64,000 bases of DNA from assembly GCF_030269685.1 (NCBI RefSeq), contig NZ_BSTT01000001.1, positions 682,001 to 746,000 of the forward strand, given 5' to 3'. The notes beneath the pieces were generated by a model. That model was not told the DNA's origin. It saw only the letters and a list, made by a program, of their open reading frames with translations, and ran no database searches. Position 1 is the stretch's first letter. Every line of letters starts with the position of its first letter. The stretch is from Actinomycetospora sp. NBRC 106378 (GTDB taxonomy: Bacteria; Actinomycetota; Actinomycetes; Mycobacteriales; Pseudonocardiaceae). Positions 1 through 64,000 of the stretch are shown piece after piece. A program made the position numbers and the translations under genes.

Positions 1-1319
1 ACCGCGTCGGTCCAGCGGCAGGCCTCGTGGCAGTAGGTGCGCCACTGACCGTCCACCTTGTCGACGACCATGTCCTCACGCACCAGGCAGGGGACCATGC
101 AGGTCCAGCAGCGGTGCGGGTACACGTAGTCGACGTCCTCGGCCACGATGGCGTGGTGGCCGTTCGGGCGCGAGAGCCGGTTGTAGTTCTCCCACCACTT
201 GCCGTAGCGGTCGTACCAGCCCGGGTACTTGTACTCGAACCACTCGAAGTCCTCGTCGGTCATGCCGTCGATCCGCCAGTAGTTGGCGACCCAACCGGTG
301 GCGAAGAACTGCGCGACCTCGTGGACGTAGCCCTTGTTCCAGATCTGGTTCCACGACTCCTCGATGAGGTCGTGGGGGATCACCAGGCCGTACTTCTCCA
401 GCGGCAGGAGGTAGGCACGGTAGTAGTCGTCGTAGATCCACCGACGCCACATCTCCGCGTAGGACTCGCGGTCCTTGCGGCGGTCCTTCGTGCCGTACTC
501 GATGAAGGTACCGATCGCGGCGTCCACGACGCGGTGGTTGTTCCACCACGCGTAGCGCAGGTCGCGCTCGAGGAGCTGGCGGTTGTCCTCGTCCGACAGC
601 GCCATGAGCAGCGTGGCGTAGCCGTTCGAGATGTGGCGCGACTCGTCGGACTGGACCGAGTGGAACACCGTCGGCAGCAGGTAGTCACCGTTGGCGGCCG
701 CCTCACCGGGCATGGCCACGAACAGGGTGTTCGTGAAGGCCGTCTCGGCGACGATCGTCAGGTAGATGCTGGCCGCGGTGATCGCGTCACCGGTGATGAA
801 GCCCTCGGCGAACTGGCGGCCGATGGTGCCGCAGTAGTCCGAGTGGAAGTTCCGGAGGGTGTTGTTGAAGCCCGCCGGGTCGATGTAGTTGTTCATGTAC
901 AGGCGCTTGAGGTTCTGCTGGATCGTCGAGTGCCTGACCTCGTCGATCATCTGGATCGCCTGGCCGTTGTGCAGCTCCGGGTTGGGAACCGCCTGGAACA
1001 GCATCGGCATCGAGCGCGCCGCCGAGATCTCCGGCAACGGGATGATCGACAGGAACAGCTTCTGCCACTCCAGCCAGCGCTCCTGCACCTGGCGGAACAT
1101 GTTGCCGCGGATCGCGCCGTCCGACGCGCCGTAGACGCGGCTGTCCTTCTCCTCCTCCATGGGGAAGTAGGAGCGGAGGACCTGCTTCAGCGGGTCCTTC
1201 TTGGCAGCCTTCTTGAAGGTGTAGTCCGTGCCGTATTTCATGTACGGCTCGTGGTACTGCGGCTCCCAGGAGAGTTCCTGGATTTTCTGGTGAGCCTTCG
1301 CCAAGCTCTGACGGCTCAT
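1..1319 (-). CDS. prmA: Soluble diiron monooxygenase hydroxylase alpha subunit (propane 2-monooxygenase/MimA type), 3' truncated
   Basis: Catalytic large subunit of a bacterial multicomponent monooxygenase that hydroxylates short alkanes or related substrates with O2; it works with a beta subunit, a coupling protein and a reductase expected beyond the left edge. 439 codons are visible and the C-terminus is missing (the family is usually about 540 aa). The diiron ligand pattern is complete: Glu97, E127-V-R-H130, Glu192 and E226-S-R-H229. Conserved stretches such as FPMEEEKD and SDESRHISNGY fit the PrmA/MimA group better than MmoX or toluene monooxygenases. The ATG start is preceded by a strong GAGGAGGAAAG. 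An IclR regulator lies directly upstream on the same strand. The substrate cannot be fixed from sequence: propane, methane, phenol or acetone-pathway roles are all known in this group. Confidence 0.92.
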   Translation of the reverse strand, partial: MSRQSLAKAHQKIQELSWEPQYHEPYMKYGTDYTFKKAAKKDPLKQVLRSYFPMEEEKDSRVYGASDGAIRGNMFRQVQERWLEWQKLFLSIIPLPEISAARSMPMLFQAVPNPELHNGQAIQMIDEVRHSTIQQNLKRLYMNNYIDPAGFNNTLRNFHSDYCGTIGRQFAEGFITGDAITAASIYLTIVAETAFTNTLFVAMPGEAAANGDYLLPTVFHSVQSDESRHISNGYATLLMALSDEDNRQLLERDLRYAWWNNHRVVDAAIGTFIEYGTKDRRKDRESYAEMWRRWIYDDYYRAYLLPLEKYGLVIPHDLIEESWNQIWNKGYVHEVAQFFATGWVANYWRIDGMTDEDFEWFEYKYPGWYDRYGKWWENYNRLSRPNGHHAIVAEDVDYVYPHRCWTCMVPCLVREDMVVDKVDGQWRTYCHEACRWTDA

Positions 1320-1379
1320 GCTTTCCTCCTCGGAAAGTGCCTGATGTGTGTGTCCGGCGGGTGCCGGGTCCTGCTCGTC

Positions 1380-1401
1380 GGGACCACCCGGTGGTGGTCC
1401 C
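1380..1401 (-). terminator. Hairpin terminator after the IclR gene
   Basis: GGGACCACC and GGTGGTCCC form a perfect 9-bp stem with a 4-nt loop, starting 6 nt after the IclR stop codon and before the monooxygenase start. It would separate the regulator transcript from the monooxygenase operon. There is no U-tract, as is usual in actinobacteria. Confidence 0.6.
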
Positions 1402-1406
1402 TGCCG

Positions 1407-2330
1407 CTACGCCGGCCTCACCTCCTCGTCGTCGGTCCGGGCGGCCGCGACCCGGGCCCGCCACTCGCGCATCGCGGTGGCGGCCACCTCCCGGACCGCG
1501 GTGGTCAGGGCTTCGCCGTCCTGGGCGAAGCGTCGGGCCGGGCTGGACACCGCGATGCTCGCGGCGACCCGCCCGTCGGGGGCGACGATCGGGGCGCCGA
1601 CGCAGCAGAAGCCCTCGGCGAACTCCTCGCGGTCGACGGCGACGCCGTCCCGGCGCACCCGGGCGAACTCGCGCTCGAGCCCGGGCGTCGTGGTGATGGT
1701 GGTGGCGGTGAACGCCGTGCGGTCGGGCTGCGCGAGCAGCAGCTCCTCGATCTCCGAGGAGGTCGCGACCAGCGCCTTCGTCACGGCCAGGGCGTGGGCC
1801 TGGGCGACCGGGATGCGCTCGCGCAGGTCCGGGATGCGGGCCAGGCCCTGGTGGCCGCGGGCGTCGACGATGACGGTGGCGTCGCCGTCCCACCGGGCGA
1901 GGTAGGACCGCTGCCGGGTGCGCCAGTAGAGCTCGGTGACCGCGTCGGCCAGGCTCTCGGGGAGTTCGTAGCGGCTGACGGGGTCGTCCTCCCGACGCAG
2001 CGGCCGGAGCTCGTCCTCCGGGGCGTCGACGACCTCGAGCTCACGGACGGCGTCCTCGTCCACCGGCTCGTCGTCCGCGGTGCCCCACGGGTCGCCCCAC
2101 GGCGGGACGTCGCTGAGGCGATAGACCCCGGTGTGACCGTCGCGGCGCGCGTAGCCCTCCTGGCACAGCGTGTTGAGCAGGTACCGCGCCGTGGCGGAGC
2201 TCTTGCCGATCTCGAGAGCCAGGCCGTCGGCGGTGACGCCGTCGTGGGCCGCGGCGAGGTAGCGCAGCGACGCGAGTGCCTCGGCGGCGGTCTTGAGGGA
2301 CCGCCCACTGCCGCGGGTCTGCTCCGCCAT
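1407..2330 (-). CDS. IclR-family transcriptional regulator
   Basis: Likely local regulator of the monooxygenase operon, which begins 87 bp downstream on the same strand. The N-terminal winged helix-turn-helix (about residues 10-75, with GLALEIGKSSATARYLL as the helix-turn-helix core) is followed by an effector-binding domain (about 135-300) that keeps the family pattern AEGFCCVGAPIVAPDGRVAASIAVS. Between them lies an unusually acidic, roughly 60-residue linker (about 75-135, rich in D/E/P); ordinary IclR proteins are about 250-270 aa, this one is 307. The role as a regulator of alkane oxidation is inferred from position; the ligand is unknown. Confidence 0.85.
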   Translation of the reverse strand: MAEQTRGSGRSLKTAAEALASLRYLAAAHDGVTADGLALEIGKSSATARYLLNTLCQEGYARRDGHTGVYRLSDVPPWGDPWGTADDEPVDEDAVRELEVVDAPEDELRPLRREDDPVSRYELPESLADAVTELYWRTRQRSYLARWDGDATVIVDARGHQGLARIPDLRERIPVAQAHALAVTKALVATSSEIEELLLAQPDRTAFTATTITTTPGLEREFARVRRDGVAVDREEFAEGFCCVGAPIVAPDGRVAASIAVSSPARRFAQDGEALTTAVREVAATAMREWRARVAAARTDDEEVRPA

Positions 2331-2453
2331 GCGTGCCTCCTCCCGCCGATCGGTGCGGACGATGCGCCACGGAACGGGCCGTGGCGGAGGGCCCGTGGTG
2401 GTGGACCCGGTGGTGTCTGCGCCGGAGCGGTGCTCCTCGGTGAGACGTGAGCC

Positions 2454-2514
2454 ACTGAACGCGCCGATCCCCCTGTGGTCAACATCACCGTTTGGATGTG
2501 CAGATGCTGCACAT
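2454..2514 (-). promoter_or_regulatory. Candidate promoter and operator of the IclR gene
   Basis: On the minus strand TTGACC (2482-2477) and TTCAGT (2459-2454) are separated by exactly 17 bp, a plausible sigma70-type promoter. Fourteen bp upstream of the -35 box lies a perfect 8-bp inverted repeat with a 3-nt spacer (ATGTGCAG-ATG-CTGCACAT, 2496-2514), the size and symmetry expected of an IclR-type operator. Autoregulation is inferred. The rest of the 630-bp gap up to 2960 holds three family A repeats and no convincing gene. Confidence 0.5.
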
Positions 2515-2651
2515 TGCCACCGAACCCGTGCAGGCGACCGTTAGCCGCAGGTCAGAGACGTGTGACGCGCCGCCGGGCGGGTATTCGGTCAGGTTCGTGT
2601 CTCAGAGGGAGACACAGGAGGACCGAGATCCCCCCGGTTTCGACGCCCCGC

Positions 2652-2711
2652 CACGAGGAGTACAGGAGACACGTTTCGCGGGCTCGGGACCTGCCCCACG
2701 TCACCCTCGCG
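2652..2711. repeat. Family A 60-bp palindromic repeat, copy A1 (degenerate left half)
   Basis: The right half GGGACCTGCCCCACGTCACC followed by CTCGCG matches copies A2-A7; the left half is diverged. It is the first of three copies in the 630-bp gap between the IclR gene and dinB. Confidence 0.6.
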
Positions 2712-2734
2712 CCGCAGCCGGGGCCGCCGTCTCT

Positions 2735-2794
2735 CGCGAGACGCACACCAGGCATGTTCCGGGCCTCCGGGACCTGCGCCACGTGACCCTCGCG
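2735..2794. repeat. Family A 60-bp palindromic repeat, copy A2
   Basis: Runs from CGCGAG to CTCGCG and reads as an imperfect palindrome whose arms carry CACGTG-like and GCAGGTC/GACCTGC blocks. Its left arm (GACGCACACCAGGCA) is nearly the same as the copies found inside the LCP gene near 46.1 kb. Confidence 0.8.
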
Positions 2795-2840
2795 GACGAG
2801 GGAGGCGGGACCGAGTGGGCCGACGCGCGGCCGCCCTCCC

Positions 2841-2900
2841 TCGAGGGTCACGTCAGGCAGCTTCAGCGGCCCGCGAACCTGCCCTACGTGACCCTCGCGG
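2841..2900. repeat. Family A 60-bp palindromic repeat, copy A3
   Basis: Begins TCGAGGGTCACGTCAGGCAG and ends with GACCCTCGCG; both arms match the family. It lies 61 bp after the stop of dinB (read on the minus strand), where it could act as a 3' hairpin. Confidence 0.75.
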
Positions 2901-2960
2901 CGGGCCGGCGAGCCGGCGGGCCGCCGGGCCCGAGATGGCCCGACCCGTCGTCGGGAAGGG

Positions 2961-4232
2961 CTACTCGTGCTCGGGCAGGACCGGGACCGAGATGCCCGGG
3001 TCGCGGCCGAGCTGGGTCGCGCGCCCGACGGCGGCGGAGCCGAACCGGGCGCGGACGGCGTCGAGGGCGGAGTCGAGGGCGGCCGGGTCGCGCTCGGGCC
3101 CGCCGCCGGCGAGGGCGGTGTGCGGCTCGTCGCGCTCGTCGAGGGGCAGTTCGAGCTGCTCGCGGCCGTCGCGGTCGAGGTTGGCCAGCGACAGGCCGAT
3201 GAGCGTGATGCCGCGCTGCAGGATCATCGACATCGACTCCTGCAGCAGCTCGCGGGCGGCGGCGTCGAGCGGGGCGGTGCGGTCGGTCGCGGTGCGCAGG
3301 GTGTGCGAGCGGGTGGCGCGCGTGAAGTCCCCGAACCGGAGCCGGAGCACGACCGTCCGGCACGTACGTCCGCCGTCGCGCAGCCGTCGGCCGAGCCGGT
3401 CGACGATGCCGGCGAGGATCGTGTCCAGCTCCTCCGGGCTGCGCCGACGGTTCCCGAGCGCGCGCTGCGAGCCGATCGAGCGGCGGGACACCCCCGGGGT
3501 CACGCGGCGCGGGTCGGAGAAGGTGGCGAGGGCGTGCAGGTGGTGTCCCGCGGCCGGGCCGAGCAGGGAGACCAGCGCCGCCTCCCCGAGGTCGGCCACG
3601 TCGGCGACCGTGTGGATCCCCAGCCCGTGCAGCTTCGCGGCCGTCACCTTCCCCACGCCCCAGAGCCGCTCGACCCGCAGCGGGTGCAGGAACTCGCGCT
3701 CGGCGTCGGGCTCCACCACGAGGAGCCCGTCGGGTTTGGCGACGCCGCTGGCCACCTTCGCGAGGAACTTCGTCCGCGCGACCCCGACCGTGATCGGCAG
3801 CCCCACCTCGGCCAGCACCCGGCCCCGGAGCCGCGCCGCGATGTCGCGCGGGCTCCCGACCAGCTTCGCGAGGCCCCCGACCTCCAGGAACGCCTCGTCG
3901 ACCGACAGGCCCTCCACCAGCGGCGTGGTGTCCTTGAAGATCGCGAAGACGTCCTTCGACGCCGCGGAGTAGGCCTCCATCCGCGGAGGGACCACGATCG
4001 CCTCCGGGCACAGGGCCCGCGCCTGCCGCCCGTTCATCGCAGTGCGCACGCCCGCCCGCTTGGCCTCGTAGCTGCAGGCCAGCACCACCCCGCCGCCGAC
4101 GAGGACGGGACGTCCCCGCAGGTCGGGGTCGTCGCGCTGCTCCACCGAGGCGTAGAAGGCGTCGAGGTCGGCGTGCAGGATCGTCGCCGTCGACGCGGAG
4201 GACCCCCGGCTCCCGACGCGCGCCTCCGACAC
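2961..4232 (-). CDS. dinB: DNA polymerase IV (Y-family translesion polymerase)
   Basis: Error-prone polymerase for lesion bypass. The catalytic blocks are intact: HADLDAFYASVEQ at the N-terminus (first metal-binding Asp) and GLSVDEAFLEV (the Asp-Glu pair), followed by helix-hairpin-helix (LWGVGKVTAAKLHGLGI) and the little-finger domain (RRSIGSQRALG onwards). The frame stays open upstream to 4574, but the GTG at 4232 was chosen because it starts about 15 residues before the first motif and avoids overlapping the divergent gene that begins at 4271. Length (423 aa) is normal for actinobacterial DinB. No beta-clamp motif can be pointed to with certainty, so Pol IV type 1 versus type 2 is left open. 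Confidence 0.93.
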   Translation of the reverse strand: MSEARVGSRGSSASTATILHADLDAFYASVEQRDDPDLRGRPVLVGGGVVLACSYEAKRAGVRTAMNGRQARALCPEAIVVPPRMEAYSAASKDVFAIFKDTTPLVEGLSVDEAFLEVGGLAKLVGSPRDIAARLRGRVLAEVGLPITVGVARTKFLAKVASGVAKPDGLLVVEPDAEREFLHPLRVERLWGVGKVTAAKLHGLGIHTVADVADLGEAALVSLLGPAAGHHLHALATFSDPRRVTPGVSRRSIGSQRALGNRRRSPEELDTILAGIVDRLGRRLRDGGRTCRTVVLRLRFGDFTRATRSHTLRTATDRTAPLDAAARELLQESMSMILQRGITLIGLSLANLDRDGREQLELPLDERDEPHTALAGGGPERDPAALDSALDAVRARFGSAAVGRATQLGRDPGISVPVLPEHE

Positions 4233-4270
4233 GAGGTCCAGTGTGCCCCGGCCGGGCACAATGTCCTGAT

Positions 4271-4777
4271 GTGACGACCCGTCTCCAGGCCGGCCGGGAG
4301 TACCCCCACCCCGTCGCCGCCTTCGCCCGGGCACTCGCCGACCCGGACTTCCACCGGGCCCGGCTCGACGCGGGTGGCGGCGGCGAGGTGGAGCGCCACG
4401 AGATGCACGGCTCGCGGCTGGAGGTGGTGGTGCGCCAACCGGTGCCCACCGGGCAGGTGCCGCCCGCGATCGGACGGCTGCTGACCGGCGGGCTGGTGCT
4501 GCGGCGCACGGAGCGGTGGCGGTTGTCCGACGACCGGTGCGAGGGCACGGTCGAGGTGAGCGTGCCCCGGGCACCGGTCCGGGCGGAGGGGACGATGTCG
4601 GTGGACGGCGTGGGCGGCGACGGCACGGCCTGCGTGCTCGACGTGGACGTGGCGATCACGGTGACGATCCCGTTCGCCGGCGCACTGGTCGAGGGTGCCG
4701 TGGCGGACGGGGTGCGGCAGCTGACGAGCGTCGAGCACGACAACATCACCCGCTGGCTCGACGGACGGGACTCCTGA
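4271..4777 (+). CDS. DUF2505 domain protein
   Basis: Conserved actinobacterial protein of unknown function. The whole 168-residue chain matches the DUF2505 pattern: an opening with YPHPVAAFARALADPDF, a middle RWR/G-x-V strand pattern and a closing VPFAGALVE-like helix, which together suggest an SRPBCC-like (START/Bet v1) lipid or ligand cavity. That fold is inferred. It starts with GTG 38 bp from the divergent dinB start and ends in an ATGA overlap with the next gene, so it heads a four-gene operon (to 8118). Confidence 0.8.
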   Translation: MTTRLQAGREYPHPVAAFARALADPDFHRARLDAGGGGEVERHEMHGSRLEVVVRQPVPTGQVPPAIGRLLTGGLVLRRTERWRLSDDRCEGTVEVSVPRAPVRAEGTMSVDGVGGDGTACVLDVDVAITVTIPFAGALVEGAVADGVRQLTSVEHDNITRWLDGRDS

Positions 4778-5889
4778 TGCCGGCGCGCCGCAACCGCCTC
4801 GGCCGGGGCGACAAGGTCGTGGTGATCTCCCCCTACGGCAGCCGCCTGGGCGACTACGACCTGGAGACCGGCGAGGTCAGCGACGTCCCGCCCGCCTTCC
4901 GGACGACGTTCGTCGCCGAGCTCGACGAGTGGCTGGCCGCGCACGGCCTCGACCCGTTCCCCGGCTTCGGCGAGGACGGCGCACCGCGCAGGGCCCCGTC
5001 CCGACGGCAGCGCGTCCGCGACACGCTGAGCTTCCCGCGGCCCCGGGGCGCCGCGACGCGGGAGGCACCGGCGGCGCGCGACGCCGAGCCGACCCGTCGT
5101 CCGGAACGGACCGCGTTGGAGGCGGGCGTGCCGACGCCCGCCGGCGGCTGGTCGGCCGACTCCGCCGACGGCTTCCGCTTCGACTCCTTCGACGACGGCG
5201 GGCCCCGGGCGGCCGGGCACGAGCGGACCGGGCAGCGCCCGGCCCGCGACTGGGTGGACCTCGCCCGGTACACCCCCGACCACGGGCTCGCCCGGCGCGC
5301 CGCGCTCGCCCGCCGGGAGGGACGGCGGGAGGAGGACGTCGCCCTGCGGCGGCAGGCCGACGCGCGCCTCGAGGTGGCGCAGTCGCTCAGCCGGGAACTC
5401 GCCGCGCCGGTGTCGACCCGCCTCGGACGTGCCGCGCGCTGGCGCATGCTGCACGGGATCGACCTCGTGGTCGGCCACGAGACCGTGGTCCTCGACCACC
5501 TGGTCATCTGCCCGGGCGGCGTGTTCGTGCTGGAGGACCGCCCGCAACCCGGCAGCAAGGTGCACGCCTCCAGCGACGGGCTCGAGGTGGACGGGCAGCA
5601 CGTCGACCTCGCCCGCATCCGGACGCTGGCCGAGGAGGTCGCCGACCGGCTCGCCGAGGGGATCGCGCTCGCCGCGGGCTTCGAGGAGGTGCTCAACCCG
5701 CCGCCGGTCACGCCCGTCGTCGTGGTGGTGGGGGCGACGATCGTCAACCACAGCCGTCCGCGCGGGGTCATCGTCACGCGCGCCGGGGACCTGGGCCGGT
5801 CGCTGCGCAGCCGTGGCGACCGGCTGACGGCCGCGGCGATCGAGGAGACGTACGCGGTGGCGCGCCGGTCGGACACGTGGACGTCGTAG
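4777..5889 (+). CDS. NERD-domain (nuclease-related domain) protein
   Basis: 370 aa. A low-complexity, Pro/Arg/Asp-rich N-terminal half (to about residue 185) leads into a C-terminal NERD-type region: VSTRLGRAARWRMLHGIDLVVGH, then VVLDHLVICPGGVFVLEDR, where the catalytic-like D/E positions of the restriction-endonuclease fold would sit. NERD proteins are thought to process DNA but most have no assigned role. ATG start overlaps the preceding stop (ATGA); the 3' end overlaps the next gene by 13 bp, so translation is probably coupled. Confidence 0.75.
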   Translation: MPARRNRLGRGDKVVVISPYGSRLGDYDLETGEVSDVPPAFRTTFVAELDEWLAAHGLDPFPGFGEDGAPRRAPSRRQRVRDTLSFPRPRGAATREAPAARDAEPTRRPERTALEAGVPTPAGGWSADSADGFRFDSFDDGGPRAAGHERTGQRPARDWVDLARYTPDHGLARRAALARREGRREEDVALRRQADARLEVAQSLSRELAAPVSTRLGRAARWRMLHGIDLVVGHETVVLDHLVICPGGVFVLEDRPQPGSKVHASSDGLEVDGQHVDLARIRTLAEEVADRLAEGIALAAGFEEVLNPPPVTPVVVVVGATIVNHSRPRGVIVTRAGDLGRSLRSRGDRLTAAAIEETYAVARRSDTWTS

Positions 5890-6962
5890 GCCCCGGCGAC
5901 CTGGCCCGCGACCTCCTCGACGTCCGCACCGTCTGGGCCGAGCCCGCAGCGCTGTGCTCGATGCGCGGCCAGGAGGTGCTGGGGCGCTTCCCCGACGCCG
6001 AGGTCCGCGAGGTCGACTCGCACTGGGCGATCCCCGAGCTGCACGGCAACGCGGGGAACGTGTCGCGCTGGGTGCGGGTGAAGGCCGAGAACCTCGTGCT
6101 CGGGGAGAAGAAGTCGCTGACGGTGCGACCCAACGGGCGCTCCGCCGACTTCATCGCCCCGTCGTCGGCGAACGGCTGCGCCATGGCGTGCGCCTACTGC
6201 TACGTCCCGCGCCGCAAGGGCTACGCCAACCCGATCACGGTGTTCACCAACGTCGACGCGATCCTGCGGGCGGTCACGCGGCACCTGGGGCGGACCGGGC
6301 GCAAAGCGGAGCCGAACCAGTGCGACCCGGTCGACTGGGTCTACGACCTCGGGGAGAACTCCGACTGCTCGGTCGACGCGCTCGTCAGCGACGCGGTGGC
6401 CGACGCGGTCGCGCACTTCCGCGGGCTCGCCGGAGCGAAGGCCTCCTTCGCCACCAAGTTCGTCAACCGCGGCCTGCTCGACCTCGACCCGCAGGGCTCG
6501 ACGCGTGTCCGCTTCTCGCTCATGCCGCCGGAGGACGCCCGGCTGCTCGACCTGCGGACCTCCTCGATCGACGACCGCATCGGGGCCATCGACGACTTCC
6601 TGACGGCGGGCTACGAGGTCCACCTGAACTTCTCCCCCGTCGTGCTGCGCGAGGGCTGGCAGCGGCGGTGGGCGACGCTGCTCGACGAGCTCTCCGACCG
6701 GCTCTCCCCCGCGGCCCGCGCACAGGCGGCGTGCGAGGTCATCCTGCTGACGCACAACGCGGGCCTGCACGAGGTGAACCTGGGCTGGCACCCCCGGGCC
6801 GAGGACGTGCTGTGGCGCCCCGAGGCGCAGGAGGCGAAGACGTCGCAGAACGGACAGGACAACGTGCGCTACCGGGTCGACGTCAAGCGCCGGGCCGTCG
6901 CCCGGATGCGGGAGCTGATCGACGTGCACGCGCCGTGGCTCACGGTCCGGTATGCCTTCTGA
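5877..6962 (+). CDS. Spore photoproduct lyase-like radical SAM protein
   Basis: 361 aa. Carries the CxxxCxxC [4Fe-4S]/SAM motif as CAMACAYC, followed by YVPRRKGYANPITVF, which is typical of the SPL (spore photoproduct lyase) branch of radical SAM enzymes rather than of generic ones. SPL repairs the thymine dimer of UV-irradiated spores; the many actinobacterial homologues have no proven substrate. The start is GTG inside the end of the NERD gene. Placement next to DNA polymerase IV and a NERD protein is compatible with a DNA-repair role, but this is inference. Confidence 0.82.
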   Translation: MDVVGPGDLARDLLDVRTVWAEPAALCSMRGQEVLGRFPDAEVREVDSHWAIPELHGNAGNVSRWVRVKAENLVLGEKKSLTVRPNGRSADFIAPSSANGCAMACAYCYVPRRKGYANPITVFTNVDAILRAVTRHLGRTGRKAEPNQCDPVDWVYDLGENSDCSVDALVSDAVADAVAHFRGLAGAKASFATKFVNRGLLDLDPQGSTRVRFSLMPPEDARLLDLRTSSIDDRIGAIDDFLTAGYEVHLNFSPVVLREGWQRRWATLLDELSDRLSPAARAQAACEVILLTHNAGLHEVNLGWHPRAEDVLWRPEAQEAKTSQNGQDNVRYRVDVKRRAVARMRELIDVHAPWLTVRYAF

Positions 6963-8118
6963 CGTGCTCGTCGACCGCCGCGCCCGCGGGGCGGTCATGG
7001 CGCTCTTCGCGGTCAACGGCGCCACGTACAACTCGCTGGTCCCGCGCTTCCCCGCGCTGCGCGACGGCCTCGGGCTCTCCAACGCCGAGCTCGGCACCGC
7101 CATCGCCGCGTTCCCGGCGGCGGCGCTGGTGTTCGGGGTGCTCGCCGGGCCGCTGATCGCGCGGTTCGGCAGCGGACGGGTCGCTGCCGCGGTCTCGCTG
7201 CTCGGCGCGGTCCTGCTGCCGCTGGTGGCGCTCGCGCCGGGCTGGTGGGCGCTCGCGGCGGCCCTGTTCGTCCTCGGCCTCACCGACGCCTGGACCGACG
7301 CGGGGATGAACGCGCAGGGCCTTGTCGTCCAGGACCGCTACGGCCGCTCGATCATCAACGGGTTGCACGCGACGTGGAGTGTGGCGGCGGTCGGCGCGGG
7401 CCTGCTCGGGGCGGGCGCCGCGGGGCTGGGGGTGCCGATCGGGTGGCACCTCGGCGCGGTGGCGGTGGTCCTCGTCGTGACCTCCGCGGTGGCGTGGGTG
7501 TTCACGGTGCCGGACTCGGCCGGGCACGTCGACGCGGCCGCCGGTGTCGGGATGCGGTCCGTGCTGCGGTCCCGCCCGGCGGTGCTCGGGCTGCTCGCGA
7601 TCGCCGGGCTCATGGTGTGCTCGGGCGCGGTCGAGGACTCCTCGGCCTCGTGGGGCGCGGTCTACCTGCGCGACGACCTCGGCGCCGGGGCGTTCGTCGC
7701 CGGCCTGCCCTTCGTCGCCTTCCAGGTCTTCATGACGGCGGGTCGGCTCGGCGGGGACCGGGTGGTCGACCGCTTCGGCGCGGTCCGGATCGCGCGGTTC
7801 GGAGCCCTCGTGGCGGCCGTGGCCCTGGCGGTCGCGCTGCTCGTGGCCCACCCGGTCGCGGCGGTCGCGGGCTGGGCCGTCGCGGGGCTCGGCGTCGCGA
7901 CCCTCTTCCCGCTCGCCTTCGCGGCCGCCGGGACCGTGCCGGGGGTGCGACCGGGGGACGGCATCGCGGTGGTCGGGTTCCTCGCCCGGCTCGGGTTCCT
8001 CGTGACGCCGCCCGTGATCGGCGCGATCGCGGACGTCTCCTCGGTGGGCACGGGTCTGCTGCTCGTGCCCGTGGCAGCGCTGGGGGCGGCCGTGCTGGCC
8101 CGGTCGTTGCGGGCCTGA
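6952..8118 (+). CDS. MFS transporter
   Basis: 388 aa with about twelve hydrophobic segments and the two-half MFS layout. The N-terminal region NGATYNSLVPRFPALRDGLGLSNAELGTA and the following GxLxxPL segment resemble the FucP/YbjJ-type efflux or sugar group. ATG lies within the last codons of the radical SAM gene (11-bp overlap), so it is the last member of the operon. Substrate unknown. The family C repeat begins 17 nt after its stop. Confidence 0.85.
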   Translation: MPSDVLVDRRARGAVMALFAVNGATYNSLVPRFPALRDGLGLSNAELGTAIAAFPAAALVFGVLAGPLIARFGSGRVAAAVSLLGAVLLPLVALAPGWWALAAALFVLGLTDAWTDAGMNAQGLVVQDRYGRSIINGLHATWSVAAVGAGLLGAGAAGLGVPIGWHLGAVAVVLVVTSAVAWVFTVPDSAGHVDAAAGVGMRSVLRSRPAVLGLLAIAGLMVCSGAVEDSSASWGAVYLRDDLGAGAFVAGLPFVAFQVFMTAGRLGGDRVVDRFGAVRIARFGALVAAVALAVALLVAHPVAAVAGWAVAGLGVATLFPLAFAAAGTVPGVRPGDGIAVVGFLARLGFLVTPPVIGAIADVSSVGTGLLLVPVAALGAAVLARSLRA

Positions 8119-8135
8119 CCTCTCGTGGTCCTCCC

Positions 8136-8236
8136 CCGTGACAGGAAAGCGTCGTTGCTGTCAACCAGTGGCAGGTTCGCCGCATCCTCCCGCTGCCCCA
8201 CTGCGTCACTGCTGGCACTCGGTCGCAGCAGAGCCA
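8136..8236 (+). repeat. Family C repeat, copy C1
   Basis: About 100 bp that reappears inverted at 8893-8801 with very few differences in the first 50 bp (core GTCGTTGCTGTCA, then CCAGTGGCAGGTTCGCCGC). It starts just after the MFS stop and fills the gap up to the next start. An upstream ATG inside it opens a spurious 41-codon extension of the next gene. Confidence 0.8.
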
Positions 8237-8260
8237 CACCGTCGCGGCAGACTCGCCGTC

Positions 8261-8785
8261 GTGACCCCCGACGAGGCCGCCGCCGCGCTCATCGCCACCC
8301 CGGGTGACCTCGACGAGACGGTCGCCGGCCTCCCGGGCGCGCCCGGGCTGTACGCGTGGTGGACCACCGTGCCGCTCGGCCTGGGCGGCGCGGTCCACGA
8401 CGGCCGGACGCTGCTCGACGTCGGCGCCGCGCGCATGCTGCGCAACCGCGTCCGTCGTCAGGACCTCTACCGCACCGGCGTGTCACGCCTCCGCCGCGTG
8501 CTGGCAGGCCTGCTGCTCGACGACCTGTCGCTCGCCCCCACCTGGGCCGCCGACGTCGTGCTGCCGAAGGCCGACGAGGAACGACTCACCGGCTGGATGC
8601 GCGAGCGGGTGCTGCTCACCGCCCTTCCCGACGACGACGCCGCGGACCTGGTCGGGCCGGTCGCGGCTCGGCTCGGGGAGACCGCGATGGCGTCGGAGGC
8701 GGCGGCCCGGGCGGAGGAGCGGTTCGTCGCCGCACCGGGCGCGAAGCCCGTCCGCCCGGCCGGCGAGGTGTTCCGACGCCCCTGA
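8261..8785 (+). CDS. GIY-YIG-like nuclease-fold protein
   Basis: 174 aa. Contains a GIY-YIG-like pair, GLYAWW (about residue 30) and LLDVGAA (about 51), followed by RNRVRRQDL and RTGVSRLRRVLAGLLL, the order seen in small actinobacterial GIY-YIG proteins of unknown role. The tyrosine of YIG is replaced by Leu-Leu-Asp, so catalytic activity is doubtful. GTG 8261 was preferred over an upstream ATG at 8138 because the latter is encoded by the family C repeat. The gene sits alone between two inverted family C repeats. Confidence 0.6.
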   Translation: MTPDEAAAALIATPGDLDETVAGLPGAPGLYAWWTTVPLGLGGAVHDGRTLLDVGAARMLRNRVRRQDLYRTGVSRLRRVLAGLLLDDLSLAPTWAADVVLPKADEERLTGWMRERVLLTALPDDDAADLVGPVAARLGETAMASEAAARAEERFVAAPGAKPVRPAGEVFRRP

Positions 8786-8800
8786 CGGAGCCGGACTCCC

Positions 8801-8893
8801 TGGCTCTGGGTGCCAGCAGTGACGCATTGCGTGCGTCACGACGATGCGGCGAACCTGCCACTGGATGACAGCAACGACGCTTTCCTGCCACGG
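8801..8893 (-). repeat. Family C repeat, copy C2 (inverted)
   Basis: Reverse complement of C1. It begins 6 nt past the stop of the minus-strand DksA-like gene. Within it GTGACGCA-TTGCG-TGCGTCAC (8819-8839) is a perfect 8-bp hairpin. Confidence 0.8.
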
Positions 8894-8898
8894 CGGGG

Positions 8899-9228
8899 TC
8901 AGGCGTGCCGCACACACCGCCGCGCAGCCGGCCGGGCCTCGAGGCGCTCGCCCGGGATCGGGCGGCCGCACACCTCGCAGATCCCGTAGGTGCCGGCGTC
9001 GAGACGGGCGAACGCTGCGTCGACCTCGGCCAGGTCGGCGCGGGCCCGGGCGAGCAGGGCCTGGGCCTGAGCGCGGTCGTAGGCGATCGTCTGGCCCTCG
9101 GGGTCGTGCTCGTCGTCGCCCGAGCTCGACGACGCGGTCTCGACGATGTTCGCGATCTGCGCCTCGAGCGCCACGATCCGGGCGCGGGCCTCGTCGCGGG
9201 CGAGCCCGAGGTCGTCGGCGGCGCTCAC
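8899..9228 (-). CDS. TraR/DksA-type zinc-finger protein
   Basis: 109 aa. A long N-terminal coiled-coil helix pair (about residues 5-70) is followed by LDAGTYGICEVCGRPIPGERLEARPAARRCVRHA, a DksA C4-type finger in which the fourth cysteine is histidine (C-x-x-C ... C-x-x-H). DksA-like proteins bind the RNA polymerase secondary channel; actinobacterial members are little studied. The GTG start overlaps the preceding lipid-kinase stop by 4 bp, so the two are co-translated. Confidence 0.85.
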   Translation of the reverse strand: MSAADDLGLARDEARARIVALEAQIANIVETASSSSGDDEHDPEGQTIAYDRAQAQALLARARADLAEVDAAFARLDAGTYGICEVCGRPIPGERLEARPAARRCVRHA

Positions 9229-10175
9229 CGCACCGTCGCGAGGGCGCCGGGGACCAGTTCGATCGCCACCGAGGTGTCGCCGGGCAGCGTGATCACCTCG
9301 CCGTCGAGCTGCAGCGGGAGCTCGCCGAACGTGCGGAAGCGCAGGTGCCGGGCGCTGGGCTGCCAGCCCAGGCCCTTCCACGCGGCGCGCAGGCCGGTGA
9401 ACAGCAGCCGGATGCGGCCGCGGTGCGGGATCGACACGATCTCGAAGCGGCCGTCGGCGGGGTCGCCCTCGGACAGGCGCGCGTACTTGGCCATCTCCGA
9501 CAGGTTCGCGACGATCAGGCTGTCGTAGCGGTGCAGCCCCAGGTAGTCGCCAACGCCCACCCCGTCGCGGGACTCGCCCTCGAACGCCTCCAGCTCGATC
9601 TCGAACGGGCTGAAACGCAGGAACTCCCGGAACGTCGTCACCAGCTCACGCAGCGACCCCTTGCCGCCCCGCTCCAGGGCGAGCGCGACGACCGGGGTGA
9701 TGCCGAGCCCGATGTAGGAGTGCGCGTACCGGGGCCGGTTCGACCCGATCGTCAGCCGCAGCACGTCGAGGTACTCCACGGTGCCCTCGGCGATCGCCTC
9801 CGCCAGCGGTCGCTTCCGCGTGACGCGGCGGTGGTCGTTCGCGTTGCCCGCCGACGTGACGGCAACGACGGTGCCGGTGCGCCGGCCGTCGCCACCGGCC
9901 ATCGCACCGTCGACCACCTCGTTGTAGCCGCCGTCGCCGGACACCGAGACCACCAACGGCTTGTGGGTGCGGGCCGCGCTCTCGGCGATCGTCCGGGCGT
10001 GGCCGGCGTACTCGGTGGGGACGAGGTCGACGTCCAGACCGGGACACAGCCCGCGCAGCTCGCGCGCGAGCGTGTGGGCCTTGCCCTCGCCGCCGCCGGT
10101 GCTGTTCGGGTTGTAGACGAGCAGCACGCTGCGGAACGGCGGGGCGTCGGGAACCGGACCGGGCGCGGCGGACAC
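9225..10175 (-). CDS. Diacylglycerol kinase-family lipid kinase
   Basis: 316 aa. The DAGK catalytic domain opens with SVLLVYNPNSTGGGEGKA (NPxSG-type nucleotide loop), then VVSVSGDGGYNEVVDGAMAG (GGDGT equivalent, with GDGG) and a C-terminal beta domain. It phosphorylates diacylglycerol, sphingoid bases or a related lipid at the membrane. The change of the usual GGDGT to SGDGG is notable. GTG 10175 is chosen because it lies 15 residues before the first motif; the open frame runs on to 10277. It forms an operon with the DksA-like gene. Confidence 0.85.
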   Translation of the reverse strand: MSAAPGPVPDAPPFRSVLLVYNPNSTGGGEGKAHTLARELRGLCPGLDVDLVPTEYAGHARTIAESAARTHKPLVVSVSGDGGYNEVVDGAMAGGDGRRTGTVVAVTSAGNANDHRRVTRKRPLAEAIAEGTVEYLDVLRLTIGSNRPRYAHSYIGLGITPVVALALERGGKGSLRELVTTFREFLRFSPFEIELEAFEGESRDGVGVGDYLGLHRYDSLIVANLSEMAKYARLSEGDPADGRFEIVSIPHRGRIRLLFTGLRAAWKGLGWQPSARHLRFRTFGELPLQLDGEVITLPGDTSVAIELVPGALATVR

Positions 10176-10225
10176 GAACCGGACAGTACCGCCGCCTCCG
10201 GCTCCACGACGGAGGAACGCCCTGG

Positions 10226-11092
10226 TCAGGGGGTGACGAGCGCCGCCCGGACCGCCTGCTCCACCACCTGCGCCCACGGCTGCGCCGGACGGCCCAGCAG
10301 CCGGGCGAGGTCGTCGCCGGGAACGGTGAGCAGGCCCGCCGCCGCGCCCCGGTCGCTGTCGGCGAGCATCGCCGCGACCTCTTCGGGCAGACCCACCCCC
10401 GTCAGCGCCGCCGCGTAGTCCGCGGCGGGCAGATCCGTGTAGGTCACCGGGCGGCCCGCCGCCCGGCCGATCTCCGCGGCCAGCTCGCCGCGGGTGAACC
10501 CGGGAGCCCCGAGCTCGAGGACGTCGCCCGCCGACGCGCCGCCGGTCAGCGTGGCGACGGCGGCCTCGGCGAAGTCGGCCCGGGTGGCGGCGTCGAAGCG
10601 GCCCTCCCCGGAGGCACCGATCATCCCGTGCTCGATCGTCGCCGGGAGCGCGCCGAGGAAGTTCTCGACGTACCAGCCGTTGCGCAGCAGCACGGTCGGC
10701 AGGCCCGCCTCGGCGAGCAGCCGCTCGGTCGCGGCGTGCTCGGGGGCGAGGACCAGATCGGAGGTCTGCGCGTGCAGGATGCTCGTGTAGGCCACGAGCT
10801 CGACGCCGCCGGCGGTCACGAGAGCGTCCACGACGTTGCGGTGCTGCGGGAGGCGCGCGCCGTTCTCGCTGCCCGACACGAACAGCACCCGGGTGGCGCC
10901 CGCGAACGCCGCCCGCAGGGAGTCCGGGTCGGTGTAGTCCGCGTGGCGGACGTCGACGCCGCGAACCGCGAGGTCCTCGAGCGCCTCGATCCGGCGTCCG
11001 GTCGCGCGGACCTGGTCGGCGGGCACCCGCGTGAGCAGGGACTCGACGGCGAGACGGCCCAGGGCTCCGGTGGCTCCGGTGATCACGTACAC
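10226..11092 (-). CDS. NmrA-like SDR, NAD(P)H:quinone oxidoreductase (QorB-type)
   Basis: 288 aa atypical short-chain dehydrogenase. The dinucleotide motif GATGALGRLAVESLL follows immediately after the start (VYVIT), and VLFVSGSEN and YTSILHA match the quinone-oxidoreductase-2 branch. No catalytic YxxxK is evident, as usual for this branch. GTG start with AAGGAGAA eight nt upstream. Divergent from an HxlR regulator at 11195, a pairing often seen where HxlR senses electrophiles or quinones and controls the reductase. Confidence 0.85.
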   Translation of the reverse strand: MYVITGATGALGRLAVESLLTRVPADQVRATGRRIEALEDLAVRGVDVRHADYTDPDSLRAAFAGATRVLFVSGSENGARLPQHRNVVDALVTAGGVELVAYTSILHAQTSDLVLAPEHAATERLLAEAGLPTVLLRNGWYVENFLGALPATIEHGMIGASGEGRFDAATRADFAEAAVATLTGGASAGDVLELGAPGFTRGELAAEIGRAAGRPVTYTDLPAADYAAALTGVGLPEEVAAMLADSDRGAAAGLLTVPGDDLARLLGRPAQPWAQVVEQAVRAALVTP

Positions 11093-11167
11093 GGCTTCTC
11101 CTTCGGGAGGCGGGTTCACTGCCTCGGCCAACCCGCCCCGACCTCCGCCACTTCCCATCGGAGAGTG

Positions 11168-11183
11168 AGCACCTTGAAGTGCT
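11168..11183. promoter_or_regulatory. Candidate HxlR operator between divergent genes
   Basis: AGCAC-CTTGAA-GTGCT, a 5-bp inverted repeat with a 6-nt spacer, lies 11 bp before the HxlR ATG and 75 bp before the quinone oxidoreductase start. The site could serve both genes; binding is inferred. Confidence 0.4.
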
Positions 11184-11194
11184 GTAGGTACCTG

Positions 11195-11581
11195 ATGGAT
11201 AGTGAGCTGGTGGAGGCCGACCCGTTCGACGCGAACTGCCCGAGCCGTCAGGTGCTGGACCGGATCGGGGACCGGTGGAGCGTCCTCGTCGTGAGCACGC
11301 TCGCGGCGGGCACGCTGCGCCACGGCGAGATCGCCGGCCGCATCGGCGGCATCACCCCGAAGATGCTCACGCAGACCCTGCGCGGCCTCGAGCGCGACGG
11401 GCTGGTGCGCCGCACGGTGTACGCGGAGGTGCCGCCGCGGGTGGAGTACGCGCTCACCGGCCTCGGCCGCGACCTCGTCGGGCTCGTCCAGCAGCTCACG
11501 CGCTGGGCGGAGGTCCACATTCCCGACGTCGAGGCGGCGCGGGCGGACTACGACGCGCGACCGACCGCCTCGAGGAAGTAG
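11195..11581 (+). CDS. HxlR-family transcriptional regulator
   Basis: 128 aa winged helix protein. The HxlR signature is clear: NCPSRQVLDRIGDRWSVLVV, GxLRHGEIAGRIGGITPKMLTQTLRGLERDGLVRR and a wing with VPPRVEYALT. A single Cys (Cys13) occupies the position used for redox or electrophile sensing in QorR/HypR-type members. Divergent from the quinone oxidoreductase; its 3' end overlaps the convergent GH88 gene by 34 bp. Confidence 0.92.
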   Translation: MDSELVEADPFDANCPSRQVLDRIGDRWSVLVVSTLAAGTLRHGEIAGRIGGITPKMLTQTLRGLERDGLVRRTVYAEVPPRVEYALTGLGRDLVGLVQQLTRWAEVHIPDVEAARADYDARPTASRK

Positions 11582-12804
11582 TAGTCGGCGTAGACTATCC
11601 CGACGTCGACCTCGCTGTCCTGCGGCTTCCCGCCGACGGCGTGCGCGAGCAGGGCGGGGCCGTCCGGGGCGACGTCGCGCGTGGCCAGCTCGTCGAGGGT
11701 CTCCAGCGCGACCTGCCGGTAGCGGGCGTCGCCGGTCTGTGCCGCGAGGTCGAGCAGCCCGGACGCGGCGACGGCGGCCGCGCTGGTGTCCCGCTCCTCG
11801 TTCGGCCTCGAGAAGTCCCACGACGGGACGCGCGCGCCCGGCGCGGTGTGCGCGAGCCACCAGTCGGCGGCCTTCCGCGCCGCCGCCAGCAGCTCCGGGT
11901 TCCCGGCCGCGCGGGCCTGCGCGGCGAACCCGTGGATCGCCCAGCCCTGCCCGCGGCTCCAGGTCGAGTCCGGGTCGGCGCCCTGCCAGGTGTCGCGCTT
12001 GACGAGCTGTCCCGACGACGGGTCGAACACCGCCACGTGCGCGATGCTCCCGTCGGGGCGCATGTTGGTCGTCGACGCCGTGAGCGCGTGCTGGGTCGCG
12101 ATGTCCTTCCAGGCCGGGTCGCCGCCCGGCAGGGCCGCCGCCCGGTCGAGCAGCGGCAGGTTCATCACCGTGTCAATGATGACCGGGAAGCGCCAGGACC
12201 CGCGCTTGTCGTCGTCGCCCTCGGTGTCCCAGCTCTTGATCGCCTTCACGGACGGCGAGTACCGGGTGGCGAGCGACCGGGCGGCGGTGACGATCTGCTC
12301 GGCCCCGCGGCCGGTCTGGTCCAGCGCGGCGCCGTAGCTGTCGTCGACCACGAAGCCGAGATCGTGGGTATCGGTGCGCGTGACCTGCCCGGCGATCGGG
12401 TCGGTCCAGCGCTGCGCCCGGGCCACCCAGGCCGGGTCCCGCGTCATCGTGTGCGCGAGCCACAGCTCGCCAGGGAAGAAGCCGGAGGTCCAGTCGTCGA
12501 CCGGCTTCGTCGTCCACGTGCTCTTCCCCGCGTCCACGGAGCGCGGGTAGCCGGCCGCCGGGTCGAGGCGGTCAGCGCTCGCCGCGAGCCGCTCCCAGGC
12601 CGTCGGCAGCACGCGGGTCACGGCCGGGGACAGCACGTCGTTGCTGCTCGGAGCGGGCGTCGACACCGGAACGGACACCGGAGCGGACGACGGCGCCGGC
12701 ACCGACCCGGCGTCGGGGGAGCCGCAGCCGACCAGCAGCACCCCGGCGAGAACCACTCCTGCCACACCCGTCACACGCCCAGCGTGCCCGCCCCCGACCC
12801 CCAT
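11548..12804 (-). CDS. GH88-type unsaturated glucuronyl hydrolase, lipoprotein
   Basis: 418 aa. A lipobox (LAGVLLVGC) and a Ser/Pro/Ala-rich spacer to about residue 55 precede an (alpha/alpha)6-barrel with TSGFFPGELWLAH, VDDSYGAALDQ (catalytic-type Asp) and VIIDTVMNLPLLDRAA (second Asp), all characteristic of GH88/GH105. These enzymes remove 4,5-unsaturated uronic acid from oligosaccharides made by polysaccharide lyases, here at the outer face of the membrane. The frame extends to 12867, but the first 21 residues would be encoded by a family B repeat, so ATG 12804 is taken as the start. Confidence 0.85.
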   Translation of the reverse strand: MGVGGGHAGRVTGVAGVVLAGVLLVGCGSPDAGSVPAPSSAPVSVPVSTPAPSSNDVLSPAVTRVLPTAWERLAASADRLDPAAGYPRSVDAGKSTWTTKPVDDWTSGFFPGELWLAHTMTRDPAWVARAQRWTDPIAGQVTRTDTHDLGFVVDDSYGAALDQTGRGAEQIVTAARSLATRYSPSVKAIKSWDTEGDDDKRGSWRFPVIIDTVMNLPLLDRAAALPGGDPAWKDIATQHALTASTTNMRPDGSIAHVAVFDPSSGQLVKRDTWQGADPDSTWSRGQGWAIHGFAAQARAAGNPELLAAARKAADWWLAHTAPGARVPSWDFSRPNEERDTSAAAVAASGLLDLAAQTGDARYRQVALETLDELATRDVAPDGPALLAHAVGGKPQDSEVDVGIVYADYYFLEAVGRAS

Positions 12805-12839
12805 GACGCGGGACCGTAGCCCGAACGGGCGATCCCCGG

Positions 12840-12894
12840 AACGAGCGAACGGCACTCTCGTGCACATCGATGCGGTGAGAGTGCCGCTCGTTCG
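12840..12894. repeat. Family B hairpin repeat, copy B1
   Basis: GGCACTCTC and GAGAGTGCC arms extended by CGAAC/GTTCG-type flanks, with centre TGCACATCGATGC. It sits 15 bp beyond the stop of the amine oxidase gene (read on the minus strand) and before the GH88 start, where it can act as a terminator. Confidence 0.75.
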
Positions 12895-12909
12895 GAGTGG
12901 GGCGCCCCC

Positions 12910-14856
12910 CTAGTGGCAGGCCTCCCCGTGCGGCGCGCCGGCCGGGAGGTCCAGCGCCGGGTTGCCGTCGAAGAAGCCGGACGGGCGGAGCATGAAGCCG
13001 ATCGTCGACACCGGCATCACCGGCCAGTCCTCGGGCCGCACCACGTGGTGGGCGCCGAACGTGTACCAGACGACGACGTCGGCGCCCTCGAGCGGACGGT
13101 CGCCCTCGAGGTAGTGCGGCAGCCCCGTCCCGACCGGCGCCTGCAGCGGGTAGTCGCCCGCGGCGAAGCGCTGGGAGGGGTCGTGGGCGGTGACCCAGAC
13201 GGTGTGCTCGGTGAACCCGGAGCGCGGCGCGAAGACCGCCTCCGGCGAGTACATCGGCGGCACCGTCGAGCCCGGCATGAGGGCGTAGGCCGTCGGCGCG
13301 CCGGTCGGGCCGGTCTCGGTGGCGCTCTCGATCTTCCAGAAGCGCGCCCGCTCCGGGGCCGTGTCCCGGGCGCCCTGCGCCTCGGAGGCGACGGGCGTCC
13401 GGGTCGTCACCCACGCGTTCCCGTGCGGGTTGGCCGGCCCGGGCGGCGAGGGCATGGAGTCGATCTCGGTGACCGTGTTCGCCGCCCCGTCGACGGTCAT
13501 GTCGAGGCGCACGCAGAAGAAGTGCTGGTGGTGCGGGCCGTAGAGGCCGGGGGCGAGCAGGACCCCGTGCTCCGGGGTCTCGCCGACCGGGATCGACCCG
13601 GTGGACAACACCCCGGAGAGCTTCACCTCGTACTCGATCATGCCGTCGTTGTAGAGGTACCAGAAGTAGCCGTACTCGTAGTTCCCGACGGTGACGATCG
13701 AGGAGATGACGAGGCGCCGGCGGCGGCGGACCTCGACCTTCTCGGTGCGGAAGTCGGTGTGCTTCCACGCGATCCCGGTGTCCTCCTCGTGCATGCAGAT
13801 CGCGTTCGGGATGACGACGGCGCCACCGTCCTGGTCGTTGACGACCCCGTCGAAGTACCGGATGTGCCCGACGCAGTCGCAGCCCAGGGTCAGCGGGTTC
13901 GCGAGCCAGCCGACGCCGTACTCGCCCTGGTCGAACACGTTCTTGAAGCGGTGGGTGGGCGCGGGGTCGCCGTAGGGCACGTACATCTCGGCGAGCGAGG
14001 CGCGGTGCAGGATCGGACGCCGGGTGCCGCGGTCGTCGTAGGAGACGTCGTGCAGGACGAGGCCCTCCCGCGGGGTGAAGCCGATCCGCAGGTGCCACTT
14101 CTGCCAGGACACGGCGTGGCCCTCGACGGTGAAGCTCGGCCCCTCGGGCTGGGTGATCTCGATCGGCTTGACGTCGTCGCGGATCGTCTCGACCCGCGGC
14201 ACGTTCGCCGGGTCGTGGATCCACGGCTGCTCGTAGTTGGCGGGCTGTGGCGGCAGGTCGACGATCCCGTGGTCCTCGACATCCACCACCTCGCGCCGGT
14301 CGAGGTCCACGGTGACGATCAGGCCGTCGACCGGGCGGGCGTAGCCGTGCTCCCCGGGGGCGGACCGCATCCAGGTCAGCGGCCGGACGATGCGCCGCTC
14401 CGTGGGGTCGTCCGCCGGCCCGGTCCACGACGACGCCCAGGGGTCGATCATCGCGAGGTCGAACTGCTCGATCCCGCGCCGCCGCATCGCCTCCTGCCAG
14501 CGCGGGTCGGCACGGACGATGTCCTCGGTCGCGAAGAACTCCTCGGCCATGATCGGCGCCTGCACGCCCGGCCGCGGGACCCAGGCGACGAGCGACCGGT
14601 CGGTCAGGGAGACGACCGCCTCGTAGAGCGTCCGCTCGGACCGCTCGTAGACGACCAGCTCGGCCTCGCGGGGCAGGTCCCGGCCGCTGGCGAGGTCCGC
14701 CTTCGACGGCTCGTGGAGGTGGATGAACACGAAGCGGGCGGTCGGGCCGAGCCCCCGCGCCTCCTTGAGGATCGCCGCCGCCGCCGACACCTCGTCGGCG
14801 GTCAGCGGCTCGAGCGGGTGGGCGACGGAGACCTGGGGTTCGTCCAGTGCGGTCAT
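12910..14856 (-). CDS. Primary amine oxidase (copper/TPQ)
   Basis: 648 aa, the usual length. Oxidatively deaminates primary amines (tyramine, phenethylamine or similar) to aldehydes, ammonia and H2O2. The topaquinone-forming tyrosine lies in VGNYEYGYFWY (N-Y-E/D motif); the proton-abstracting Asp in HIRYFDGVVND; copper ligands in HHQHFFCVRLD (H-x-H) and a C-terminal His in the HHVVRPEDWPVMP region. No signal peptide, so it is probably cytoplasmic. It overlaps the upstream permease by 4 bp (ATGA), implying uptake and oxidation of the same amine. Confidence 0.95.
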   Translation of the reverse strand: MTALDEPQVSVAHPLEPLTADEVSAAAAILKEARGLGPTARFVFIHLHEPSKADLASGRDLPREAELVVYERSERTLYEAVVSLTDRSLVAWVPRPGVQAPIMAEEFFATEDIVRADPRWQEAMRRRGIEQFDLAMIDPWASSWTGPADDPTERRIVRPLTWMRSAPGEHGYARPVDGLIVTVDLDRREVVDVEDHGIVDLPPQPANYEQPWIHDPANVPRVETIRDDVKPIEITQPEGPSFTVEGHAVSWQKWHLRIGFTPREGLVLHDVSYDDRGTRRPILHRASLAEMYVPYGDPAPTHRFKNVFDQGEYGVGWLANPLTLGCDCVGHIRYFDGVVNDQDGGAVVIPNAICMHEEDTGIAWKHTDFRTEKVEVRRRRRLVISSIVTVGNYEYGYFWYLYNDGMIEYEVKLSGVLSTGSIPVGETPEHGVLLAPGLYGPHHQHFFCVRLDMTVDGAANTVTEIDSMPSPPGPANPHGNAWVTTRTPVASEAQGARDTAPERARFWKIESATETGPTGAPTAYALMPGSTVPPMYSPEAVFAPRSGFTEHTVWVTAHDPSQRFAAGDYPLQAPVGTGLPHYLEGDRPLEGADVVVWYTFGAHHVVRPEDWPVMPVSTIGFMLRPSGFFDGNPALDLPAGAPHGEACH

Positions 14857-16397
14857 CGGGCGACCTCCTGCGGGGCGTCGAGCTCGGGGTCGGACAGGGA
14901 GAAGTGGCCGAGTCCCGCGTACACGTCGGGCCGCCTCGACCGCAGGACCAGGGCGATGACGACGCCGACCGCGAAGATCACCACGGGCACGTAGGGCAGC
15001 AGGGTGATGAACGGGACGCCGTCCGCCGCGGCGAGCTCGGCGCGGTTGTCGACCAGCAGGTAGCACGCGCCGACCATGGCCACGCACCCCACGACGGGCG
15101 CGACCAGTGTCGTCAGGACGTTGAAGCCGTCGCGGGCCGTCGTCAGGAAGTAGCGCACGATCGCGACGCAGACCAGCGCCTGGACGGCGAGGATGCCGAG
15201 CACCCCGAGCAGCGGCGACCAGGTGCCGAGCTTGGTCAGCGCGGCCTCGGTCGAGGGGTCGTAGAGGGTGAAGCCGAGCATGTAGAGCGCGACGATCGCC
15301 GTCGTCGTCATGGCCGCGACGCCGGGCCCGTGGTGCTTCGAGGTCCGGGCGAGCACCCGCGGCAGGACGCCCTCGCGGCCGAGCGCGAACAGGTAGCGCG
15401 CCGAGGTGTTGTAGAACGCCATGGCGCACGCGAACGAGCTGGTGACCGCCAGGATCTCGATGATCACGGTCAGCCAGCCACCGACGAAGCGGTCCGAGAG
15501 CGGGTAGAACGCCGACGCGTACGTGCCGTTCAGCTGGTCCGACACGGCCTGGACGCTGCCGGTGAGCCCCCAGCCGGTGACGAAGGCGTACGAGACGAAC
15601 ATGTAGAAGATGCCGAGCCCGATGACCGACCCGTAGGTCGCGATCGACGCGATCTTGTGCGGGTCGCGGGACTCCTCGGCGTAGTTCGGGGCCATCTCGA
15701 AGCCGACCCAGGACCAGAAGGCCGCGAACAGGGCGATGCCGGCCGCCGTCGTCCCGAAGATCTGCAGGGCGCCGGCGTTGCCGAACACCTGCGAGGGGTC
15801 GAACGGTGCGGCCGAGAAGCCCTCGGCGCCACCGGACACGAAGATCGCCAGCGAGAGGACGATCAGGGCGAGCACCTCGGCGACGAGCATGACGCCGAGG
15901 ACCTTCGCGGTGAGCTCGATGTGGAACCAGGCGAGCAGGCTCATGATCGCGAGGCCCAGCGCCATGTACAGCCAGGCCGGCAGCGCGAGGCCGGTGAACG
16001 TCTCGACGGTCGACGCCGCGAAGTACCCCATGACGCCGATGACGGCACCCACGAAGATCATGTAGCAGAGCGCGATGAGCAACCCGGAACCGACGCCCAC
16101 CACGCGGCCGAGCCCCCGGCTGACGAACGTGTAGAAGCCCCCCGCGCTCGTCACCCGCTTCGACATCGCGATGTAGCCGACCGAGAAGATCGTGAGCGCG
16201 ATCGTGGCGATCCCGAACGCCGCCGGCGCGGCCCAGCCGCCGCCGTTCACGGCGACCGGGACGTTGAACAGCATGGCGGTCAGGGGCGCGGCGCCGGTGA
16301 CGATGCAGAAGAGGACCGAGGGCAGGCCGAGCGCGTTGTCGGCGAGGCGGCCGTGCGAGGTCTCGGGTGGCGCTGTGGGCGGAGCGGTGGCGGTCAT
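14853..16397 (-). CDS. APC-superfamily amino acid/amine permease
   Basis: 514 aa integral membrane protein with about twelve hydrophobic segments. The first helix carries the APC motif (LPSVLFCIVTGAAPLTAMLFNVPVAV) and helix 6 contains FWSWVGFEMAPNYAEESRDP, the usual substrate-binding segment and its E-E-S continuation. First gene of a two-gene operon with the amine oxidase; the substrate is therefore probably an aromatic or aliphatic amine. The 159-bp upstream gap holds no gene. Confidence 0.9.
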   Translation of the reverse strand: MTATAPPTAPPETSHGRLADNALGLPSVLFCIVTGAAPLTAMLFNVPVAVNGGGWAAPAAFGIATIALTIFSVGYIAMSKRVTSAGGFYTFVSRGLGRVVGVGSGLLIALCYMIFVGAVIGVMGYFAASTVETFTGLALPAWLYMALGLAIMSLLAWFHIELTAKVLGVMLVAEVLALIVLSLAIFVSGGAEGFSAAPFDPSQVFGNAGALQIFGTTAAGIALFAAFWSWVGFEMAPNYAEESRDPHKIASIATYGSVIGLGIFYMFVSYAFVTGWGLTGSVQAVSDQLNGTYASAFYPLSDRFVGGWLTVIIEILAVTSSFACAMAFYNTSARYLFALGREGVLPRVLARTSKHHGPGVAAMTTTAIVALYMLGFTLYDPSTEAALTKLGTWSPLLGVLGILAVQALVCVAIVRYFLTTARDGFNVLTTLVAPVVGCVAMVGACYLLVDNRAELAAADGVPFITLLPYVPVVIFAVGVVIALVLRSRRPDVYAGLGHFSLSDPELDAPQEVAR

Positions 16398-16556
16398 CGA
16401 GTTCCTTCGAGCCGGGGCGGGGGCCCGTCCACTCTCAGAAGGTCATGTGTCGTCCAGGTGACCGACGTGCTAAGCCGCACCTCGCTGACCTGCGCGAACA
16501 GGACGATCCGGGCACGTCATGACGGCGGGTGCCCGCGCCGTCGCGCTCCGGTACGG

Positions 16557-16865
16557 CTACGGATCTCCCCCGGCCGCGATGCGCAACAGCACGTCGGCGT
16601 GGCAGGCCTCGTCCGGGGCGCACCAGCAGGCGAGGTCGTGCCCCGCCAGCTCCGTCCGGGCCTTCTCGACGAGCTCCGGGCGCTCGACGAGCCAGCGGCG
16701 GTAGAGCGCGATCATCAGGTCCCGGTCGAGCGTGACGCGCTCGCCGCCCACCTCGACGGTCTCGCCGAGCCGGAACGGGTTGCCCCACGACGACGGCCGC
16801 GCGACGGTGACGGCCTCCTCGGGCTTGCGCCACCCCTTGGCGCGCCTCAGCTGGATGCGTCTCAT
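16557..16865 (-). CDS. DUF4326 protein
   Basis: 102 aa small basic protein. Matches DUF4326: RRAKGWRKPEEAVTVARPSSWGNPF near the N-terminus and a C-terminal DLACWCAPDEACHADVLL with a Cys/His cluster (CxC...C-H) that could bind metal. Function unknown; homologues also occur in phages. It overlaps the class-V aminotransferase by 4 bp. Confidence 0.85.
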   Translation of the reverse strand: MRRIQLRRAKGWRKPEEAVTVARPSSWGNPFRLGETVEVGGERVTLDRDLMIALYRRWLVERPELVEKARTELAGHDLACWCAPDEACHADVLLRIAAGGDP

Positions 16866-18088
16866 GCCCCGTCGTTCCGCTCGCCCTGGACCCGGCAGGC
16901 CTCTCCCAGGGAGTTCAGCAGGCGGTCGACGTCGTCGTCGTCCGAGTAGGGCGCGAGCCCGATCCGCAGCCCGCCCGCCTCGCCGAGGCCGAGCCGCCGC
17001 GCGGGCTCGAGCGCGTAGAACGACCCGCTCGGGGCGAACACGCCGTGCTCGGCCAGGAACGCCGACGCCTGCCGGTCACCCCCGGGCACGCGCGCGAGCA
17101 GGGTCGGGGTCCGGTGGCGGGCCCGGCTCAGCACCTCGACCCCGGGCAGCATCGCGAGTCCCTGCTCGATCCGCCGCCGCAGCCGGTCCTCGTGCGCCTC
17201 GACCGCCGCCATCCCGACGACGAGGCGGTGCCGGCGGGTGCCCTCGCCACCGCCCAGGGAGGCGAGGACGTCCACCGCCGCGGTGGTGCCGGCCAGCAGC
17301 TCGTAGGGCAGCGTCCCCAGCTCGAAGCGCTCCGGCACGGCGTCGGTCGAGGGCAGCAGCTTGTCCGGGTGCAGCGTCTCGAGGAGGGCGGGGGCGGCGG
17401 CCAGCACCCCGCAGTGCGGGCCGAGGAACTTGTACGGCGAGCACAGGAAGACGTCCGCGCCGAGCGCGGCGACGTCGATCGACGCGTGCGCGGTGAGGTG
17501 CACGCCGTCGACCACGAACAGGGCCCCGGTCGCGTGCACCCGCGCCGCGATCGCCGGCAGGTCGGGGCGGGTGCCGACGAGGTTCGACGCGCCGGTCACC
17601 GCGACGACCCGGGTCCGGTCGGAGAGGACCGTCGCCACGTCGTCGAGCTCGCACGTCGCGGGGTCGAGGTCCAGCCACCGCACGGTGGCCCCGACGCGCC
17701 CGGCGGCGGTCACCCAGGGCCGCACGTTCGCGTCGTGGTCGAGGCGGGTCACCACCACCTCGTCGCCCGGCCCCCAGTCGCGGGCGAGCGTCCGGGCGAG
17801 ATCCATCGTCAGGGCGGTCATCGACCGGCCGAAGACGATGCCGGCCGGGTCGGCGGCGAGGAGGTCCGCCATCGCCTGCCGGGCGGCGAGCACGACCAGC
17901 TCGGCGTTGCGGGCTGCGGGGTAGGTGGTGCCCCGGTTGGCGATCGGCGACGTGAGCGTGTCCGCGACCGCCCGCGCGACCTCGACCGGCACCTGCGACC
18001 CGCCCGGTCCGTCGAAGTGCGCGTAGCCCGCGTCGAGGGCCGGGAAGCGGGCACGGAGGGCGGCGACGTCGTAGGAGGGCTCGGGCAC
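16862..18088 (-). CDS. Class V aminotransferase, cysteine desulfurase-like
   Basis: 408 aa PLP enzyme. The fold-type I order is visible: GGSQVPVEVARAVADT at the N-terminus, the cofactor Asp in LFVVDGVHLTAH and the Schiff-base Lys in FLCSPYKFLGPHCG. The family includes cysteine desulfurases and related lyases; the SufS/IscS active-site Cys loop is not evident, so desulfurase activity is unproven. GTG start at 18088 is preferred because the longer open frame carries no family sequence. It overlaps the DUF4326 gene downstream. Confidence 0.85.
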   Translation of the reverse strand: MPEPSYDVAALRARFPALDAGYAHFDGPGGSQVPVEVARAVADTLTSPIANRGTTYPAARNAELVVLAARQAMADLLAADPAGIVFGRSMTALTMDLARTLARDWGPGDEVVVTRLDHDANVRPWVTAAGRVGATVRWLDLDPATCELDDVATVLSDRTRVVAVTGASNLVGTRPDLPAIAARVHATGALFVVDGVHLTAHASIDVAALGADVFLCSPYKFLGPHCGVLAAAPALLETLHPDKLLPSTDAVPERFELGTLPYELLAGTTAAVDVLASLGGGEGTRRHRLVVGMAAVEAHEDRLRRRIEQGLAMLPGVEVLSRARHRTPTLLARVPGGDRQASAFLAEHGVFAPSGSFYALEPARRLGLGEAGGLRIGLAPYSDDDDVDRLLNSLGEACRVQGERNDGA

Positions 18089-18374
18089 CCGGTCATCCTC
18101 GCGCGCCGTCCGCCGGACGGCAGGGGACCGCACCTCCGGTCGAGATGTCGCGGATCCGTCCCGGGCGGGCCGAGCGGACCCGACGGGTGACGCCTCGGCG
18201 TCGCCGGGGTACAGCCGATCGAGCCGACGGCTGCGCCGTCCGAAGGATTCCGCGACCTGATTCATCCGATCCGGGGTCCGCGGCGTTTCGGGGTAACGGC
18301 TGCGGCCCATTCTGCGGATACACGTGCGACGACCGGCGCGACGGGCGCGCCGGGCGGGAAGCGGGGTGGACGTT

Positions 18375-18545
18375 ATGGACGAGCAGGTCATGGGTCCGGC
18401 GAACGTGATCACGCAGCGTGCGCTCGCACCCGTCCCCACCGTCGCGGAGCGTCCCGCCCCGCGCTGGCGCGAGGCCGTCGGCGCCGCCGCGCTGCTGTCG
18501 GTCGTCGAGACCGTGCGCGCACAGGAGACCGCGGCCAGCGCGTAG
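18375..18545 (+). CDS. Small hypothetical protein
   Basis: 56 codons beginning MDEQVMGPANVITQRALAPV, strongly GC-biased at third positions like its neighbours. No domain is recognised and the ribosome-binding site (GGGTGGA) is weak. It lies in the 510-bp gap between the aminotransferase start and the MFS gene. Could be a real small protein or a chance ORF; nothing else in the gap looks coding. Confidence 0.4.
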   Translation: MDEQVMGPANVITQRALAPVPTVAERPAPRWREAVGAAALLSVVETVRAQETAASA

Positions 18546-18598
18546 GCCCGATCGATAGCGGGAACAACTGCCTCCGTCCCACCCGACGGAGGTCCACC

Positions 18599-19804
18599 AT
18601 CAGCACGACGTCCGAGGCCGGCACGAGACGGGGCCTGCGGGGCCCGGCCGCTGCCGTCGTCGTCGCCCTCGCCTTCCTGGTCACCATGCTCGGCGCGACG
18701 CTGCCGACACCGCTCTACCCGCTCTACGAACGCGAGCTCGGGTTCGGGCAGGTCGTGGTCACCCTCATCTTCGCCGCCTACGCGGTGGGGGTCGCCACCG
18801 CGCTGATCTTCTTCGGCCGGCTCTCCGACCAGCTCGGCCGCCGTGCGGTGCTGCTCCCCGGTCTCGCCCTCGCCGCCGTGTCGAGCGCGGTCTTCCTCGT
18901 CCCCGACAGCCTCACCGCGCTGTTCGTCGGTCGCGTGCTCTCGGGATTGTCGGCCGGCATCTTCACCGCGACCGCCACGGCCACGCTCGTCGACCTCGCG
19001 CCGGCGGGGAAGCAGGCCCGCTACAGCCTCGTCGCCGCCTGCGTGAACATGCTCGGCCTCGGGCTCGGCCCCGTGCTCGCGGGCGCCCTCGCGCAGTTCG
19101 CGCCGCTGCCGCTGTTCCTGCCCTACGCCGTGCACATCGTGTTGGTGCTGCTCGTGGCGGTCGGGGCCTACCTCGTCGCGGAGCCCCTCGACACCACCGG
19201 CGCGACGGCCTCGTTCGCACCGCAGCGGCTCGGCGTCCCCGCCGAGGTGCGCTCGGTGTTCGTCGGCGCCTCGATCGCGGGGTTCGCGGGGTTCGCCGTG
19301 CTGGGCCTGTTCACCGCGGTGTCGCCCGCCTTCGTCGGGCAGGTGCTGCGGATCGAGAACCACTTCGTCAGCGGTCTCGTGGTGTTCACCCTGCTCGGCT
19401 TCTCCACGCTCGGCCAGATCGCGTCGTCCCGGCTCTCGCTCCGCCCGGCGCTGCTCACCGGCTGCGTCGGCCTCGTCGTGGGCATCCTCGTGGTCGGCCT
19501 GTCCGTCGCCGTGGCCTCCCTCTGGGTGCTGCTCGTCGGAGCCGCGATCGCCGGGGTCGGACAGGGCATGTCCTTCCGCGCCGGCCTCGGCGCGGTGAAC
19601 GCGGGCAGCCCGGCGGAGCGTCGCAGCGAGGTCGCGTCGAGCTTCTTCCTCGTGCTCTACGTGGCGATCTCGCTGCCCGTCATCGGGGAGGGCGTCCTGT
19701 CCGCCGCCATCGGGCTCGTGACGGCGGCCGTCGTCTTCTCCGTGATCGTCGCCGTGCTGGCGGCGGTCGCGTTCGTCAGCCTGCTGCGCGTCCGGATGGA
19801 CTGA
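18599..19804 (+). CDS. MFS transporter with an apparent ATC start codon
   Basis: About 401 aa, twelve hydrophobic segments, with the MFS loop GRLSDQLGRRAVLL between helices 2 and 3; resembles drug/metabolite efflux members. The first in-frame ATG (18686) lies after most of helix 1, which would be lost. Upstream, a perfect GGAGGT (18590-18595) is followed by CCACC and then ATC AGC ACG ACG in the right frame; the natural reading is a start MSTTSEAGTRRG whose ATG is ATC here. There is no in-frame ATG, GTG or TTG between them. This is either a rare ATC start, a start-codon mutation or a base error. Confidence 0.75.
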   Translation: MSTTSEAGTRRGLRGPAAAVVVALAFLVTMLGATLPTPLYPLYERELGFGQVVVTLIFAAYAVGVATALIFFGRLSDQLGRRAVLLPGLALAAVSSAVFLVPDSLTALFVGRVLSGLSAGIFTATATATLVDLAPAGKQARYSLVAACVNMLGLGLGPVLAGALAQFAPLPLFLPYAVHIVLVLLVAVGAYLVAEPLDTTGATASFAPQRLGVPAEVRSVFVGASIAGFAGFAVLGLFTAVSPAFVGQVLRIENHFVSGLVVFTLLGFSTLGQIASSRLSLRPALLTGCVGLVVGILVVGLSVAVASLWVLLVGAAIAGVGQGMSFRAGLGAVNAGSPAERRSEVASSFFLVLYVAISLPVIGEGVLSAAIGLVTAAVVFSVIVAVLAAVAFVSLLRVRMD

Positions 19805-19808
19805 GCGC

Positions 19809-20456
19809 TCACGCGACCGCGAGCACCCGCCGCGCGGTCGGCCCGCTCCCGGTCACGCGATCGCCGAGTTCGTCGGCACCCCGCCGTGCCGACAGCAGCA
19901 GGACCAGCGCCACGGCGTCGGCCTCGAGGGTCTCGGGGGCCCCGTGACCCGTCGTCGGGACGACCCGGTCGACGACCACCCCGCTCGAGGTCCGCACCAC
20001 CACCCGCAGCGACGCGGCGCGCGGGGTCGGCGCGTGGGCGAGCAACCGCGGCACCACCCCGACGACGAGCTCGCACGCGGCCGCGGCGGCCGCCTCGGCC
20101 GCGTCGCGGTTCAGCTCGCGGTCGAGGGCGGCGAGCAGGTCGTGGGTGTGCAGGCACATGTCGAGGCAGTGGGCGGCGAGCTCCTCGCCGTGCGGGGCGA
20201 GATGGGTGAGGTGTCGTCCGGCGCGGACGTGGGCCGCGGCGAGCTCCTCCTGCAGCCGGTCCGGCCCCGCGTAGTGCACCCCGCAGAGATGGGTGACCAG
20301 ATCGGTGACGTCGGTGCCGCCGGTGTCGAGGGCCGCGCAGGCGCGGGCCCGCTCGGTGCGGGCGAGCGGACGGGCCCAATCGGCCGGACGCAGGCCCCCG
20401 ACGGTCTCCTCGGTCGTGTCCCAGAGCGCGAGCAGTGCCCGGGTCGCGTCGTCCAT
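19809..20456 (-). CDS. Maleylpyruvate isomerase-family (DinB_2-like) protein
   Basis: 215 aa. N-terminal four-helix bundle of the mycothiol-dependent maleylpyruvate isomerase type: LGxxDW-like LRPADWARPL near the start, VTHLCGVHYAG and LDMCLHTHDLLAAL supplying the three histidines that bind metal in this family. A C-terminal sterol-carrier-like region follows. Actinobacterial members probably use mycothiol; no reaction is assigned. Convergent with the MFS gene, separated by 4 bp. Confidence 0.75.
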   Translation of the reverse strand: MDDATRALLALWDTTEETVGGLRPADWARPLARTERARACAALDTGGTDVTDLVTHLCGVHYAGPDRLQEELAAAHVRAGRHLTHLAPHGEELAAHCLDMCLHTHDLLAALDRELNRDAAEAAAAAACELVVGVVPRLLAHAPTPRAASLRVVVRTSSGVVVDRVVPTTGHGAPETLEADAVALVLLLSARRGADELGDRVTGSGPTARRVLAVA

Positions 20457-20637
20457 GATGTCGCCCCCTGCCGGTCGCGGGAACCCACGGTAAGTGACGC
20501 AGACCACAGCGGGCAACGACCGGTGGGGCACGACCGGACGCGGCCGTGATGATCGGGAGCGTCGTACGGCGATCGCCCGGGCATTCCCGCCGGACCCGGG
20601 AGAAACGGCTCTCCCCCTTCTGCAAAGGTGCGGAACA

Positions 20638-20796
20638 ATGGTCGGAATTCTCCTGCTCGTCCTGGTCGTCTGGCTCGTGCTCGCCATTCTCGGTTTCGTC
20701 ATCAAGGGCCTGTTCTGGCTCGCGGTCGTCGGCATCGTCCTGTTCGTGGCCACGGCGATCTTCGGCGGCGTGAAGCGGTCCTCGCTGCGACGCTGA
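20638..20796 (+). CDS. Small two-helix membrane protein
   Basis: 52 aa, almost entirely hydrophobic (two spans, about residues 2-22 and 26-43) with a basic KRSSLRR tail. ATG preceded by AAAGGTG. Typical of very common actinobacterial hydrophobic micro-proteins with no known role. Confidence 0.65.
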   Translation: MVGILLLVLVVWLVLAILGFVIKGLFWLAVVGIVLFVATAIFGGVKRSSLRR

Positions 20797-20866
20797 CCCG
20801 GCGGTCGCTTGCCCCGCCCCGGTGCGCGTGTTGGGGTCGGGGCACCCTGCGACGAAGGAGTCCCGC

Positions 20867-22087
20867 GTGCCCGTGCGACGCCAGCTCCCCCGCTACCGCG
20901 ACCTGAAGCCGCTCCTGCGCGTCCGGCCGCCGCGACTCGACCCGACCCGTCGTCGGCTCGAGTCCTCCTTCACCGTCGCCGATCTGCGCGAGGCGGCGCG
21001 GCGACGGGCCCCGCGGGCGGTGTTCGACTACGTCGACGGGGCCGCCGAGCAGGAGATCGGGCTGCGGCGGGCCCGCGATGCGTTCTCCCGCGTCGAGTTC
21101 TCCCCGCGCGTGCTGCGCGACGTCGGCTCGATCGACACCTCGACGACGATCCTCGGCGAGTCCGCGTCGATGCCGGTGATCCTCGGCCCGACCGGCTTCA
21201 CGCGGATGGCCCACCACGAGGGCGAGCGGGCCGTGGTGCGCGCGGCGGAGACGGCGGGCGTGCCGTACGCGCTGTCCACGATGGGCACCACGTCGATCGA
21301 GGAGTTCCGCGACGAGGCCCCGCTCGCCCGGCACTGGTTCCAGCTCTACCTGTGGCGCGACCGGGACGCCTCCGGCGAGCTCGTCGAGCGGGCCCGCAAG
21401 GCCGGGTTCGACACGCTGGTCCTCACGGTCGACACCCCGGTGCCCGGCGCGCGGCTGCGCGACAACCGCAACGGCCTCACGATCCCGCCGTCGCTCACCG
21501 GCCGGACGCTGCTCGACATGGCGCGCCACCCGGCGTGGTGGGCCAACCTGCTGACCAGCGAGCCGCTCACGTTCGCCTCGCTGAGTTCCTGGAACGGCAC
21601 GGTCGCCGACCTGGTCACGCACATGTTCGACCCGACCGCCGTCGCCCGGGACGTGACCTGGCTGCGCGAGCAGTGGCCCGGGCACCTCGTGATCAAGGGC
21701 ATCCAGCACGTCGACGACGCGCGGGCGGTGGTCGACCTCGGGGCCGACGGGATCGTGGTGTCCAACCACGGCGGCCGCCAGCTCGACCGGGCGCCGGTGC
21801 CGCTGGAGATCCTCCCCGACGTCGTGGCCGCGGTGGGCGACCGCACGAGCGTCTTCCTCGACACCGGCGTGCTGACCGGCGCCGACGTCGTCGCCGCGAA
21901 GGCGTTCGGCGCGCAGGCCGTCGTGCTGGGCCGCGCCTACATGTACGGCCTGATGGCCGGCGGCGAGGCGGGCGTGACGCGGATGCTCGACATCGTGCGC
22001 GCCGAGATGACCCGGACCCTCGCGCTCATGGGCGTGGAGCGGATGGACGACCTGGACCCGTCGCGGGTGCGGCTGCGGCCCGTGTGA
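20867..22087 (+). CDS. lldD: FMN-dependent alpha-hydroxy acid dehydrogenase (LldD type)
   Basis: 406 aa TIM-barrel flavoenzyme. Family landmarks: [27 protein letters not shown] (FMN site), [27 protein letters not shown] and the active-site base in [13 protein letters not shown]. It oxidises an L-2-hydroxy acid, most likely L-lactate, feeding electrons to quinone or O2. It is closest in pattern to mycobacterial LldD2. The GTG at 20867 lies 7 nt after AAGGAG. Its stop overlaps the next start (GTGTGA). Confidence 0.88.
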
Positions 22088-22626
22088 ACGCCGACGTGTG
22101 GGTGGTGGCCGGCGCCCCGGGCGCGGGGAAGTCGACCGTCGCCGCAGAGCTGGCCCGCCGCCTCGACCCGCACCCGGCGCTGCTCGACAAGGACACCGTC
22201 TACCGCGGCTTCGTCGGCGCGACCCTCGCCGCGGCGGGTCGACCCGACGGCGAGCGCGAGGGCTCCTGGTACGACGACCACGTCAAGGTCCACGAGTACG
22301 GCGGGCTCACCGCCACGGCCCGCGAGATCCGCGCGCACGGGTGCCCGGTCCTGGTCGTCGCACCGTTCACCGGGCAGATCCGGGATCCGGCGCGGTGGGC
22401 GGCGTGGGTGACCGAGCTGGGCGGGCCCGCCGTCCACCTGGTCTGGGTACGGATCGACGCCTCCACGCTCCGACGACGGATCGAGGAGCGCGGCCGCCGC
22501 CAGGACGACGGGAAGCTCGCGGCGTGGGACGAGTTCGTCGCCCGCATGCGCCCGGACGTCCCGCCGCCGGTGCGCCACCGCGTCGTCGACACCACCGTCG
22601 ACGGCGACATCCCGTGGCTCCGTTAG
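22084..22626 (+). CDS. AAA-family ATP-binding protein (small kinase)
   Basis: 180 aa P-loop protein. Walker A is GAPGAGKS at residues 9-16; DKDTVYRGF resembles the substrate-binding turn of zeta-toxin/gluconate-kinase-like enzymes; [25 protein letters not shown] is the lid region. Probably phosphorylates a small molecule. Translationally coupled to lldD, so it may act in the same pathway. Its last 4 bp overlap the convergent gene. Confidence 0.75.
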
Positions 22627-23201
22627 GCGGACGCCCTCCCCCTCCGGCCCGGCCACGTCGTCGTGGGGCGGCTCGGTGCGCGGACGCTCGCGAGGGCGTC
22701 CGCGGCGAGGCCCGGGTGGTCCGTCCCGACGGCGGGAGTGGTCACCAGGTCCTGCAGGAACTGGGCCTGGGCCTCCACGTTCAGCTCCGCGAACCGGTCG
22801 GTGGCCGGCGCGCGCCAGTCGTACCCGGTGCGGGAGCACTGCGCGCGGACCGCGTCGAGGGCGTAGCGCGCGCCGAGCCGGCGGTACTGCCAGACGTGGA
22901 CCGCCTCGTGCACCAGCAGGCCGGGCGAGGAAGCGCCCTTGAGGTGGATCGACGTCCCGAGCGTGACCGGGCGGCGGCTGAGCCCGAGCAGCCCGGCGCG
23001 GTCGGGCACGACGACGATCGGGTCGAGGTCCAGCCCGTCGCCGAAGACCCCCGCGAGCACGGACCGTTCGGCGACGGTGAGCCCACGCCGGGCGCGGCCG
23101 CCGAGCGCGTCGGCGGCCCCGAGCAGCAGCCTGCCGACGAATCCGCGCACCCGGGCATCCTGGCCCTGCGGGAGCGACCCGGCGGAAGTTGAAAGTGGCA
23201 C
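22623..23201 (-). CDS. DUF4157-like protein with HExxH-type motif
   Basis: About 192 aa. The core [20 protein letters not shown] followed by [16 protein letters not shown] matches the zincin-like DUF4157 motif (HExxH; here H-E-A-V-H). Such domains occur alone or in secreted toxin precursors; no toxin, signal or immunity gene is seen here. The open frame extends to 23303, across the methyltransferase start, so GTG 23201 is chosen; the exact start is uncertain. Confidence 0.6.
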
Positions 23202-23238
23202 ACTGATCGGCGACGATGTCGACGTCGGCGGGAGCAGC

Positions 23239-24069
23239 ATGAGCATCGAGCGACCGGCCTCTCCGAGAGCCGCGGCGACGATCGACCGGACACGCGCGAG
23301 CATCGCCCGGGTCTACGACTGCGCGCTCGGCGGCAAGGACAACTTCGAGGTCGACCGCGAGGTCGTCGAGAAGCTGAAGACGGTGGCGCCCGAGGTGGAG
23401 CAGTTCACCGTCGACCACCGGCAGTTCCTCATCCGGGTCACGCGCTTCATCGCGGGCCAGACCGGCATCCGCCAGTTCCTCGACCTCGGCTCCGGGCTGC
23501 CCACCGCCGAGAACACCCACCAGGCCGCGCAGCGGATCGCGCCGGACACCCGCGTGGTCTACGTCGACATCGACCCGTCGGTCGTCGCACACGGCCGGGC
23601 GCTGCTCGAGGAGAACGAGCTGACCCGGTTCTCCCCGGCCGACCTGACACGGCCCGAGGAGGTGCTCGCCGACCCGATCGTCCGCGAGCTCATCGACTTC
23701 TCCCAGCCGCTGGCCCTGCTCCAGCTCGGCACGCTGCACCACTACGTGGGCGAGCGGCCCTGCGCCGACATCATGCGGACCTACATCGACGCCCTGCCGT
23801 CCGGCTCGTACGTGGCGCTCTCGCACTTCTACGACCCGCAGGACGAGAACTCCGCGCTCGCGCGCCGTATGGAGGAGACCTTCGTGCACAGCCCGCTGGG
23901 CAGCGGCGTGTTCCGGACGAAGGACGAGATCCTCGCCATGCTGCCCGGGCTCGAGCTGATCGACCCCGGGTTCTCGCTGGTCAGCGACTGGTGGCCGGAC
24001 GGGCCGCGGCTCCAGCCGCTGAGCCCGGCCCAGAAGTGCCTGGCGGGCGCGGTCGGGCGCAAGCCCTAG
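23239..24069 (+). CDS. SAM-dependent methyltransferase (DUF574/Methyltransf_19)
   Basis: 276 aa. Opens with the diagnostic RVYDCALGGKDNFEVDREV, followed by the SAM loop FLDLGSGLPTAENTHQAA and VVYVDIDPSVVAHGRALL, and ends GPRLQPLS. These proteins are very abundant in Pseudonocardia and Streptomyces; substrates are unknown. Monocistronic: preceded by GGGAG and followed by a perfect terminator. Confidence 0.9.
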   Translation: MSIERPASPRAAATIDRTRASIARVYDCALGGKDNFEVDREVVEKLKTVAPEVEQFTVDHRQFLIRVTRFIAGQTGIRQFLDLGSGLPTAENTHQAAQRIAPDTRVVYVDIDPSVVAHGRALLEENELTRFSPADLTRPEEVLADPIVRELIDFSQPLALLQLGTLHHYVGERPCADIMRTYIDALPSGSYVALSHFYDPQDENSALARRMEETFVHSPLGSGVFRTKDEILAMLPGLELIDPGFSLVSDWWPDGPRLQPLSPAQKCLAGAVGRKP

Positions 24070-24073
24070 ACGA

Positions 24074-24112
24074 ACGTCCGGGCCGGAGCGCGGTGCGCTC
24101 CGGCCCGGACGT
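24074..24112. terminator. Bidirectional perfect 17-bp hairpin terminator
   Basis: ACGTCCGGGCCGGAGCG pairs perfectly with its complement across a 5-nt loop (CGGTG). It separates the convergent methyltransferase and secreted-protein genes. Confidence 0.85.
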
Positions 24113-24122
24113 CACGCGGCCG

Positions 24123-24386
24123 TCAGAGGCCGAGGCCCTCCTCGGCCTTGGTGATGCCGAGCTCGTTCTCGATGTCGGTCAGGCCGGTGGCGTCGCCGAG
24201 CTCGTCGGAGACGGCGGCGACACCGGTGGCCTCCTCGACGCCGCTGACCGCCGAGCCGACCTCCTGGATGGCGCCGGAGGGCGCCTCCTCGGCGTTGGCG
24301 ACCCCGCCGCCGAAGCCGACGAGGCCGGCGGCGATCAGCAGGCCGCCGGCGAGGCGACCGGTCACGGTCCGAGAGTTCAGTGCCAT
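24123..24386 (-). CDS. Small secreted acidic protein
   Basis: 87 aa. Signal peptide with an Ala/Gly-rich hydrophobic core and the cleavage site VANA-EE at about residue 32. The mature part (about 55 aa) is acidic, helix-prone and free of Cys. Reminiscent of small actinobacterial cell-surface proteins but not assignable. The ATG is preceded by AAGGAGC. Confidence 0.7.
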   Translation of the reverse strand: MALNSRTVTGRLAGGLLIAAGLVGFGGGVANAEEAPSGAIQEVGSAVSGVEEATGVAAVSDELGDATGLTDIENELGITKAEEGLGL

Positions 24387-24680
24387 GGGGAGCTCCTTCT
24401 AGACGTCGACCGCCGCCCCGACTGTCGGCGACGGGTCTTTCGGGGAACGCCGAGCGTGGGGATCGCTCGAACGTCCGAGCACTCTGTCAGGTCTGTCCGG
24501 GTGATGTCGGAAATCCCGTTACCGGTGTGTGACAAAGGTGTGCTGATCATCTCCGTCACCTTCGGGCCCGTGGGTCGGACCTGGGTCCGAAACACGGGGA
24601 AACAGTGTCGACAACGCGACGCAGCACGCACGACACGAACCGCTCCTCTACTGGTCGCGACCCGTCGCACGGCGGGGCGC

Positions 24681-24780
24681 GCCTAGGGTTCCGCCGGTCG
24701 AGTGCCGGGTCCGCGACCGAGAGGCACAGGCGGGCCGGTCCCCACGGCCCGTTCCACGGCGGGACAAAAGCCCGGGAGAC
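24681..24780 (+). promoter_or_regulatory. Guanidine-I (ykkC) riboswitch
   Basis: The invariant parts of the ykkC consensus appear in order: CTAGGGTTCCG (24683-24693), GACCGAGAGGCACAGG (24715-24730), a central CACGGC segment and GGGACAAAAGCCCGGGAGA (24761-24779). This class binds free guanidine. It lies 30 nt before the permease GTG. The terminal GGGAGAC can pair with GTCTCT next to the permease ribosome-binding site, so translational control is possible. The preceding 294 bp (24387-24680) hold no gene. Confidence 0.88.
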
Positions 24781-24810
24781 GTCGTCCGCGCACCGCCGGA
24801 GGTCTCTGCC

Positions 24811-26334
24811 GTGTCCGTCGATCAACGCCATGCCGGCCCCGACAGTCCCGACCATGCCGATGCCGACCACCTCGGCGTGCTCGGCTACCGCCAGGAGCTG
24901 CACCGCGGCCTGAGCCCGTTCGCGTCCTTCGCCTCGGGCTTCTCGTTCGTCTCGATCCTGACGACGGTCTTCCAGCTCTTCATCATCGGCTTCGGGTTCG
25001 GCGGTCCCGCCTACATCTGGACCTGGCCCGTCGTGTTCGTCGGGCAGTTCTGCGTGTGCCTGGTGTTCGCGGAACTGGCCGCCCGCTACCCCATCGCCGG
25101 GGCGATCTACCAGTGGTCACGCCGGGTCGCCTCCGACCCGTGGGGCTGGATGGCGGGCTGGCTCATGCAGCTGGGCTACGTCGTGTCGGTCGCCGCCATC
25201 GCCATCGCACTGCAGGCGGTGCTGCCCGAGGTGTGGAGCGGGTTCCAGATCGTCGGGGGCGACCCGTCGCCGACCTCGGACACGGGAGCGCTCAACGCCA
25301 TCGTGCTCGGCACGATCTGCATCGCGGTGTGCGTGGCCGTGCAGCTGCTCGGCGTCACCCGGGTCGCGATCGTCACGCGCATCGGGGTCACCCTGGAGAT
25401 CGTCGGCCTGGTGCTCGTGGTCGTCGCCCTGTTCGCGCACGCGCAGCGGGGCCCGCAGGTCGTGTTCGAGACCAACGGGGTGCAGGGCGACGGCTCCTAC
25501 CTCTGGCCGTTCCTCGCCTCGATGCTCATGGCCGCCTACGTCATGTACGGGTTCGACTCGGCCGCGGAGCTCTCCGAGGAGACGGGCGATCCGCGGCGCA
25601 CCACCCCGCGGGCGATCGTGCGCTGCATGGTGATCTCGGGGGTCGGCGGGCTGCTGCTGATCCTCGCCGCGCTGATGGCCGCCCCGGACCTCGCCTCCCC
25701 CGATCTCGCCTCGCAGGGCATCGCGTGGGTGGTGACGAGCGAGCTCGGCGACGTCTTCGGCCGCGTCGTCCTCGCCGTGGTCGCCGCCTCGATCCTCTCC
25801 GCCGCACTCGCCATCTCGACCTCGGCGTCCCGCGTGATGTTCTCGATGGCCCGCGACGGGCAGCTGCCGTTCTCCGCCGCGCTCGCGAAGGTCTCCCCGC
25901 GGACCCGGACGCCCGTGCTGCCGACCGTCGTGGTCGGCGTGCTCGCCATCGCGGTGCTGCTGGTCAACCTCGGGCAATCGAGCGTCTTCGCCTCGGTCAC
26001 GAGCATCTCGGTGGTCATCGTCTACCTGGCGTACCTGTTCGTCACCGTGCCGCGGCTCTACCACCGCCTCGCGCGAACCGGTCTCCACGAGCCCGAGCCC
26101 GGCACGTTCTCCCTCGGCCGCTGGGGCCTGCCGGTGAACCTCGTCGCCGTCCTGTTCGGGATCTTCCTGCTGGTCAACGTGGGCTGGCCGCGCGCCGCGG
26201 TCTACGACCCGGACGGCTCCGGGGGCTGGGTCCTCCAGTACTCGGCCGTGCTCGCCGTCGTCGTCATCCTCGCGCTCGGGCTCGTGGCCTACCGGGTGAT
26301 GCGCCGGCAGAACGCCGCCCGGGCCGCGGCCTGA
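24811..26334 (+). CDS. APC-family permease under guanidine riboswitch control
   Basis: 507 aa with about twelve membrane spans. Helix 1 carries SFASGFSFVSILTTVFQLF and helix 6 YVMYGFDSAAELSEETGDPRRTTP, as in amino acid/GABA/choline-type APC carriers. The GTG start follows GGAGGT. Because a guanidine-I riboswitch precedes it and a guanidine hydrolase gene is convergent 82 bp downstream, guanidine or a guanidino compound is the best guess for its substrate; generic homologues are annotated as amino acid permeases. Confidence 0.88.
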   Translation: MSVDQRHAGPDSPDHADADHLGVLGYRQELHRGLSPFASFASGFSFVSILTTVFQLFIIGFGFGGPAYIWTWPVVFVGQFCVCLVFAELAARYPIAGAIYQWSRRVASDPWGWMAGWLMQLGYVVSVAAIAIALQAVLPEVWSGFQIVGGDPSPTSDTGALNAIVLGTICIAVCVAVQLLGVTRVAIVTRIGVTLEIVGLVLVVVALFAHAQRGPQVVFETNGVQGDGSYLWPFLASMLMAAYVMYGFDSAAELSEETGDPRRTTPRAIVRCMVISGVGGLLLILAALMAAPDLASPDLASQGIAWVVTSELGDVFGRVVLAVVAASILSAALAISTSASRVMFSMARDGQLPFSAALAKVSPRTRTPVLPTVVVGVLAIAVLLVNLGQSSVFASVTSISVVIVYLAYLFVTVPRLYHRLARTGLHEPEPGTFSLGRWGLPVNLVAVLFGIFLLVNVGWPRAAVYDPDGSGGWVLQYSAVLAVVVILALGLVAYRVMRRQNAARAAA

Positions 26335-26352
26335 TCGCTGCCGTCCCTCGTG

Positions 26353-26402
26353 GACGAACGGCACTCCCGCAGCATCGAGGTGCGCGAGAGTGCCGTTCGT
26401 GC
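26353..26402. repeat. Family B hairpin repeat, copy B2
   Basis: ACGAACGGCACTC (26354-26366) and GAGTGCCGTTCGT (26388-26400) form a perfect 13-bp stem around a 21-nt loop. Located between convergent genes, acting most likely as a bidirectional terminator. Confidence 0.85.
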
Positions 26403-26416
26403 GCGTCCCGGACGCC

Positions 26417-27580
26417 TCAGGCCTGCGGGCCCCAGGCGTGCCGGTCGCGGGCCGCGGGCTTCTTCCCGAGGTGGCCCTCCCGGACGAGCACGCCCAGCGA
26501 GTCGAGCACGATGCGCGAGCTCATCAGGGCGGTCTGCTCGGCCCAGTCGTAGGGCGGCGAGCACTCCACGATCTCCAGACCGGACAGGCCCGCGGCGGAG
26601 ATCAGCCGGATGAGGTTGAGCGCCTCGCGCGGCAGCAGGCCGCCCGGCTCGGGCCACCCCGTGCCGGGGACGAACCCGGCGTCGAGCACGTCGATGTCGA
26701 ACGACAGGTAGACCGCCTTCGCGCCCTTCCAGGCCAGCTCGAGGGCGGTCTCGGCGATCTTCTCGACGCCGACGCGCTCGACGTCGCCGATCGTCATGAT
26801 CGAGGTGCCGCGCTCCCGCCCGACCTTCACCCCGGCCCGCGGTGACTGCCACCCGCCGATCCCGATCTGCACCAGGTTGGTGGCGGGCGCGTTCGCGATG
26901 TTGGTCGCGTGGAACCAGGGCGTGGTGTGCATCCGCTCGTCGAGGTCGGTCTCCTGCGTGTCGACGTGGCGGTCGAAGTGGATGATGCCGATGTTGCCGT
27001 CGACGTGCGGCGCGATCCCGCGGATCGTCGGGTAGCCGATCGAGTGGTCGCCGCCGAGGACCACCGGGAACACCCCGCGGGAGTACACGTGGGAGATCGC
27101 CTGGCTGATCTGGTCGAACGACTTCTCCAGGTTCCCCGGGATGGTGAAGACGTCCCCGATGTCGACCATGTTCAGCTGCTCGCGCAGGTCGACGCCCAGC
27201 TCGTAGCAGTAGGTGCCGAACAGGTTGGTCGAGCGGCGGATGCCCTGCGGCCCGAAGCGGGTGCCCGGCCGGTAGGTGGTGCCGGCGTCCACCGGCGCCC
27301 CGAAGATCGCGACCTCGGCGTCGTCGACCTGGTTGACGTCCTCCAGGTAGGGCGCGTTGAGGAAGGTGCCCCGCTCGCCCGCGAAGTGCGGCAGCTCGCC
27401 GCGCGAGAACGTCGGGATCGTGCGGTCGACGAGGGTGGGTGAGCCGGAGAGGCCGAAGGCCAGCCCGCGCTCGATCTCCTCGTCGTGGCGGAACAGCGAG
27501 ATCGCCGCCTCCGCCTCCTGGGCCCACGCGCCTTCCTTCTGGGCGAAGGCGTCGCTGTGGGAGTGGCCCTGCTCGGACAT
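26417..27580 (-). CDS. gdmH: Guanidine hydrolase (GdmH-type, nickel-dependent ureohydrolase)
   Basis: 387 aa arginase/agmatinase-fold enzyme predicted to hydrolyse guanidine to urea and ammonia. Metal ligands are His179 (LGGDHSIG), Asp203-His205-Asp207 (HFDRHVDTQ) and Asp295/Asp297 (SFDIDVLD). The long N-terminus, TTYRPGTRFGPQGIRRSTNL, HTTPWFHATNI and FVPGTGWPEPGGLLPREAL match cyanobacterial GdmH (Sll1077) rather than ordinary agmatinase (about 300 aa). GdmH is a nickel enzyme; no hypA/hypB maturation pair is adjacent, but a Ni/Co permease lies about 2 kb away. Divergent from the ArsR gene. Agmatinase activity is the alternative. Confidence 0.87.
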   Translation of the reverse strand: MSEQGHSHSDAFAQKEGAWAQEAEAAISLFRHDEEIERGLAFGLSGSPTLVDRTIPTFSRGELPHFAGERGTFLNAPYLEDVNQVDDAEVAIFGAPVDAGTTYRPGTRFGPQGIRRSTNLFGTYCYELGVDLREQLNMVDIGDVFTIPGNLEKSFDQISQAISHVYSRGVFPVVLGGDHSIGYPTIRGIAPHVDGNIGIIHFDRHVDTQETDLDERMHTTPWFHATNIANAPATNLVQIGIGGWQSPRAGVKVGRERGTSIMTIGDVERVGVEKIAETALELAWKGAKAVYLSFDIDVLDAGFVPGTGWPEPGGLLPREALNLIRLISAAGLSGLEIVECSPPYDWAEQTALMSSRIVLDSLGVLVREGHLGKKPAARDRHAWGPQA

Positions 27581-27712
27581 CGGTCACCTCACCGTGGCCG
27601 TCTTTGCAGGGTCCGGTACGGCCACCCTCGTCGGCGGAGGCCGAGGCGGCCTCGAGGGGGAAATTAGCACGCCGGACGGGGCCGTCCGCCGCCGTCGCAG
27701 GCCGGTGGCGCC

Positions 27713-27742
27713 CACATGTGGACATCCATCGACACGTGATAG
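27713..27742. promoter_or_regulatory. Shared CACATGTGG box upstream of the ArsR gene
   Basis: The palindrome CACATGTG followed by GACATCCATCGACACGTGATA lies 10-40 bp before the ArsR GTG and 133 bp before the guanidine hydrolase start. The same 9-mer recurs at 30732 in the only other divergent promoter of the island. Probable operator; the binding protein is not known. Confidence 0.5.
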
Positions 27743-27752
27743 CTTCACCCGC

Positions 27753-28091
27753 GTGGAGCAGAACGAGACGCTCGCGTTCGACGCTCTGTCCGACCGCGTG
27801 CGGCGCCGCATCCTCGCCGCGCTCGGCGAGGACGGCGAGCTGAGCGTCGGCGAGATCGCGGCACGCATCGACGCCGTCGGACGGACGACGGTGTCCAGCC
27901 ACCTGCGCGTGCTGCGGACCTCCGGGCTCGTGCGCGAACGTCGGGAGGGCCGCAACCGCTACTACTCCCTCGACACCGACGGCGCCGTCCGCGATGCTTT
28001 CGTGTTCCTGCAGAACATCCTGCGCCAGGGCATCACCGACGCCGCCGCGGCCGCCGCCGACGACCCCGTGGGCGCGCAGGAGACCGGCTGA
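27753..28091 (+). CDS. ArsR-family winged-helix regulator
   Basis: 112 aa. Winged helix with FDALSDRVRRRILAAL, the recognition helix DAVGRTTVSSHLRVLRTSGL and wing REGRNRYYSLD. No metal-binding CxC or His cluster is present, so it probably does not sense metal directly. It is followed after 28 bp by an AmiC-like sensor; this pairing matches the NhhD/NhlD plus NhhC/NhlC regulators of Rhodococcus rhodochrous J1 nitrile hydratases, in which an ArsR-like activator is controlled by an amide-binding protein. Confidence 0.88.
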   Translation: MEQNETLAFDALSDRVRRRILAALGEDGELSVGEIAARIDAVGRTTVSSHLRVLRTSGLVRERREGRNRYYSLDTDGAVRDAFVFLQNILRQGITDAAAAAADDPVGAQETG

Positions 28092-28119
28092 GGCGACCAC
28101 GCCCGTCGTGGGGGGCCCG

Positions 28120-29547
28120 ATGGACACCACCACCGTCGCCGTGGAGCACACGGTGGCGCACACCCCGGAGGCGCTGTTCGCGCTGTTCGGGGCGGGCCGC
28201 GGTGCGGGCTGGCTGTTCGGGGCGCACTGCGACGACGTCCGCGTCGGCGCGCCGGTCAGCCTGCGGCTGCCGCTGGACGCCGACGGACGGCACGAGGTCG
28301 AGGTCCTCGGGCGGCTGGCGCGCGTGGTCCCGGGCGTCCTGCTCGACATCGAGCACGCCCAGCCGTGGCGCGGCCGACTGAGCCTGCGCCTCGCACCCGT
28401 CGGCACCGACCGCACGCGTGTGCGGCTGCGCGCCGACGTCCCCACCGAGGGCCTGGAGTGGCTGCTGCACCGGCGCGGGATCCCGCTGCCGGAACCGCCC
28501 GACGACGGGTCGCTGCGGCTCGGGGTCATCACCAACGCCTCCGGGCCCGGCGCGGTGTACTCCCTCTCGGCCGAGCTGATGGCCGAGCTCGCCGTCGCCG
28601 AGGTCAACGCCGACGGCGGGATCGCCGGCCGCCCGGTCCGTCTCGTCGCGGCGGACGACGGCACCGATGCCCGGCAGGCCGCGACCGAGGCCGTGCGCAT
28701 GGCGCGGCTGGGCTGTCGCGCGGTGTTCGTGAACAGCACCTCGGCGAGCTTCGAGGCCGTCCGCCACGCGCTCGCCGGCCGGGACGTCCTGGTGGTGCAC
28801 TCGGTGCTGAACGAGGGCGGCGGTGCGTCGCCGACCGCGGTGCGCTTCGGGGAGCGGCCACGGGCCCAGCTCGAGGCGCTGGTCGGGCCGACGATGGCGA
28901 CGACGGGGGCCCGGCACTGGTTCCTCGTCGGCGAGGACTACGTGTGGTCGCACGGGGTGCACGCCGCCGCCCGGCGGGTGATCGACCGGGCGGGCGGCGC
29001 GGTCGTCGGGGAGTCGCTCACCCCGCTCGGCACCTCCGACTTCACGGCCGTGCTCGAGCGGATCGGCACCTCGGGGGCGGACCTGGTGCTGAGCAGCCTC
29101 ATCGGGGCCGACGAGGTGGCCTTCGAGCGGCAGTCCGCGGACGCCGGGCTGCGCGACGCGGTGCGCACCGTGTCGCTGGTCCTCGAGGAGTCGACGCTCG
29201 CCCACATCGGCCCGCTGGCCGGCCAGGGCCTGCGCACCGCCCTGGCCTACTTCGAGAACGGCCCGATCGCCGGGAACGACGCCCTGCTGCAGCGCTACCG
29301 GGCGGCGTACGGCACGTGGGCGCCGGCGGTCACGGCCCTGTCCGAGACGGTCTACGAGTCGATCCACCGCTACGCCCGGGTGCGCCATCGCGACCCGGGC
29401 GGCAGCGCGGCGGATCACGGCCGTGCCCTGATGCGGCGACGGGCCGGCGCGGTCGACGTGGTCGGCGCGCGCGACCTCGTGACGCCCACCCTCTACGTGG
29501 CCGAGGCGGTCTCGGGACAGCTGCGGGTGGTCGGGGAGGCGAGATGA
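28120..29547 (+). CDS. SRPBCC-AmiC fusion: cytoplasmic amide/urea sensor
   Basis: 475 aa in two parts. Residues about 5-115 form an SRPBCC/AHSA1-like domain (VEHTVAHTPEALFALFGAG ... RVRLRADVPTEGLEWLL); residues about 128-460 form a type-1 periplasmic-binding fold of the AmiC/UrtA/FmdD group (LRLGVITNASGPGAVYSLSAELM, AVFVNSTSASFEAVRHAL, FLVGEDYVWSHGVHAAARRV). There is no signal peptide or lipobox, so the protein is cytoplasmic and best read as the ligand sensor for the upstream ArsR protein, as NhhC/NhlC are. Fusion with an SRPBCC domain is unusual and could add a second ligand site. Confidence 0.82.
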   Translation: MDTTTVAVEHTVAHTPEALFALFGAGRGAGWLFGAHCDDVRVGAPVSLRLPLDADGRHEVEVLGRLARVVPGVLLDIEHAQPWRGRLSLRLAPVGTDRTRVRLRADVPTEGLEWLLHRRGIPLPEPPDDGSLRLGVITNASGPGAVYSLSAELMAELAVAEVNADGGIAGRPVRLVAADDGTDARQAATEAVRMARLGCRAVFVNSTSASFEAVRHALAGRDVLVVHSVLNEGGGASPTAVRFGERPRAQLEALVGPTMATTGARHWFLVGEDYVWSHGVHAAARRVIDRAGGAVVGESLTPLGTSDFTAVLERIGTSGADLVLSSLIGADEVAFERQSADAGLRDAVRTVSLVLEESTLAHIGPLAGQGLRTALAYFENGPIAGNDALLQRYRAAYGTWAPAVTALSETVYESIHRYARVRHRDPGGSAADHGRALMRRRAGAVDVVGARDLVTPTLYVAEAVSGQLRVVGEAR

Positions 29548-29548
29548 C

Positions 29549-30628
29549 TCAGGCGCCGGCCCGGTGCCGTTCCTCGAACCCGCCGAACCGCCAGAGCAGG
29601 GCCGCCCCGCCCCAGACCAGCACGAAGAAGCCGACGATCACGTACCCGAGCAGCTCGAAGTCGTCGGCCAGGCCGGCGTAGCCCGCCAGCGCCACCACGC
29701 CGAGGTCGTCGGCCAGGACGCCCGCGAGGTAGACGCTCGCGATGAACCCCGCGACCGAGACCGTCGCCGCCGTCGTCGCGATGTTGTAGAAGAGCCGCCG
29801 CGCCGGGTTCCGGTTGGACCACGAGTAGGCGACCGACATCAGCAGCCCGTCCGCGGTGTCGAAGGCGCTCATCCCCGCCGCGAACAGCAGCGGGAGGGTC
29901 AGCGCCGCCAGCAGGGAGGCCCCGCCGCTGACGCCCGCGCTCGACGCCGTGGTCGCCGACAGCGTCAGGAGCGTGACCTCGGAGGCGGTCTCGAGACCGA
30001 GCCCGAACAGGAAGCCCAGTGGGTACATGTGCCACGAGTGCCGGATCCAGGCGCGAGCCCGGCCGCCGAGGATGCGGTTGACCAGACCGCGGTTGAGCAG
30101 CTGGCGCTCGAGCTCGGGTTCGTCGAGCCGGCCCGCCCGCAGGTCGGTCCAGAGCTTGACGATGCCGCGCAGCACCATCGCGTTGAGCACCGCGACCAGG
30201 GCGAGGAACACCATCGCGACCACCGTGGAGATCGTCCCGCCGATCTCCCGGAACGCGTCGACCTGCGCGGTGGTGGCGGCCCCGGCGGCGAGCGCGATGA
30301 CCAGGGACAACGCCACGACCACCGACGAGTGGCCCATCGCGAAGAAGAAGCCGACCCCGACGGGGCGGCGGCCGCGCTGGACCATCAGCCGCGTGGTGTC
30401 GTCGATCGCGGCGATGTGGTCGGCGTCGAAGGCGTGGCGGACGCCCAGCACGTAGGCGAGCACCCCGGCCCCGGCGAAGGCTCCCGCACCGAGCGGACCC
30501 GCCGTCAGGAAGAGGTAGAGCGACCAGCCGGCGACGTGGAGCAGGGCGATGACGGCGACGATGCCGGAGAGCTTCAGACGCTGTCCGTGGGACCAGCCGG
30601 TGGCGGGGGTGGCGGCGATCGTCGTCAA
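29549..30628 (-). CDS. nhlF: NiCoT-family nickel/cobalt permease (NhlF/HoxN type)
   Basis: 359 aa, about eight membrane helices. Carries the NiCoT signature in helix 2, RHAFDADHIAAIDDTTR (HxxDADH), plus FFFAMGHSSVV, LGLETASEVTLL and AAGMSAFDTADGLLM. Imports Co2+ and/or Ni2+. TTG start 7 nt after AAGGAG. Convergent (1-bp gap) with the sensor gene and divergent from the amidase-nitrile hydratase operon; in R. rhodochrous J1 the NhlF homologue supplies cobalt to the nitrile hydratase. Here it could also feed nickel to the guanidine hydrolase. Confidence 0.9.
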   Translation of the reverse strand: MTTIAATPATGWSHGQRLKLSGIVAVIALLHVAGWSLYLFLTAGPLGAGAFAGAGVLAYVLGVRHAFDADHIAAIDDTTRLMVQRGRRPVGVGFFFAMGHSSVVVALSLVIALAAGAATTAQVDAFREIGGTISTVVAMVFLALVAVLNAMVLRGIVKLWTDLRAGRLDEPELERQLLNRGLVNRILGGRARAWIRHSWHMYPLGFLFGLGLETASEVTLLTLSATTASSAGVSGGASLLAALTLPLLFAAGMSAFDTADGLLMSVAYSWSNRNPARRLFYNIATTAATVSVAGFIASVYLAGVLADDLGVVALAGYAGLADDFELLGYVIVGFFVLVWGGAALLWRFGGFEERHRAGA

Positions 30629-30731
30629 CCGGGGCTCCTTCTCGACGGCGGGTGGCGGCGGCGGGGACGCTACCGCGTCGTCTCAGCATGTCGATGGGCG
30701 TCGGCAGATTGTCACGACGTCATCAGGACGT

Positions 30732-30785
30732 CACATGTGGATGTGTCGGTGGTTGTTGACGTTTTCGCGTGGCGCTTCCTACGGT
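30732..30785 (+). promoter_or_regulatory. Promoter and CACATGTGG box of the nitrile hydratase operon
   Basis: TTGACG (30756-30761) and TACGGT (30780-30785) with an 18-bp spacer form a good sigma70-type promoter. CACATGTGG (30732-30740) lies 15 bp upstream of the -35, the position of an activator site, and is shared with 27713. Because the -10 box overlaps the earlier in-frame GTG at 30769, the amidase start must be the ATG at 30826. Confidence 0.6.
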
Positions 30786-30825
30786 GCTCGCGTCCACCGC
30801 CGGTCGCGCCCCCTGGAGACCACCC

Positions 30826-32367
30826 ATGCCGCTCCCCCCACCGGACCACGACGCCCTGGCCGCCGTCGCCGCCGGCTACGGCCTCGGCCTGTCCGACGAC
30901 GCGGTCGACGAGTTCGCCCCGGCCGTCTCCGGCCTGCTCGGGTCGTGGGACGCCGTGGAGGAGCTCTACGCCGCCGAGGCCCCGGCGACCCCGGAGCGGG
31001 CGTGGACCCGGCCCGACCCCGCGGACAACCCGTTCAACGCCTGGTACGTCACGACCTCGATCACCGGGGCCGCGGACGGGCCGCTGGCGGGCCGCACCGT
31101 CGCGATCAAGGACAACACCGCCGTCGCGGGCGTGCCGATGACCAACGGCTCGGACACCTTCGACGGGTACGTGCCGAGCACCGACGCGACGATCGTCGCG
31201 CGTCTCCTCGACGCGGGCGCCACGATCGCCGGCAAGGCCGTCTGCGAGGACCTCTGCTTCGCCGGGGCCTCGATCACCGCCAACACCGGCGACGTGGAGA
31301 ACCCGTGGGACCCGGCACGCAGCGCCGGCGGTTCCTCCGGCGGCAGTGCGGCCCTCGTCGCGGGCGGCGTGGTCGACATGGCCACCGGGGGCGACCAGGG
31401 CGGGTCGATCCGGATGCCCGCCGCGAACTGCGGCCTCGTCGGGCACAAGCCGACGTGGGGCCTGGTGCCCTACACCGGCGCGTTCCCCATCGAGGCGAGC
31501 ATCGACCACCTCGGCCCCATCACCCGCACCGTCACCGACGCCGCGCTCATGCTCTCGGTGATCGCCGGGGCCGACGGGCACGACCCCCGTCAGCCCACCG
31601 GCGTGGCGGCCGACGACTACCTCGGGGCGCTCGCGCAGGGTGCGACCGGGCTGCGGGTCGGGGTGCTGCGGGAGGGCTTCGGTCTCCCCGAGTCCGAGCC
31701 CGAGGTCGACGACGCCGTGCGCGCCGCGGTCACGGGACTCGCCGACGCCGGGATGACGGTCTCCGAGGTGTCGGTGCCCTGGCACCTACACGGCCCGAAG
31801 ATCTGGGACGTCATCGCCACCGAGGGCGCCGCCTCGCAGATGATCGAGAACTCCGGGTACGGCCTGAACTGGAAGGGCCTCTACGACCCCGAGCTCATGG
31901 AGTCCTACGGGCGGCGGTGGACCGAGGACGGGAGCCGGTTCCCCGACACGGTGAAGCTCGTCCTGCTCGCCGGGAAGTACGGGTTGAACACCACCCACGG
32001 CAAGCACTACGCGATGGCCCGCAACCTCGCCCCGAAGCTCGCCGCCGCCTACGACGCCGCGCTCGCCGAGGTCGACCTGCTCGTCCTGCCGACGATGGCC
32101 ATGCGCGCGACCGTGCGCCCCGGCCGCGACGCCCCGGTCGTCGAACGGCTGGGCCGGGCGCTGGAGATGCTCGCCAACACCGCCCCGTTCGACGTCACCG
32201 GCCACCCGGTGTGCACGGTGCCGGCAGGGCTGGTCGACGGGGTCCCGGTCGGTCTGTCCCTCGTCGGACGCCAGTACGAGGACGCCACCGTGCTGCGCGC
32301 CGCGCACGCCTACGAGCAGGCCGTGGGCGGCTTCCCCGCGCCCGCCGCCGTCGTCGCCCAAGCCTGA
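30826..32367 (+). CDS. Amidase (amidase-signature family)
   Basis: 513 aa. Converts the amide produced by nitrile hydratase into carboxylic acid and ammonia. The Ser-cisSer-Lys triad is in place: Lys95 (TVAIKDNT), Ser170/Ser171 (GGSSGGS) and nucleophile Ser194 (GGSIRMP). The length and an N-terminal helical extension match the enantioselective amidases linked to Rhodococcus nitrile hydratases. First gene of a four-gene operon; 31 bp to the beta subunit. Confidence 0.95.
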   Translation: MPLPPPDHDALAAVAAGYGLGLSDDAVDEFAPAVSGLLGSWDAVEELYAAEAPATPERAWTRPDPADNPFNAWYVTTSITGAADGPLAGRTVAIKDNTAVAGVPMTNGSDTFDGYVPSTDATIVARLLDAGATIAGKAVCEDLCFAGASITANTGDVENPWDPARSAGGSSGGSAALVAGGVVDMATGGDQGGSIRMPAANCGLVGHKPTWGLVPYTGAFPIEASIDHLGPITRTVTDAALMLSVIAGADGHDPRQPTGVAADDYLGALAQGATGLRVGVLREGFGLPESEPEVDDAVRAAVTGLADAGMTVSEVSVPWHLHGPKIWDVIATEGAASQMIENSGYGLNWKGLYDPELMESYGRRWTEDGSRFPDTVKLVLLAGKYGLNTTHGKHYAMARNLAPKLAAAYDAALAEVDLLVLPTMAMRATVRPGRDAPVVERLGRALEMLANTAPFDVTGHPVCTVPAGLVDGVPVGLSLVGRQYEDATVLRAAHAYEQAVGGFPAPAAVVAQA

Positions 32368-32398
32368 GCCCCGCGTCGCGTCACACCAGGAGGAACTC

Positions 32399-33106
32399 GT
32401 GAACGGACTGCACGACCTCGGCGGGAAGGACGGTCTCGGCGCCGTCGCCCCGCCCCCGGAGGAGCCGGTCTGGAAGGCGGAGTGGGAGAAGCACGCCCAC
32501 GCGATGTTCCCGCTCGCCTTCCGCGCGGGGTTCTTCGGCGTCGACTCCTTCCGCTACGGCATGGAGCAGATCGAGCCGGTGGAGTACCTGACGTCCACCT
32601 ACTACGAGCACTGGGTCCACTCCGTGACCCACCACGGCGTGCGTCTCGGTCACCTCGACCCGGAGGAGATCGAGAAGCGCACGCAGTACTACCTGGAGAA
32701 CCCCGACGCGCCGCTGCCCGAGGGGCAGGACCCCGACGGCGAGCTCGTCGCGTTCATCGAGGCCGTCATCCCGGCCGGCGCCACCGCGGCCCGTCCCGGC
32801 GAGAAGGCCCCGGCGTTCGCCGTGGGCGACCGGGTCACGGTCGTCAACGAGGTGCCGAAGGGCCACACCCGCCGCGCCGGCTACGTCCGCGGCCGCACCG
32901 GGACCGTGATCATGGCCCACGGCGAGATGATCTACCCGGACACCGCGGGCAACGACCTCGGTGAGGCGCCGGAGCACGTCTACACCGTCCAGTTCACCAA
33001 CGCCGAGCTCTGGGGCGAGGAGTCGGCCGAGCCGAACGGCACGGTCACCTTCGACGTCTGGGAGCCCTACATCGTCCCCGCCACCGCCCAGGAGACCGCC
33101 GCATGA
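32399..33106 (+). CDS. nthB: Nitrile hydratase beta subunit
   Basis: 235 aa. Starts MNGLHDLGGKDGLGAV, the invariant N-terminus of the family, continues with AFRAGFFGVDSFRYGMEQIEPVEYL and HTRRAGYVRGRTGTV, and closes with FDVWEPY. Together with alpha it forms the heterotetramer hydrating nitriles to amides. GTG start behind AGGAGGAA. Beta precedes alpha, the gene order of cobalt-type enzymes. Overlaps alpha by 4 bp. Confidence 0.97.
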   Translation: MNGLHDLGGKDGLGAVAPPPEEPVWKAEWEKHAHAMFPLAFRAGFFGVDSFRYGMEQIEPVEYLTSTYYEHWVHSVTHHGVRLGHLDPEEIEKRTQYYLENPDAPLPEGQDPDGELVAFIEAVIPAGATAARPGEKAPAFAVGDRVTVVNEVPKGHTRRAGYVRGRTGTVIMAHGEMIYPDTAGNDLGEAPEHVYTVQFTNAELWGEESAEPNGTVTFDVWEPYIVPATAQETAA

Positions 33107-33723
33107 GCGCCAGCCACTCCACCGCCCCGGTCGCCTCCGACCACCAGGCCGAGGTCGTCGCCCGCGTCAAGGCCATCGAGTCGATCATGATCGAGAAGGG
33201 CCTCATGACGACGGAGGCGGTCGACCGCCTCGCGGAGATCTACGAGAACGAGGTGGGCCCGCAGCTGGGCGCGAAGGTCGTCGCGCGGGCGTGGACCGAC
33301 CCGGTGTTCAAGGCCAGGCTCCTGGAGAACGCCAGCACCGCGTGCGCCGAGATGGGCATCGGCGGGCTGCAGGGCGAGGACATGGTCGCCGTCGAGGACA
33401 CCGACGACCTGCACCACGTCATCGTCTGCACGCTGTGCTCCTGCTACCCGTGGCCGGTGCTCGGGCTGCCCCCGAACTGGTACAAGCAGCCGGCCTACCG
33501 CTCGCGGATGGTCCGGGAGCCCCGCAAGGTGCTGCGCGAGGAGTTCGGCTACGCCGTCGCCGACGACGTCGAGGTCCGCGTGTGGGACTCCAGCTCCGAG
33601 CTGCGCTACTGGGTGCTCCCGCAGCGTCCGGAGGGCACCGACGGCTGGTCGGCCGAACAGCTCGAGGCCCTCGTCACCCGCGACTCGATGATCGGCGTCG
33701 GCGCGCCGAAGGCAGCGCAGTGA
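33103..33723 (+). CDS. nthA: Nitrile hydratase alpha subunit, cobalt type
   Basis: 206 aa. The metal-binding claw is C109-T-L-C112-S113-C114; threonine after the first Cys (VCTLCSC) marks a non-corrin cobalt enzyme, while iron enzymes have CSLCSC. Cys112 and Cys114 are the residues oxidised to sulfinate and sulfenate in the mature enzyme. WPVLGLPPNWYKQPAYRSR follows, as in the family. It sits between beta and the accessory gene with 4-bp overlaps on both sides. Confidence 0.97.
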   Translation: MSASHSTAPVASDHQAEVVARVKAIESIMIEKGLMTTEAVDRLAEIYENEVGPQLGAKVVARAWTDPVFKARLLENASTACAEMGIGGLQGEDMVAVEDTDDLHHVIVCTLCSCYPWPVLGLPPNWYKQPAYRSRMVREPRKVLREEFGYAVADDVEVRVWDSSSELRYWVLPQRPEGTDGWSAEQLEALVTRDSMIGVGAPKAAQ

Positions 33724-34136
33724 GCACACCGATCCGGGAAGAAACCGAGCTCGGGGAGGCCCGCCGTCGGGTGCAGGACCTCGTCTACGGGCTGCCCGGT
33801 GGGGACGGCGACGTCCCGTTCCGGGAGCCTTGGGAGCTGCGGGCGTTCGCGCTCGCCGTCGCGGCGTACCACTCCGGGCAGTACGAGTGGTCGGAGTTCC
33901 AGCTGTCGCTGATCGAGTCGATCAAGCAGTGGGAGGCCGACGGCGCCCGCGCGGGCCAGGAGCCGTGGAGCTACTACGAGCACTGGCTGACCGCGCTGGA
34001 GACCGTCCTCGCGGGCAGTGGGCTGCTCTCCGAGGCCGACCTGGACGACCGCACCCGGTCCGTCCTGGCCACGCCCAAGAGTGCGAACCACCACGAGCCG
34101 CACCGCGAGCCGGTGGCGATCGACCCGGCGCGCTGA
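33720..34136 (+). CDS. Nitrile hydratase accessory protein (activator/P14K-like)
   Basis: 138 aa. Homologous in pattern to the beta-subunit N-terminus: FREPWELRAFALAVAAYHSGQYEWSEF and WEADGARAGQEPWSYYEHWLTALE. Such proteins (P14K, NhlE) bind alpha and insert cobalt by subunit swapping. The GTG start overlaps the alpha stop. A 15-bp hairpin 6 nt downstream ends the operon. Confidence 0.9.
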   Translation: MSTPIREETELGEARRRVQDLVYGLPGGDGDVPFREPWELRAFALAVAAYHSGQYEWSEFQLSLIESIKQWEADGARAGQEPWSYYEHWLTALETVLAGSGLLSEADLDDRTRSVLATPKSANHHEPHREPVAIDPAR

Positions 34137-34141
34137 CGCGT

Positions 34142-34175
34142 CCCGACGGCGGGTGCCCCGGCACCCGTCGTCGGG
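34142..34175 (+). terminator. Terminator of the nitrile hydratase operon
   Basis: CCCGACGGCGGGTGC and GCACCCGTCGTCGGG form a 15-bp stem (one G-U pair) with a 4-nt loop. Confidence 0.75.
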
Positions 34176-34188
34176 CAGGGTGGGCGGC

Positions 34189-34503
34189 ATGTACCTCGCC
34201 ATCGCCGACGACGGCATCACGCTGCACCAGCCGGACCGGCTGAAGGAGCTGTACGCCTCGTACAAGCAGCGCCTCACGCCGGCGCGGCTGCACGAGGTGC
34301 TCGCGGAGCACGGCGGCGGGGAGCTGCTGCCCGACGGCAACCACGTGATGGTGCCGGTCGAGACCCTCCGCCGCCTCGCCGCCGGGCAGGTCGACGAGGG
34401 CTGGGACGTCGAGTTCTCCCGGATGCTCTCCTACGCCGAGGGCCAGGGGTGGATGAGCTCCGACGGCACCGCGGTGCGGGCCCACCTCGAGCGGGAGATG
34501 TGA
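34189..34503 (+). CDS. Conserved hypothetical protein
   Basis: 104 aa, soluble, slightly acidic, no Cys. Begins MYLAIADDGITLHQPDRLKE and has an alternating helix pattern with DEGWDVEFSRMLSYAEGQGW. No family recognised with confidence. The ATG follows GGGTGGGCGGC; monocistronic. Confidence 0.65.
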   Translation: MYLAIADDGITLHQPDRLKELYASYKQRLTPARLHEVLAEHGGGELLPDGNHVMVPVETLRRLAAGQVDEGWDVEFSRMLSYAEGQGWMSSDGTAVRAHLEREM

Positions 34504-34616
34504 GTGTCGCGGCGGTGATACACGCAGTGTGACGACGGCAGCGGACGTCCCGGGAATTGCCGGGCAGTCTTCTCGACATCGGCCACAGAGCGTGGCCGCA
34601 GCACCGAGGAGTCGTC

Positions 34617-34994
34617 ATGACCGCGTCCGTCACCCCCGAGCCCACCGCCACCGCGAACGGCGTCGTACCCGGGTCCAGCACCCCGGAGGTGTCGCCCCCG
34701 CGCCGCCGGCTCGGCCCGATCCTGACCGTCCTGGGCAGCCTCGCCGCGGTGGTGGTCGGCGTGATCGCGCTGTTCGGTCTGCTCGGCCCGGGCGTCGTGG
34801 ACTCGTCCGTGGTCGCGAACGAGATCCAGGGACGGATCACCACCGGGCAGGCGATCTGCTCGGAGGACCTGCCGGCCGAGGTCGGCGCCTCGATCACGTG
34901 CTCCGTGCTGGACGGGGCCGACTCGTACTCGGTCCGCGCGACCGTGAGCGCGGTGGACGGCGACGACGTGAGCTACCAGCTGGAGCAGGTGTGA
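34617..34994 (+). CDS. DUF4333-type membrane-anchored protein
   Basis: 125 aa. A Pro/Thr-rich cytoplasmic N-terminus, one transmembrane helix (about residues 35-57) and an extracytoplasmic domain with VANEIQGRITTGQAICSEDLPAEVGASITCSVLDG, the two-Cys pattern of DUF4333. Function unknown; common in actinobacterial envelopes. GAGGAG lies before the ATG. Confidence 0.75.
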   Translation: MTASVTPEPTATANGVVPGSSTPEVSPPRRRLGPILTVLGSLAAVVVGVIALFGLLGPGVVDSSVVANEIQGRITTGQAICSEDLPAEVGASITCSVLDGADSYSVRATVSAVDGDDVSYQLEQV

Positions 34995-35014
34995 GCTGAC
35001 GGCGCGCCGCCGTC

Positions 35015-35074
35015 CGCGAGGGTCGCGTGAGGCAGGTCCGGAGTCGTCCGGGCCTGCCTCACGTGCATCTCGCG
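35015..35074. repeat. Family A 60-bp palindromic repeat, copy A4
   Basis: CGCGAG...CTCGCG boundaries, arms GTGAGGCAGGTCC and GGGCCTGCCTCAC. Begins 20 bp after the DUF4333 stop; probable terminator-like hairpin. Confidence 0.8.
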
Positions 35075-35164
35075 ACCGCTCCTGCTGACTCGACCTGGTG
35101 GTGTGAGCGGAGTCCGACCCGTCGGTGCCCGATCGGCGCGACGGATCGACCTACCGTCCTCGGC

Positions 35165-35362
35165 GTGCTCGAGTACCCGCGCCCCGAACCCCGTCCCGCC
35201 ACCCTGCTCGAGCGGTTGACGGGGGCCGGGATCGGCGAGGAGCGGGCGCGGGCCCTGATCACCGCGGGCGGTGTCCGGGTCGGCGGCCACGAGGAGCCGG
35301 TGACCGACCCGGACGCGTCCGTTCCGTGGCCGACGGCGTGGGAGCTCTCGCCGTCGTCCTGA
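35165..35362 (+). CDS. Small S4-like protein
   Basis: 65 aa. LLERLTGAGIGEERARALITAGGVRVGGHEEPVTDPD resembles the S4 RNA-binding fold (R-A-x-x-L-I-x-x-G-x-V-x-V-G). S4 mini-proteins can bind rRNA or tRNA; the role here is unknown. GTG start; its stop abuts the convergent acetyltransferase gene. Confidence 0.55.
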   Translation: MLEYPRPEPRPATLLERLTGAGIGEERARALITAGGVRVGGHEEPVTDPDASVPWPTAWELSPSS

Positions 35363-35860
35363 TCAGCCGCCGAACGCGGGCGGGTAGCGGACCAGGCCGC
35401 GCGGGGTGGGACGTGACGCATCCAGGGGCAGCGTCAGGAAGGCCTCGTCGGGCACGTCGAACGGCGCCCGGACCCCGCGGTCGGACGCCGGGGTGAAGCC
35501 GAACCGCGGGTAGTAGTCGGGGTGACCGAGAACGACGACGAGGTTCTCGCCGCTCTCCCCCGCCGCCTCGAGTGCGGCGTGGATCGCCGCCGCGCCGGCG
35601 CCTCGCCCCTGGTGGCGGGGCACGACGGCGCACGGCGCGAGCGCGAGGGCCGGGGCGCCGTCGACGTGGCAGCGGGTGAGCAGGGCATGGCCGACGACCT
35701 CCTCGTCGAGGGTGCTCACGAAGGACAGGTCGAGCCAGGCGTCGGGGTCGGCGCGGAGGGCGTCGACGAGGTCGGCCTCGCTCGTCGTCGGGAAGGCGGC
35801 GGTCTCGACCCCGCGGACGGCGTCGACATCCGTGAGGGTCTCGCGGCGCGTGGTCCACAC
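35363..35860 (-). CDS. GNAT-family N-acetyltransferase
   Basis: 165 aa. Acetyl-CoA loop PRHQGRGAGAAAIHAALEAA (R/Q-x-x-G-x-G/A) preceded by ALAPCAVV and followed by VLGHPDYYPRFGF, the pattern of the predicted YhbS-type GNATs. The open frame reaches 36037, but GTG 35860 avoids overlap with the divergent alkB gene and still gives a full domain. Substrate unknown. Confidence 0.85.
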   Translation of the reverse strand: MWTTRRETLTDVDAVRGVETAAFPTTSEADLVDALRADPDAWLDLSFVSTLDEEVVGHALLTRCHVDGAPALALAPCAVVPRHQGRGAGAAAIHAALEAAGESGENLVVVLGHPDYYPRFGFTPASDRGVRAPFDVPDEAFLTLPLDASRPTPRGLVRYPPAFGG

Positions 35861-35931
35861 GGGCGGCAGTGTGACGGCCGGTGCCGCGACGGGCGCGGCG
35901 TTCGCGGTGTTCGTCGTGCTGAGGTGGTGAC

Positions 35932-36582
35932 GTGTTCGAGCTGATCCCGCGGCCGCGGTGGACGATGGCGCCCGGCGTGGTGCACGTGCCGGACTGGCTC
36001 GACGTGGACGCGCAGCGCCGGCTCGTCTCCGCGGCACAGGAGTGGTCCCGCGACGGGCCGGGCGCGCGCCACGCGACGCTGCCGGGCGGCGCGCGGATGA
36101 GTGTGTCGTCGGTGTGTCTGGGGTGGCACTGGATCCCCTACCGCTACAGCCGGACCCGCGACGACCAGGACGGATCGCCGGTGCAGCCGTTCCCGTCGTG
36201 GTTGGCGGACCTGGGTGCCCGGGCGGTGGCGGACGCCTACGACTCGGAGATCGACTATCGCCCCGACGTGGCGCTGGTGAACTCCTACCGCGGGGACGCC
36301 CGGCTCGGGATGCACCAGGACCGCGAGGAGCGGGCCCCCGATCCGGTGGTGTCGCTGAGCCTCGGCGCCGCCTGCGTGTTCCGCATCGGGAGCCCGCACC
36401 ACCGCCGGGGTCCGTGGCACGACGTCGAGCTCTGCTCCGGGGACCTGATCGTCTTCGGCGGCGAGCACCGGCTGGCCTACCACGGGGTGCCGAAGCTGCT
36501 CCCGGACCGCGACGTGCCCGACATCGGCGTCGCTCCCGGCGAGCGGATCAACCTGACGCTGCGGGTCTCCGGCCTCGGGTGA
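35932..36582 (+). CDS. alkB: AlkB-type alpha-ketoglutarate-dependent dioxygenase
   Basis: 216 aa. The Fe(II) ligands HxD and distal His are visible in ARLGMHQDREE and RLAYHGV, and the 2-oxoglutarate-binding Arg in RINLTLRVSG; NSYRGDARLGMHQD is the AlkB signature. Repairs N-alkylated bases in DNA or RNA by oxidative demethylation. GTG start, near the divergent GNAT gene (71-bp gap). Confidence 0.92.
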   Translation: MFELIPRPRWTMAPGVVHVPDWLDVDAQRRLVSAAQEWSRDGPGARHATLPGGARMSVSSVCLGWHWIPYRYSRTRDDQDGSPVQPFPSWLADLGARAVADAYDSEIDYRPDVALVNSYRGDARLGMHQDREERAPDPVVSLSLGAACVFRIGSPHHRRGPWHDVELCSGDLIVFGGEHRLAYHGVPKLLPDRDVPDIGVAPGERINLTLRVSGLG

Positions 36583-36696
36583 CCTACCGGGCTCGACGCC
36601 GGCGTACGAGTCGGGTGGCCGTTCCCTCCGGGCACGGACGCTGCTGGACCGGGACGAGCGGGCTCGCGATCCTCGACGTCGTGACGGTGATCTGAC

Positions 36697-37692
36697 GTGG
36701 ACGTGGTGAAGGAGCCGATCGACCTCGTTCTCCAAGGCGGCGGGGTGAAGGGGATCGCTCTGGTCGGCGCGGTCGACCGACTGCTGGAGCGCTTCGAGGT
36801 CCAGCGGGTAGGAGGCACGTCGGCCGGGGCGATCGTGGCCGCCCTGATCGCCGCCGGCTACTCCCGCGAGGAGTTGCGGGACGCGATGGGCGAGTTGCGC
36901 TACGACCTCGTGCCCGACCCCGTCCTCCCGGTCCCGGTGCTCGGGGAGCTCACCGGCCTCCTGACCTCCTCCGGCCTGTACCGGGGCGACTACGTCCAGG
37001 ACTGGGTGGCGGAGAAGCTCGCCGCGAAGGACGTGCACACCTTCGCCCAGCTGCCCCTGCATCCCGACGACGGGCGGGACCCCGGTCTCGCGGGCGACCG
37101 GGCCTACCGGCTCGTCGTCACCGCAACCGACATCACCCATGGGCGGGCCCTGCGGCTCCCGTGGGACTGCCGGGAGACCTTCGGGCGCGACCCGGCGGAG
37201 CAGTCGGTGGCCGAGGCCGTCCGGATGTCCCTGTCGATCCCGTTCTTCTTCCGTCCCGTCCGGATCACCACCTGGCGCGGGGCCGTGTCGGTCGTCGACG
37301 GCGGGGTCTCGAGCAACTTCCCGGTGGAGATGTTCGACCGACAGGACGGCATCCGTCCCCGATGGCCGACCCTGGGCGCCGGGATCATCCCCGACCTCCC
37401 CGCCGCCACGAGCAGCCTGATCCCCGGCCTACCCCGGTCGCTCCCGGGCTTCCTCGGGGTGCTCCAGGCGACGATCACCACGGCCGTGGTCGGCCACGAC
37501 CAGACCTATCTGGCCGAGCCCCGCAACGCGGCGCGGGTGTTCTGCGCGGACACCAGCTCGGTCGGGGTCGTCGACTTCGGCATCGACGCCCGGCGGCGGG
37601 CGGCACTCGTGGTCGAGGGCGAACGGGCCGCGGACGAGTTCCTCGACCGGTGGAACTGGGGGGAGTACCTCGAACGCTTCTACCCGCGCTGA
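36697..37692 (+). CDS. Patatin-like phospholipase
   Basis: 331 aa. Oxyanion loop LVLQGGGVKG (residues about 10-19), nucleophile elbow GGTSAG (Ser about 42) and catalytic Asp in VVDGGVSSNFP: a complete Ser-Asp dyad. Hydrolyses acyl lipids; no signal peptide or membrane helix, so probably cytoplasmic or membrane-peripheral. GTG start after a short gap. Confidence 0.9.
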   Translation: MDVVKEPIDLVLQGGGVKGIALVGAVDRLLERFEVQRVGGTSAGAIVAALIAAGYSREELRDAMGELRYDLVPDPVLPVPVLGELTGLLTSSGLYRGDYVQDWVAEKLAAKDVHTFAQLPLHPDDGRDPGLAGDRAYRLVVTATDITHGRALRLPWDCRETFGRDPAEQSVAEAVRMSLSIPFFFRPVRITTWRGAVSVVDGGVSSNFPVEMFDRQDGIRPRWPTLGAGIIPDLPAATSSLIPGLPRSLPGFLGVLQATITTAVVGHDQTYLAEPRNAARVFCADTSSVGVVDFGIDARRRAALVVEGERAADEFLDRWNWGEYLERFYPR

Positions 37693-37700
37693 GCAGCCGG

Positions 37701-37773
37701 TGGGCCCCGTGGGACTCGAACCCACAACCAGCGGATTAAAAGTCCGATGCTCTGCCCATTGAGCTAGAGGCCC
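37701..37773 (-). tRNA. tRNA-Lys (UUU)
   Basis: 73-nt cloverleaf on the minus strand: acceptor GGGCCTC/GGGGCCC with a T-G pair, D-loop AGCTCAATGGGCAGAGC, anticodon loop CTTTTAA (anticodon TTT), T-arm GTGGG-TTCGAGT-CCCAC, discriminator A. The 3' CCA is not encoded (CCG follows). Eight bp downstream of the patatin stop on the opposite strand. Confidence 0.97.
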
Positions 37774-37959
37774 GCTCACCCGAGCCTAGTCGGCAGGGCG
37801 GGAACCGGGCACGGGTCGGTCGAGCAGTGATGTCAGTGGCACGGAGTGCCTGCGGGGGCGCTCCGTGCCGCTGACTTCTCGGGCGACCACCTCATCGCAT
37901 CGACGACCGACAGCGTCGGTGGCCGAGCTGAGTCACTGGACGCGTCGGGGGGCCACCCC

Positions 37960-38313
37960 TCACGCCCCGACGCGTGACCGCCCCAACGCCGGGGCCACCA
38001 GCGCAATCCCGATCACGGTCGCGACGACGAGGACCACCCCGGCCACGACGATGCCTCCGGAGACCCCGGCGAGGAACGCCGGCACCACCTGCAGCGCCGA
38101 GAGCACGCGGACGACGACTGCCCCCCACAACGCCCCCCGCGAACGGCGGACCCCCCACACGGCGAGGAACAGCCACGTCAGGACGCCGAGCGCGATCGAG
38201 AGGGCGTCGACGAAGGGCGGCGCCTCGGGTGGCGGCGGGGTCAGCCAAGGACTCAGGACGTCCAGGAGCCCCAGCACCGCCAGGACCACCACACCGACTT
38301 CGACACGCCTCAT
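37960..38313 (-). CDS. Small integral membrane protein
   Basis: 117 aa with four hydrophobic stretches (about residues 5-25, 37-58, 63-85, 90-112) and short basic loops (VRRSRG). No family recognised. GAGGAGG lies just before ATG; a GTG one codon earlier is an alternative. Confidence 0.65.
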   Translation of the reverse strand: MRRVEVGVVVLAVLGLLDVLSPWLTPPPPEAPPFVDALSIALGVLTWLFLAVWGVRRSRGALWGAVVVRVLSALQVVPAFLAGVSGGIVVAGVVLVVATVIGIALVAPALGRSRVGA

Positions 38314-38364
38314 CACGACCTCCTCGCCGAGGACCTCAGCGTGCGACGTCGGAGGAACCGTGTC

Positions 38365-38384
38365 TGCCGTAGTCCACTACGGCA
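38365..38384. promoter_or_regulatory. 20-bp palindrome upstream of the membrane protein gene
   Basis: TGCCGTAGT-CC-ACTACGGCA, perfect 9-bp arms, 52 bp before the minus-strand membrane-protein start. Looks like an operator for a dimeric regulator. The gap from here to 38623 contains no convincing gene. Confidence 0.5.
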
Positions 38385-38623
38385 CCGCTCGCCCACTCGG
38401 CGCACTTGCGGTTCCGCTCGGCGCCGGCACCGATCCGGCGTCGGGAACCCGGATCCGGACACCGCACGCAGGTCGCCCGCGGCTCAGCCACCCGAGCACC
38501 ACGCTCTGCCCACCCTTCGGCGGAGAGGTGGCTCACCACGGCACGGTTCCGCGACGTCGTCGCAGGTCACACGGGTCGGACCGGCACGGATGCACCAGAG
38601 GGCGACGCCACCCTCCGTGACCC

Positions 38624-38641
38624 CACCGATCGCGATCGGTG
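38624..38641. promoter_or_regulatory. 18-bp perfect palindrome upstream of the L,D-transpeptidase
   Basis: CACCGATCGCGATCGGTG, uninterrupted, 60 bp before the preferred transpeptidase start. Probable regulatory site; no regulator gene is adjacent. Confidence 0.5.
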
Positions 38642-38701
38642 ACATGACCGAGACGTATGGTCCGCCGCAACGTCACCACGACCGTCGGGGAAGGACACGA
38701 G

Positions 38702-39178
38702 TTGGGCCGTCACCAGGAGCACTCCGAGCGCCGCCGTCTCGTCCGGACGGCACTCGCCGCTGCCGCCATCGGCGTCGGGGTGCTGTCGGCGGCCGTGCCC
38801 GCCCTCGCCGCCCCCGCGGCCGGCGCACCGCCCTGCGCGGTCACCGCGAAGGCGTGCGTCAGCATCTCGCAGCAGAAGGCCTGGATCGGCGACGGCAAGG
38901 GCACGCTCGTCCGCGGCCCGGTGCCGGTGACGACCGGTGGACCGGGGAACGAGACCCCGACCGGCGTCTTCCACGTGATGTGGAAGGACCAGTACCACCA
39001 CTCGCGCGAGTACAACCAGGCGCCGATGCCGTACTCGGTGTTCTTCGCGCCGGGCGATGCCTTCCACGGCGGCAGCCTGCAGCGTGCCTCCGCCGGGTGC
39101 GTGCACCTCGGCGACGACGACTCGAAGGCGTTCTTCGACTTCCTGCAGGTCAACGACGAGGTCCAGATCCTCCCGTAA
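38702..39178 (+). CDS. Secreted L,D-transpeptidase (YkuD)
   Basis: 158 aa. Signal peptide with RRR and AALAAAAIGVGVLSAAVPALA, then a YkuD domain: VSISQQKAWIG, TPTGVFHVMWKD and the catalytic HGGSLQRASAGCVHLGDDD (His-Ser-Cys). Short L,D-transpeptidases make 3-3 peptidoglycan cross-links or attach proteins. TTG 38702 has GGGGAAGGA upstream; ATG 38657 in the same frame lacks a ribosome-binding site but cannot be excluded. Confidence 0.85.
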   Translation: MGRHQEHSERRRLVRTALAAAAIGVGVLSAAVPALAAPAAGAPPCAVTAKACVSISQQKAWIGDGKGTLVRGPVPVTTGGPGNETPTGVFHVMWKDQYHHSREYNQAPMPYSVFFAPGDAFHGGSLQRASAGCVHLGDDDSKAFFDFLQVNDEVQILP

Positions 39179-39197
39179 ACGGTTAGGAGGCCACGCG

Positions 39198-39614
39198 ATG
39201 TCGATGGCCCTGGTCATGTCCGAGATGCCCGACCTGGTCCGCCGGGTCATGGCCGAGCACGTCCCCGACGCCGCCGGCCGGTGCGGCGGCTGCCGCGACA
39301 CGGCTGGTCGGACGGCCTCCTGGCCCTGCCAGACCTACCGGGTCGCGCAGGAGGCGGAGTGGGTCGGACGCGGCAACCTGCCCGGCACCGGTCCGCACGG
39401 TCCCGTCGTCCCCGGAGCGGCTCGGCCGCGGTCCGAGCGCCCGGAGCGGTCGGAGCGGTCCCGGTGGCGGGCCGAGGCGCCGTACTCCTACGACGCCCCG
39501 CTGACCGGCGACACCCCGGCCGTCGCCGGGACCGGCGGCCGCCGTCGTCGTCGGGAAGGCGACGCCATCCCGTTCCCGACGACGGGTGGGCACGCCCGGC
39601 ACGCCGCGCTGTGA
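39198..39614 (+). CDS. Actinobacterial Cys-rich small protein
   Basis: 138 aa. MPDLVRRVMAEHVPDAAGRCGGCRD and SWPCQTYRVAQEAE give a C-x-x-C...C set that may bind one metal, then a disordered Pro/Arg-rich tail. Similar short proteins are common in Pseudonocardiaceae without known function. TTAGGAGG precedes ATG by 7 nt. The gene follows the transpeptidase by 19 bp. Confidence 0.7.
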   Translation: MSMALVMSEMPDLVRRVMAEHVPDAAGRCGGCRDTAGRTASWPCQTYRVAQEAEWVGRGNLPGTGPHGPVVPGAARPRSERPERSERSRWRAEAPYSYDAPLTGDTPAVAGTGGRRRRREGDAIPFPTTGGHARHAAL

Positions 39615-39617
39615 GCA

Positions 39618-39663
39618 CAGGTGAGCACTTTTCCGTGCCAGGACCCGGATGAGTGCTCACCTG
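39618..39663 (+). terminator. Terminator after the Cys-rich protein gene
   Basis: CAGGTGAGCAC pairs perfectly with GTGCTCACCTG (11 bp) across a 24-nt loop, 3 nt after the stop codon. Confidence 0.7.
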
Positions 39664-39680
39664 CGCGAAGCGCACATAGG

Positions 39681-39899
39681 AAAACCCCCGGGGCATGCTT
39701 CCCTCGAGCGGCGCTCGAGGGGCTCGGATGGACAAACTCCGAGCGCCCCGGGGGTCCGGTGTCCGTCGGGAATTCACCAGCTGACGTGTCCGCCCGTGGT
39801 GGGCGGAGCCGGTCAATCCACGACCTGACGTCGGCTAGCTGACGGACACCTCACGAGTCCTGTCGTTCATCAACGTCGGACCACCTCCTCTCCCATGTA
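39681..39899 (-). ncRNA. Putative stand-alone structured RNA with two mini-ORFs
   Basis: A minus-strand promoter (TTGCGG 39934-39929, 17-bp spacer, TAGCGT 39911-39906) predicts a transcript from about 39899. Its 3' end is a compact three-way junction: stem 39685-39694/39745-39754 (10 bp) enclosing hairpins 39701-39709/39713-39721 (9 bp) and 39722-39728/39738-39744 (7 bp) with no unpaired bases between two of the helices, followed by UUUU (39684-39681). A second set of helices (39758-39767/39841-39850, 39779-39787/39828-39836, 39789-39795/39801-39807) fills the 5' half. No downstream gene on this strand, so it is not a leader. Not recognised as a known family. Confidence 0.6.
39835..39870 (-). 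CDS. 11-residue mini-ORF in the structured RNA
   Basis: ATG...TAG encodes MNDRTREVSVS. AGGAGG lies 13 nt upstream, and a preceding 8-codon ORF (MGEEVVRR, 39896-39870) that would begin almost at the predicted 5' end overlaps its start as TGATG. The last codons form one arm of the 39841-39850/39758-39767 helix, so translation would remodel the RNA. Confidence 0.45.
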   Translation of the reverse strand: MNDRTREVSVS

Positions 39900-39953
39900 C
39901 CCACCACGCTAAGCGCGGATCCGCTGATCCGCAAACGACATGGTTCGTGCAGG

Positions 39954-40988
39954 TCAGAGCCGTGTTCGCCAGGCGAGGAGGTCGTCGGCGTCCCGGGTGT
40001 TCACGATCTTCGAGACGGGCACCTCGCACTCCTCGGCGCGCTCGCACCCGTAGGGCTGCCAGTCGAGCTGACCGGGTGCGTGAGCGTCCGTGTCGATCAT
40101 GAACTCGCATCCCGCCTCGAGGGCCTGGCGCAGCAGCGTCCGCGGCGGATCCAGTCGTTCCGGGCGCGAGTTGATCTCGACGGCGACCCCGTTCTCCAGG
40201 CACGCCTCGAACACCGCCTCGGCGTCGAACGTCGACGGCGGCCGCGTGCCCCGCCCTCCGGTGACGAGTCGCCCGGTGCAGTGCCCGAGCACGTCGACGT
40301 ACGGGTTCGACACCCCGCACACCATGCGCGCGGTCATCTCCTCGCTCGGCGAGCGCAGCTTGGAGTGCACGCTGGCAACGACGAGGTCCAGCTCCTCCAG
40401 CAGGTCGTCCGGCGCGTCGATCGACCCGTCCTCGAGGATGTCGACCTCGATCCCGCGCAGCAGCCGGAAGGGCGCGAGCTCGGAGTTGACCTCGGTGATG
40501 ACGTCGAACTGCCGGCGACGACGCTCCGGCGTCAGCCCGTTCGCGACCGTCAGGTTCTGCGAGTGGTCGGTCAGCACCATCCAGGAGTGCCCGAGGTCGC
40601 GGGCCGTGCGGGCCATCTCGAGGATGTCCGACCCACCGTCGGACCAGGTGGAGTGCGTGTGGCAGTCGCCGCGCAGGGCCGCCCGCAGCTCGACCCCGCC
40701 CGCGACCGGGTCGTCGTGCTTCGCGGCCAGCTCCTCCACCGCCGCCGACGTCCCGGTGGCCACCACCTCGGCCACCACCCCGGCCGTCTTCTTGCCCACA
40801 CCCTTGAGGTTGGTGAGCGTGCCCGCGGCGGCGCGGGAGGCGACCTCGTCCGGCGACAGTTCGGCCAACCGGTCGGCCGCCGTCCGGTACGCCTTCACCC
40901 GATAGGTGTCCGCCCGCTCGCGCTCGTAGTAGAAGGCGACGGCACGCAGTGCGGCGATCGGGTCTCCGTCGACGGGGAGTCGGGTCAC
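39954..40988 (-). CDS. PHP-domain protein with N-terminal helix-hairpin-helix
   Basis: 344 aa. N-terminal HhH (LTNLKGVGKKTAGVVAEVV, residues about 45-70) after a PolX-like eight-residue repeat region, then a PHP phosphoesterase: DCHTHSTWSDGG, LTDHSQNL, RGIEVDIL, VASVHSK, LGHCTGR, INSRPERLDP and IDTDAH, i.e. all metal motifs. Resembles the C-terminal half of X-family polymerases without the polymerase domain. The start at GTG 40988 is chosen to keep clear of the divergent gene at 41077. Confidence 0.8.
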   Translation of the reverse strand: MTRLPVDGDPIAALRAVAFYYERERADTYRVKAYRTAADRLAELSPDEVASRAAAGTLTNLKGVGKKTAGVVAEVVATGTSAAVEELAAKHDDPVAGGVELRAALRGDCHTHSTWSDGGSDILEMARTARDLGHSWMVLTDHSQNLTVANGLTPERRRRQFDVITEVNSELAPFRLLRGIEVDILEDGSIDAPDDLLEELDLVVASVHSKLRSPSEEMTARMVCGVSNPYVDVLGHCTGRLVTGGRGTRPPSTFDAEAVFEACLENGVAVEINSRPERLDPPRTLLRQALEAGCEFMIDTDAHAPGQLDWQPYGCERAEECEVPVSKIVNTRDADDLLAWRTRL

Positions 40989-41076
40989 GGGGTCAGGGAT
41001 ACCCCACCCGGGAGGCCCTCGTGTCGCGAGGACGCGGACAATCGAGGGCAGCTGTCGAGCTGGAGGAGGTCTGCTG

Positions 41077-42666
41077 GTGCGGGTCACGGGAACCGGACAC
41101 GCCGGGATGCGGTTCGAGACCACGGGCGGCAGCGTGCTGTGCGACCCGTGGACCAACCCGACGTTCTTCGCGTCGTGGGTCCCGTTCCCCGACAACACGG
41201 CGCTCGACTGGGCCGCGCTCGGGCAGTGCGACTACCTCTACGTCTCCCACCTGCACCGCGACCACTTCGACGCCGAGAACCTGAGCCGGAACGTGTCGAA
41301 GGACGCCCGGGTGCTGCTGCCGGACTTCCCGACCGACGAGCTCGAGAACGAGCTGCGCGACCTCGGGTTCCGGCACTTCGTGCGCACCCGCTCGGGCGAG
41401 CCGTTCGAGCTCGACGGCGGCCTGCGCGTCATGGTCACCTCGCTCAAGGGCCCGGGCGACGGGCCCATCGGCGACTCCGCGCTCTCGCTCGACGACGGCA
41501 CCGCCCGCATCGTCAACCAGAACGACGCGCACCCGCTCGACATCCCCGAGCTGCTGGAGTTCGGCGCGTACGACGCGCACTTCACACAGTTCTCCGGCGC
41601 GATCTGGTGGCCGATGGTCTACGACCTGCCCGAGGCCGCCAAGCGCGAGTTCGCCCGCCGCAAGCGCATCGGGCAGGAGGACCGCGCGATGCGCTACATC
41701 CGCGAGGTCGGCGCCCCGAACATCTTCCCGACGGCAGGTCCCCCCTGCTTCCTCGACGACGAGCTCTTCCGCTGGAACGGCCTGGGCTACGACGGCGTCG
41801 AAGGCCAGTCGATCTTCACCGACCAGTGGGAGTTCCTCGGCCGCATGCGCGAGCTCGGCCACGACGGCGGCCACCTCCTCCTGCCGGGGACGACGGCGGA
41901 GATCGACGGACCCGCCGTCCGGGACCTCACGCACCCGATGACCGACGACGAGGTCGAGCGCATCTTCGTCGACAAGGAGAACTACCTCCGGGCGTTCGCC
42001 GAGCGCGCGCGTCCGACGATCGAGACGCAGAAGGCGACCTGGTCGGCGCCGCAGCCCGACATCCTGCGCCAGCTCAAGGAGTGGATCGAGCCGCTGATGA
42101 AGCGGGCCGACCACATGTGCGACGGCATCGGCGGCGTGGTCCGGATGGACCTCACCGGGATGCCGGCGGGCGCGCCGGGCGTCGATGACGACGGCATGCT
42201 CGCGCTCGCCTTCGACTTCGCCGGCCGCGAGATCCGCACCTGGGACGGCGAGCAGGCCCGCTACCGCTGGACCATCCCCGCGACGCTGGTGCAGACGAAC
42301 ATCGACACCGGCGAGGTCGACTGGTCGAACTCGCTGTTCCTCTCGGTGCGCTTCGCCGCGACCCGCGTCGGCCAGTACAACGAGTACCTCTACACGTTCT
42401 TCAAGTGTCTGTCCGAGGAGCGGATGGACTACGTGGAGAACTGGTACGACGCCGCGAACGACGACGGCCGCGACATCGAACTCGACGGGTGGAAGGTCCA
42501 GGCCCGCTGCCCGCACCTGTCGGCCGACCTGTCGAAGTTCGGCGCCGTCGACGGCGACGTGCTCACCTGCACGCTCCACAACTGGAAGTTCAACCTCGCC
42601 ACCGGTCGCTGCCTCACCAGCGCCGGCCACGAGATCCGGGCGGAGAAGCTGGGCACCACGGACTGA
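41077..42666 (+). CDS. Metallo-beta-lactamase fold protein with C-terminal Rieske domain
   Basis: 529 aa. N-terminal MBL-fold domain with VSHLHRDHFD (H58-x-H60-x-D62-H63) and later metal motifs; C-terminal Rieske cluster C478-x-H480 and C498-x2-H501 (CPHLSADL...CTLHNWKF). The pair recalls CMP-sialic acid hydroxylase, which also combines a Rieske site with an MBL-like domain but in the opposite order. A redox or oxygenase role is likely; the substrate is unknown. GTG start with GGAGG. Confidence 0.8.
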   Translation: MRVTGTGHAGMRFETTGGSVLCDPWTNPTFFASWVPFPDNTALDWAALGQCDYLYVSHLHRDHFDAENLSRNVSKDARVLLPDFPTDELENELRDLGFRHFVRTRSGEPFELDGGLRVMVTSLKGPGDGPIGDSALSLDDGTARIVNQNDAHPLDIPELLEFGAYDAHFTQFSGAIWWPMVYDLPEAAKREFARRKRIGQEDRAMRYIREVGAPNIFPTAGPPCFLDDELFRWNGLGYDGVEGQSIFTDQWEFLGRMRELGHDGGHLLLPGTTAEIDGPAVRDLTHPMTDDEVERIFVDKENYLRAFAERARPTIETQKATWSAPQPDILRQLKEWIEPLMKRADHMCDGIGGVVRMDLTGMPAGAPGVDDDGMLALAFDFAGREIRTWDGEQARYRWTIPATLVQTNIDTGEVDWSNSLFLSVRFAATRVGQYNEYLYTFFKCLSEERMDYVENWYDAANDDGRDIELDGWKVQARCPHLSADLSKFGAVDGDVLTCTLHNWKFNLATGRCLTSAGHEIRAEKLGTTD

Positions 42667-42675
42667 GCGCTCCAC

Positions 42676-42732
42676 CCCGCGTGAGGGGAACCCTGGTGCC
42701 ATCAGAGCGCTCGAGGGTTCCCCTCACGCGGG
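42676..42732 (+). terminator. 19-bp perfect hairpin terminator
   Basis: CCCGCGTGAGGGGAACCCT pairs perfectly with 42714-42732 across a 19-nt loop. It lies between the MBL-Rieske gene and dusB, which share a strand, so they are separate units. Confidence 0.8.
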
Positions 42733-42754
42733 ACGGGTCGGCCCGGCGCGCACA

Positions 42755-43882
42755 ATGGGAGTCGTGAAGCCCCTCCGCATCGGTCCGCACGAGCTGGCCG
42801 CCCCGGTCGTGCTGGCGCCGATGGCCGGCGTCACCAACCCGCCGTTCCGCCGCCTCTGCCGCGAGCAGGGCGCCGGGCTCTACGTCTGCGAGATGATCAC
42901 CGCGCGGGCGCTGGTCGAGAAGCACCCGGGCACCGCCGAGATGATCGCGTTCGACGAGGACGAGTCGCCGCGCTCGATGCAGCTCTACGGCGTCGACCCG
43001 GTGACCATCGGGCGGGCCGTCGAGCGGATCGTCGCCGAGGACCTGGCCGACCACGTCGACCTCAACTTCGGCTGCCCGGTGCCCAAGGTGACCCGGCGCG
43101 GCGGGGGCGCGGCCCTGCCCTACAAGCGGCGACTGTTCGAGTCGATCGTGCGCACCGCCGTCGCCGCCGCGGGTCCGCTCCCGCTGACGGTCAAGATGCG
43201 GATCGGCATCGACGACGACCACGTCACCTTCCTCGACGCCGGCCGCATCGCGGCCGCCGAGGGCGCGTCGGCCGTCGCCCTGCACGCCCGCACCGCCGCG
43301 CAGCGTTACTCCGGCCAGGCCGACTGGAGCCGGATCGCCGAGCTGCGCGACGCGGTCCCGGCCGAGGTCCCGGTGCTGGGCAACGGCGACATCTTCGCCG
43401 CCGACGACGCGCTGGCGATGGTCGAGAAGACCGGGTGCGACGGCGTCGTCGTCGGCCGCGGCTGCCTCGGCCGCCCGTGGCTGTTCGGCGAGCTCGAGGC
43501 GGCGTTCTCCGGCCACGAGCGGCCCACCCCGCCGACCCTGGGCGAGGTCGCCGCGATCATGCGCCGCCACGTCGAGCTGCTCATCGCCCACCACGGCGAG
43601 CGCAAGGGCGTCCGCGACTCGCGCAAGCACATGTCCTGGTACCTGCACGGCTTCGCCGTCGGGTCCGAGGTGCGCCGCGAGCTCGGCATGATCGACGGAC
43701 TCGAGCGGCTCGACGAGCTGCTCGCCCGTCTCGAGGCCGACCAGCCGTTCCCGCCCGACGCCGACGGCCCGCGTGGGCGTCAGGGCTCGCCGGGCCACGT
43801 GACCCTGCCCGAGGGCTGGCTCGACGACCCCGAGGACGCCACCGTGCCCGCCGGCGCGGACGTCATGCACTCCGGCGGCTGA
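42755..43882 (+). CDS. dusB: tRNA-dihydrouridine synthase
   Basis: 375 aa FMN TIM-barrel. Landmarks: APMAGVTNPPFRRLCREQGAG, the catalytic Cys region DLNFGCPVPKVTRRGGGAAL, LTVKMRIGID, ALHARTAAQRYSGQADW and GNGDIF. Reduces uridine in the tRNA D-loop. The C-terminal 40 residues are an acidic extension. ATG sits 22 bp after the terminator. Followed after 5 bp by a lipoprotein gene. Confidence 0.92.
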   Translation: MGVVKPLRIGPHELAAPVVLAPMAGVTNPPFRRLCREQGAGLYVCEMITARALVEKHPGTAEMIAFDEDESPRSMQLYGVDPVTIGRAVERIVAEDLADHVDLNFGCPVPKVTRRGGGAALPYKRRLFESIVRTAVAAAGPLPLTVKMRIGIDDDHVTFLDAGRIAAAEGASAVALHARTAAQRYSGQADWSRIAELRDAVPAEVPVLGNGDIFAADDALAMVEKTGCDGVVVGRGCLGRPWLFGELEAAFSGHERPTPPTLGEVAAIMRRHVELLIAHHGERKGVRDSRKHMSWYLHGFAVGSEVRRELGMIDGLERLDELLARLEADQPFPPDADGPRGRQGSPGHVTLPEGWLDDPEDATVPAGADVMHSGG

Positions 43883-43887
43883 TCGCC

Positions 43888-44352
43888 GTGCGCCTCGCCG
43901 CCGTCGTCGTCGGGGTCCTCCTGACGGCGGGTCTCGCCGGCTGCGGCGCGACGGTGCCCGGGACACCGCGGGCCGCCGCGGTCCCGGCCGGCGACCGGGC
44001 GCTCATCGACTCCTACGTCGCGGCCTCCAACCAGGCCGGCACCACGGGCGCGCGGGCCCAGGCGGACTTCCTGCGCGCGACCCAGGCCGAGGGGGCGCCG
44101 TTCCCACCCGAGCGGTGCTTCGGCGAGCTCACCCTCGACACCCGCCTCGTCGCGCGCACGCTGCGCCCCGACCCCGAGTGGCGCCCACCCGCAACCCTGC
44201 CGAACGTCGGGCGCCCGGACGGGGCGGTGTACGTCGCGGCGGCCGCGGTGACCGTGCGGCGGGGCCCCACGGAGGTCCGCGAGGACGTCGGTTCGAAGCA
44301 CTTCGTGATCCGGGACACGCGGGTGACCAGCTACGCTCCGTGTGCTGACTGA
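43888..44352 (+). CDS. Lipoprotein of unknown function
   Basis: 154 aa. Signal peptide and lipobox VVVGVLLTAGLAGC at the N-terminus; the mature part has two further Cys (ERCFGE and YAPCAD), likely a disulfide. No family recognised. Five bp after dusB, so probably co-transcribed. Confidence 0.7.
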   Translation: MRLAAVVVGVLLTAGLAGCGATVPGTPRAAAVPAGDRALIDSYVAASNQAGTTGARAQADFLRATQAEGAPFPPERCFGELTLDTRLVARTLRPDPEWRPPATLPNVGRPDGAVYVAAAAVTVRRGPTEVREDVGSKHFVIRDTRVTSYAPCAD

Positions 44353-44564
44353 AATCTGACAGTACGAGCGGTCACGGCGCCCGGACTTGAGCACCCGGTC
44401 GGGCACGAATCTGACACCCAACGAGCAGCAGCCCGGATTCTCCACGCAGAGTCACGTCGACCGGACGGTGGATTCGGTTGGCGGGCGGGGTGCGGACGTT
44501 GCACAGGAACGCATCCGCGTCACACTGGAGGGGACACGGGAGCAGGGACTCGAGGGAGCGGCGG

Positions 44565-45569
44565 GTGGTCGTGAGGGGCTCCACGGTCGGCGGCACGCCG
44601 GACCGGGTAGCGACGGGGGTGCCCGCCACGGCGGCGGGCGGCCCCCCGCCGGAGATCCCCGGGTCCGCCTTCCACCAGCCCGCTGCCAGCACGTTCGACA
44701 CCGCACCGATCGTCGGGATCGACGAGGCACTCCGTCTCGACGCTGCTGCGGGCGACCCCGGGACCGCGCGGGCGGCCCAGGCGCGCGCCCACGAGGCGGC
44801 GGCCGAGGTACTGGCCGACCGCGGTGACTGGCGGCGCGCCTACCAGCACCTGCGCGCGGCGATGGCTCTCGTGCACCTCGGCGACACCCCGCCGGTGCAC
44901 GTGCCCGAACAGTTACGGCGCGAAGTCGATCGTCTCCGTCGCGAACGGGCCGAGGCGCGCGAGCAGAGTCGGCGCGACAGCCTCACCGCCACGTGGAACC
45001 GCCGCTACCTCGACGAGCGACTGTCCACCCTGCGTGACGGCAGCTCGGACACGGTCTGCGTCGCCCTCGTCGACGTCGACCACTTCAAGCTCGTCAACGA
45101 CACCTACGGCCACGCCGTCGGCGACGCGGTCCTGCGGACGCTCGTCGGGCTCATGCGCGCCGAGATCGACGCCCGGGTGCCCGACGGCTTCTGCGCCCGC
45201 TACGGCGGCGAGGAGTTCGCGCTCGTCCTGCCCCGGCCGGCCGACGCCGACGCGGTGGCGCTCTGCGAGTCGATCCGCGCCCGCATCGAGGCGCACGACT
45301 GGAGCGCCGTGGCCGCCGAGCTCCGCGTCACCGCGAGCGTCGGGCTGGCCTGCCTCGACCCCGAGGACGCGGGCACCACCTGCGACGGCCTGCTCGACCA
45401 CGTCGACGAGCTCCTCTACGTCGCCAAGCGCACGGGGCGCAACGCCGTGGCCTACCGCGACGAGGCGGGCCAGGTGCGGCTGGCCGGCCCGGCCTCCGGA
45501 CGCCGCGGTGTCGGTGCGGTCGCCCGGGCGGTGACGGGCACGGCCCGATCGGGTCGTCCCGTCGACTGA
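44565..45569 (+). CDS. GGDEF diguanylate cyclase
   Basis: 334 aa. N-terminal helical region (about residues 45-125, TPR-like: AQARAHEAAAEVLADRGDWRRAYQHL), a coiled linker and a GGDEF domain with DSLTATWNRRYLDE, VDVDHFKLVNDTYGH and the active loop RYGGEEFAL. It should make c-di-GMP. An RVPD lies upstream of the loop but one residue off the usual inhibitory-site spacing. A GTG further upstream (44478) is possible. The RsiG-like protein near 61.5 kb is a possible c-di-GMP receptor. Confidence 0.85.
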   Translation: MVVRGSTVGGTPDRVATGVPATAAGGPPPEIPGSAFHQPAASTFDTAPIVGIDEALRLDAAAGDPGTARAAQARAHEAAAEVLADRGDWRRAYQHLRAAMALVHLGDTPPVHVPEQLRREVDRLRRERAEAREQSRRDSLTATWNRRYLDERLSTLRDGSSDTVCVALVDVDHFKLVNDTYGHAVGDAVLRTLVGLMRAEIDARVPDGFCARYGGEEFALVLPRPADADAVALCESIRARIEAHDWSAVAAELRVTASVGLACLDPEDAGTTCDGLLDHVDELLYVAKRTGRNAVAYRDEAGQVRLAGPASGRRGVGAVARAVTGTARSGRPVD

Positions 45570-45734
45570 GCGCGTCCCACCTGCGCCCGATCGACCGGGG
45601 AGCATCACGATCGGGTGACGACGCTTGCCTCGGGTGAACCTCGGGAGTAGTCCCGCGCGCGTGGCTCGGTGACGGCCTCGATACGATCCGTGCACCCCGC
45701 ATCGGGGTCCCGTCCCTGAGCACCCGGGGGTCCC

Positions 45735-47981
45735 GTGACCGACGACCGTGAGCGCGGCGTCGGTCCCGGTGTCCCCGCGGCACGGTCGCCCCGGTCGGAG
45801 GTGCGGACCGGTCCGCCGTCGGTGCCCACGCGGGTGGTCGTGGGCGACACCGCGGCCGAACGCCGTGGTGGCGTCGCGCCGATGATGGTCCCGCTCGCCC
45901 GGAAGCGCCCTGGCCGCCGGAGCCTGCGCCCCGCCGGTGCCGCCGCCGAGACCGAGCCGATGCGCGACCTCGTGGCGGCCGCCGCGGTCGCGGCACCCGC
46001 GCCGGTCGAGCCGGCTGCGGAGCCCGCCGAGCCGCCCACGGTCCGGACGGGGCGTCCGGCTGCGTCCACCACCCCGGCCCCACCGCGAGAGGCACACCAG
46101 GCAGGCCAGGAGGCCTCGGAAACTGCCCCACGGACCACTCGCGCGCCGGAGCAGCCCGCAGAACGCCCCGTCCCGACGCGAGAAGCACACCAGGCAGGCC
46201 AGAACGCCCCCGAACCTGCCCCACGGACCACTCGCGCGCCGGAGCAGCCCCCGGAACGCCCCGCCCCCCGTGCGGTCGTCGTCCCCGCCACGCAGGAGGG
46301 CGCCCCCGGGTACGCCGCGACGTCGGCCGTGCTCTCCGGGGTCGGGGCCGGACTGCGCACACGGATCGGCCGCTGGACCTGGGCCCGGTCGCTGCGCCTC
46401 GTCGCGGCCGCGATGTCGACCGTGATCGTGCTCGTCTGCGGCGTCGCGTGGGGCGCCACGTCGTGGTTCGAGGCCGCCGTGAAGAAGATCGGCGCGCTCG
46501 ACCCGACGTCGGCGGCGATCATCGACCCGGCCGCGCAGGTCGGCGACCAGAACTTCCTCGTGGTCGGCTCCGACACCCGGGTCGGCGCGCAGCCCAGCGA
46601 GGACGTCGGCGACGCCACGGACGTCCCGGGCGCCCGGTCGGACACGGTCATGGTCGTGCATGTCCCGGCGAACCGCGCCCGGATGACCGTCGTGTCCTTC
46701 CCCCGCGACCTCGAGATCGACCGGCCGGCGTGCGAGCGCTGGGACTCGGTCACCGGCGTCTACACCGGCCAGACGATGCCCCGCACCGCGAAGGTCAAGC
46801 TCAACACGGCCTACCAGGTCGGCGGGCCGCGCTGCGTGACGAAGGTGGTCCAGGAGCTCTCCGGGCTCGCCGTCAACCACTTCCTCGGCGTCGACTTCTC
46901 CGGGTTCAAGGACATGGTCGACGCCGTCGACGGCGTGCCGGTCTGCCTCGGGAAACCGCTGCGCGACACGATCCTCGGCACCGTCGTCCCGCGCGCCGGC
47001 ACCTCGGTGCTCACCGGGGACCAGGCCCTCAACTTCGTGCGTGCCCGCCACGTCATCGGAGACCCCACGAGCGACTACGGCCGGATCAACCGCCAGCAGA
47101 TCTTCCTGTCGGCGCTGCTGCGGCAGGCGCTCTCGGCGGGCACGCTGCTCGACGTCGGGAAGCTGCGGGCCCTGGTCGACGCGGTCGGTCGCTCCACCTA
47201 CGGCGAGAACATCGAGGCCGCCCAGCTGCTCTCGCTCGGGCAGTCGCTCTCCGGCCTGGACGCCCGGGCGGTCACGTTCACGACGGTGCCGACCACCGGG
47301 GTCGCCAACGCCCGCGGCAACGAGGTCCTGCGCGTCGCCGAGGACCGGGCGCTGTTCGACGCGATCATCGACGACACCCCGCTGCCCGGCCAGCCCGGCG
47401 CCACGCCTGCAGGGCCGCCCCCGGCGCCGCCCGTGCCCGCCGACCGGGTCGCGCTGCGGCTGGTCGACGCGCGCTCCGCCACCTCCGGCTACGACGACGG
47501 GTCCGGCACCGGCTCCTCCGGGACCGAGCTGAGCGCCTCCGGCGACTCCTCGTCCGGCGACGGCTCCCGCGGCGACGGGTCCGGGGACGGCGGGTCCGAC
47601 AACGGTGACGACGGCGGCTCCGGCTTCCGCCGCGACGGGGCGGCGCGGGCGGCGCAGCAGCAGGGGCCCTCGGCGACCTCGGTCGCCGGGTCCCTGCGCG
47701 GGTACGGGTTCACCGTCACCGGCGACGTCCGGGGTTCCGGGGCCGCCGCCGCGACCGACGGCCGCACCACGATCCGCTTCACCCCCGACCAGTCGGGCGC
47801 CGCGGCGACGCTGCAGAAGGCCGTGCCGTCCGCCGTCCTCACCCCGCGTCCCGACGGGACCGGCTCGCTCGTCCTCGAGCTGGGCGACGACTTCGACGGC
47901 AAGGTCGTCGACCCGACCGCCCCCGTCGCCGCGGCGCCGCTGCCGGCGTTGGTGAACGCGGCGGACGCGACCTGCCGTTGA
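45735..47981 (+). CDS. LytR-CpsA-Psr cell-wall ligase with LytR_C domain
   Basis: 748 aa. Cytoplasmic N-terminus of about 215 residues, one membrane helix (about 222-242), the LCP domain (VVGSDTRVG, ARSDTVMVVHVP, VVSFPRDLEI, LNTAYQVGG, FVRARH, DYGRINRQQ, including the catalytic Arg/Asp set) and a C-terminal LytR_C domain after a Gly/Ser/Asp linker. It attaches arabinogalactan or teichoic acid-like polymers to peptidoglycan. The cytoplasmic tail contains two 31-residue repeats encoded by family A elements. Confidence 0.9.
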   Translation: MTDDRERGVGPGVPAARSPRSEVRTGPPSVPTRVVVGDTAAERRGGVAPMMVPLARKRPGRRSLRPAGAAAETEPMRDLVAAAAVAAPAPVEPAAEPAEPPTVRTGRPAASTTPAPPREAHQAGQEASETAPRTTRAPEQPAERPVPTREAHQAGQNAPEPAPRTTRAPEQPPERPAPRAVVVPATQEGAPGYAATSAVLSGVGAGLRTRIGRWTWARSLRLVAAAMSTVIVLVCGVAWGATSWFEAAVKKIGALDPTSAAIIDPAAQVGDQNFLVVGSDTRVGAQPSEDVGDATDVPGARSDTVMVVHVPANRARMTVVSFPRDLEIDRPACERWDSVTGVYTGQTMPRTAKVKLNTAYQVGGPRCVTKVVQELSGLAVNHFLGVDFSGFKDMVDAVDGVPVCLGKPLRDTILGTVVPRAGTSVLTGDQALNFVRARHVIGDPTSDYGRINRQQIFLSALLRQALSAGTLLDVGKLRALVDAVGRSTYGENIEAAQLLSLGQSLSGLDARAVTFTTVPTTGVANARGNEVLRVAEDRALFDAIIDDTPLPGQPGATPAGPPPAPPVPADRVALRLVDARSATSGYDDGSGTGSSGTELSASGDSSSGDGSRGDGSGDGGSDNGDDGGSGFRRDGAARAAQQQGPSATSVAGSLRGYGFTVTGDVRGSGAAAATDGRTTIRFTPDQSGAAATLQKAVPSAVLTPRPDGTGSLVLELGDDFDGKVVDPTAPVAAAPLPALVNAADATCR
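46084..46236. repeat. Family A repeats A5 and A6 inside the LCP coding sequence
   Basis: 46084-46143 and 46177-46236 are two 60-bp copies whose period is exactly 93 bp (31 codons), so the frame is kept. They encode REAHQAGQ(E/N)A...APRTTRAPEQP. The DNA closely matches intergenic copy A2 (GCACACCAGGCA, GCCACGTG/CCCACGG, CTCGCG). Confidence 0.8.
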
Positions 47982-48000
47982 CCAGCTCACATTCCCCGTC

Positions 48001-48022
48001 GTTCACCGCCGGTTCATGCGGG
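48001..48022 (+). promoter_or_regulatory. PHO box upstream of phoU
   Basis: Two 11-bp direct repeats, GTTCACCGCCG and GTTCATGCGGG, fit the actinobacterial PhoP-binding consensus (GTTCAYY-type units at 11-bp period). 40 bp before the phoU ATG. Confidence 0.7.
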
Positions 48023-48061
48023 CGACGGGTGGCCGACCGGGCGTCCGCCTAGTCTGCCGCC

Positions 48062-48718
48062 ATGCGCGCGGCCTACCACGAGAAACTCTCGTCGCTGAAC
48101 GACGAGCTCGCCCAGATGTCCCTGTTGGCCGGCGAGGCCATGAAGAAGGCCACGAGCGCCCTGCTCGACGGTGACCTCGACCTGGCCGAGGAGGTCATCT
48201 CCTCCGACACCGAGATCGACGCGCTGCGCACCTCCGCCGAGGACCAGGCGTTCGGGCTGCTGGCCCTGCAGGCGCCCGTCGCGGGCGACCTGCGCTCGGT
48301 CATCGCCGCGATCCACTCCGCGGGCGACCTCGAGCGCATGGGCGACCTCGCCCTGCACGTCGCGAAGGCGGCCCGGCGCCGGCACCCCGAGCTCGTGCTC
48401 CCCGGTGAGGTCGCGCCGTACTTCGCCGAGATGGGCCGGGTCGCCCTCGATCTCGCCCAGGACGCCCGCCGCGTGATCCTCGACCGCGACGTCGAGCTCG
48501 CGTTCACCATGGAGTCCGACGACGACGCCATGGACGACCTGCACCGCCACCTGTTCACCGTGATGATGACCAAGGACTGGCCGCACGGCGTGGCCCCGGC
48601 GGTCGACGTGACCCTGCTCGGCCGGTTCTACGAGCGCTTCGCCGACCACGCGGTCGCGGTCGCCCGCCGCGTCGTCTTCATGGTCACCGGCAAGATGCCG
48701 GACCCCCCGCTCGCCTGA
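48062..48718 (+). CDS. phoU: Phosphate signalling protein PhoU
   Basis: 218 aa, two PhoU three-helix bundles (about residues 15-100 and 120-205), each with the E/D-x-x-x-D metal-binding motif ([32 protein letters not shown]). Negative regulator linking the Pst transporter to the PhoR/PhoP system. Convergent with pstB; preceded by a PHO box. Confidence 0.93.
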
Positions 48719-48733
48719 TCAGAGCAGCCCCCA

Positions 48734-48795
48734 CCTGAACGAACGGCACTCTCGCGCACATAGATGCTGCGGAGAGTGCCGTTCGCTCGTTCAGG
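48734..48795. repeat. Family B hairpin repeat, copy B3
   Basis: CCTGAACG...CGTTCAGG outer arms and ACGGCACTCTC/GAGAGTGCCGT inner arms; longest copy (62 bp). Between the convergent phoU and pstB genes. Confidence 0.85.
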
Positions 48796-48808
48796 GGACG
48801 CACACAGA

Positions 48809-48855
48809 ACGACGACGGGCCCTGCCGCACCTGGTGCGGCAGGGCCCGTCGTCGT
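48809..48855. terminator. Near-perfect 47-bp hairpin between phoU and pstB
   Basis: ACGACGACGGGCCCTGCCGC and its complement form a stem of about 20 bp with a short loop; second terminator behind copy B3, serving the pst operon on the minus strand. Confidence 0.8.
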
Positions 48856-48866
48856 GACGAGGAGGA

Positions 48867-49643
<777 letters not shown>

Positions 49644-49669
49644 AGTGCTTGATCCCTCCGAGGGAGCCT

Positions 49670-50581
49670 TTACTTCGAGATCGCCGAGTAGCGGGAGATG
49701 ACGCTGGCCGCGAGCTGGAACACCATCACGATGAGGATCAGGGTCAGCGCGCCGCCCCAGATGCGGAGCTGGCCGGCCGCGGACGGGTTCGTCGACAGCT
49801 CGGTGTAGATCAGCAGCGGCAGCGAGGCCTGGTTGCCCTCGAAGGGGTTGAAGTTGATCGCCCGGGCGTAGCCGACCAGCACCAGCACCGGCGCGGTCTC
49901 GCCCATCACGCGGGCGAAGGCGAGCATCACGCCGGTGACCGTGCCCGAGAGCGCGGTCGGGAGCACGATGCGCAGGATCGTCTTCCACTTCGGGATGCCG
50001 AGGGCGTAGGAGGCCTCGCGCAGCTCGTCCGGGACCAGCTGCAGCATCTCCTCGGTGTTGCGGATGACCACCGGGAGCATCAGCAGCACCAGCGCGAGCC
50101 CGACCAGGAAGCCGCTCTGCGACAGACCGCCGATCGAGATGAACAGCGCGAAGATGAAGAGCGCGGCCACGATCGACGGCACCCCGGAGAGGATGTCGAC
50201 CATGAAGCTCGTGATCTTCGCGAGCCGACCGCGGCCGTACTCGACGAGGTAGACGGCGGCGAGGATGCCCACCGGCACCGCGATGATCCCGGCGATCAGC
50301 GCCTGGACCAGGGTGCCGACGATCGCGTGGTAGACGCCGCCGCGCACCTCGTCCGGCGTGACGCCGGACAGCGACCTCGTCCACCAGTCGGCGGAGACGA
50401 TCGCCGGCACGCCCTTGATGAGCACGCTGACGAGCAGCCAGACCAGCGGGACGAGCGCGACGAGGAAGGCCAGGGTGACCAGGACGGTCGCCGCCTGGTT
50501 CTTGACCTTCCGCGCGGTGGAGACGTTGCGGAACGTCGCGGGGACGGCGGGGCGCTCCGGGGCGTCGAGGGCAGCACTCAT
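49670..50581 (-). CDS. pstA: Phosphate ABC transporter permease PstA
   Basis: 303 aa, six membrane helices after a short cytoplasmic tail. The EAA loop reads [23 protein letters not shown]. With PstC it forms the channel for phosphate. Its start overlaps the pstC stop by 1 bp. Confidence 0.95.
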
Positions 50582-51666
50582 CAGCCGTTCACCTTCCCGC
50601 CGGCGACCACGCGGGCGAGCGCGTTGACCACGAAGGTCAGGACGAACAGCACCAGGCCGGCGGCGATGTAGGCGCCGGTCGGCAGGGGCTGGCTGAACTC
50701 GGACGCCGCCGCCGCGATCTTGGACGCGAACGTGGCCCCGCCGTCGAAGAGGCTCAGGTGCGACGGGCTGGTGGCCGTGCGGATGACGATGAGCACGGCG
50801 ATCGTCTCGCCCAGCGCCCGGCCGAGGCCGAGCATCGAGGCGGCGATGAACCCGCTGCGCCCGTAGGGCAGCACCGCCATGCGGATGACCTCCCAGCGGG
50901 TCGCGCCGAGGGCCTGCGCGGCCTCGATCTGGAAGCGCGGGGTCTGCGCGAACACCTCGCGCGTGGTCGCCGTGATGATCGGCAGGATCATGATCGCCAG
51001 GACGATGCCGCCCGTGAAGATCGTGCCGGTGAGCACCGGCAGGTTGCCCGGGGCGAACAGGAAGAACCAGCCGAGGTAGGTCTGCAGGAACTGCGCGATC
51101 GGCTCGATCGCCGGGGCGAGCACGAGGATGCCCCAGAGACCGAACACGATCGACGGGACCGCGGCGAGCAGGCCGATCACGTACGAGAACGGCCGGGCCA
51201 GCCGGGCCGGGGTGTACTGCGTCAGGAACAGCGCGATGCCCATCCCGATCGGCATCGCGATCGCCAGGGCCATCAGCGAGGACAGCAGCGTCACCGCGAG
51301 CAGGTCGCGGATGCCGAAACGCAGGTTGCCGGCGTCGCTGGTGTTGAAGTCGGGGCTCGTCAGGAAGTTCGCGTTGTTGGCGAGCAGCGACGGGACGGCC
51401 TGGACGACGAGGAACAGGCCGATCAGGGCGATCGCCGCGACGACGACGAGGCCGGAGCCGGTGGTGAGCCCGCGGAACACACGCTCCCCGACTCCGCCGG
51501 AGGTCGTCCGGGAGGAGCCGGTGCTCGGGGGTTTGGTCTCGGTCACGGAGGCCATGGTGGCCGATCCGCTCGGACGGTCCCGGGTCTCGGGGTCGTCCGA
51601 CGGGGCCCGCTGTGTGGTGCGTTCGCTCACGGTGTTCGGATCCGCCTCGTCGCCGTCGGGGGTCAC
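50581..51666 (-). CDS. pstC: Phosphate ABC transporter permease PstC
   Basis: 361 aa. Hydrophilic N-terminus of about 60 residues rich in Thr/Ser/Pro, then six helices and the EAA loop [22 protein letters not shown]. The start is GTG 51666; an internal ATG (codon 38) is a possible alternative since the first 37 residues carry no family sequence. 20 bp downstream of pstS. Confidence 0.93.
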
Positions 51667-51686
51667 GCGTCAGTCGATCCGGACGA

Positions 51687-52790
51687 TCAGGAGATCGAGT
51701 TGATCGAGGTGGTCAGGCGCTGCTTGAACGCGTCGGGGATCGGCACGTAACCGCCCGAGGTCAGCGTGCCCTGGGCCTGCGGCGACAGCGCGGTCTGCAG
51801 GAACGCCTTCACGGCCGTCCCGGTCTGCGGGTCGGCGTACTTGGTGCAGACGATCTCGTAGGTCGCCAGCGCGATCGGGTAGGCGCCCGGCGTCGTCGTC
51901 TTGTAGAGGCTGTTCAGGTCCAGGGTCAGGTCGTTGCCCTGGCCGGTGACCTGGACGGCGTCGATCGCCTTGGCCACGTTGTCGGTGGACAGCGCCACCG
52001 GGGAGCCGCCACCGGCGTTGATGATCTGCGCGGCCGGGAGCTGCGCCTTCTGCGCGAACGAGGCCTCGATGTAGCCGATGGAGTTCGGGGTGTTCTTGGT
52101 GGCGTCGGTGACGCCCTGCGAGCCGCGCGCACCGGCGCCGACCCCCCCGTTGAACGTCTGGGTCGACGGCTTGCCGTAGGCGTTGTTCGACGCGGCGTTC
52201 AGGTAGGTCTGGAAGTTCTGCGTGGTGCCCGAGTCGTCGGAACGGAAGTTCACGATGATCGGCGCGGCCGGAAGGTTCTTGCCCTGGTTCAGGGCGGCGA
52301 TGGCCGGGTCGTTCCAGGTCGTGATCTGACCGTTGAAGATCTTGGCGGCGGTCGCGCCGTCGAGCGCGAGGTCGGTCACGCCCTGCAGGTTGTAGGCGAT
52401 CGCGATGGGGCCGAAGACCAGCGGCAGGTTGAGGGCCGGCGACGCGCAGCGGGCCTGCGCCTTCTGGGCCTCGTCGCTCTTCAGCGCGGCGTCGGAGCCG
52501 GCGAAGTCGGTCTGGCCGCCGATGAACTCGTTGCGCCCGGCGCCGGAGCCGCTGGCGGTGTAGTTCACCGTCTGGCCGTTGCAGGTCTGCTCGAACGTGT
52601 TGACGAAGCCGGTGATCGCGTTCGCCTGGGCGGTGGAGCCGCTCGCCTTGAGGGCCTGCTTGCCGCCGCAGGTGACACCCGTGGCCTGCTGCGTGGAGCC
52701 GCCCGAGTTGTTGTCGCTGCCGCACGCGCTGAACAGGAGCGCCCCGGCCGCGATCATGCCGATCGCCGCTGCGCGCCGCTGGAACCTCAC
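51687..52790 (-). CDS. pstS: Phosphate-binding lipoprotein PstS
   Basis: 367 aa. Signal peptide with lipobox LLFSAC, then the PstS fold: KASGSTAQANAITGFVN, YTASGSGAGRNEFIGGQTDFAGSD (phosphate-binding Ser/Asp loop) and FRSDDSGTTQNFQTYL. Captures phosphate outside the membrane. GTG start behind GGGAGA; a PHO box lies about 125 bp upstream. Confidence 0.96.
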   Translation of the reverse strand: MRFQRRAAAIGMIAAGALLFSACGSDNNSGGSTQQATGVTCGGKQALKASGSTAQANAITGFVNTFEQTCNGQTVNYTASGSGAGRNEFIGGQTDFAGSDAALKSDEAQKAQARCASPALNLPLVFGPIAIAYNLQGVTDLALDGATAAKIFNGQITTWNDPAIAALNQGKNLPAAPIIVNFRSDDSGTTQNFQTYLNAASNNAYGKPSTQTFNGGVGAGARGSQGVTDATKNTPNSIGYIEASFAQKAQLPAAQIINAGGGSPVALSTDNVAKAIDAVQVTGQGNDLTLDLNSLYKTTTPGAYPIALATYEIVCTKYADPQTGTAVKAFLQTALSPQAQGTLTSGGYVPIPDAFKQRLTTSINSIS

Positions 52791-52881
52791 AGAGATCTCC
52801 CGTCTCGTCCACCGGGCCCGACGCCGTGACGGCGAACCGGGCATTCCGGCCGCCGCGGGGACACGCGATGGCCGGACGCGG

Positions 52882-52936
52882 ACATTAGGCAGCCGGGGTG
52901 GACGAACCCTGCTGACCGGGTGAACGCGAGGTGAAC
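52882..52936 (-). promoter_or_regulatory. pstS promoter with PHO box
   Basis: On the minus strand GTTCACCTCGC (52936-52926) and GTTCACCCGGT (52925-52915) are adjacent 11-bp repeats matching the PHO box; TAATGT (52887-52882) is a plausible -10 box 27 bp further down. PhoP would activate pstSCAB in phosphate limitation. Confidence 0.75.
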
Positions 52937-53066
52937 AGGCCCGTGCGGTCCCACCGGAACGGGTTGATGCTGGTCACAGCACGTGCACGTGTGAGCGCAG
53001 CGTGGTTGAACCCTCACGTATCGCCATCAGGTGTCCGCCGGATGACCATGAGATGACGCGCGCCGA

Positions 53067-53990
53067 TCAGCGCGCGGGCAGGCGGTAGGACACGTCGGCG
53101 GCGTCGACGTCGAAGCCGAGGTGCCGGTAGGTGGTCACCGCCGGAACGTTGTCCGCCTCGACGTAGAGGATGACCTCGTCGAGCCCGCGACCGGCCAGGT
53201 GGTGCAGCCCCGCCAGGGTGAGCGCCCGTCCCAGGCCCCGCCCCTGGGCGTCGGGGTCGACGCCCACCACGTACACCTCGCCGATGGGGCCGTCGTCGCC
53301 GGAGCGGCCCTCGGGATGGCGCTTGGTCCAGTGGAAGCCCAGCAGGCGCCCCGTCGCCTCCTCCCGCGCGAGGAGGAAGCCCGCCGCGTCGAACCACGGC
53401 TCCTGCTCGCGGCGGCGCACGTCGTCCGCCGTCATCGCGCCCTGCTCGGGGTGCCAGGCGAAGGCGCGGGCGTTGACCGCCACGACGTCGTCCTCGTCGC
53501 GGCCGGGTTCGAAGGCCACGATCGACACGCCCTCGACGGGGCGCTGCTCCGGCAACGGTCCGACTCCGGAGGGTCGGCGCATCATCCACAGCTCGCGCTC
53601 GCGGACCAGGCCCCGGTCGGCGGCGAGGTCCGCCGAGCCCGCCCGGTCGCCGTGGGCCCAGACCCGGATGCGGCCGGGCCGGGCGTCGTCGTCGGCCGCG
53701 AGCGCGACGGCGAGGGCCCGCCCCACGCCCCGCCGGCGCGCGGCGGGGGCGACGCCCAGCTCGACCACCACGTCGTCCGGATCGGACTCGTCGACGTGCG
53801 CCCAGCCGACCACCGACCCGTCCTCCCCGCGGACGACCAGGTGCCGCCCGTGGCCGGTCGGTGTGGCGAGGTCGAGCAGCGTGGGCTCCGAGAAGGCGCC
53901 CACACCGTCGGCGTGCGCGAGGTCCGCGGCGAACCGCCCCAGCTCCTCCCGCTCGGCCGCCGTCGGCTCGATCCACTGCGGGGTGATCAC
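53067..53990 (-). CDS. mshD: Mycothiol synthase
   Basis: 307 aa with two GNAT halves: VVVELGVAPAARRRGVGRAL (about residues 73-92) and EVYVVGVDPDAQGRGLGRALTLAGL (about 239-263). Acetylates Cys-GlcN-Ins, the last step of mycothiol synthesis. Next to glnR and near pst genes, as in M. tuberculosis. GTG start (VITPQW). Confidence 0.92.
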   Translation of the reverse strand: MITPQWIEPTAAEREELGRFAADLAHADGVGAFSEPTLLDLATPTGHGRHLVVRGEDGSVVGWAHVDESDPDDVVVELGVAPAARRRGVGRALAVALAADDDARPGRIRVWAHGDRAGSADLAADRGLVRERELWMMRRPSGVGPLPEQRPVEGVSIVAFEPGRDEDDVVAVNARAFAWHPEQGAMTADDVRRREQEPWFDAAGFLLAREEATGRLLGFHWTKRHPEGRSGDDGPIGEVYVVGVDPDAQGRGLGRALTLAGLHHLAGRGLDEVILYVEADNVPAVTTYRHLGFDVDAADVSYRLPAR

Positions 53991-54011
53991 GGGGGCGACG
54001 CTACCCGCGTG

Positions 54012-54815
54012 TCAGGCGCGACCCGCCCAGACGGCGGGTCGCACGACCCGGTCGTCGTCGCGGGGCGCCGCCCCGGAGGGCTCCTCGTCGTCGCCGGCGT
54101 CGTCGAGCGCGAGACCGCCGCGCGCGCCGTCGCCCCCGCCGAGCACGCCGCGCACCGGCCGGACGAACTTGTAGCCGACGTTGCGCACGGTGCCGATCAG
54201 CTGCTCGTGCTCGGCCCCGAGCTTCGCCCGGAGGCGCCGCACGTGGACGTCGACCGTGCGGGTGCCGCCGAAGAAGTCGTAGCCCCAGACCTCCTGCAGC
54301 AGCTGCGCCCGGGTGAACACCCGTCCCGCGTGCTGGGCGAGGTACTTGAGGAGCTCGAACTCCTTGTAGGTCAGGTCGAGCGGGCGCCCGCGCAGCCGCG
54401 CGGTGTAGGTCGCCTCGTCGATGACGAGCTCACCGAGGACCAGGGCACCGTCGCCGCCGGCGGCGTCGGTGGAGCGGCGCGCCCGCAGCAGGCGCAGCCG
54501 CGCGTCGATCTCGGCCGGGCCGGCCCCGGGCAGCAGGACCTCGTCCACGCCCCACTCGAGGGAGACGGCCACGAGGCCACCCTCGGTCAGGACGGCGATG
54601 ACCGGGACGTCGAGCCCGGTGGAGCCCAGGAGACGGCACAGGCTCCGGGCGGCGGCGAGGTCGTGGCGGGCGTCGACCAGGACGGCGTCGTGCGGTCCGG
54701 CGTCGAGCAGGGCGGCCACTTCGGGGGCGGCGGTCCGCAGCCCGTGGGGTAGCAGGGTCAACGACGGCAGCACTGACGTCGGTTCGGGGTCGGCGGTGAG
54801 CAGCAGGAGCTCCAC
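54012..54815 (-). CDS. glnR: Orphan OmpR-family response regulator GlnR
   Basis: 267 aa. Receiver-like domain (residues about 1-110; [21 protein letters not shown] holds the conserved Asp but lacks the full acidic pocket) and a winged-helix DNA-binding domain ([52 protein letters not shown]). Position next to mshD matches GlnR (Rv0818). It controls nitrogen assimilation genes and could influence the nitrogen island in this window. Confidence 0.88.
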
Positions 54816-54993
54816 GCGTGTCTCCCTCCACAGTCGTGAGGGAGACCTTAGCGCTGTTCACCGCGCCGTCACCCCGCTGCGCGTTCCATGTCACGTGGAG
54901 CCCGCGTGCGCAGGCCCGCGGGGCGACTGCCTACCGTGGGGACCGGGCGTGGACGGGCGGGTCCACGGTCACGGCCGGAGAGGGGATCTGCGC

Positions 54994-55446
54994 ATGACGG
55001 CGGCCGTCGTCACCCTGGTGGTCATCGTGGCGCTCGGCGCGGTCGTGCTGGCGGTCGGACTGCTGCTGCGGCGTCGCCGGCCCCCGGAGGAGGCGCCCGC
55101 CGCCCGCACGGGCGACATCCCGGTCCCGCGACTCCCGGCCGACCTCACCGCCCGCGACGGCGGCCTGGTCCTGCTGCAGATCTCGTCGGCGTTCTGCACC
55201 CACTGCCGCGACACCCGCAGCGTGCTCGGCGACGTCGCCGCCGAGCTGCCCGGACTCGTGCACCGCGACGTCGACCTCGCCGCCCGCCCCGAGCTGGTCC
55301 GGCTCCTCGGGGTCGCCCGCACGCCCACCACGCTGCTCGTCGACGGGCGCGGCCGCGAGCTCCTCCGGGTCGACGGCGTGCCCCGTCGGGCGGCGCTGGT
55401 CACCGCGATCGCACCCCACCTGGGCCGATCGACCGGAGACGGGTGA
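54994..55446 (+). CDS. Membrane-anchored thioredoxin-fold protein
   Basis: 150 aa. One N-terminal helix (about residues 3-25), then a thioredoxin fold with SSAFCTHCRDT (CxxC as CTHC) and cis-Pro in ARTPTTLLVD. Corresponds in position to M. tuberculosis Rv0816c (ThiX). The CxxC probably faces outward; role unknown. Confidence 0.82.
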   Translation: MTAAVVTLVVIVALGAVVLAVGLLLRRRRPPEEAPAARTGDIPVPRLPADLTARDGGLVLLQISSAFCTHCRDTRSVLGDVAAELPGLVHRDVDLAARPELVRLLGVARTPTTLLVDGRGRELLRVDGVPRRAALVTAIAPHLGRSTGDG

Positions 55447-55470
55447 CCCGGGCGGCCACGTTTCGGTAGC

Positions 55471-55566
55471 GTGACGTCCGTGGACGAAGGCCTGACACGG
55501 CGGCGCGCGGTCGACCTGTGCCGTGTCGACAGCTGCCTGTGTCCCGGCGCCCGTCGCGCGGCCTAG
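55471..55566 (+). CDS. Cys-containing leader peptide
   Basis: 31 codons from GTG: TSVDEGLTRRRAVDLCRVDS followed by CLCPGARRAA; not detectable by length-limited ORF calling. The TRRRAVDLCRV pattern belongs to the actinobacterial leader peptides found before sulfur-assimilation genes, where ribosome stalling at Cys codons (three here) adjusts expression to cysteine supply. It ends 107 bp before the sulfurtransferase ATG. Function by analogy with mycobacterial attenuation. Confidence 0.75.
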   Translation: MTSVDEGLTRRRAVDLCRVDSCLCPGARRAA

Positions 55567-55672
55567 AGATTCTGTCGTCCCGTCGTCGGACGGGCCGCCG
55601 CGACGCCCCGGTGTGTCCCAGTACCCCTGCGGCGCCGTGACGGTGCCGTCCATCCGTGTTGAGGAGTCATTC

Positions 55673-56515
55673 ATGAGCCGCCAGGACGCCCTGGTCACCG
55701 CCGACTGGGCGGAGGAGAATCTCGACGCCCCCGGTGTGGTGTTCGTCGAGGTCGACGAGGACACCAGCGCCTACGACGGCGGGCACATCCCCGGCGCCGT
55801 GAAGATCGACTGGAAGACCGAGCTGCAGGACCAGGTCCGCCGCGACTTCGTCGACAAGGCCGGATTCGAGAAGCTGCTCTCCGCCAAGGGCATCTCGAAC
55901 GACGACACGGTGGTGCTCTACGGCGGCAACAACAACTGGTTCGCCGCCTACGCCTACTGGTACTTCAAGCTCTACGGCCACACCGCGGTCAAGCTGCTCG
56001 ACGGCGGCCGCAAGAAGTGGGAGCTCGACGGCCGCAAGCTCGACAGCGCGGTCCCCGAGCGCCCGCAGACCTCCTACACCGCGCAGGAGCAGGACCTCTC
56101 GATCCGCGCCTTCCGCGACGAGGTCGTCGACGCGATCGGCACCAAGAACCTGGTCGACGTCCGCTCCCCCGACGAGTTCTCCGGCAAGCTGCTCGCGCCG
56201 GCCCACCTCCCGCAGGAGCAGGCGCAGCGCGGCGGCCACATCCCCTCGGCGCTCAACGTGCCGTGGTCGAAGGCCGCCAACGAGGACGGCACCTTCCGGT
56301 CCGACGACGAGCTGCGCAAGCTCTACGAGACCGAGGGCCTGGACTCGTCGCGGTCGACGATCGCCTACTGCCGCATCGGCGAGCGCTCGTCGCACACCTG
56401 GTTCGCCCTGCACGAGCTGCTGGGCGAGTCGGACGTCAAGAACTACGACGGGTCGTGGACCGAGTACGGCTCGCTCGTGGGCGTGCCGGTCGAGACCGGG
56501 GATGGGAAGTCCTGA
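55673..56515 (+). CDS. Thiosulfate sulfurtransferase (rhodanese), CysA2/SseA type
   Basis: 280 aa, two rhodanese domains (about residues 5-125 and 145-275). The active Cys is in TIAYCRIGERSSHTWFAL; the N-terminal domain is inactive, as usual. Transfers sulfane sulfur to cyanide or protein thiols. Preceded by GAGGAG; overlaps the next gene by 1 bp (TGATG). Equivalent to Rv0815c/cysA2. Confidence 0.93.
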   Translation: MSRQDALVTADWAEENLDAPGVVFVEVDEDTSAYDGGHIPGAVKIDWKTELQDQVRRDFVDKAGFEKLLSAKGISNDDTVVLYGGNNNWFAAYAYWYFKLYGHTAVKLLDGGRKKWELDGRKLDSAVPERPQTSYTAQEQDLSIRAFRDEVVDAIGTKNLVDVRSPDEFSGKLLAPAHLPQEQAQRGGHIPSALNVPWSKAANEDGTFRSDDELRKLYETEGLDSSRSTIAYCRIGERSSHTWFALHELLGESDVKNYDGSWTEYGSLVGVPVETGDGKS

Positions 56516-56814
56516 TGTGCGGAGCTCCTGAGCAGACGGCCGAGGTCCCGGCCGGGGTCGACCTCACCAAGGAGTCGGTGCTGGTCGGCAAGGTGACCAA
56601 CGGCGGGTCGCCCGTGGGCGGTGCCTACGTCCGCCTGCTCGACGGGACCGGCGAGTTCACGGCCGAGGTCGTGTCCTCGGCGACCGGCGACTACCGCTTC
56701 TTCGCGGCGCCGGGGAGCTGGACCGTCCGGGCGCTCTCGCGCTCGGGCAACGGCCAGGCCGACGTCGCGGTGCAGGGCCCGGGGCTCTACACCACCGAGG
56801 TGCCGGTGGGCTGA
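56515..56814 (+). CDS. sseC: DUF1416 protein (SseC)
   Basis: 99 aa, matches DUF1416/SseC: MCGAPEQ at the start and VLVGKVTNGGSPVGGAYVRLLDGTGEF with a beta-sandwich pattern. It always accompanies the CysA2-type sulfurtransferase; function unknown. Family C repeat copy C3 begins 10 bp after the stop. Confidence 0.9.
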   Translation: MCGAPEQTAEVPAGVDLTKESVLVGKVTNGGSPVGGAYVRLLDGTGEFTAEVVSSATGDYRFFAAPGSWTVRALSRSGNGQADVAVQGPGLYTTEVPVG

Positions 56815-56823
56815 GCCTCGCGG

Positions 56824-56877
56824 GGTGGCAGCGGAGCGTCGTTGCTGTCATCCAGTGGCAGGGAATCCACATCGTCG
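56824..56877 (+). repeat. Family C repeat, copy C3 (partial)
   Basis: Keeps the core GTCGTTGCTGTCATCCAGTG and GCAGG, then diverges. Same orientation relative to the upstream gene as C1 and C2. Confidence 0.7.
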
Positions 56878-56931
56878 ACACCCGTCCCGCCCCTCCCGGG
56901 CGGGGCGGGTGTTCGTCGTTAGGGTGGTCGG

Positions 56932-57057
56932 GTGGCCTGGGTCTACACGGTCCTCCTCGCCGCGACCAGCGCCGGGATCCTCTCCTACGCGCTGGTCCTG
57001 ACGAGGCGGCTCTTCCGCGACGAAGCTCCCCGCGACCTCTCCGGAGGTGCGTCGTGA
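56932..57057 (+). CDS. 41-aa membrane micro-protein
   Basis: GTG...TGA encodes VAWVYTVLLAATSAGILSYA followed by LVLTRRLFRDEAPRDLSGGAS: one membrane helix and a basic-acidic tail. It overlaps the nitrobindin-like start by 4 bp (GTGA), implying coupled translation, which supports it as a real gene despite its length. No family recognised. Confidence 0.6.
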   Translation: MAWVYTVLLAATSAGILSYALVLTRRLFRDEAPRDLSGGAS

Positions 57058-57689
57058 GCGACGAGGCTCCCGAGGGCCTCGCGGGCAACGAGGCCATCCG
57101 CGCCGCCGAGGAGCGCGCGGCGCGCACGCGCGGCGCGAACCGCCCGCAATGGGCCGACCTGCCGATCCCGGACGACACCGCGAACCTGCGCCAGGGCCCG
57201 GACCTGAACGACGCGCTGCTCCCGATCCTCCCGCTCGTCGGCGTGTGGCGCGGAGAGGGCGAGGTGGTCTACCCGACCATCGACGGGCCCTTCCACTTCG
57301 GTCAGCAGATCACCCTGGCCCACGACGGGCGCCCGTTCGCGTCCTGGGAGGCCCGCGCCTGGCTCCTCGACGGCCCGGGCGGCGCGGTGGTGCGTCCCGC
57401 GGCCCGCGAGACCGGGTTCTGGCGCCCGCAGCCCGACGGGACGATCGAGCTGCTCCTCGCGCACGCCACCGGGATCGTCGAGATCTTCTACGGGTCGTCG
57501 CGCACGCAGACCTCGTGGGAGCTCTCCACCGACGCCACGGTGCGCACCGCCACCGCGAAGGACGTCCAGGCCGCCAACCGCCTCTACGGGATCGTCGAGG
57601 GCGACCTGTTCTACGTCGAGGAGCGGGCGATGATGGGCCAGGAGATGCAGCCGCACACCTCGGCCCGCCTGCAGCGCGTCGCCGGCTAG
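57054..57689 (+). CDS. Nitrobindin-like FABP-fold protein (Rv0813c type)
   Basis: 211 aa. Starts with a helical N-terminus, then a beta-barrel with LVGVWRGEGEVVYP (GxWxGxG motif) and the C-terminal QPHTSARLQRV bearing the haem-ligand His of nitrobindins. May bind haem and nitric oxide or peroxynitrite. Position after sseC matches Rv0813c. Confidence 0.88.
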   Translation: MSDEAPEGLAGNEAIRAAEERAARTRGANRPQWADLPIPDDTANLRQGPDLNDALLPILPLVGVWRGEGEVVYPTIDGPFHFGQQITLAHDGRPFASWEARAWLLDGPGGAVVRPAARETGFWRPQPDGTIELLLAHATGIVEIFYGSSRTQTSWELSTDATVRTATAKDVQAANRLYGIVEGDLFYVEERAMMGQEMQPHTSARLQRVAG

Positions 57690-57705
57690 TCGGCTCCCGG
57701 CCGCC

Positions 57706-57753
57706 ACGAACGGTCCGTTCGTCACGGTCCTCCGTGATGAACGGGCCGTTCGT
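57706..57753. terminator. 22-bp hairpin terminator
   Basis: Arms 57706-57727 and 57732-57753 pair over 22 bp with two G-U mismatches and a 4-nt loop; outer sequence ACGAACGG...CCGTTCGT is close to family B. Between convergent genes. Confidence 0.8.
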
Positions 57754-57771
57754 CCCGACGGCGGGGGCGGC

Positions 57772-58143
57772 TCAGCTCGGCTCGAGCACCCCGAGCCGCG
57801 CGGCGACCACGTCGCCCAGCTCGGACACGTCGATCCCGGTCAACCGGGCGACCCCGCCGGCCGGGACGCCGGCACGCAGCAGCTCGATCGCGGTCGCACA
57901 CGGCTCGCCGTCCCGCCCGAGGGCGGCGACCGCCGCGTCGGGGTCGGCGACCAGCGCCGCCAGCAGACGCCGCGACCCCCTATCGGCGTGCTCGGTTGCT
58001 CCGTCGGGAAGGGCGTCCCGGCGGGCGCGGCGCCGGGCGCGCCACCCGACGACCGCGGCGACGATCAACAGGACGACGGCGATGCCGATGAGCACCGCCG
58101 CGGCCCGGATCCAGGATTCCGGCGTCGACAACCACTCCCCCAT
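57772..58143 (-). CDS. Single-span membrane protein, unknown
   Basis: 123 aa. One helix (about residues 12-33), RARRRARRD stop-transfer and a cytoplasmic alpha-helical domain (RRLLAALVADPDAAVAALG). ATG 58143 is preferred over the in-frame ATG at 58170. No family recognised. Confidence 0.6.
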   Translation of the reverse strand: MGEWLSTPESWIRAAAVLIGIAVVLLIVAAVVGWRARRRARRDALPDGATEHADRGSRRLLAALVADPDAAVAALGRDGEPCATAIELLRAGVPAGGVARLTGIDVSELGDVVAARLGVLEPS

Positions 58144-58179
58144 GGCGACGCAGCGTACCTGCGTCGCCACGGAGGGCGA

Positions 58180-58827
58180 TCAGCTCTCGGCGGCGAGGTC
58201 CGAGGTGTCCTCGATCGCCTGGGGCGGGACCGGGCGCGGGGGCCCCGGCGGCGGGTACGGCGGTGGGCCGTAGGGCCGCCGCGGCGGACCCCAGGGCCGG
58301 GAGGGTCGTCCCGAGTTCGCGACGAGGTCGTCGAGATGGCCCTTGACCTTCACCAGCTCGTCGAAGACCGCGTCGCGCTGCGCCCGCAGGTCGGCCAGCG
58401 CGGCGCGCGACTCGGCGTGCTCGGCCAGCAGCGACTCCGCCGCCTTGCTGCGCACGAGCGCGGCCTCCTGCTCGGCGGCCTGCAGGATGCCGCGCAGGCG
58501 CTCGTTGAAGGCCCCGACCTGGTCGGCGTCCTGGGTCGGCGCGGGGGCGGCCGGCGCGCCGGGGGAGCCCTCCTGCAGCGTCGCGGCGAGCTCCCGGCGC
58601 GGGGTCGGCGGCACCTCGGGGGTGCGGCGCCGTTCCCGGACGGCGAGCTGGGCCCGCAGCTGCGCGACCATGCGGCGCAGCCCGGCCACGTGCTCGTCGA
58701 CCTGGGTCCGGTCGTACCCGCGGAGCACCACGTCGAAGTGCGGCCCGTCCGCCTCCTCCGGAGCGTCCGGCAGGTCCAGGTAGTGCTCGGCGTCGGGGGG
58801 AGTACGGCCCCGCTCACCCGTCGTCAT
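58180..58827 (-). CDS. DivIVA-like coiled-coil protein
   Basis: 215 aa. N-terminal FDVVLRGYDRTQVDEHVAGLRRMV is the DivIVA lipid-binding motif; then a long coiled coil (about 100-165) and a Pro-rich tail (YGPPPYPPPGPPRPVP). Member of the Wag31/DivIVA group (cell-pole or septum organisation), shorter than true Wag31. Confidence 0.82.
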   Translation of the reverse strand: MTTGERGRTPPDAEHYLDLPDAPEEADGPHFDVVLRGYDRTQVDEHVAGLRRMVAQLRAQLAVRERRRTPEVPPTPRRELAATLQEGSPGAPAAPAPTQDADQVGAFNERLRGILQAAEQEAALVRSKAAESLLAEHAESRAALADLRAQRDAVFDELVKVKGHLDDLVANSGRPSRPWGPPRRPYGPPPYPPPGPPRPVPPQAIEDTSDLAAES

Positions 58828-58977
58828 ACATCACCTCGTCTGCTCGCCCGATCCCGTGCGTGACCGGGCGCCACCCGATCGTAAGGATCGATCCGGAGCG
58901 GGGCGAGACGCCGAACGGCCCTCGACGGCAGGAACGGCTCCGGGCCCCGGCGTGTCGCGGCGGCCTACCATCGTGGC

Positions 58978-59409
58978 GTGGACACCGAACTGCGGCAGAC
59001 GCTGCACCGCCGCGGCCTGCGCATGACCCCACAACGCCAGCTCGTCCTCGACGCCGTGGCCGAGCTGGGGCACGCCACCCCGGAGGCCATCTGCTCCAAG
59101 GTGCAGGAGATCGCCCCCGCGGTGAACATCACCACGGTCTACCGCACGCTCGACCTGCTCGAGCAGCTCGGGATCGTGCGCCACACCCACCTCGGCCACG
59201 GCGCGCCGACCTACGCCACCGGTGAGCACGAGCACGTCCACCTCGTGTGTCACCGCTGCGGCACGGTCGACGAGGTCGACGCGGGTCTGCTCGACGACCT
59301 CGCCGAGGTCCTCGCGTCGAGGGTCGGGTTCGCCCTGGACCCCACGCACGTGGCGCTGTCCGGGCTCTGCTCGCGGTGCGAGACGTCGGATTCGGAGGCA
59401 GACGTATGA
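58978..59409 (+). CDS. Fur-family metal regulator
   Basis: 143 aa. Winged helix with RMTPQRQLVLDAVAELGHATPEAI, NITTVYRTLDLLEQLGIVR and the metal site HEHVHLVCHRCG; further Cys pair in GLCSRCE. Could be Fur, Zur or the nickel regulator Nur; the sequence alone does not decide. It starts at GTG and its stop overlaps ygfZ. Confidence 0.88.
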   Translation: MDTELRQTLHRRGLRMTPQRQLVLDAVAELGHATPEAICSKVQEIAPAVNITTVYRTLDLLEQLGIVRHTHLGHGAPTYATGEHEHVHLVCHRCGTVDEVDAGLLDDLAEVLASRVGFALDPTHVALSGLCSRCETSDSEADV

Positions 59410-60524
59410 CCCGCTCCCCCCTGCTCGAGGCGCCGGGCGCCATCGGCCACCCCGACGGCGACGACGCCCGTCCCGACGGCGGGGTCGCGTCGCACTTCGG
59501 CGACCCCTTCGCCGAGCAGCGCGCCGCCACCCGGCGGGCGGTGGTGGTCGACCGCTCGCACCGCGGCCTCGTCGTCGTCACGGGCGCCGACCGGCTGAGC
59601 TGGCTGCACCTGCTGGTGTCCCAGCAGGTGGCCGACCTCCCCGAGGGCGCCGGCACCGAGGGTCTCGTCCTCGACGTGCAGGGCCGGGTGGAGCACCACG
59701 CCGTCATCAGCCACGTCGACGGCGGGATCTGGCTCGACGTCGAACCGGGCACCGCAGAGGCCCTCGCGGCCTACCTGACGTCGATGACCTTCTGGTCCGC
59801 GGTGGAGGTCCGGGACGCGACGGCGGAGTACGCGATGCTCTCGCTCGTCGGGCCGGACACCGCGGAGGTCCTGACGGCGGGTGGGGTCGAGCTCCCCACC
59901 ACCGACGCCGGGCCGCTCTCCGGGGGCGGGATCGTGCGCCGCAAGGAGTGGCCCGCCGACGCCGTCGACCTGGTCGTCCCGCGCGACGCCCTGCGCGACT
60001 GGTGGGAGCGCCTGCGCGGCGCCGGCGCCACCCCGGCCGGACTCGACGCCTTCGAGGCCCTGCGGGTGACCTCGCTGCGCCCGCGCCTGGGCCTCGACAC
60101 CGACGACCGCACCATCCCCCACGAGGTCGGCTGGATCGGGTCCGCGGTGCACCTGTCGAAGGGGTGCTACCGGGGCCAGGAGACCGTGTCCCGGGTCGCC
60201 AACCTCGGCCGTCCGCCGCGGCAGATGGTGCTGCTGCACCTGGCGTCCGGCGACGACGCGCTGCCCCCGCCCGGCACGCCGGTGCTCACCGCCGAGGGCG
60301 GTCGGGCCGTCGGACGGATCGGCACCGCGGTGCGGCACCACGAGCTGGGCACGGTGGCCCTGGCGCTGGTCAAGCGCTCGGCCGTGGTCGCCGGGACCGA
60401 GCTCTGGGTCGCCGACGACCGCGAGGAGGGCACGCCCGGCCCCGCCACCGTCGACCCCGATTCGGTGCCGCCGGACACCGGTGAGCCGCCCGGGCGGGCG
60501 GCGGTGCGCCGGCTGCAGGGATGA
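59406..60524 (+). CDS. ygfZ: YgfZ-family folate-binding Fe-S assembly protein
   Basis: 372 aa. Aminomethyltransferase-like fold with the hallmark KGCYRGQETVSR loop (YgfZ/GcvT-like K-G-C-Y-x-G-Q-E). Folate-dependent factor for iron-sulfur cluster enzymes. ATG overlaps the Fur stop by 4 bp and its own stop overlaps the next gene, so the three form an operon. Confidence 0.92.
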   Translation: MTRSPLLEAPGAIGHPDGDDARPDGGVASHFGDPFAEQRAATRRAVVVDRSHRGLVVVTGADRLSWLHLLVSQQVADLPEGAGTEGLVLDVQGRVEHHAVISHVDGGIWLDVEPGTAEALAAYLTSMTFWSAVEVRDATAEYAMLSLVGPDTAEVLTAGGVELPTTDAGPLSGGGIVRRKEWPADAVDLVVPRDALRDWWERLRGAGATPAGLDAFEALRVTSLRPRLGLDTDDRTIPHEVGWIGSAVHLSKGCYRGQETVSRVANLGRPPRQMVLLHLASGDDALPPPGTPVLTAEGGRAVGRIGTAVRHHELGTVALALVKRSAVVAGTELWVADDREEGTPGPATVDPDSVPPDTGEPPGRAAVRRLQG

Positions 60525-61453
60525 CGGACCTCGTCACCCGGGCCGACGTCGAGGCCGCCGCCACGATCCTCGACGGCGTGGCCGTACGCACCGCGCTCGA
60601 GCCCCTGGCCGCCGTGCCGGGCCTCCGGCTCAAGCGGGAGGACACCCAGCCGATCGGGGCGTTCAAGCTGCGCGGTGCCTTCCACGCCGCGGCCCGGCTC
60701 GACCCCGAGGTGCGGGCCCGCGGTCTGGTGACGCACTCCAGCGGCAACCACGGCCGGGCCCTGGCCTGGACCGCGCAGCGCCTCGGGGTGCCGTGCACGG
60801 TGGTGGTCCCCGACGACGCCGTGGCCCCGAAGGTCGAGGCGATGGCCGCGCTGGGGGCCCGTCTGGTGTCCGTGGCCCCGGCGGACCGCGCCGTGTGCGC
60901 CGACGAGATCGTGGCGGAAACCGGCGGGGCGCTCGTCCCGCCGTTCGACCACCCGCACGTCATCGCCGGGCAGGGCACCGTGGGGCTGGAACTGCTCGGG
61001 GCCGACGTCGACCGGGTACTGGTCCCCGTCGGCGGCGGCGGGCTGATCTCGGGGATCGCCGCCGCCCTGGCCGGCAGCGGGGTGTCCGTCGTCGGGGTCG
61101 AGCCCGAGCTGGCCGGGGACGCGGCGGCGTCCAAGCGGGCCGGCGAGCTCCTGAGCTGGCCGGCGGCCGACGTGGCCCGCACCGCCGCCGACGGGCTGCG
61201 GGCGTCCCGGCTCGGCGAACTGCCGTGGCGGCACGTCGCGGCACTCGTCGACGACGTGGTGACCGTGGGCGAGGACGCGATCGGGGCCGCCGCCCGCCTG
61301 CTGCACGGCGCCGGGGTGCCGGCCGAGGCCAGTGGGGCCGTGGCGACGGCGGGGGCGCTGACCGATCCGACGCTCGTCGGCGACCGCACGGTCGCGATCG
61401 TCAGCGGACGCAACGTCGACCCCGTGTGGGTCGCCCGTGTGCTCGCGGCCTGA
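60521..61453 (+). CDS. PLP-dependent threonine/serine dehydratase-like enzyme
   Basis: 310 aa fold-type II enzyme. Schiff-base Lys in QPIGAFKLRGAFHA; SSGNHGRALAW (PLP phosphate loop), VPVGGGGLISGI and SGRNVDP. Deaminates Thr/Ser or is a racemase; a C-terminal ACT domain is absent, so it is the catabolic, unregulated type. Third gene of the fur-ygfZ operon. Confidence 0.88.
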   Translation: MTDLVTRADVEAAATILDGVAVRTALEPLAAVPGLRLKREDTQPIGAFKLRGAFHAAARLDPEVRARGLVTHSSGNHGRALAWTAQRLGVPCTVVVPDDAVAPKVEAMAALGARLVSVAPADRAVCADEIVAETGGALVPPFDHPHVIAGQGTVGLELLGADVDRVLVPVGGGGLISGIAAALAGSGVSVVGVEPELAGDAAASKRAGELLSWPAADVARTAADGLRASRLGELPWRHVAALVDDVVTVGEDAIGAAARLLHGAGVPAEASGAVATAGALTDPTLVGDRTVAIVSGRNVDPVWVARVLAA

Positions 61454-61547
61454 TCGGCGCCACGCACGACCGGCGCCCGCGCGCCGATGCCCGGTCGACG
61501 CCCACCCCGGCCCCGACGGGTGACATCGGACGGGTGGGTCCGTCACC

Positions 61548-62126
61548 ATGGGAGTCATGATCGAGTTCCGGCAGGGTGGTCGGCGGCGTCTCGACCGCGT
61601 GCTCGACCCCGGATTCCTCGCCGTGATCGGTGACCGGTCGCTCGACGAGCTCCGGGCGATGCGCGACGACGCCGCCCAGGAGGAGACCGACCTGTCCTAC
61701 CTGCGTCGCCTGCTCCACGCGCGGATCGACATCGTGCGCTTCGAGGAGCGCCGCCGGGCGGGCACCGGGTCGGCCGAGGAGACGTCCGTGGTGGATGCGC
61801 TGCCGCGCATCCTCGCCGACAACGCGATCGGTCCGGCCGCAGGACGCGGCCGCCACCACACGGTGCAGCCGTCGCGCGCCGAGTCGCACCGGCGCCACGT
61901 CGAGGCGCTGCTGGCCGACACCGGGCTCTCCGACGTCGCGACCCTCTCCGACGCCGAGCTGACCGAGTCCGCCGAGGCCTACACGGCCGAGGAGGCGTCG
62001 GTGTCCGACCACCGCATCCGCGTGCAGCAGGTCATGGACGCCTGCAACGACGAGATCGGTCGCCGCTACCGCACCGGTTCGGCGAGCATCGACGAACTGC
62101 TGCGCCGGGAGCGCGAAGGGGCCTGA
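61548..62126 (+). CDS. rsiG: RsiG-like c-di-GMP-binding anti-sigma factor
   Basis: 192 aa, two antiparallel helical hairpins. The c-di-GMP signature E(X)3S(X)2R(X)3Q(X)3D is present twice: EETDLSYLRRLLHARID (His in the Gln position) and EASVSDHRIRVQQVMD (perfect). In Streptomyces RsiG with c-di-GMP sequesters the sigma factor WhiG. No whiG is in the window. The family is often annotated as 'aerial mycelium formation protein'. ATG 61548 or 61557. Confidence 0.85.
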   Translation: MGVMIEFRQGGRRRLDRVLDPGFLAVIGDRSLDELRAMRDDAAQEETDLSYLRRLLHARIDIVRFEERRRAGTGSAEETSVVDALPRILADNAIGPAAGRGRHHTVQPSRAESHRRHVEALLADTGLSDVATLSDAELTESAEAYTAEEASVSDHRIRVQQVMDACNDEIGRRYRTGSASIDELLRREREGA

Positions 62127-62139
62127 CGGCCGCGAACGT

Positions 62140-62194
62140 GAACGAACGGCACTCCCGCGCACGGAGATGCTGCGAGAGTGCCGTTCGCTCGTTC
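62140..62194. repeat. Family B hairpin repeat, copy B4
   Basis: GAACGAACGGCACTC and GAGAGTGCCGTTCGCTCGTTC arms around a 21-nt centre. 14 bp after the RsiG stop and 11 bp before the convergent gene end. Confidence 0.85.
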
Positions 62195-62204
62195 CGGGGT
62201 GCGG

Positions 62205-63131
62205 CTAGTTGGCGCGTTCCCGGATCGCCCGACCCGCCCAGAAGTCGCGGAGCCGCCGGTAGCTCTCCATCGCCTTCTCCGCGTCGCCCTCGCGCAGGGC
62301 GTCCAGGGCGGCGGTGACGTCCTCGGCCGAGGTGTCGCCCGCCAGCGTCTCGTCGTCCACGAGCTGCACCAGCCCGCCGTAGTCCAGCTCCACGAGCGAC
62401 CCGGGGTCGAAGTGCCGGAGCCAGCGCGCGGTGTCGCGCAGGACCTCCGCCGGCCCGCCGTCGCCCAGGGTGGAGCTCAGCAGCTCGGCCGCCGAGTCGG
62501 CGCGCGCGAGGGCGTCGGCCATCGACACGCGCCAGTAGCAGCGGCGGCGCAGCCCCGGCCCGTCCGCGGTGGCCGCGTCCTCGTGCGCGAGCACCAGCAC
62601 CCGGTCGGTCGCCTCGACGAGCACGAACCACGGCAGCGGCACGGTCCAGGTCGCCGACACGATGTGCGTCGCGCCCTCTCCGAGCTCGGCCACCACGGCC
62701 TCCGCCCGCGAGCGCACGGCGGACTCCTCGTGGCTCAGCGCAGCCGTCCGCAGGACGGGCGACTCGGACGACAGGAAGCCCACCAGCGCGGCCGCCGCCC
62801 GCGGCCGCGTGTCGAGGGGACACACCAGCGTGGTCGGACCGAACCGGGCGGGGGCGGGCGCGCCCTCCTCGGTCACCGGGGCGTCGGCGCCGTCGGCCAG
62901 CAGGACGTCGACCGGGCCCTCGGTGGCGGTCCCGTCGGCCCGCTCCCCGGGCAGCAGACGCACCGGGACGCCCAGCTGTGCCCTGAGACACACGTCCCGT
63001 TCGCGGGCCCCCACCCGGGTGACGGGGATCGCACCGCGCGCCAGCCCGGCCCGCACACGCTGGGCCAACGGCCCCGGAAGCGCCCCCAGCGGCTCGTAGA
63101 CGCGGAGATAGCAGACGAAGGGGGCGGGCAC
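62205..63131 (-). CDS. Conserved actinobacterial hypothetical protein
   Basis: 308 aa, soluble. Starts MPAPFVCYLRVYEPLGALP and has an Arg/Ala-rich N-terminal half and a C-terminal helical half (VTAALDALREGDAEKAMESY). Probably a conserved actinobacterial family of unknown function, inferred only from its position beside DUF3073 and purM. GTG start. Convergent with rsiG. Confidence 0.65.
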   Translation of the reverse strand: MPAPFVCYLRVYEPLGALPGPLAQRVRAGLARGAIPVTRVGARERDVCLRAQLGVPVRLLPGERADGTATEGPVDVLLADGADAPVTEEGAPAPARFGPTTLVCPLDTRPRAAAALVGFLSSESPVLRTAALSHEESAVRSRAEAVVAELGEGATHIVSATWTVPLPWFVLVEATDRVLVLAHEDAATADGPGLRRRCYWRVSMADALARADSAAELLSSTLGDGGPAEVLRDTARWLRHFDPGSLVELDYGGLVQLVDDETLAGDTSAEDVTAALDALREGDAEKAMESYRRLRDFWAGRAIRERAN

Positions 63132-63211
63132 GGGCGCGATGGTGCCACGTCACGTCGCACGCGCGATCGGGCACACGGTATGGTGGTGACACGAGCATTG
63201 CTATGAGATGA

Positions 63212-63242
63212 GGGGGGCCGCCGGTCGTACCGGCCGCCCCCC
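63212..63242 (+). promoter_or_regulatory. Stable hairpin in the 5' region of the DUF3073 gene
   Basis: GGGGGGCCGCCGGT and ACCGGCCGCCCCCC pair over 14 bp with one mismatch and a CGT loop, 26 bp before the ATG. No poly-U follows, so it is more likely an RNA-stability or translation element than a terminator. Confidence 0.5.
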
Positions 63243-63267
63243 GCCCTGTTCGAGGGGGTCATTGCCC

Positions 63268-63456
63268 ATGGGACGCGGACGAGCCAAGGCGAAGCAGACG
63301 AAGGTCGCTCGCGAGCTCAAGTACAGCTCCCCCAGCACCGACTTCGACGCCCTGCAGAGGGAGTTGGCCAGCGGGGACCCGTTCTCGCGGCACACGGTCG
63401 AGGACGACGACCAAGTGGACTCCCGCTACTCCGAGTACAGCTACGACGAGCGCTGA
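63268..63456 (+). CDS. DUF3073 protein
   Basis: 62 aa. MGRGRAKAKQTKVARELKYS is the invariant start of DUF3073, with a Ser/Asp/Tyr-rich acidic tail (DDDQVDSRYSEYSYDE). Widespread in Actinobacteria next to purM (as Rv0810c); function unknown. Confidence 0.93.
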   Translation: MGRGRAKAKQTKVARELKYSSPSTDFDALQRELASGDPFSRHTVEDDDQVDSRYSEYSYDER

Positions 63457-63586
63457 TACCTCGGACGGGTCTTCCTCCCCGCGCTTCACCGCTCCACCTC
63501 GGGGGCATCCCGCCCCGTCGAGCCGCCCGCGTCACGGGCGACGACGGGACGCGATGCCGTGCGTCCCGATGCGGAGGGAGAGTGCG

Positions 63587-63805
63587 ATGTCGAAGGCCTT
63601 CAGCAAGGGTGACCAGGTCAAGTGGAACTGGGGCAACGGTGAAGGTGAGGCCCAGGTCGACGAGGTACACACGGAGCGCGTCGAGCGTCAGATCGACGGC
63701 AAGAAGCAGACGCGCAACGGCACGGAGGACAACCCTGCCTACGTGCTGAAGCAGGACGACGGCCAGAAGGTCCTCAAGCTCCACAGCGAGCTCAAGGGCG
63801 GCTGA
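63587..63805 (+). CDS. DUF2945 (HVA1 Tudor-like) protein
   Basis: 72 aa. MSKAFSKGDQVKWNWGNGEG followed by AQVDEVHTERVERQIDGKKQ matches DUF2945. Lys/Glu/Asp-rich and less GC-biased than its neighbours, perhaps acquired. ATG follows GGAGGGAGAGTGCG. Function unknown. Confidence 0.85.
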   Translation: MSKAFSKGDQVKWNWGNGEGEAQVDEVHTERVERQIDGKKQTRNGTEDNPAYVLKQDDGQKVLKLHSELKGG

Positions 63806-63852
63806 CCCCTTCCCGACGGCGGGTCCGGTGCGGACCTGCCGTCAGGAACGAT

Positions 63853-63912
63853 CACGAGTGGCACATGAGGCAGGTCCACGGACTCCGGGACCTGCCTCAT
63901 GTCCTTCTCGCG
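63853..63912. repeat. Family A 60-bp palindromic repeat, copy A7
   Basis: CACGAG...CTCGCG boundaries with arms CATGAGGCAGGTCC and GGACCTGCCTCATG, the best-paired copy. Lies 7 bp beyond the purM stop (minus strand), acting as a likely terminator between convergent genes. Confidence 0.8.
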
Positions 63913-63919
63913 ACGCCCG

Positions 63920-64000
63920 TCAGAAGCGCGGGTGGTCGCCGTACAGCGTCGCGCCCGGGATCTCGCCCCGGACGACCTCGCCCAGCACCCACGCGGGCAC
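63920..64000 (-). CDS. purM: Phosphoribosylformylglycinamidine cyclo-ligase, C-terminal end
   Basis: Only the last 26 codons are in the window: VPAWVLGEVVRGEIPGATLY followed by GDHPRF and a TGA. The G-x-V ... L-x-G-x-H-P end matches PurM, and DUF3073 next to purM is a fixed actinobacterial pair. Too short for a firmer call. Confidence 0.75.
   Translation of the reverse strand: MPAWVLGEVVRGEIPGATLYGDHPRF

Follow-up and report, generated by a model that had tools for sequence, protein, structure and literature searches.

The joint locus occupies positions 24672-34136 of the window, the 64,000-nt stretch of Actinomycetospora DNA that was analysed, and comprises a guanidine half and a nitrile half. 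Profile and PDB comparisons recovered every part that the initial annotation had named, at about the coordinates it gave, and agreed with its gene identities and with its placing of a GlnR gene elsewhere in the window. A second guanidine riboswitch, of class III, lies ahead of gdmH and had been overlooked in that annotation. The features are as follows.

24672..24780 (+): guanidine-I aptamer in the permease leader (RF00442)
24811..26334 (+): APC-type permease, probable guanidine importer; start uncertain (PF13520 7.5e-52)
26417..27580 (-): gdmH, probable Ni-dependent guanidine hydrolase (guanidinase) (closest PDB 9fek 2.3e-158)
27592..27656 (-): guanidine-III aptamer in the gdmH leader (RF01763)
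27661..27666 (-): TAATTT, -10-like, putative gdmH promoter, directly upstream of the class-III aptamer
27713..27722 (+): CACATGTGGA, candidate operator for ArsR at the promoter of arsR, in the interval between divergent arsR and gdmH; a lead only
27753..28091 (+): arsR-type regulator (NF033788 2.8e-22)
28120..29547 (+): AmiC-like amide receptor (PF13458 5.6e-60; AmiC 1pea 4.9e-14)
29549..30628 (-): NiCoT-family Ni/Co permease (PF03824 1.3e-70; TIGR00802 at cut-off)
30732..30741 (+): CACATGTGGA, second candidate operator copy, upstream of the TTGAC-type promoter of the amidase operon; a lead only
30826..32367 (+): amidase of the nitrile hydratase-associated kind (NF005565 4.9e-223, above cut-off; 3a1k 1.5e-188)
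32399..33106 (+): nitrile hydratase beta (TIGR03888 243 bits, above cut-off)
33103..33723 (+): nitrile hydratase alpha, cobalt type (TIGR01323 302.5 bits, above cut-off; CTLCSC at residue 109)
33720..34136 (+): nitrile hydratase activator/accessory protein; start uncertain (TIGR03889 75.7 bits, above cut-off)
54012..54815 (-): GlnR gene, outside the island (PF21695 2e-43)

The permease gene and gdmH are convergent, and gdmH and arsR diverge from a common upstream region of 172 bp.

Guanidine genes and their riboswitches

The aptamer in the permease leader scored 60.1 bits (E 2.2e-10) against RF00442, and it was missed by a plain gathering scan because this score is just below the gathering score of 63. 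The aptamer is found in the equivalent place in the two other genomes that carry the joint cluster (57.9 bits in G002 and 62.1 bits in G014, both below gathering), and the core elements CTAGGGTTCCG, ACCGAGAG, CCACGGCGGGA and AAAAGCCCGGGAGA are intact in the alignments; the fold of the permease leader showed no significance (z 0.95). The guanidine-I riboswitch is ruled out as a direct switch of gdmH, because gdmH lies on the opposite strand and the aptamer leads the permease gene. The best NCBIfam match of the permease is TIGR03428, 'permease, urea carboxylase system' (606.6 bits, 3.4e-182), which falls below the curated cut-off of 740 bits. In a tree of 13 rows the permease clusters with the G009 permease that adjoins gdmH (support 100/100), and its sequence places it with the genus's own lineage.

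The aptamer ahead of gdmH scored 35.4 bits against RF01763 (E 3.9e-6 when 241 bases were searched, 2.4e-5 genome-wide), and the gathering score of 36 is reached neither here nor in G014 and G002 (34.1 bits each). The guanidine-III core, with GACGAG, GCCGTACC and AAGACGGC, is preserved and located in the leader of a guanidine gene; the aptamer is nearly invariant across the three joint-cluster genomes, and TAATTT is unchanged in all three though the adjacent spacer varies. The fold of the gdmH leader gave no significance (z -1.1 to -1.2). Class III occupies the equivalent place at 54 of 97 distinct gdmH loci, as counted with a model that includes the window's own sequence. The window's class-III aptamer has its core in common with the leaders of gdmH in Cellulomonas triticagri and Streptomyces albipurpureus, but not with Actinomycetospora exporter leaders. 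Judged by aptamer homology, the permease and the hydrolase are under two different riboswitch classes, I and III.

GdmH is an arginase-family ureohydrolase (PF00491 3.7e-75) that, among PDB entries, scores highest with the guanidinases 9fek (531 bits) and 7esr/7oi1 (498 bits), the next ureohydrolase scoring 162. Its residues T102, H218 and W309, mapped from the PDB alignment with chain 9fek counted as shifted by 2, correspond to Thr105, His222 and Trp313 of N. inopinata, which form the guanidinase rule of PMC11410670. The best NCBIfam models for the protein are agmatinase models; however, these matches are below their cut-offs, the match to the two solved guanidinases is far stronger, the three guanidinase residues are present, a guanidine riboswitch lies upstream of the gene, and another ureohydrolase, 36% identical, is encoded elsewhere in the genome. 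It is thus highly improbable that the enzyme is an agmatinase or has some other guanidino compound as its substrate, and the gdmH product is probably a guanidine hydrolase. Hydrolases of this kind are described as Ni-dependent in PMC11410670 and PMC12186494.

The window gdmH falls outside the class-I-led gdmH group of G009, G004 and G012 in the tree, and its descent within this lineage of the genus was rejected (AU p 2.25e-10). The sequence relationships suggest that another actinobacterium was probably the source of gdmH together with its class-III leader; alternatively, its history may be one of old duplication and losses, which is compatible with the trees. No compositional trace of transfer was found in GC content (0.727 in the island, 0.731 in the window) or in mean GC3 (0.966 in nine island genes, 0.957 in 56 others). 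An N-terminal HSHSD motif is present in the window GdmH and its 10 nearest relatives, and in six it lies inside a histidine-rich tail. Its bearers are the window enzyme, two congeners and the eight other nearest enzymes, and none of the 86 remaining distinct loci has it; a single clade of HSHSD-bearing gdmH was not rejected (p 0.39) and was seen in 26% of 200 bootstrap trees.

The guanidine half was compared with three described systems. The operon of the comammox Nitrospira N. inopinata holds a guanidine-I riboswitch, an APC permease and a guanidinase, and no Ni chaperone (PMC11410670). The window shares with it the closest solved guanidinase (9fek), an APC-type permease, a guanidine-I riboswitch, and the lack of a detected HypA, as PF01155 had no match in the window genome (G000) or in G002. 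In contrast to N. inopinata, the window permease and gdmH are convergent, class I precedes the permease and class III precedes gdmH, and a nitrile module adjoins. The class-I operon of Synechocystis PCC 6803 contains gdmH, an ABC importer and two Ni-loading proteins (PMC12186494); like it, the island pairs a Ni guanidine hydrolase with a guanidine riboswitch, but it has no ABC importer or Ni-loading proteins and its gdmH is predicted to be switched by class III. In enterobacterial guanidine carboxylase loci, class-I and class-II riboswitches are adjacent, according to PMC12186494. The window similarly has import and breakdown genes under two guanidine riboswitch classes; unlike those loci, it has classes I and III, and a hydrolase in place of the carboxylase pathway.

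The nitrile module and its regulators

The nitrile hydratase has separate alpha and beta subunits, an activator, and in alpha the motif CTLCSC, which marks the cobalt type; the best PDB match of alpha is likewise a cobalt nitrile hydratase. Nitrile hydratase genes recur at gdmH-free loci in the genus, family and order in the company of arsR, amiC and amidase, and in some cases of NiCoT, which is found at such loci in G015, G108, G006, G008 and G004. This recurrence where gdmH is absent assigns the ArsR regulator, the AmiC-like receptor and the Ni/Co permease to the nitrile half, and refutes each of them as a guanidine-module gene. The nitrile half is an ordinary one.

The ArsR-type regulator scored 78.3 bits against NF033788 (cut-off 55) and has no cysteine among its 112 residues, leaving no cysteine thiols for metal sensing. 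At its N terminus the AmiC-like protein carries a conserved domain of roughly 125 aa, which is present in all 10 aligned proteins, including that of the window; the SRPBCC family PF10604 matched two of the 10 weakly (best E 0.0036) and the window protein not at all. The candidate operator CACATGTGGA occurs exactly in the window only at 27713 and 30732, and its offset from arsR is identical in the three genomes. With one mismatch there are five matches in the window, and equally many were obtained in 5 of 100 shuffles. The operator-like motif is also found at the amidase promoter of gdmH-free nitrile hydratase loci in G009 and G006, and the candidate operator therefore appears to go with the nitrile module.

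The low-molecular-mass nitrile hydratase cluster of Rhodococcus rhodochrous J1 comprises nhlC, nhlD, nhlF, amdA and nhlBAE; a literature search for nhlC/nhlD found no paper. The window resembles this cluster in its cobalt nitrile hydratase and activator, amidase, Ni/Co permease, AmiC-like receptor and ArsR-type regulator. Unlike in J1, a guanidine module adjoins the window's nitrile cluster, and the extra conserved N-terminal domain of the window AmiC-like protein may be a further difference.

Occurrence and history of the site

The joint cluster was found in three of 18 Actinomycetospora genomes, or three of the nine that bear gdmH, and an order sample of 397 genomes showed it in two of these and in no other; the union of guanidine and nitrile genes is indeed unusual, as had been proposed. 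Outside the genus, one other gdmH/nitrile hydratase neighbourhood was seen, differently made, in a Mycobacterium MAG (L137). The initial annotation had held that the combined island would be refuted if related genomes kept the halves unlinked, and most gdmH-bearing genomes of the genus do keep them so. In six of the nine gdmH genomes the nearest nitrile hydratase is on another contig (five) or 108 kb away (one), although these are draft contigs between which distances cannot be read, while in three species the halves lie together at one syntenic site. No joint guanidine-nitrile locus was found in the literature by titles and abstract openings, and searches for Actinomycetospora nitrile hydratase and for guanidine-III with speB gave no useful result.

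In G009, the permease adjoins gdmH and the nitrile hydratase module is on a separate contig. The site equivalent to that of the window holds a class-III riboswitch and an SMR exporter in G006, and class III, an SMR exporter, NiCoT and an amidase in G016; G001 has the pair of class III and small exporter at another location. The importer and hydrolase of the window thus occupy the place where sister species hold a guanidine exporter. These data suggest that guanidine assimilation in actinobacteria can be assembled piecemeal, from a hydrolase and an importer of different histories, each with its own riboswitch class.

Regulation, metal supply and function

The locus is probably best read as two independently switched nitrogen modules that adjoin at a former guanidine-export site and possibly share metal import. 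Intracellular guanidine would turn on the permease through the class-I riboswitch and, separately, gdmH through the class-III riboswitch. GdmH would then convert guanidine to urea and ammonia, and urease from elsewhere in the genome, whose alpha subunit is encoded on contig C7, would complete the pathway. Besides their own genes, the ArsR-type repressor and AmiC-like receptor probably control the gene for the Ni/Co permease and the operon of amidase and nitrile hydratase, by which nitriles would be converted to amides and on to acids and ammonia. Class III with an exporter, as in the sister species, would have given way in the window clade to an importer and hydrolase. The only plausible biochemical bridge would be the supply of Co and Ni for nitrile hydratase, GdmH and urease; NiCoT-type permeases can transport both metals. 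From pathway logic, a joint scavenging role of both halves is plausible. Against two separately switched modules stands the fact that both aptamers are just below Rfam gathering in all three genomes.

A single nitrogen-scavenging island, in which GlnR under nitrogen limitation and/or ArsR would switch both halves together, is decidedly unlikely. Such co-regulation would be consistent with the linkage of the halves in three species, with a candidate ArsR operator in the divergent region that precedes the -10-like element of gdmH by about 47-56 bases, and with an exact match at 24518-24533, upstream of the permease leader, to a GlnR half-box pattern. However, at least two half-box matches were obtained in 23 of 100 shuffles, and the site at 24518-24533 is not intact in G002 (in an alignment without G014); with matches at chance level and this key site broken, GlnR was rejected as a common regulator. 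In addition, the operator-like motif tracks the nitrile module at the gdmH-free amidase promoters of G009 and G006, and the permease and gdmH each carry their own riboswitch. No convincing regulator spanning both halves was found.

The halves could instead be bound by metal sharing, with the nitrile hydratase-linked Ni/Co permease feeding Ni to a GdmH enzyme that lacks a chaperone dedicated to this metal, but this is unlikely. The Ni dependence of such enzymes (PMC11410670, PMC12186494), the missing HypA match in G000 and G002, the spacing of about 2 kb between NiCoT and gdmH in each of the three joint genomes and the presence of NiCoT beside the guanidine exporter in G016 all favour it. Conversely, the G016 guanidine gene is an exporter, needing no Ni; two further NicO permease genes are present in the genome, so the linked NiCoT is not the sole possible Ni source; and outside the joint loci a NiCoT relative was seen at only one gdmH locus (L056) in the stretches examined. 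Quite unlikely, too, is a guanidine half that serves detoxification and not nitrogen supply. This would fit the class-III riboswitches with small exporters, at the equivalent site in G006 and G016 and elsewhere in G001; however, the window clade couples its hydrolase with an importer-type permease, as does N. inopinata, an organism that can live on guanidine (PMC11410670, PMC12186494), and urease is encoded in the genome.

It is conceivable, if doubtful, that the window gdmH represents a distinct lineage that loads its own Ni through a histidine-rich N-terminal tail and that in Actinomycetospora moved, together with its class-III riboswitch, into a site of guanidine export next to a Ni/Co importer. 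HypA-type Ni loading is present in Synechocystis and none was found for N. inopinata, so a HypA protein does not define this kind of hydrolase; the source of nickel for the N. inopinata guanidinase is called unclear in PMC11410670, and a literature search for a histidine-rich guanidinase gave nothing useful. If true, self-loading would explain Ni acquisition by a chaperone-less guanidinase for the HSHSD lineage, and a single chromosomal site would have switched from exporting to eating guanidine. An HSHSD gdmH lineage in a genome without detected HypA makes the nickel supply of guanidinases directly testable.

Window genes 48867-52757 had matches in two Asanoa as well, in a set of genes close to gdmH. 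This set was rejected as guanidine-related: it encodes an ABC transporter whose binding protein resembles PstS and adjoins a PhoU gene, and is therefore probably an unrelated phosphate set.

Probable guanidine importer and hydrolase with their riboswitch aptamers

The initial annotation described one combined guanidine and nitrile nitrogen-scavenging island. The gene set it listed is right (riboswitch, permease, gdmH and nitrile genes are all present), and the guanidine side holds more than had been seen; the integration, however, is less. The arsR-amiC-amidase-nitrile hydratase (NHase) set recurs in loci without gdmH. The island is two known modules that appear to be switched independently and are juxtaposed in a single clade. 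The main leads are a class I/class III riboswitch split between importer and hydrolase, a possible exchange of an exporter for importer plus hydrolase at one site, and a gdmH lineage bearing an HSHSD motif. The window is C1:682001-746000 of an Actinomycetospora genome (G000), which is 6.31 Mb in 52 contigs; genes there and in relatives were called with simple scripts, and their starts are uncertain.

Guanidine-I aptamer (class I): ends 30 bases 5' of the permease GTG; 60.1 bits (gathering 63), E 2.2e-10
24811-26334: APC permease, GTG start
26417-27580, strand opposite the permease and running towards it: gdmH
Guanidine-III aptamer (class III): upstream of gdmH, gdmH strand; 35.4 bits (gathering 36)
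Nitrile module, in order: arsR, amiC-like gene, NiCoT (Ni/Co permease, opposite strand, 29549-30628, minus), amidase, NHase beta, NHase alpha, activator

Of all solved structures, GdmH best matches the guanidinases 9fek and 7esr/7oi1, and in the alignment it carries T102, H218 and W309, the three residues used to pick guanidinases in the N. inopinata study (PMC11410670). The class-III aptamer (E 3.9e-6 in a 241-base search, 2.4e-5 genome-wide) is the sole class-III match in G000 at E up to 0.05, and a -10-like TAATTT lies directly 5' of it. In two congeners (G002 and G014) this aptamer is nearly identical; the -10-like element and the start region show no change, while the spacer 5' of them varies. 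Because class I leads the permease and class III leads gdmH, importer and hydrolase appear from their leaders to be under two different guanidine riboswitch classes. Class I usually acts on transcription, and guanidine binding to class III exposes the Shine-Dalgarno sequence, according to a review (PMC12186494). Neither the permease nor the gdmH leader gave a fold significant relative to shuffles.

This pairing is not peculiar to the window's locus. Models R1 (built including the window's own sequence) and R2 were searched against 98 gdmH loci, 97 of them distinct (L054 is L096), in a non-random set of 80 best matches minus L087 (a copy of L053), 18 relatives and the window. Class III lies upstream of gdmH at 54 of the 97, 24 of which also have an opposite-pointing class-I aptamer; class I lies upstream at 14 and neither at 29, three of these with a divergent class I. 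Class I occurs together with class II at enterobacterial loci (PMC12186494), and no account of class I with class III at gdmH was found in the open literature, including the accessible text of PMC12186494 and PMC7736828. In G005, G010 and G011 (L066, L067, L068), a class-III aptamer lies about 0.35-0.42 kb past the 3' end of a gdmH relative, on the other strand and pointing back towards it.

The nitrile module and its candidate control

NHase alpha is of the cobalt type, with a CTLCSC motif and a cobalt NHase as its nearest PDB entry. Among the fetched NHase loci of other genomes, arsR, amiC, amidase and NHase occur in a locus lacking gdmH in seven genomes (G009, G017, G001, G021, G080, G149 and G066), and with NiCoT added in five more (G015, G008, G004, G006 and G108). 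The G010 and G054 loci hold amidase and NHase with no adjoining arsR-amiC pair, and two additional NHase loci of G000 (L085, L086) gave no arsR or amiC match. We take the window's nitrile genes to correspond to nhlC, nhlD and nhlF of J1, for which a literature search found no paper.

ArsR has no cysteines and so probably does not sense metal through thiols; the AmiC-like protein, which matches the AmiC structure 1pea (4.9e-14), is its likely partner. In this partner, the amide-receptor part is joined to a conserved domain made of about 125 N-terminal residues (28120-28500), which may be of the SRPBCC kind; a doubtful Polyketide_cyc2 match was obtained in 2 of 10 proteins. Each of the three joint genomes (G000, G002, G014) has a candidate operator, ACATGTGGA, at both its arsR and its amidase promoter; the NHase loci of G009 and G006 have it at the amidase promoter. 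A looser form occurs in 11 of 33 upstream regions (mononucleotide shuffles: mean 0.12, maximum 2), six of the 11 coming from the three near-identical joint loci, with offsets not all equal; the number of one-mismatch copies in the window was matched by 5 of 100 shuffles. Because the pattern was picked after inspection, the operator is a lead only.

Linkage of the halves and history of the site

Among 18 Actinomycetospora genomes, gdmH (E up to 1e-100) is present in nine and NHase alpha (E up to 1e-30) in all. The joint cluster is kept, within 7 kb, in G000, G002 and G014. Of the other six gdmH-bearing genomes, G010 has the two genes 108 kb apart, and five have them on separate contigs.

Table. 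Linkage of gdmH and NHase
Set: gdmH; NHase; both; linked
150 relatives: 20; 51; 15; 3 (next nearest pair on one contig, 63 kb)
Order sample, 397 genomes (NHase E up to 1e-40): 19; 99; 10; 2 (G000, G002)

Around 80 named gdmH loci, up to 10 kb either side, NHase was found in A. chiangmaiensis and one Mycobacterium MAG (L137). The latter has a different arrangement (beta-alpha, 13701-15274, about 2.6 kb from gdmH; alpha 49% identical) and is possibly an independent juxtaposition. Given these low counts in genus, relatives, order sample and named loci, the juxtaposition of gdmH and NHase seems to be rare and specific to one clade.

In a tree of 13 rows, the permease falls with the G009 permease (support 100/100), which adjoins a class-I-led gdmH. 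Holding the window's gdmH together with the genus's class-I-led lineage (G009, G004, G012), six rows in all out of 40, cost 211 log-likelihood units and was rejected (p-AU 2.25e-10); a third kind of gdmH relative, in G005, G010 and G011 (56-60% identity), was included in the tree and left out of the AU test. The nearest gdmH outside the genus (86-89% identity) belong to Quadrisphaera, Cellulomonas, Streptomyces albipurpureus, two Asanoa and three Mycobacteriaceae. The trees gave no well-supported branch to any single one of these eight, and an old gdmH duplication followed by loss, instead of transfer, is possible. The window's class-III core, CGACGAGGGTGGCCGTACCGG, is common to the Cellulomonas and Streptomyces gdmH leaders, and the class-III exporter leaders of Actinomycetospora differ from it; the R1/R2 search found no class-III leader at the other six. 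Tree placement and shared core together suggest that gdmH and its leader probably arrived together by transfer.

The site is bounded by a methyltransferase gene (23239) and a gene at 34180. Two sister species hold a class-III riboswitch and SMR exporter there:

L234 11397-14569: class-III riboswitch and SMR exporter at the syntenic site
L235 7656-8059: class-III riboswitch and SMR exporter at the syntenic site

These species are G006 and G016; in G016, NiCoT (94%) and amidase (85%) follow, and the locus gave no NHase, arsR or amiC match. A guanidine-export site thus probably predated the present island, and we infer an order of changes in which the exporter would have been exchanged for importer and hydrolase.

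Nickel supply and urea

GdmH of the known kind requires nickel, which Synechocystis supplies through two loading proteins; for N. inopinata the authors state that the loading route is unclear (PMC11410670 and PMC12186494). HypA gave no match in G000 or G002 and was present in 7 of 13 genus genomes of the same search; one HypA query against the 98 gdmH loci gave no match. An HSHSD motif near the N-terminus is present in all 11 gdmH at least 84% identical to the window's (window, two congeners, and L088-L094 and L155) and in none of 87 other rows (86 distinct loci). In six of these 11 proteins, some 25-residue N-terminal stretch holds 6-8 histidines, the window and congener proteins have only two (MSEQGHSHSD), and one protein outside the group, L143, has a seven-histidine stretch without the motif. 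This N-terminus is a candidate built-in nickel-loading element. G000 encodes three NicO permeases, and nickel could thus also enter by a route other than the linked NiCoT. Contig C7 carries a urease alpha gene; with gdmH also encoded, the predicted guanidine-urea-ammonia pathway is plausible on paper.

A second NiCoT gene, 83% identical, lies on contig C23 of G000 (L247, 4282-9107) behind two genes with weak Tubulin_2 (tubulin-like) matches; in G009, a NiCoT (L248) is preceded by genes that are similar in size and order. Elsewhere in the window, the actinobacterial small RNA Ms_IGR-5 was matched at 39676-39898 on the minus strand (83.4 bits).
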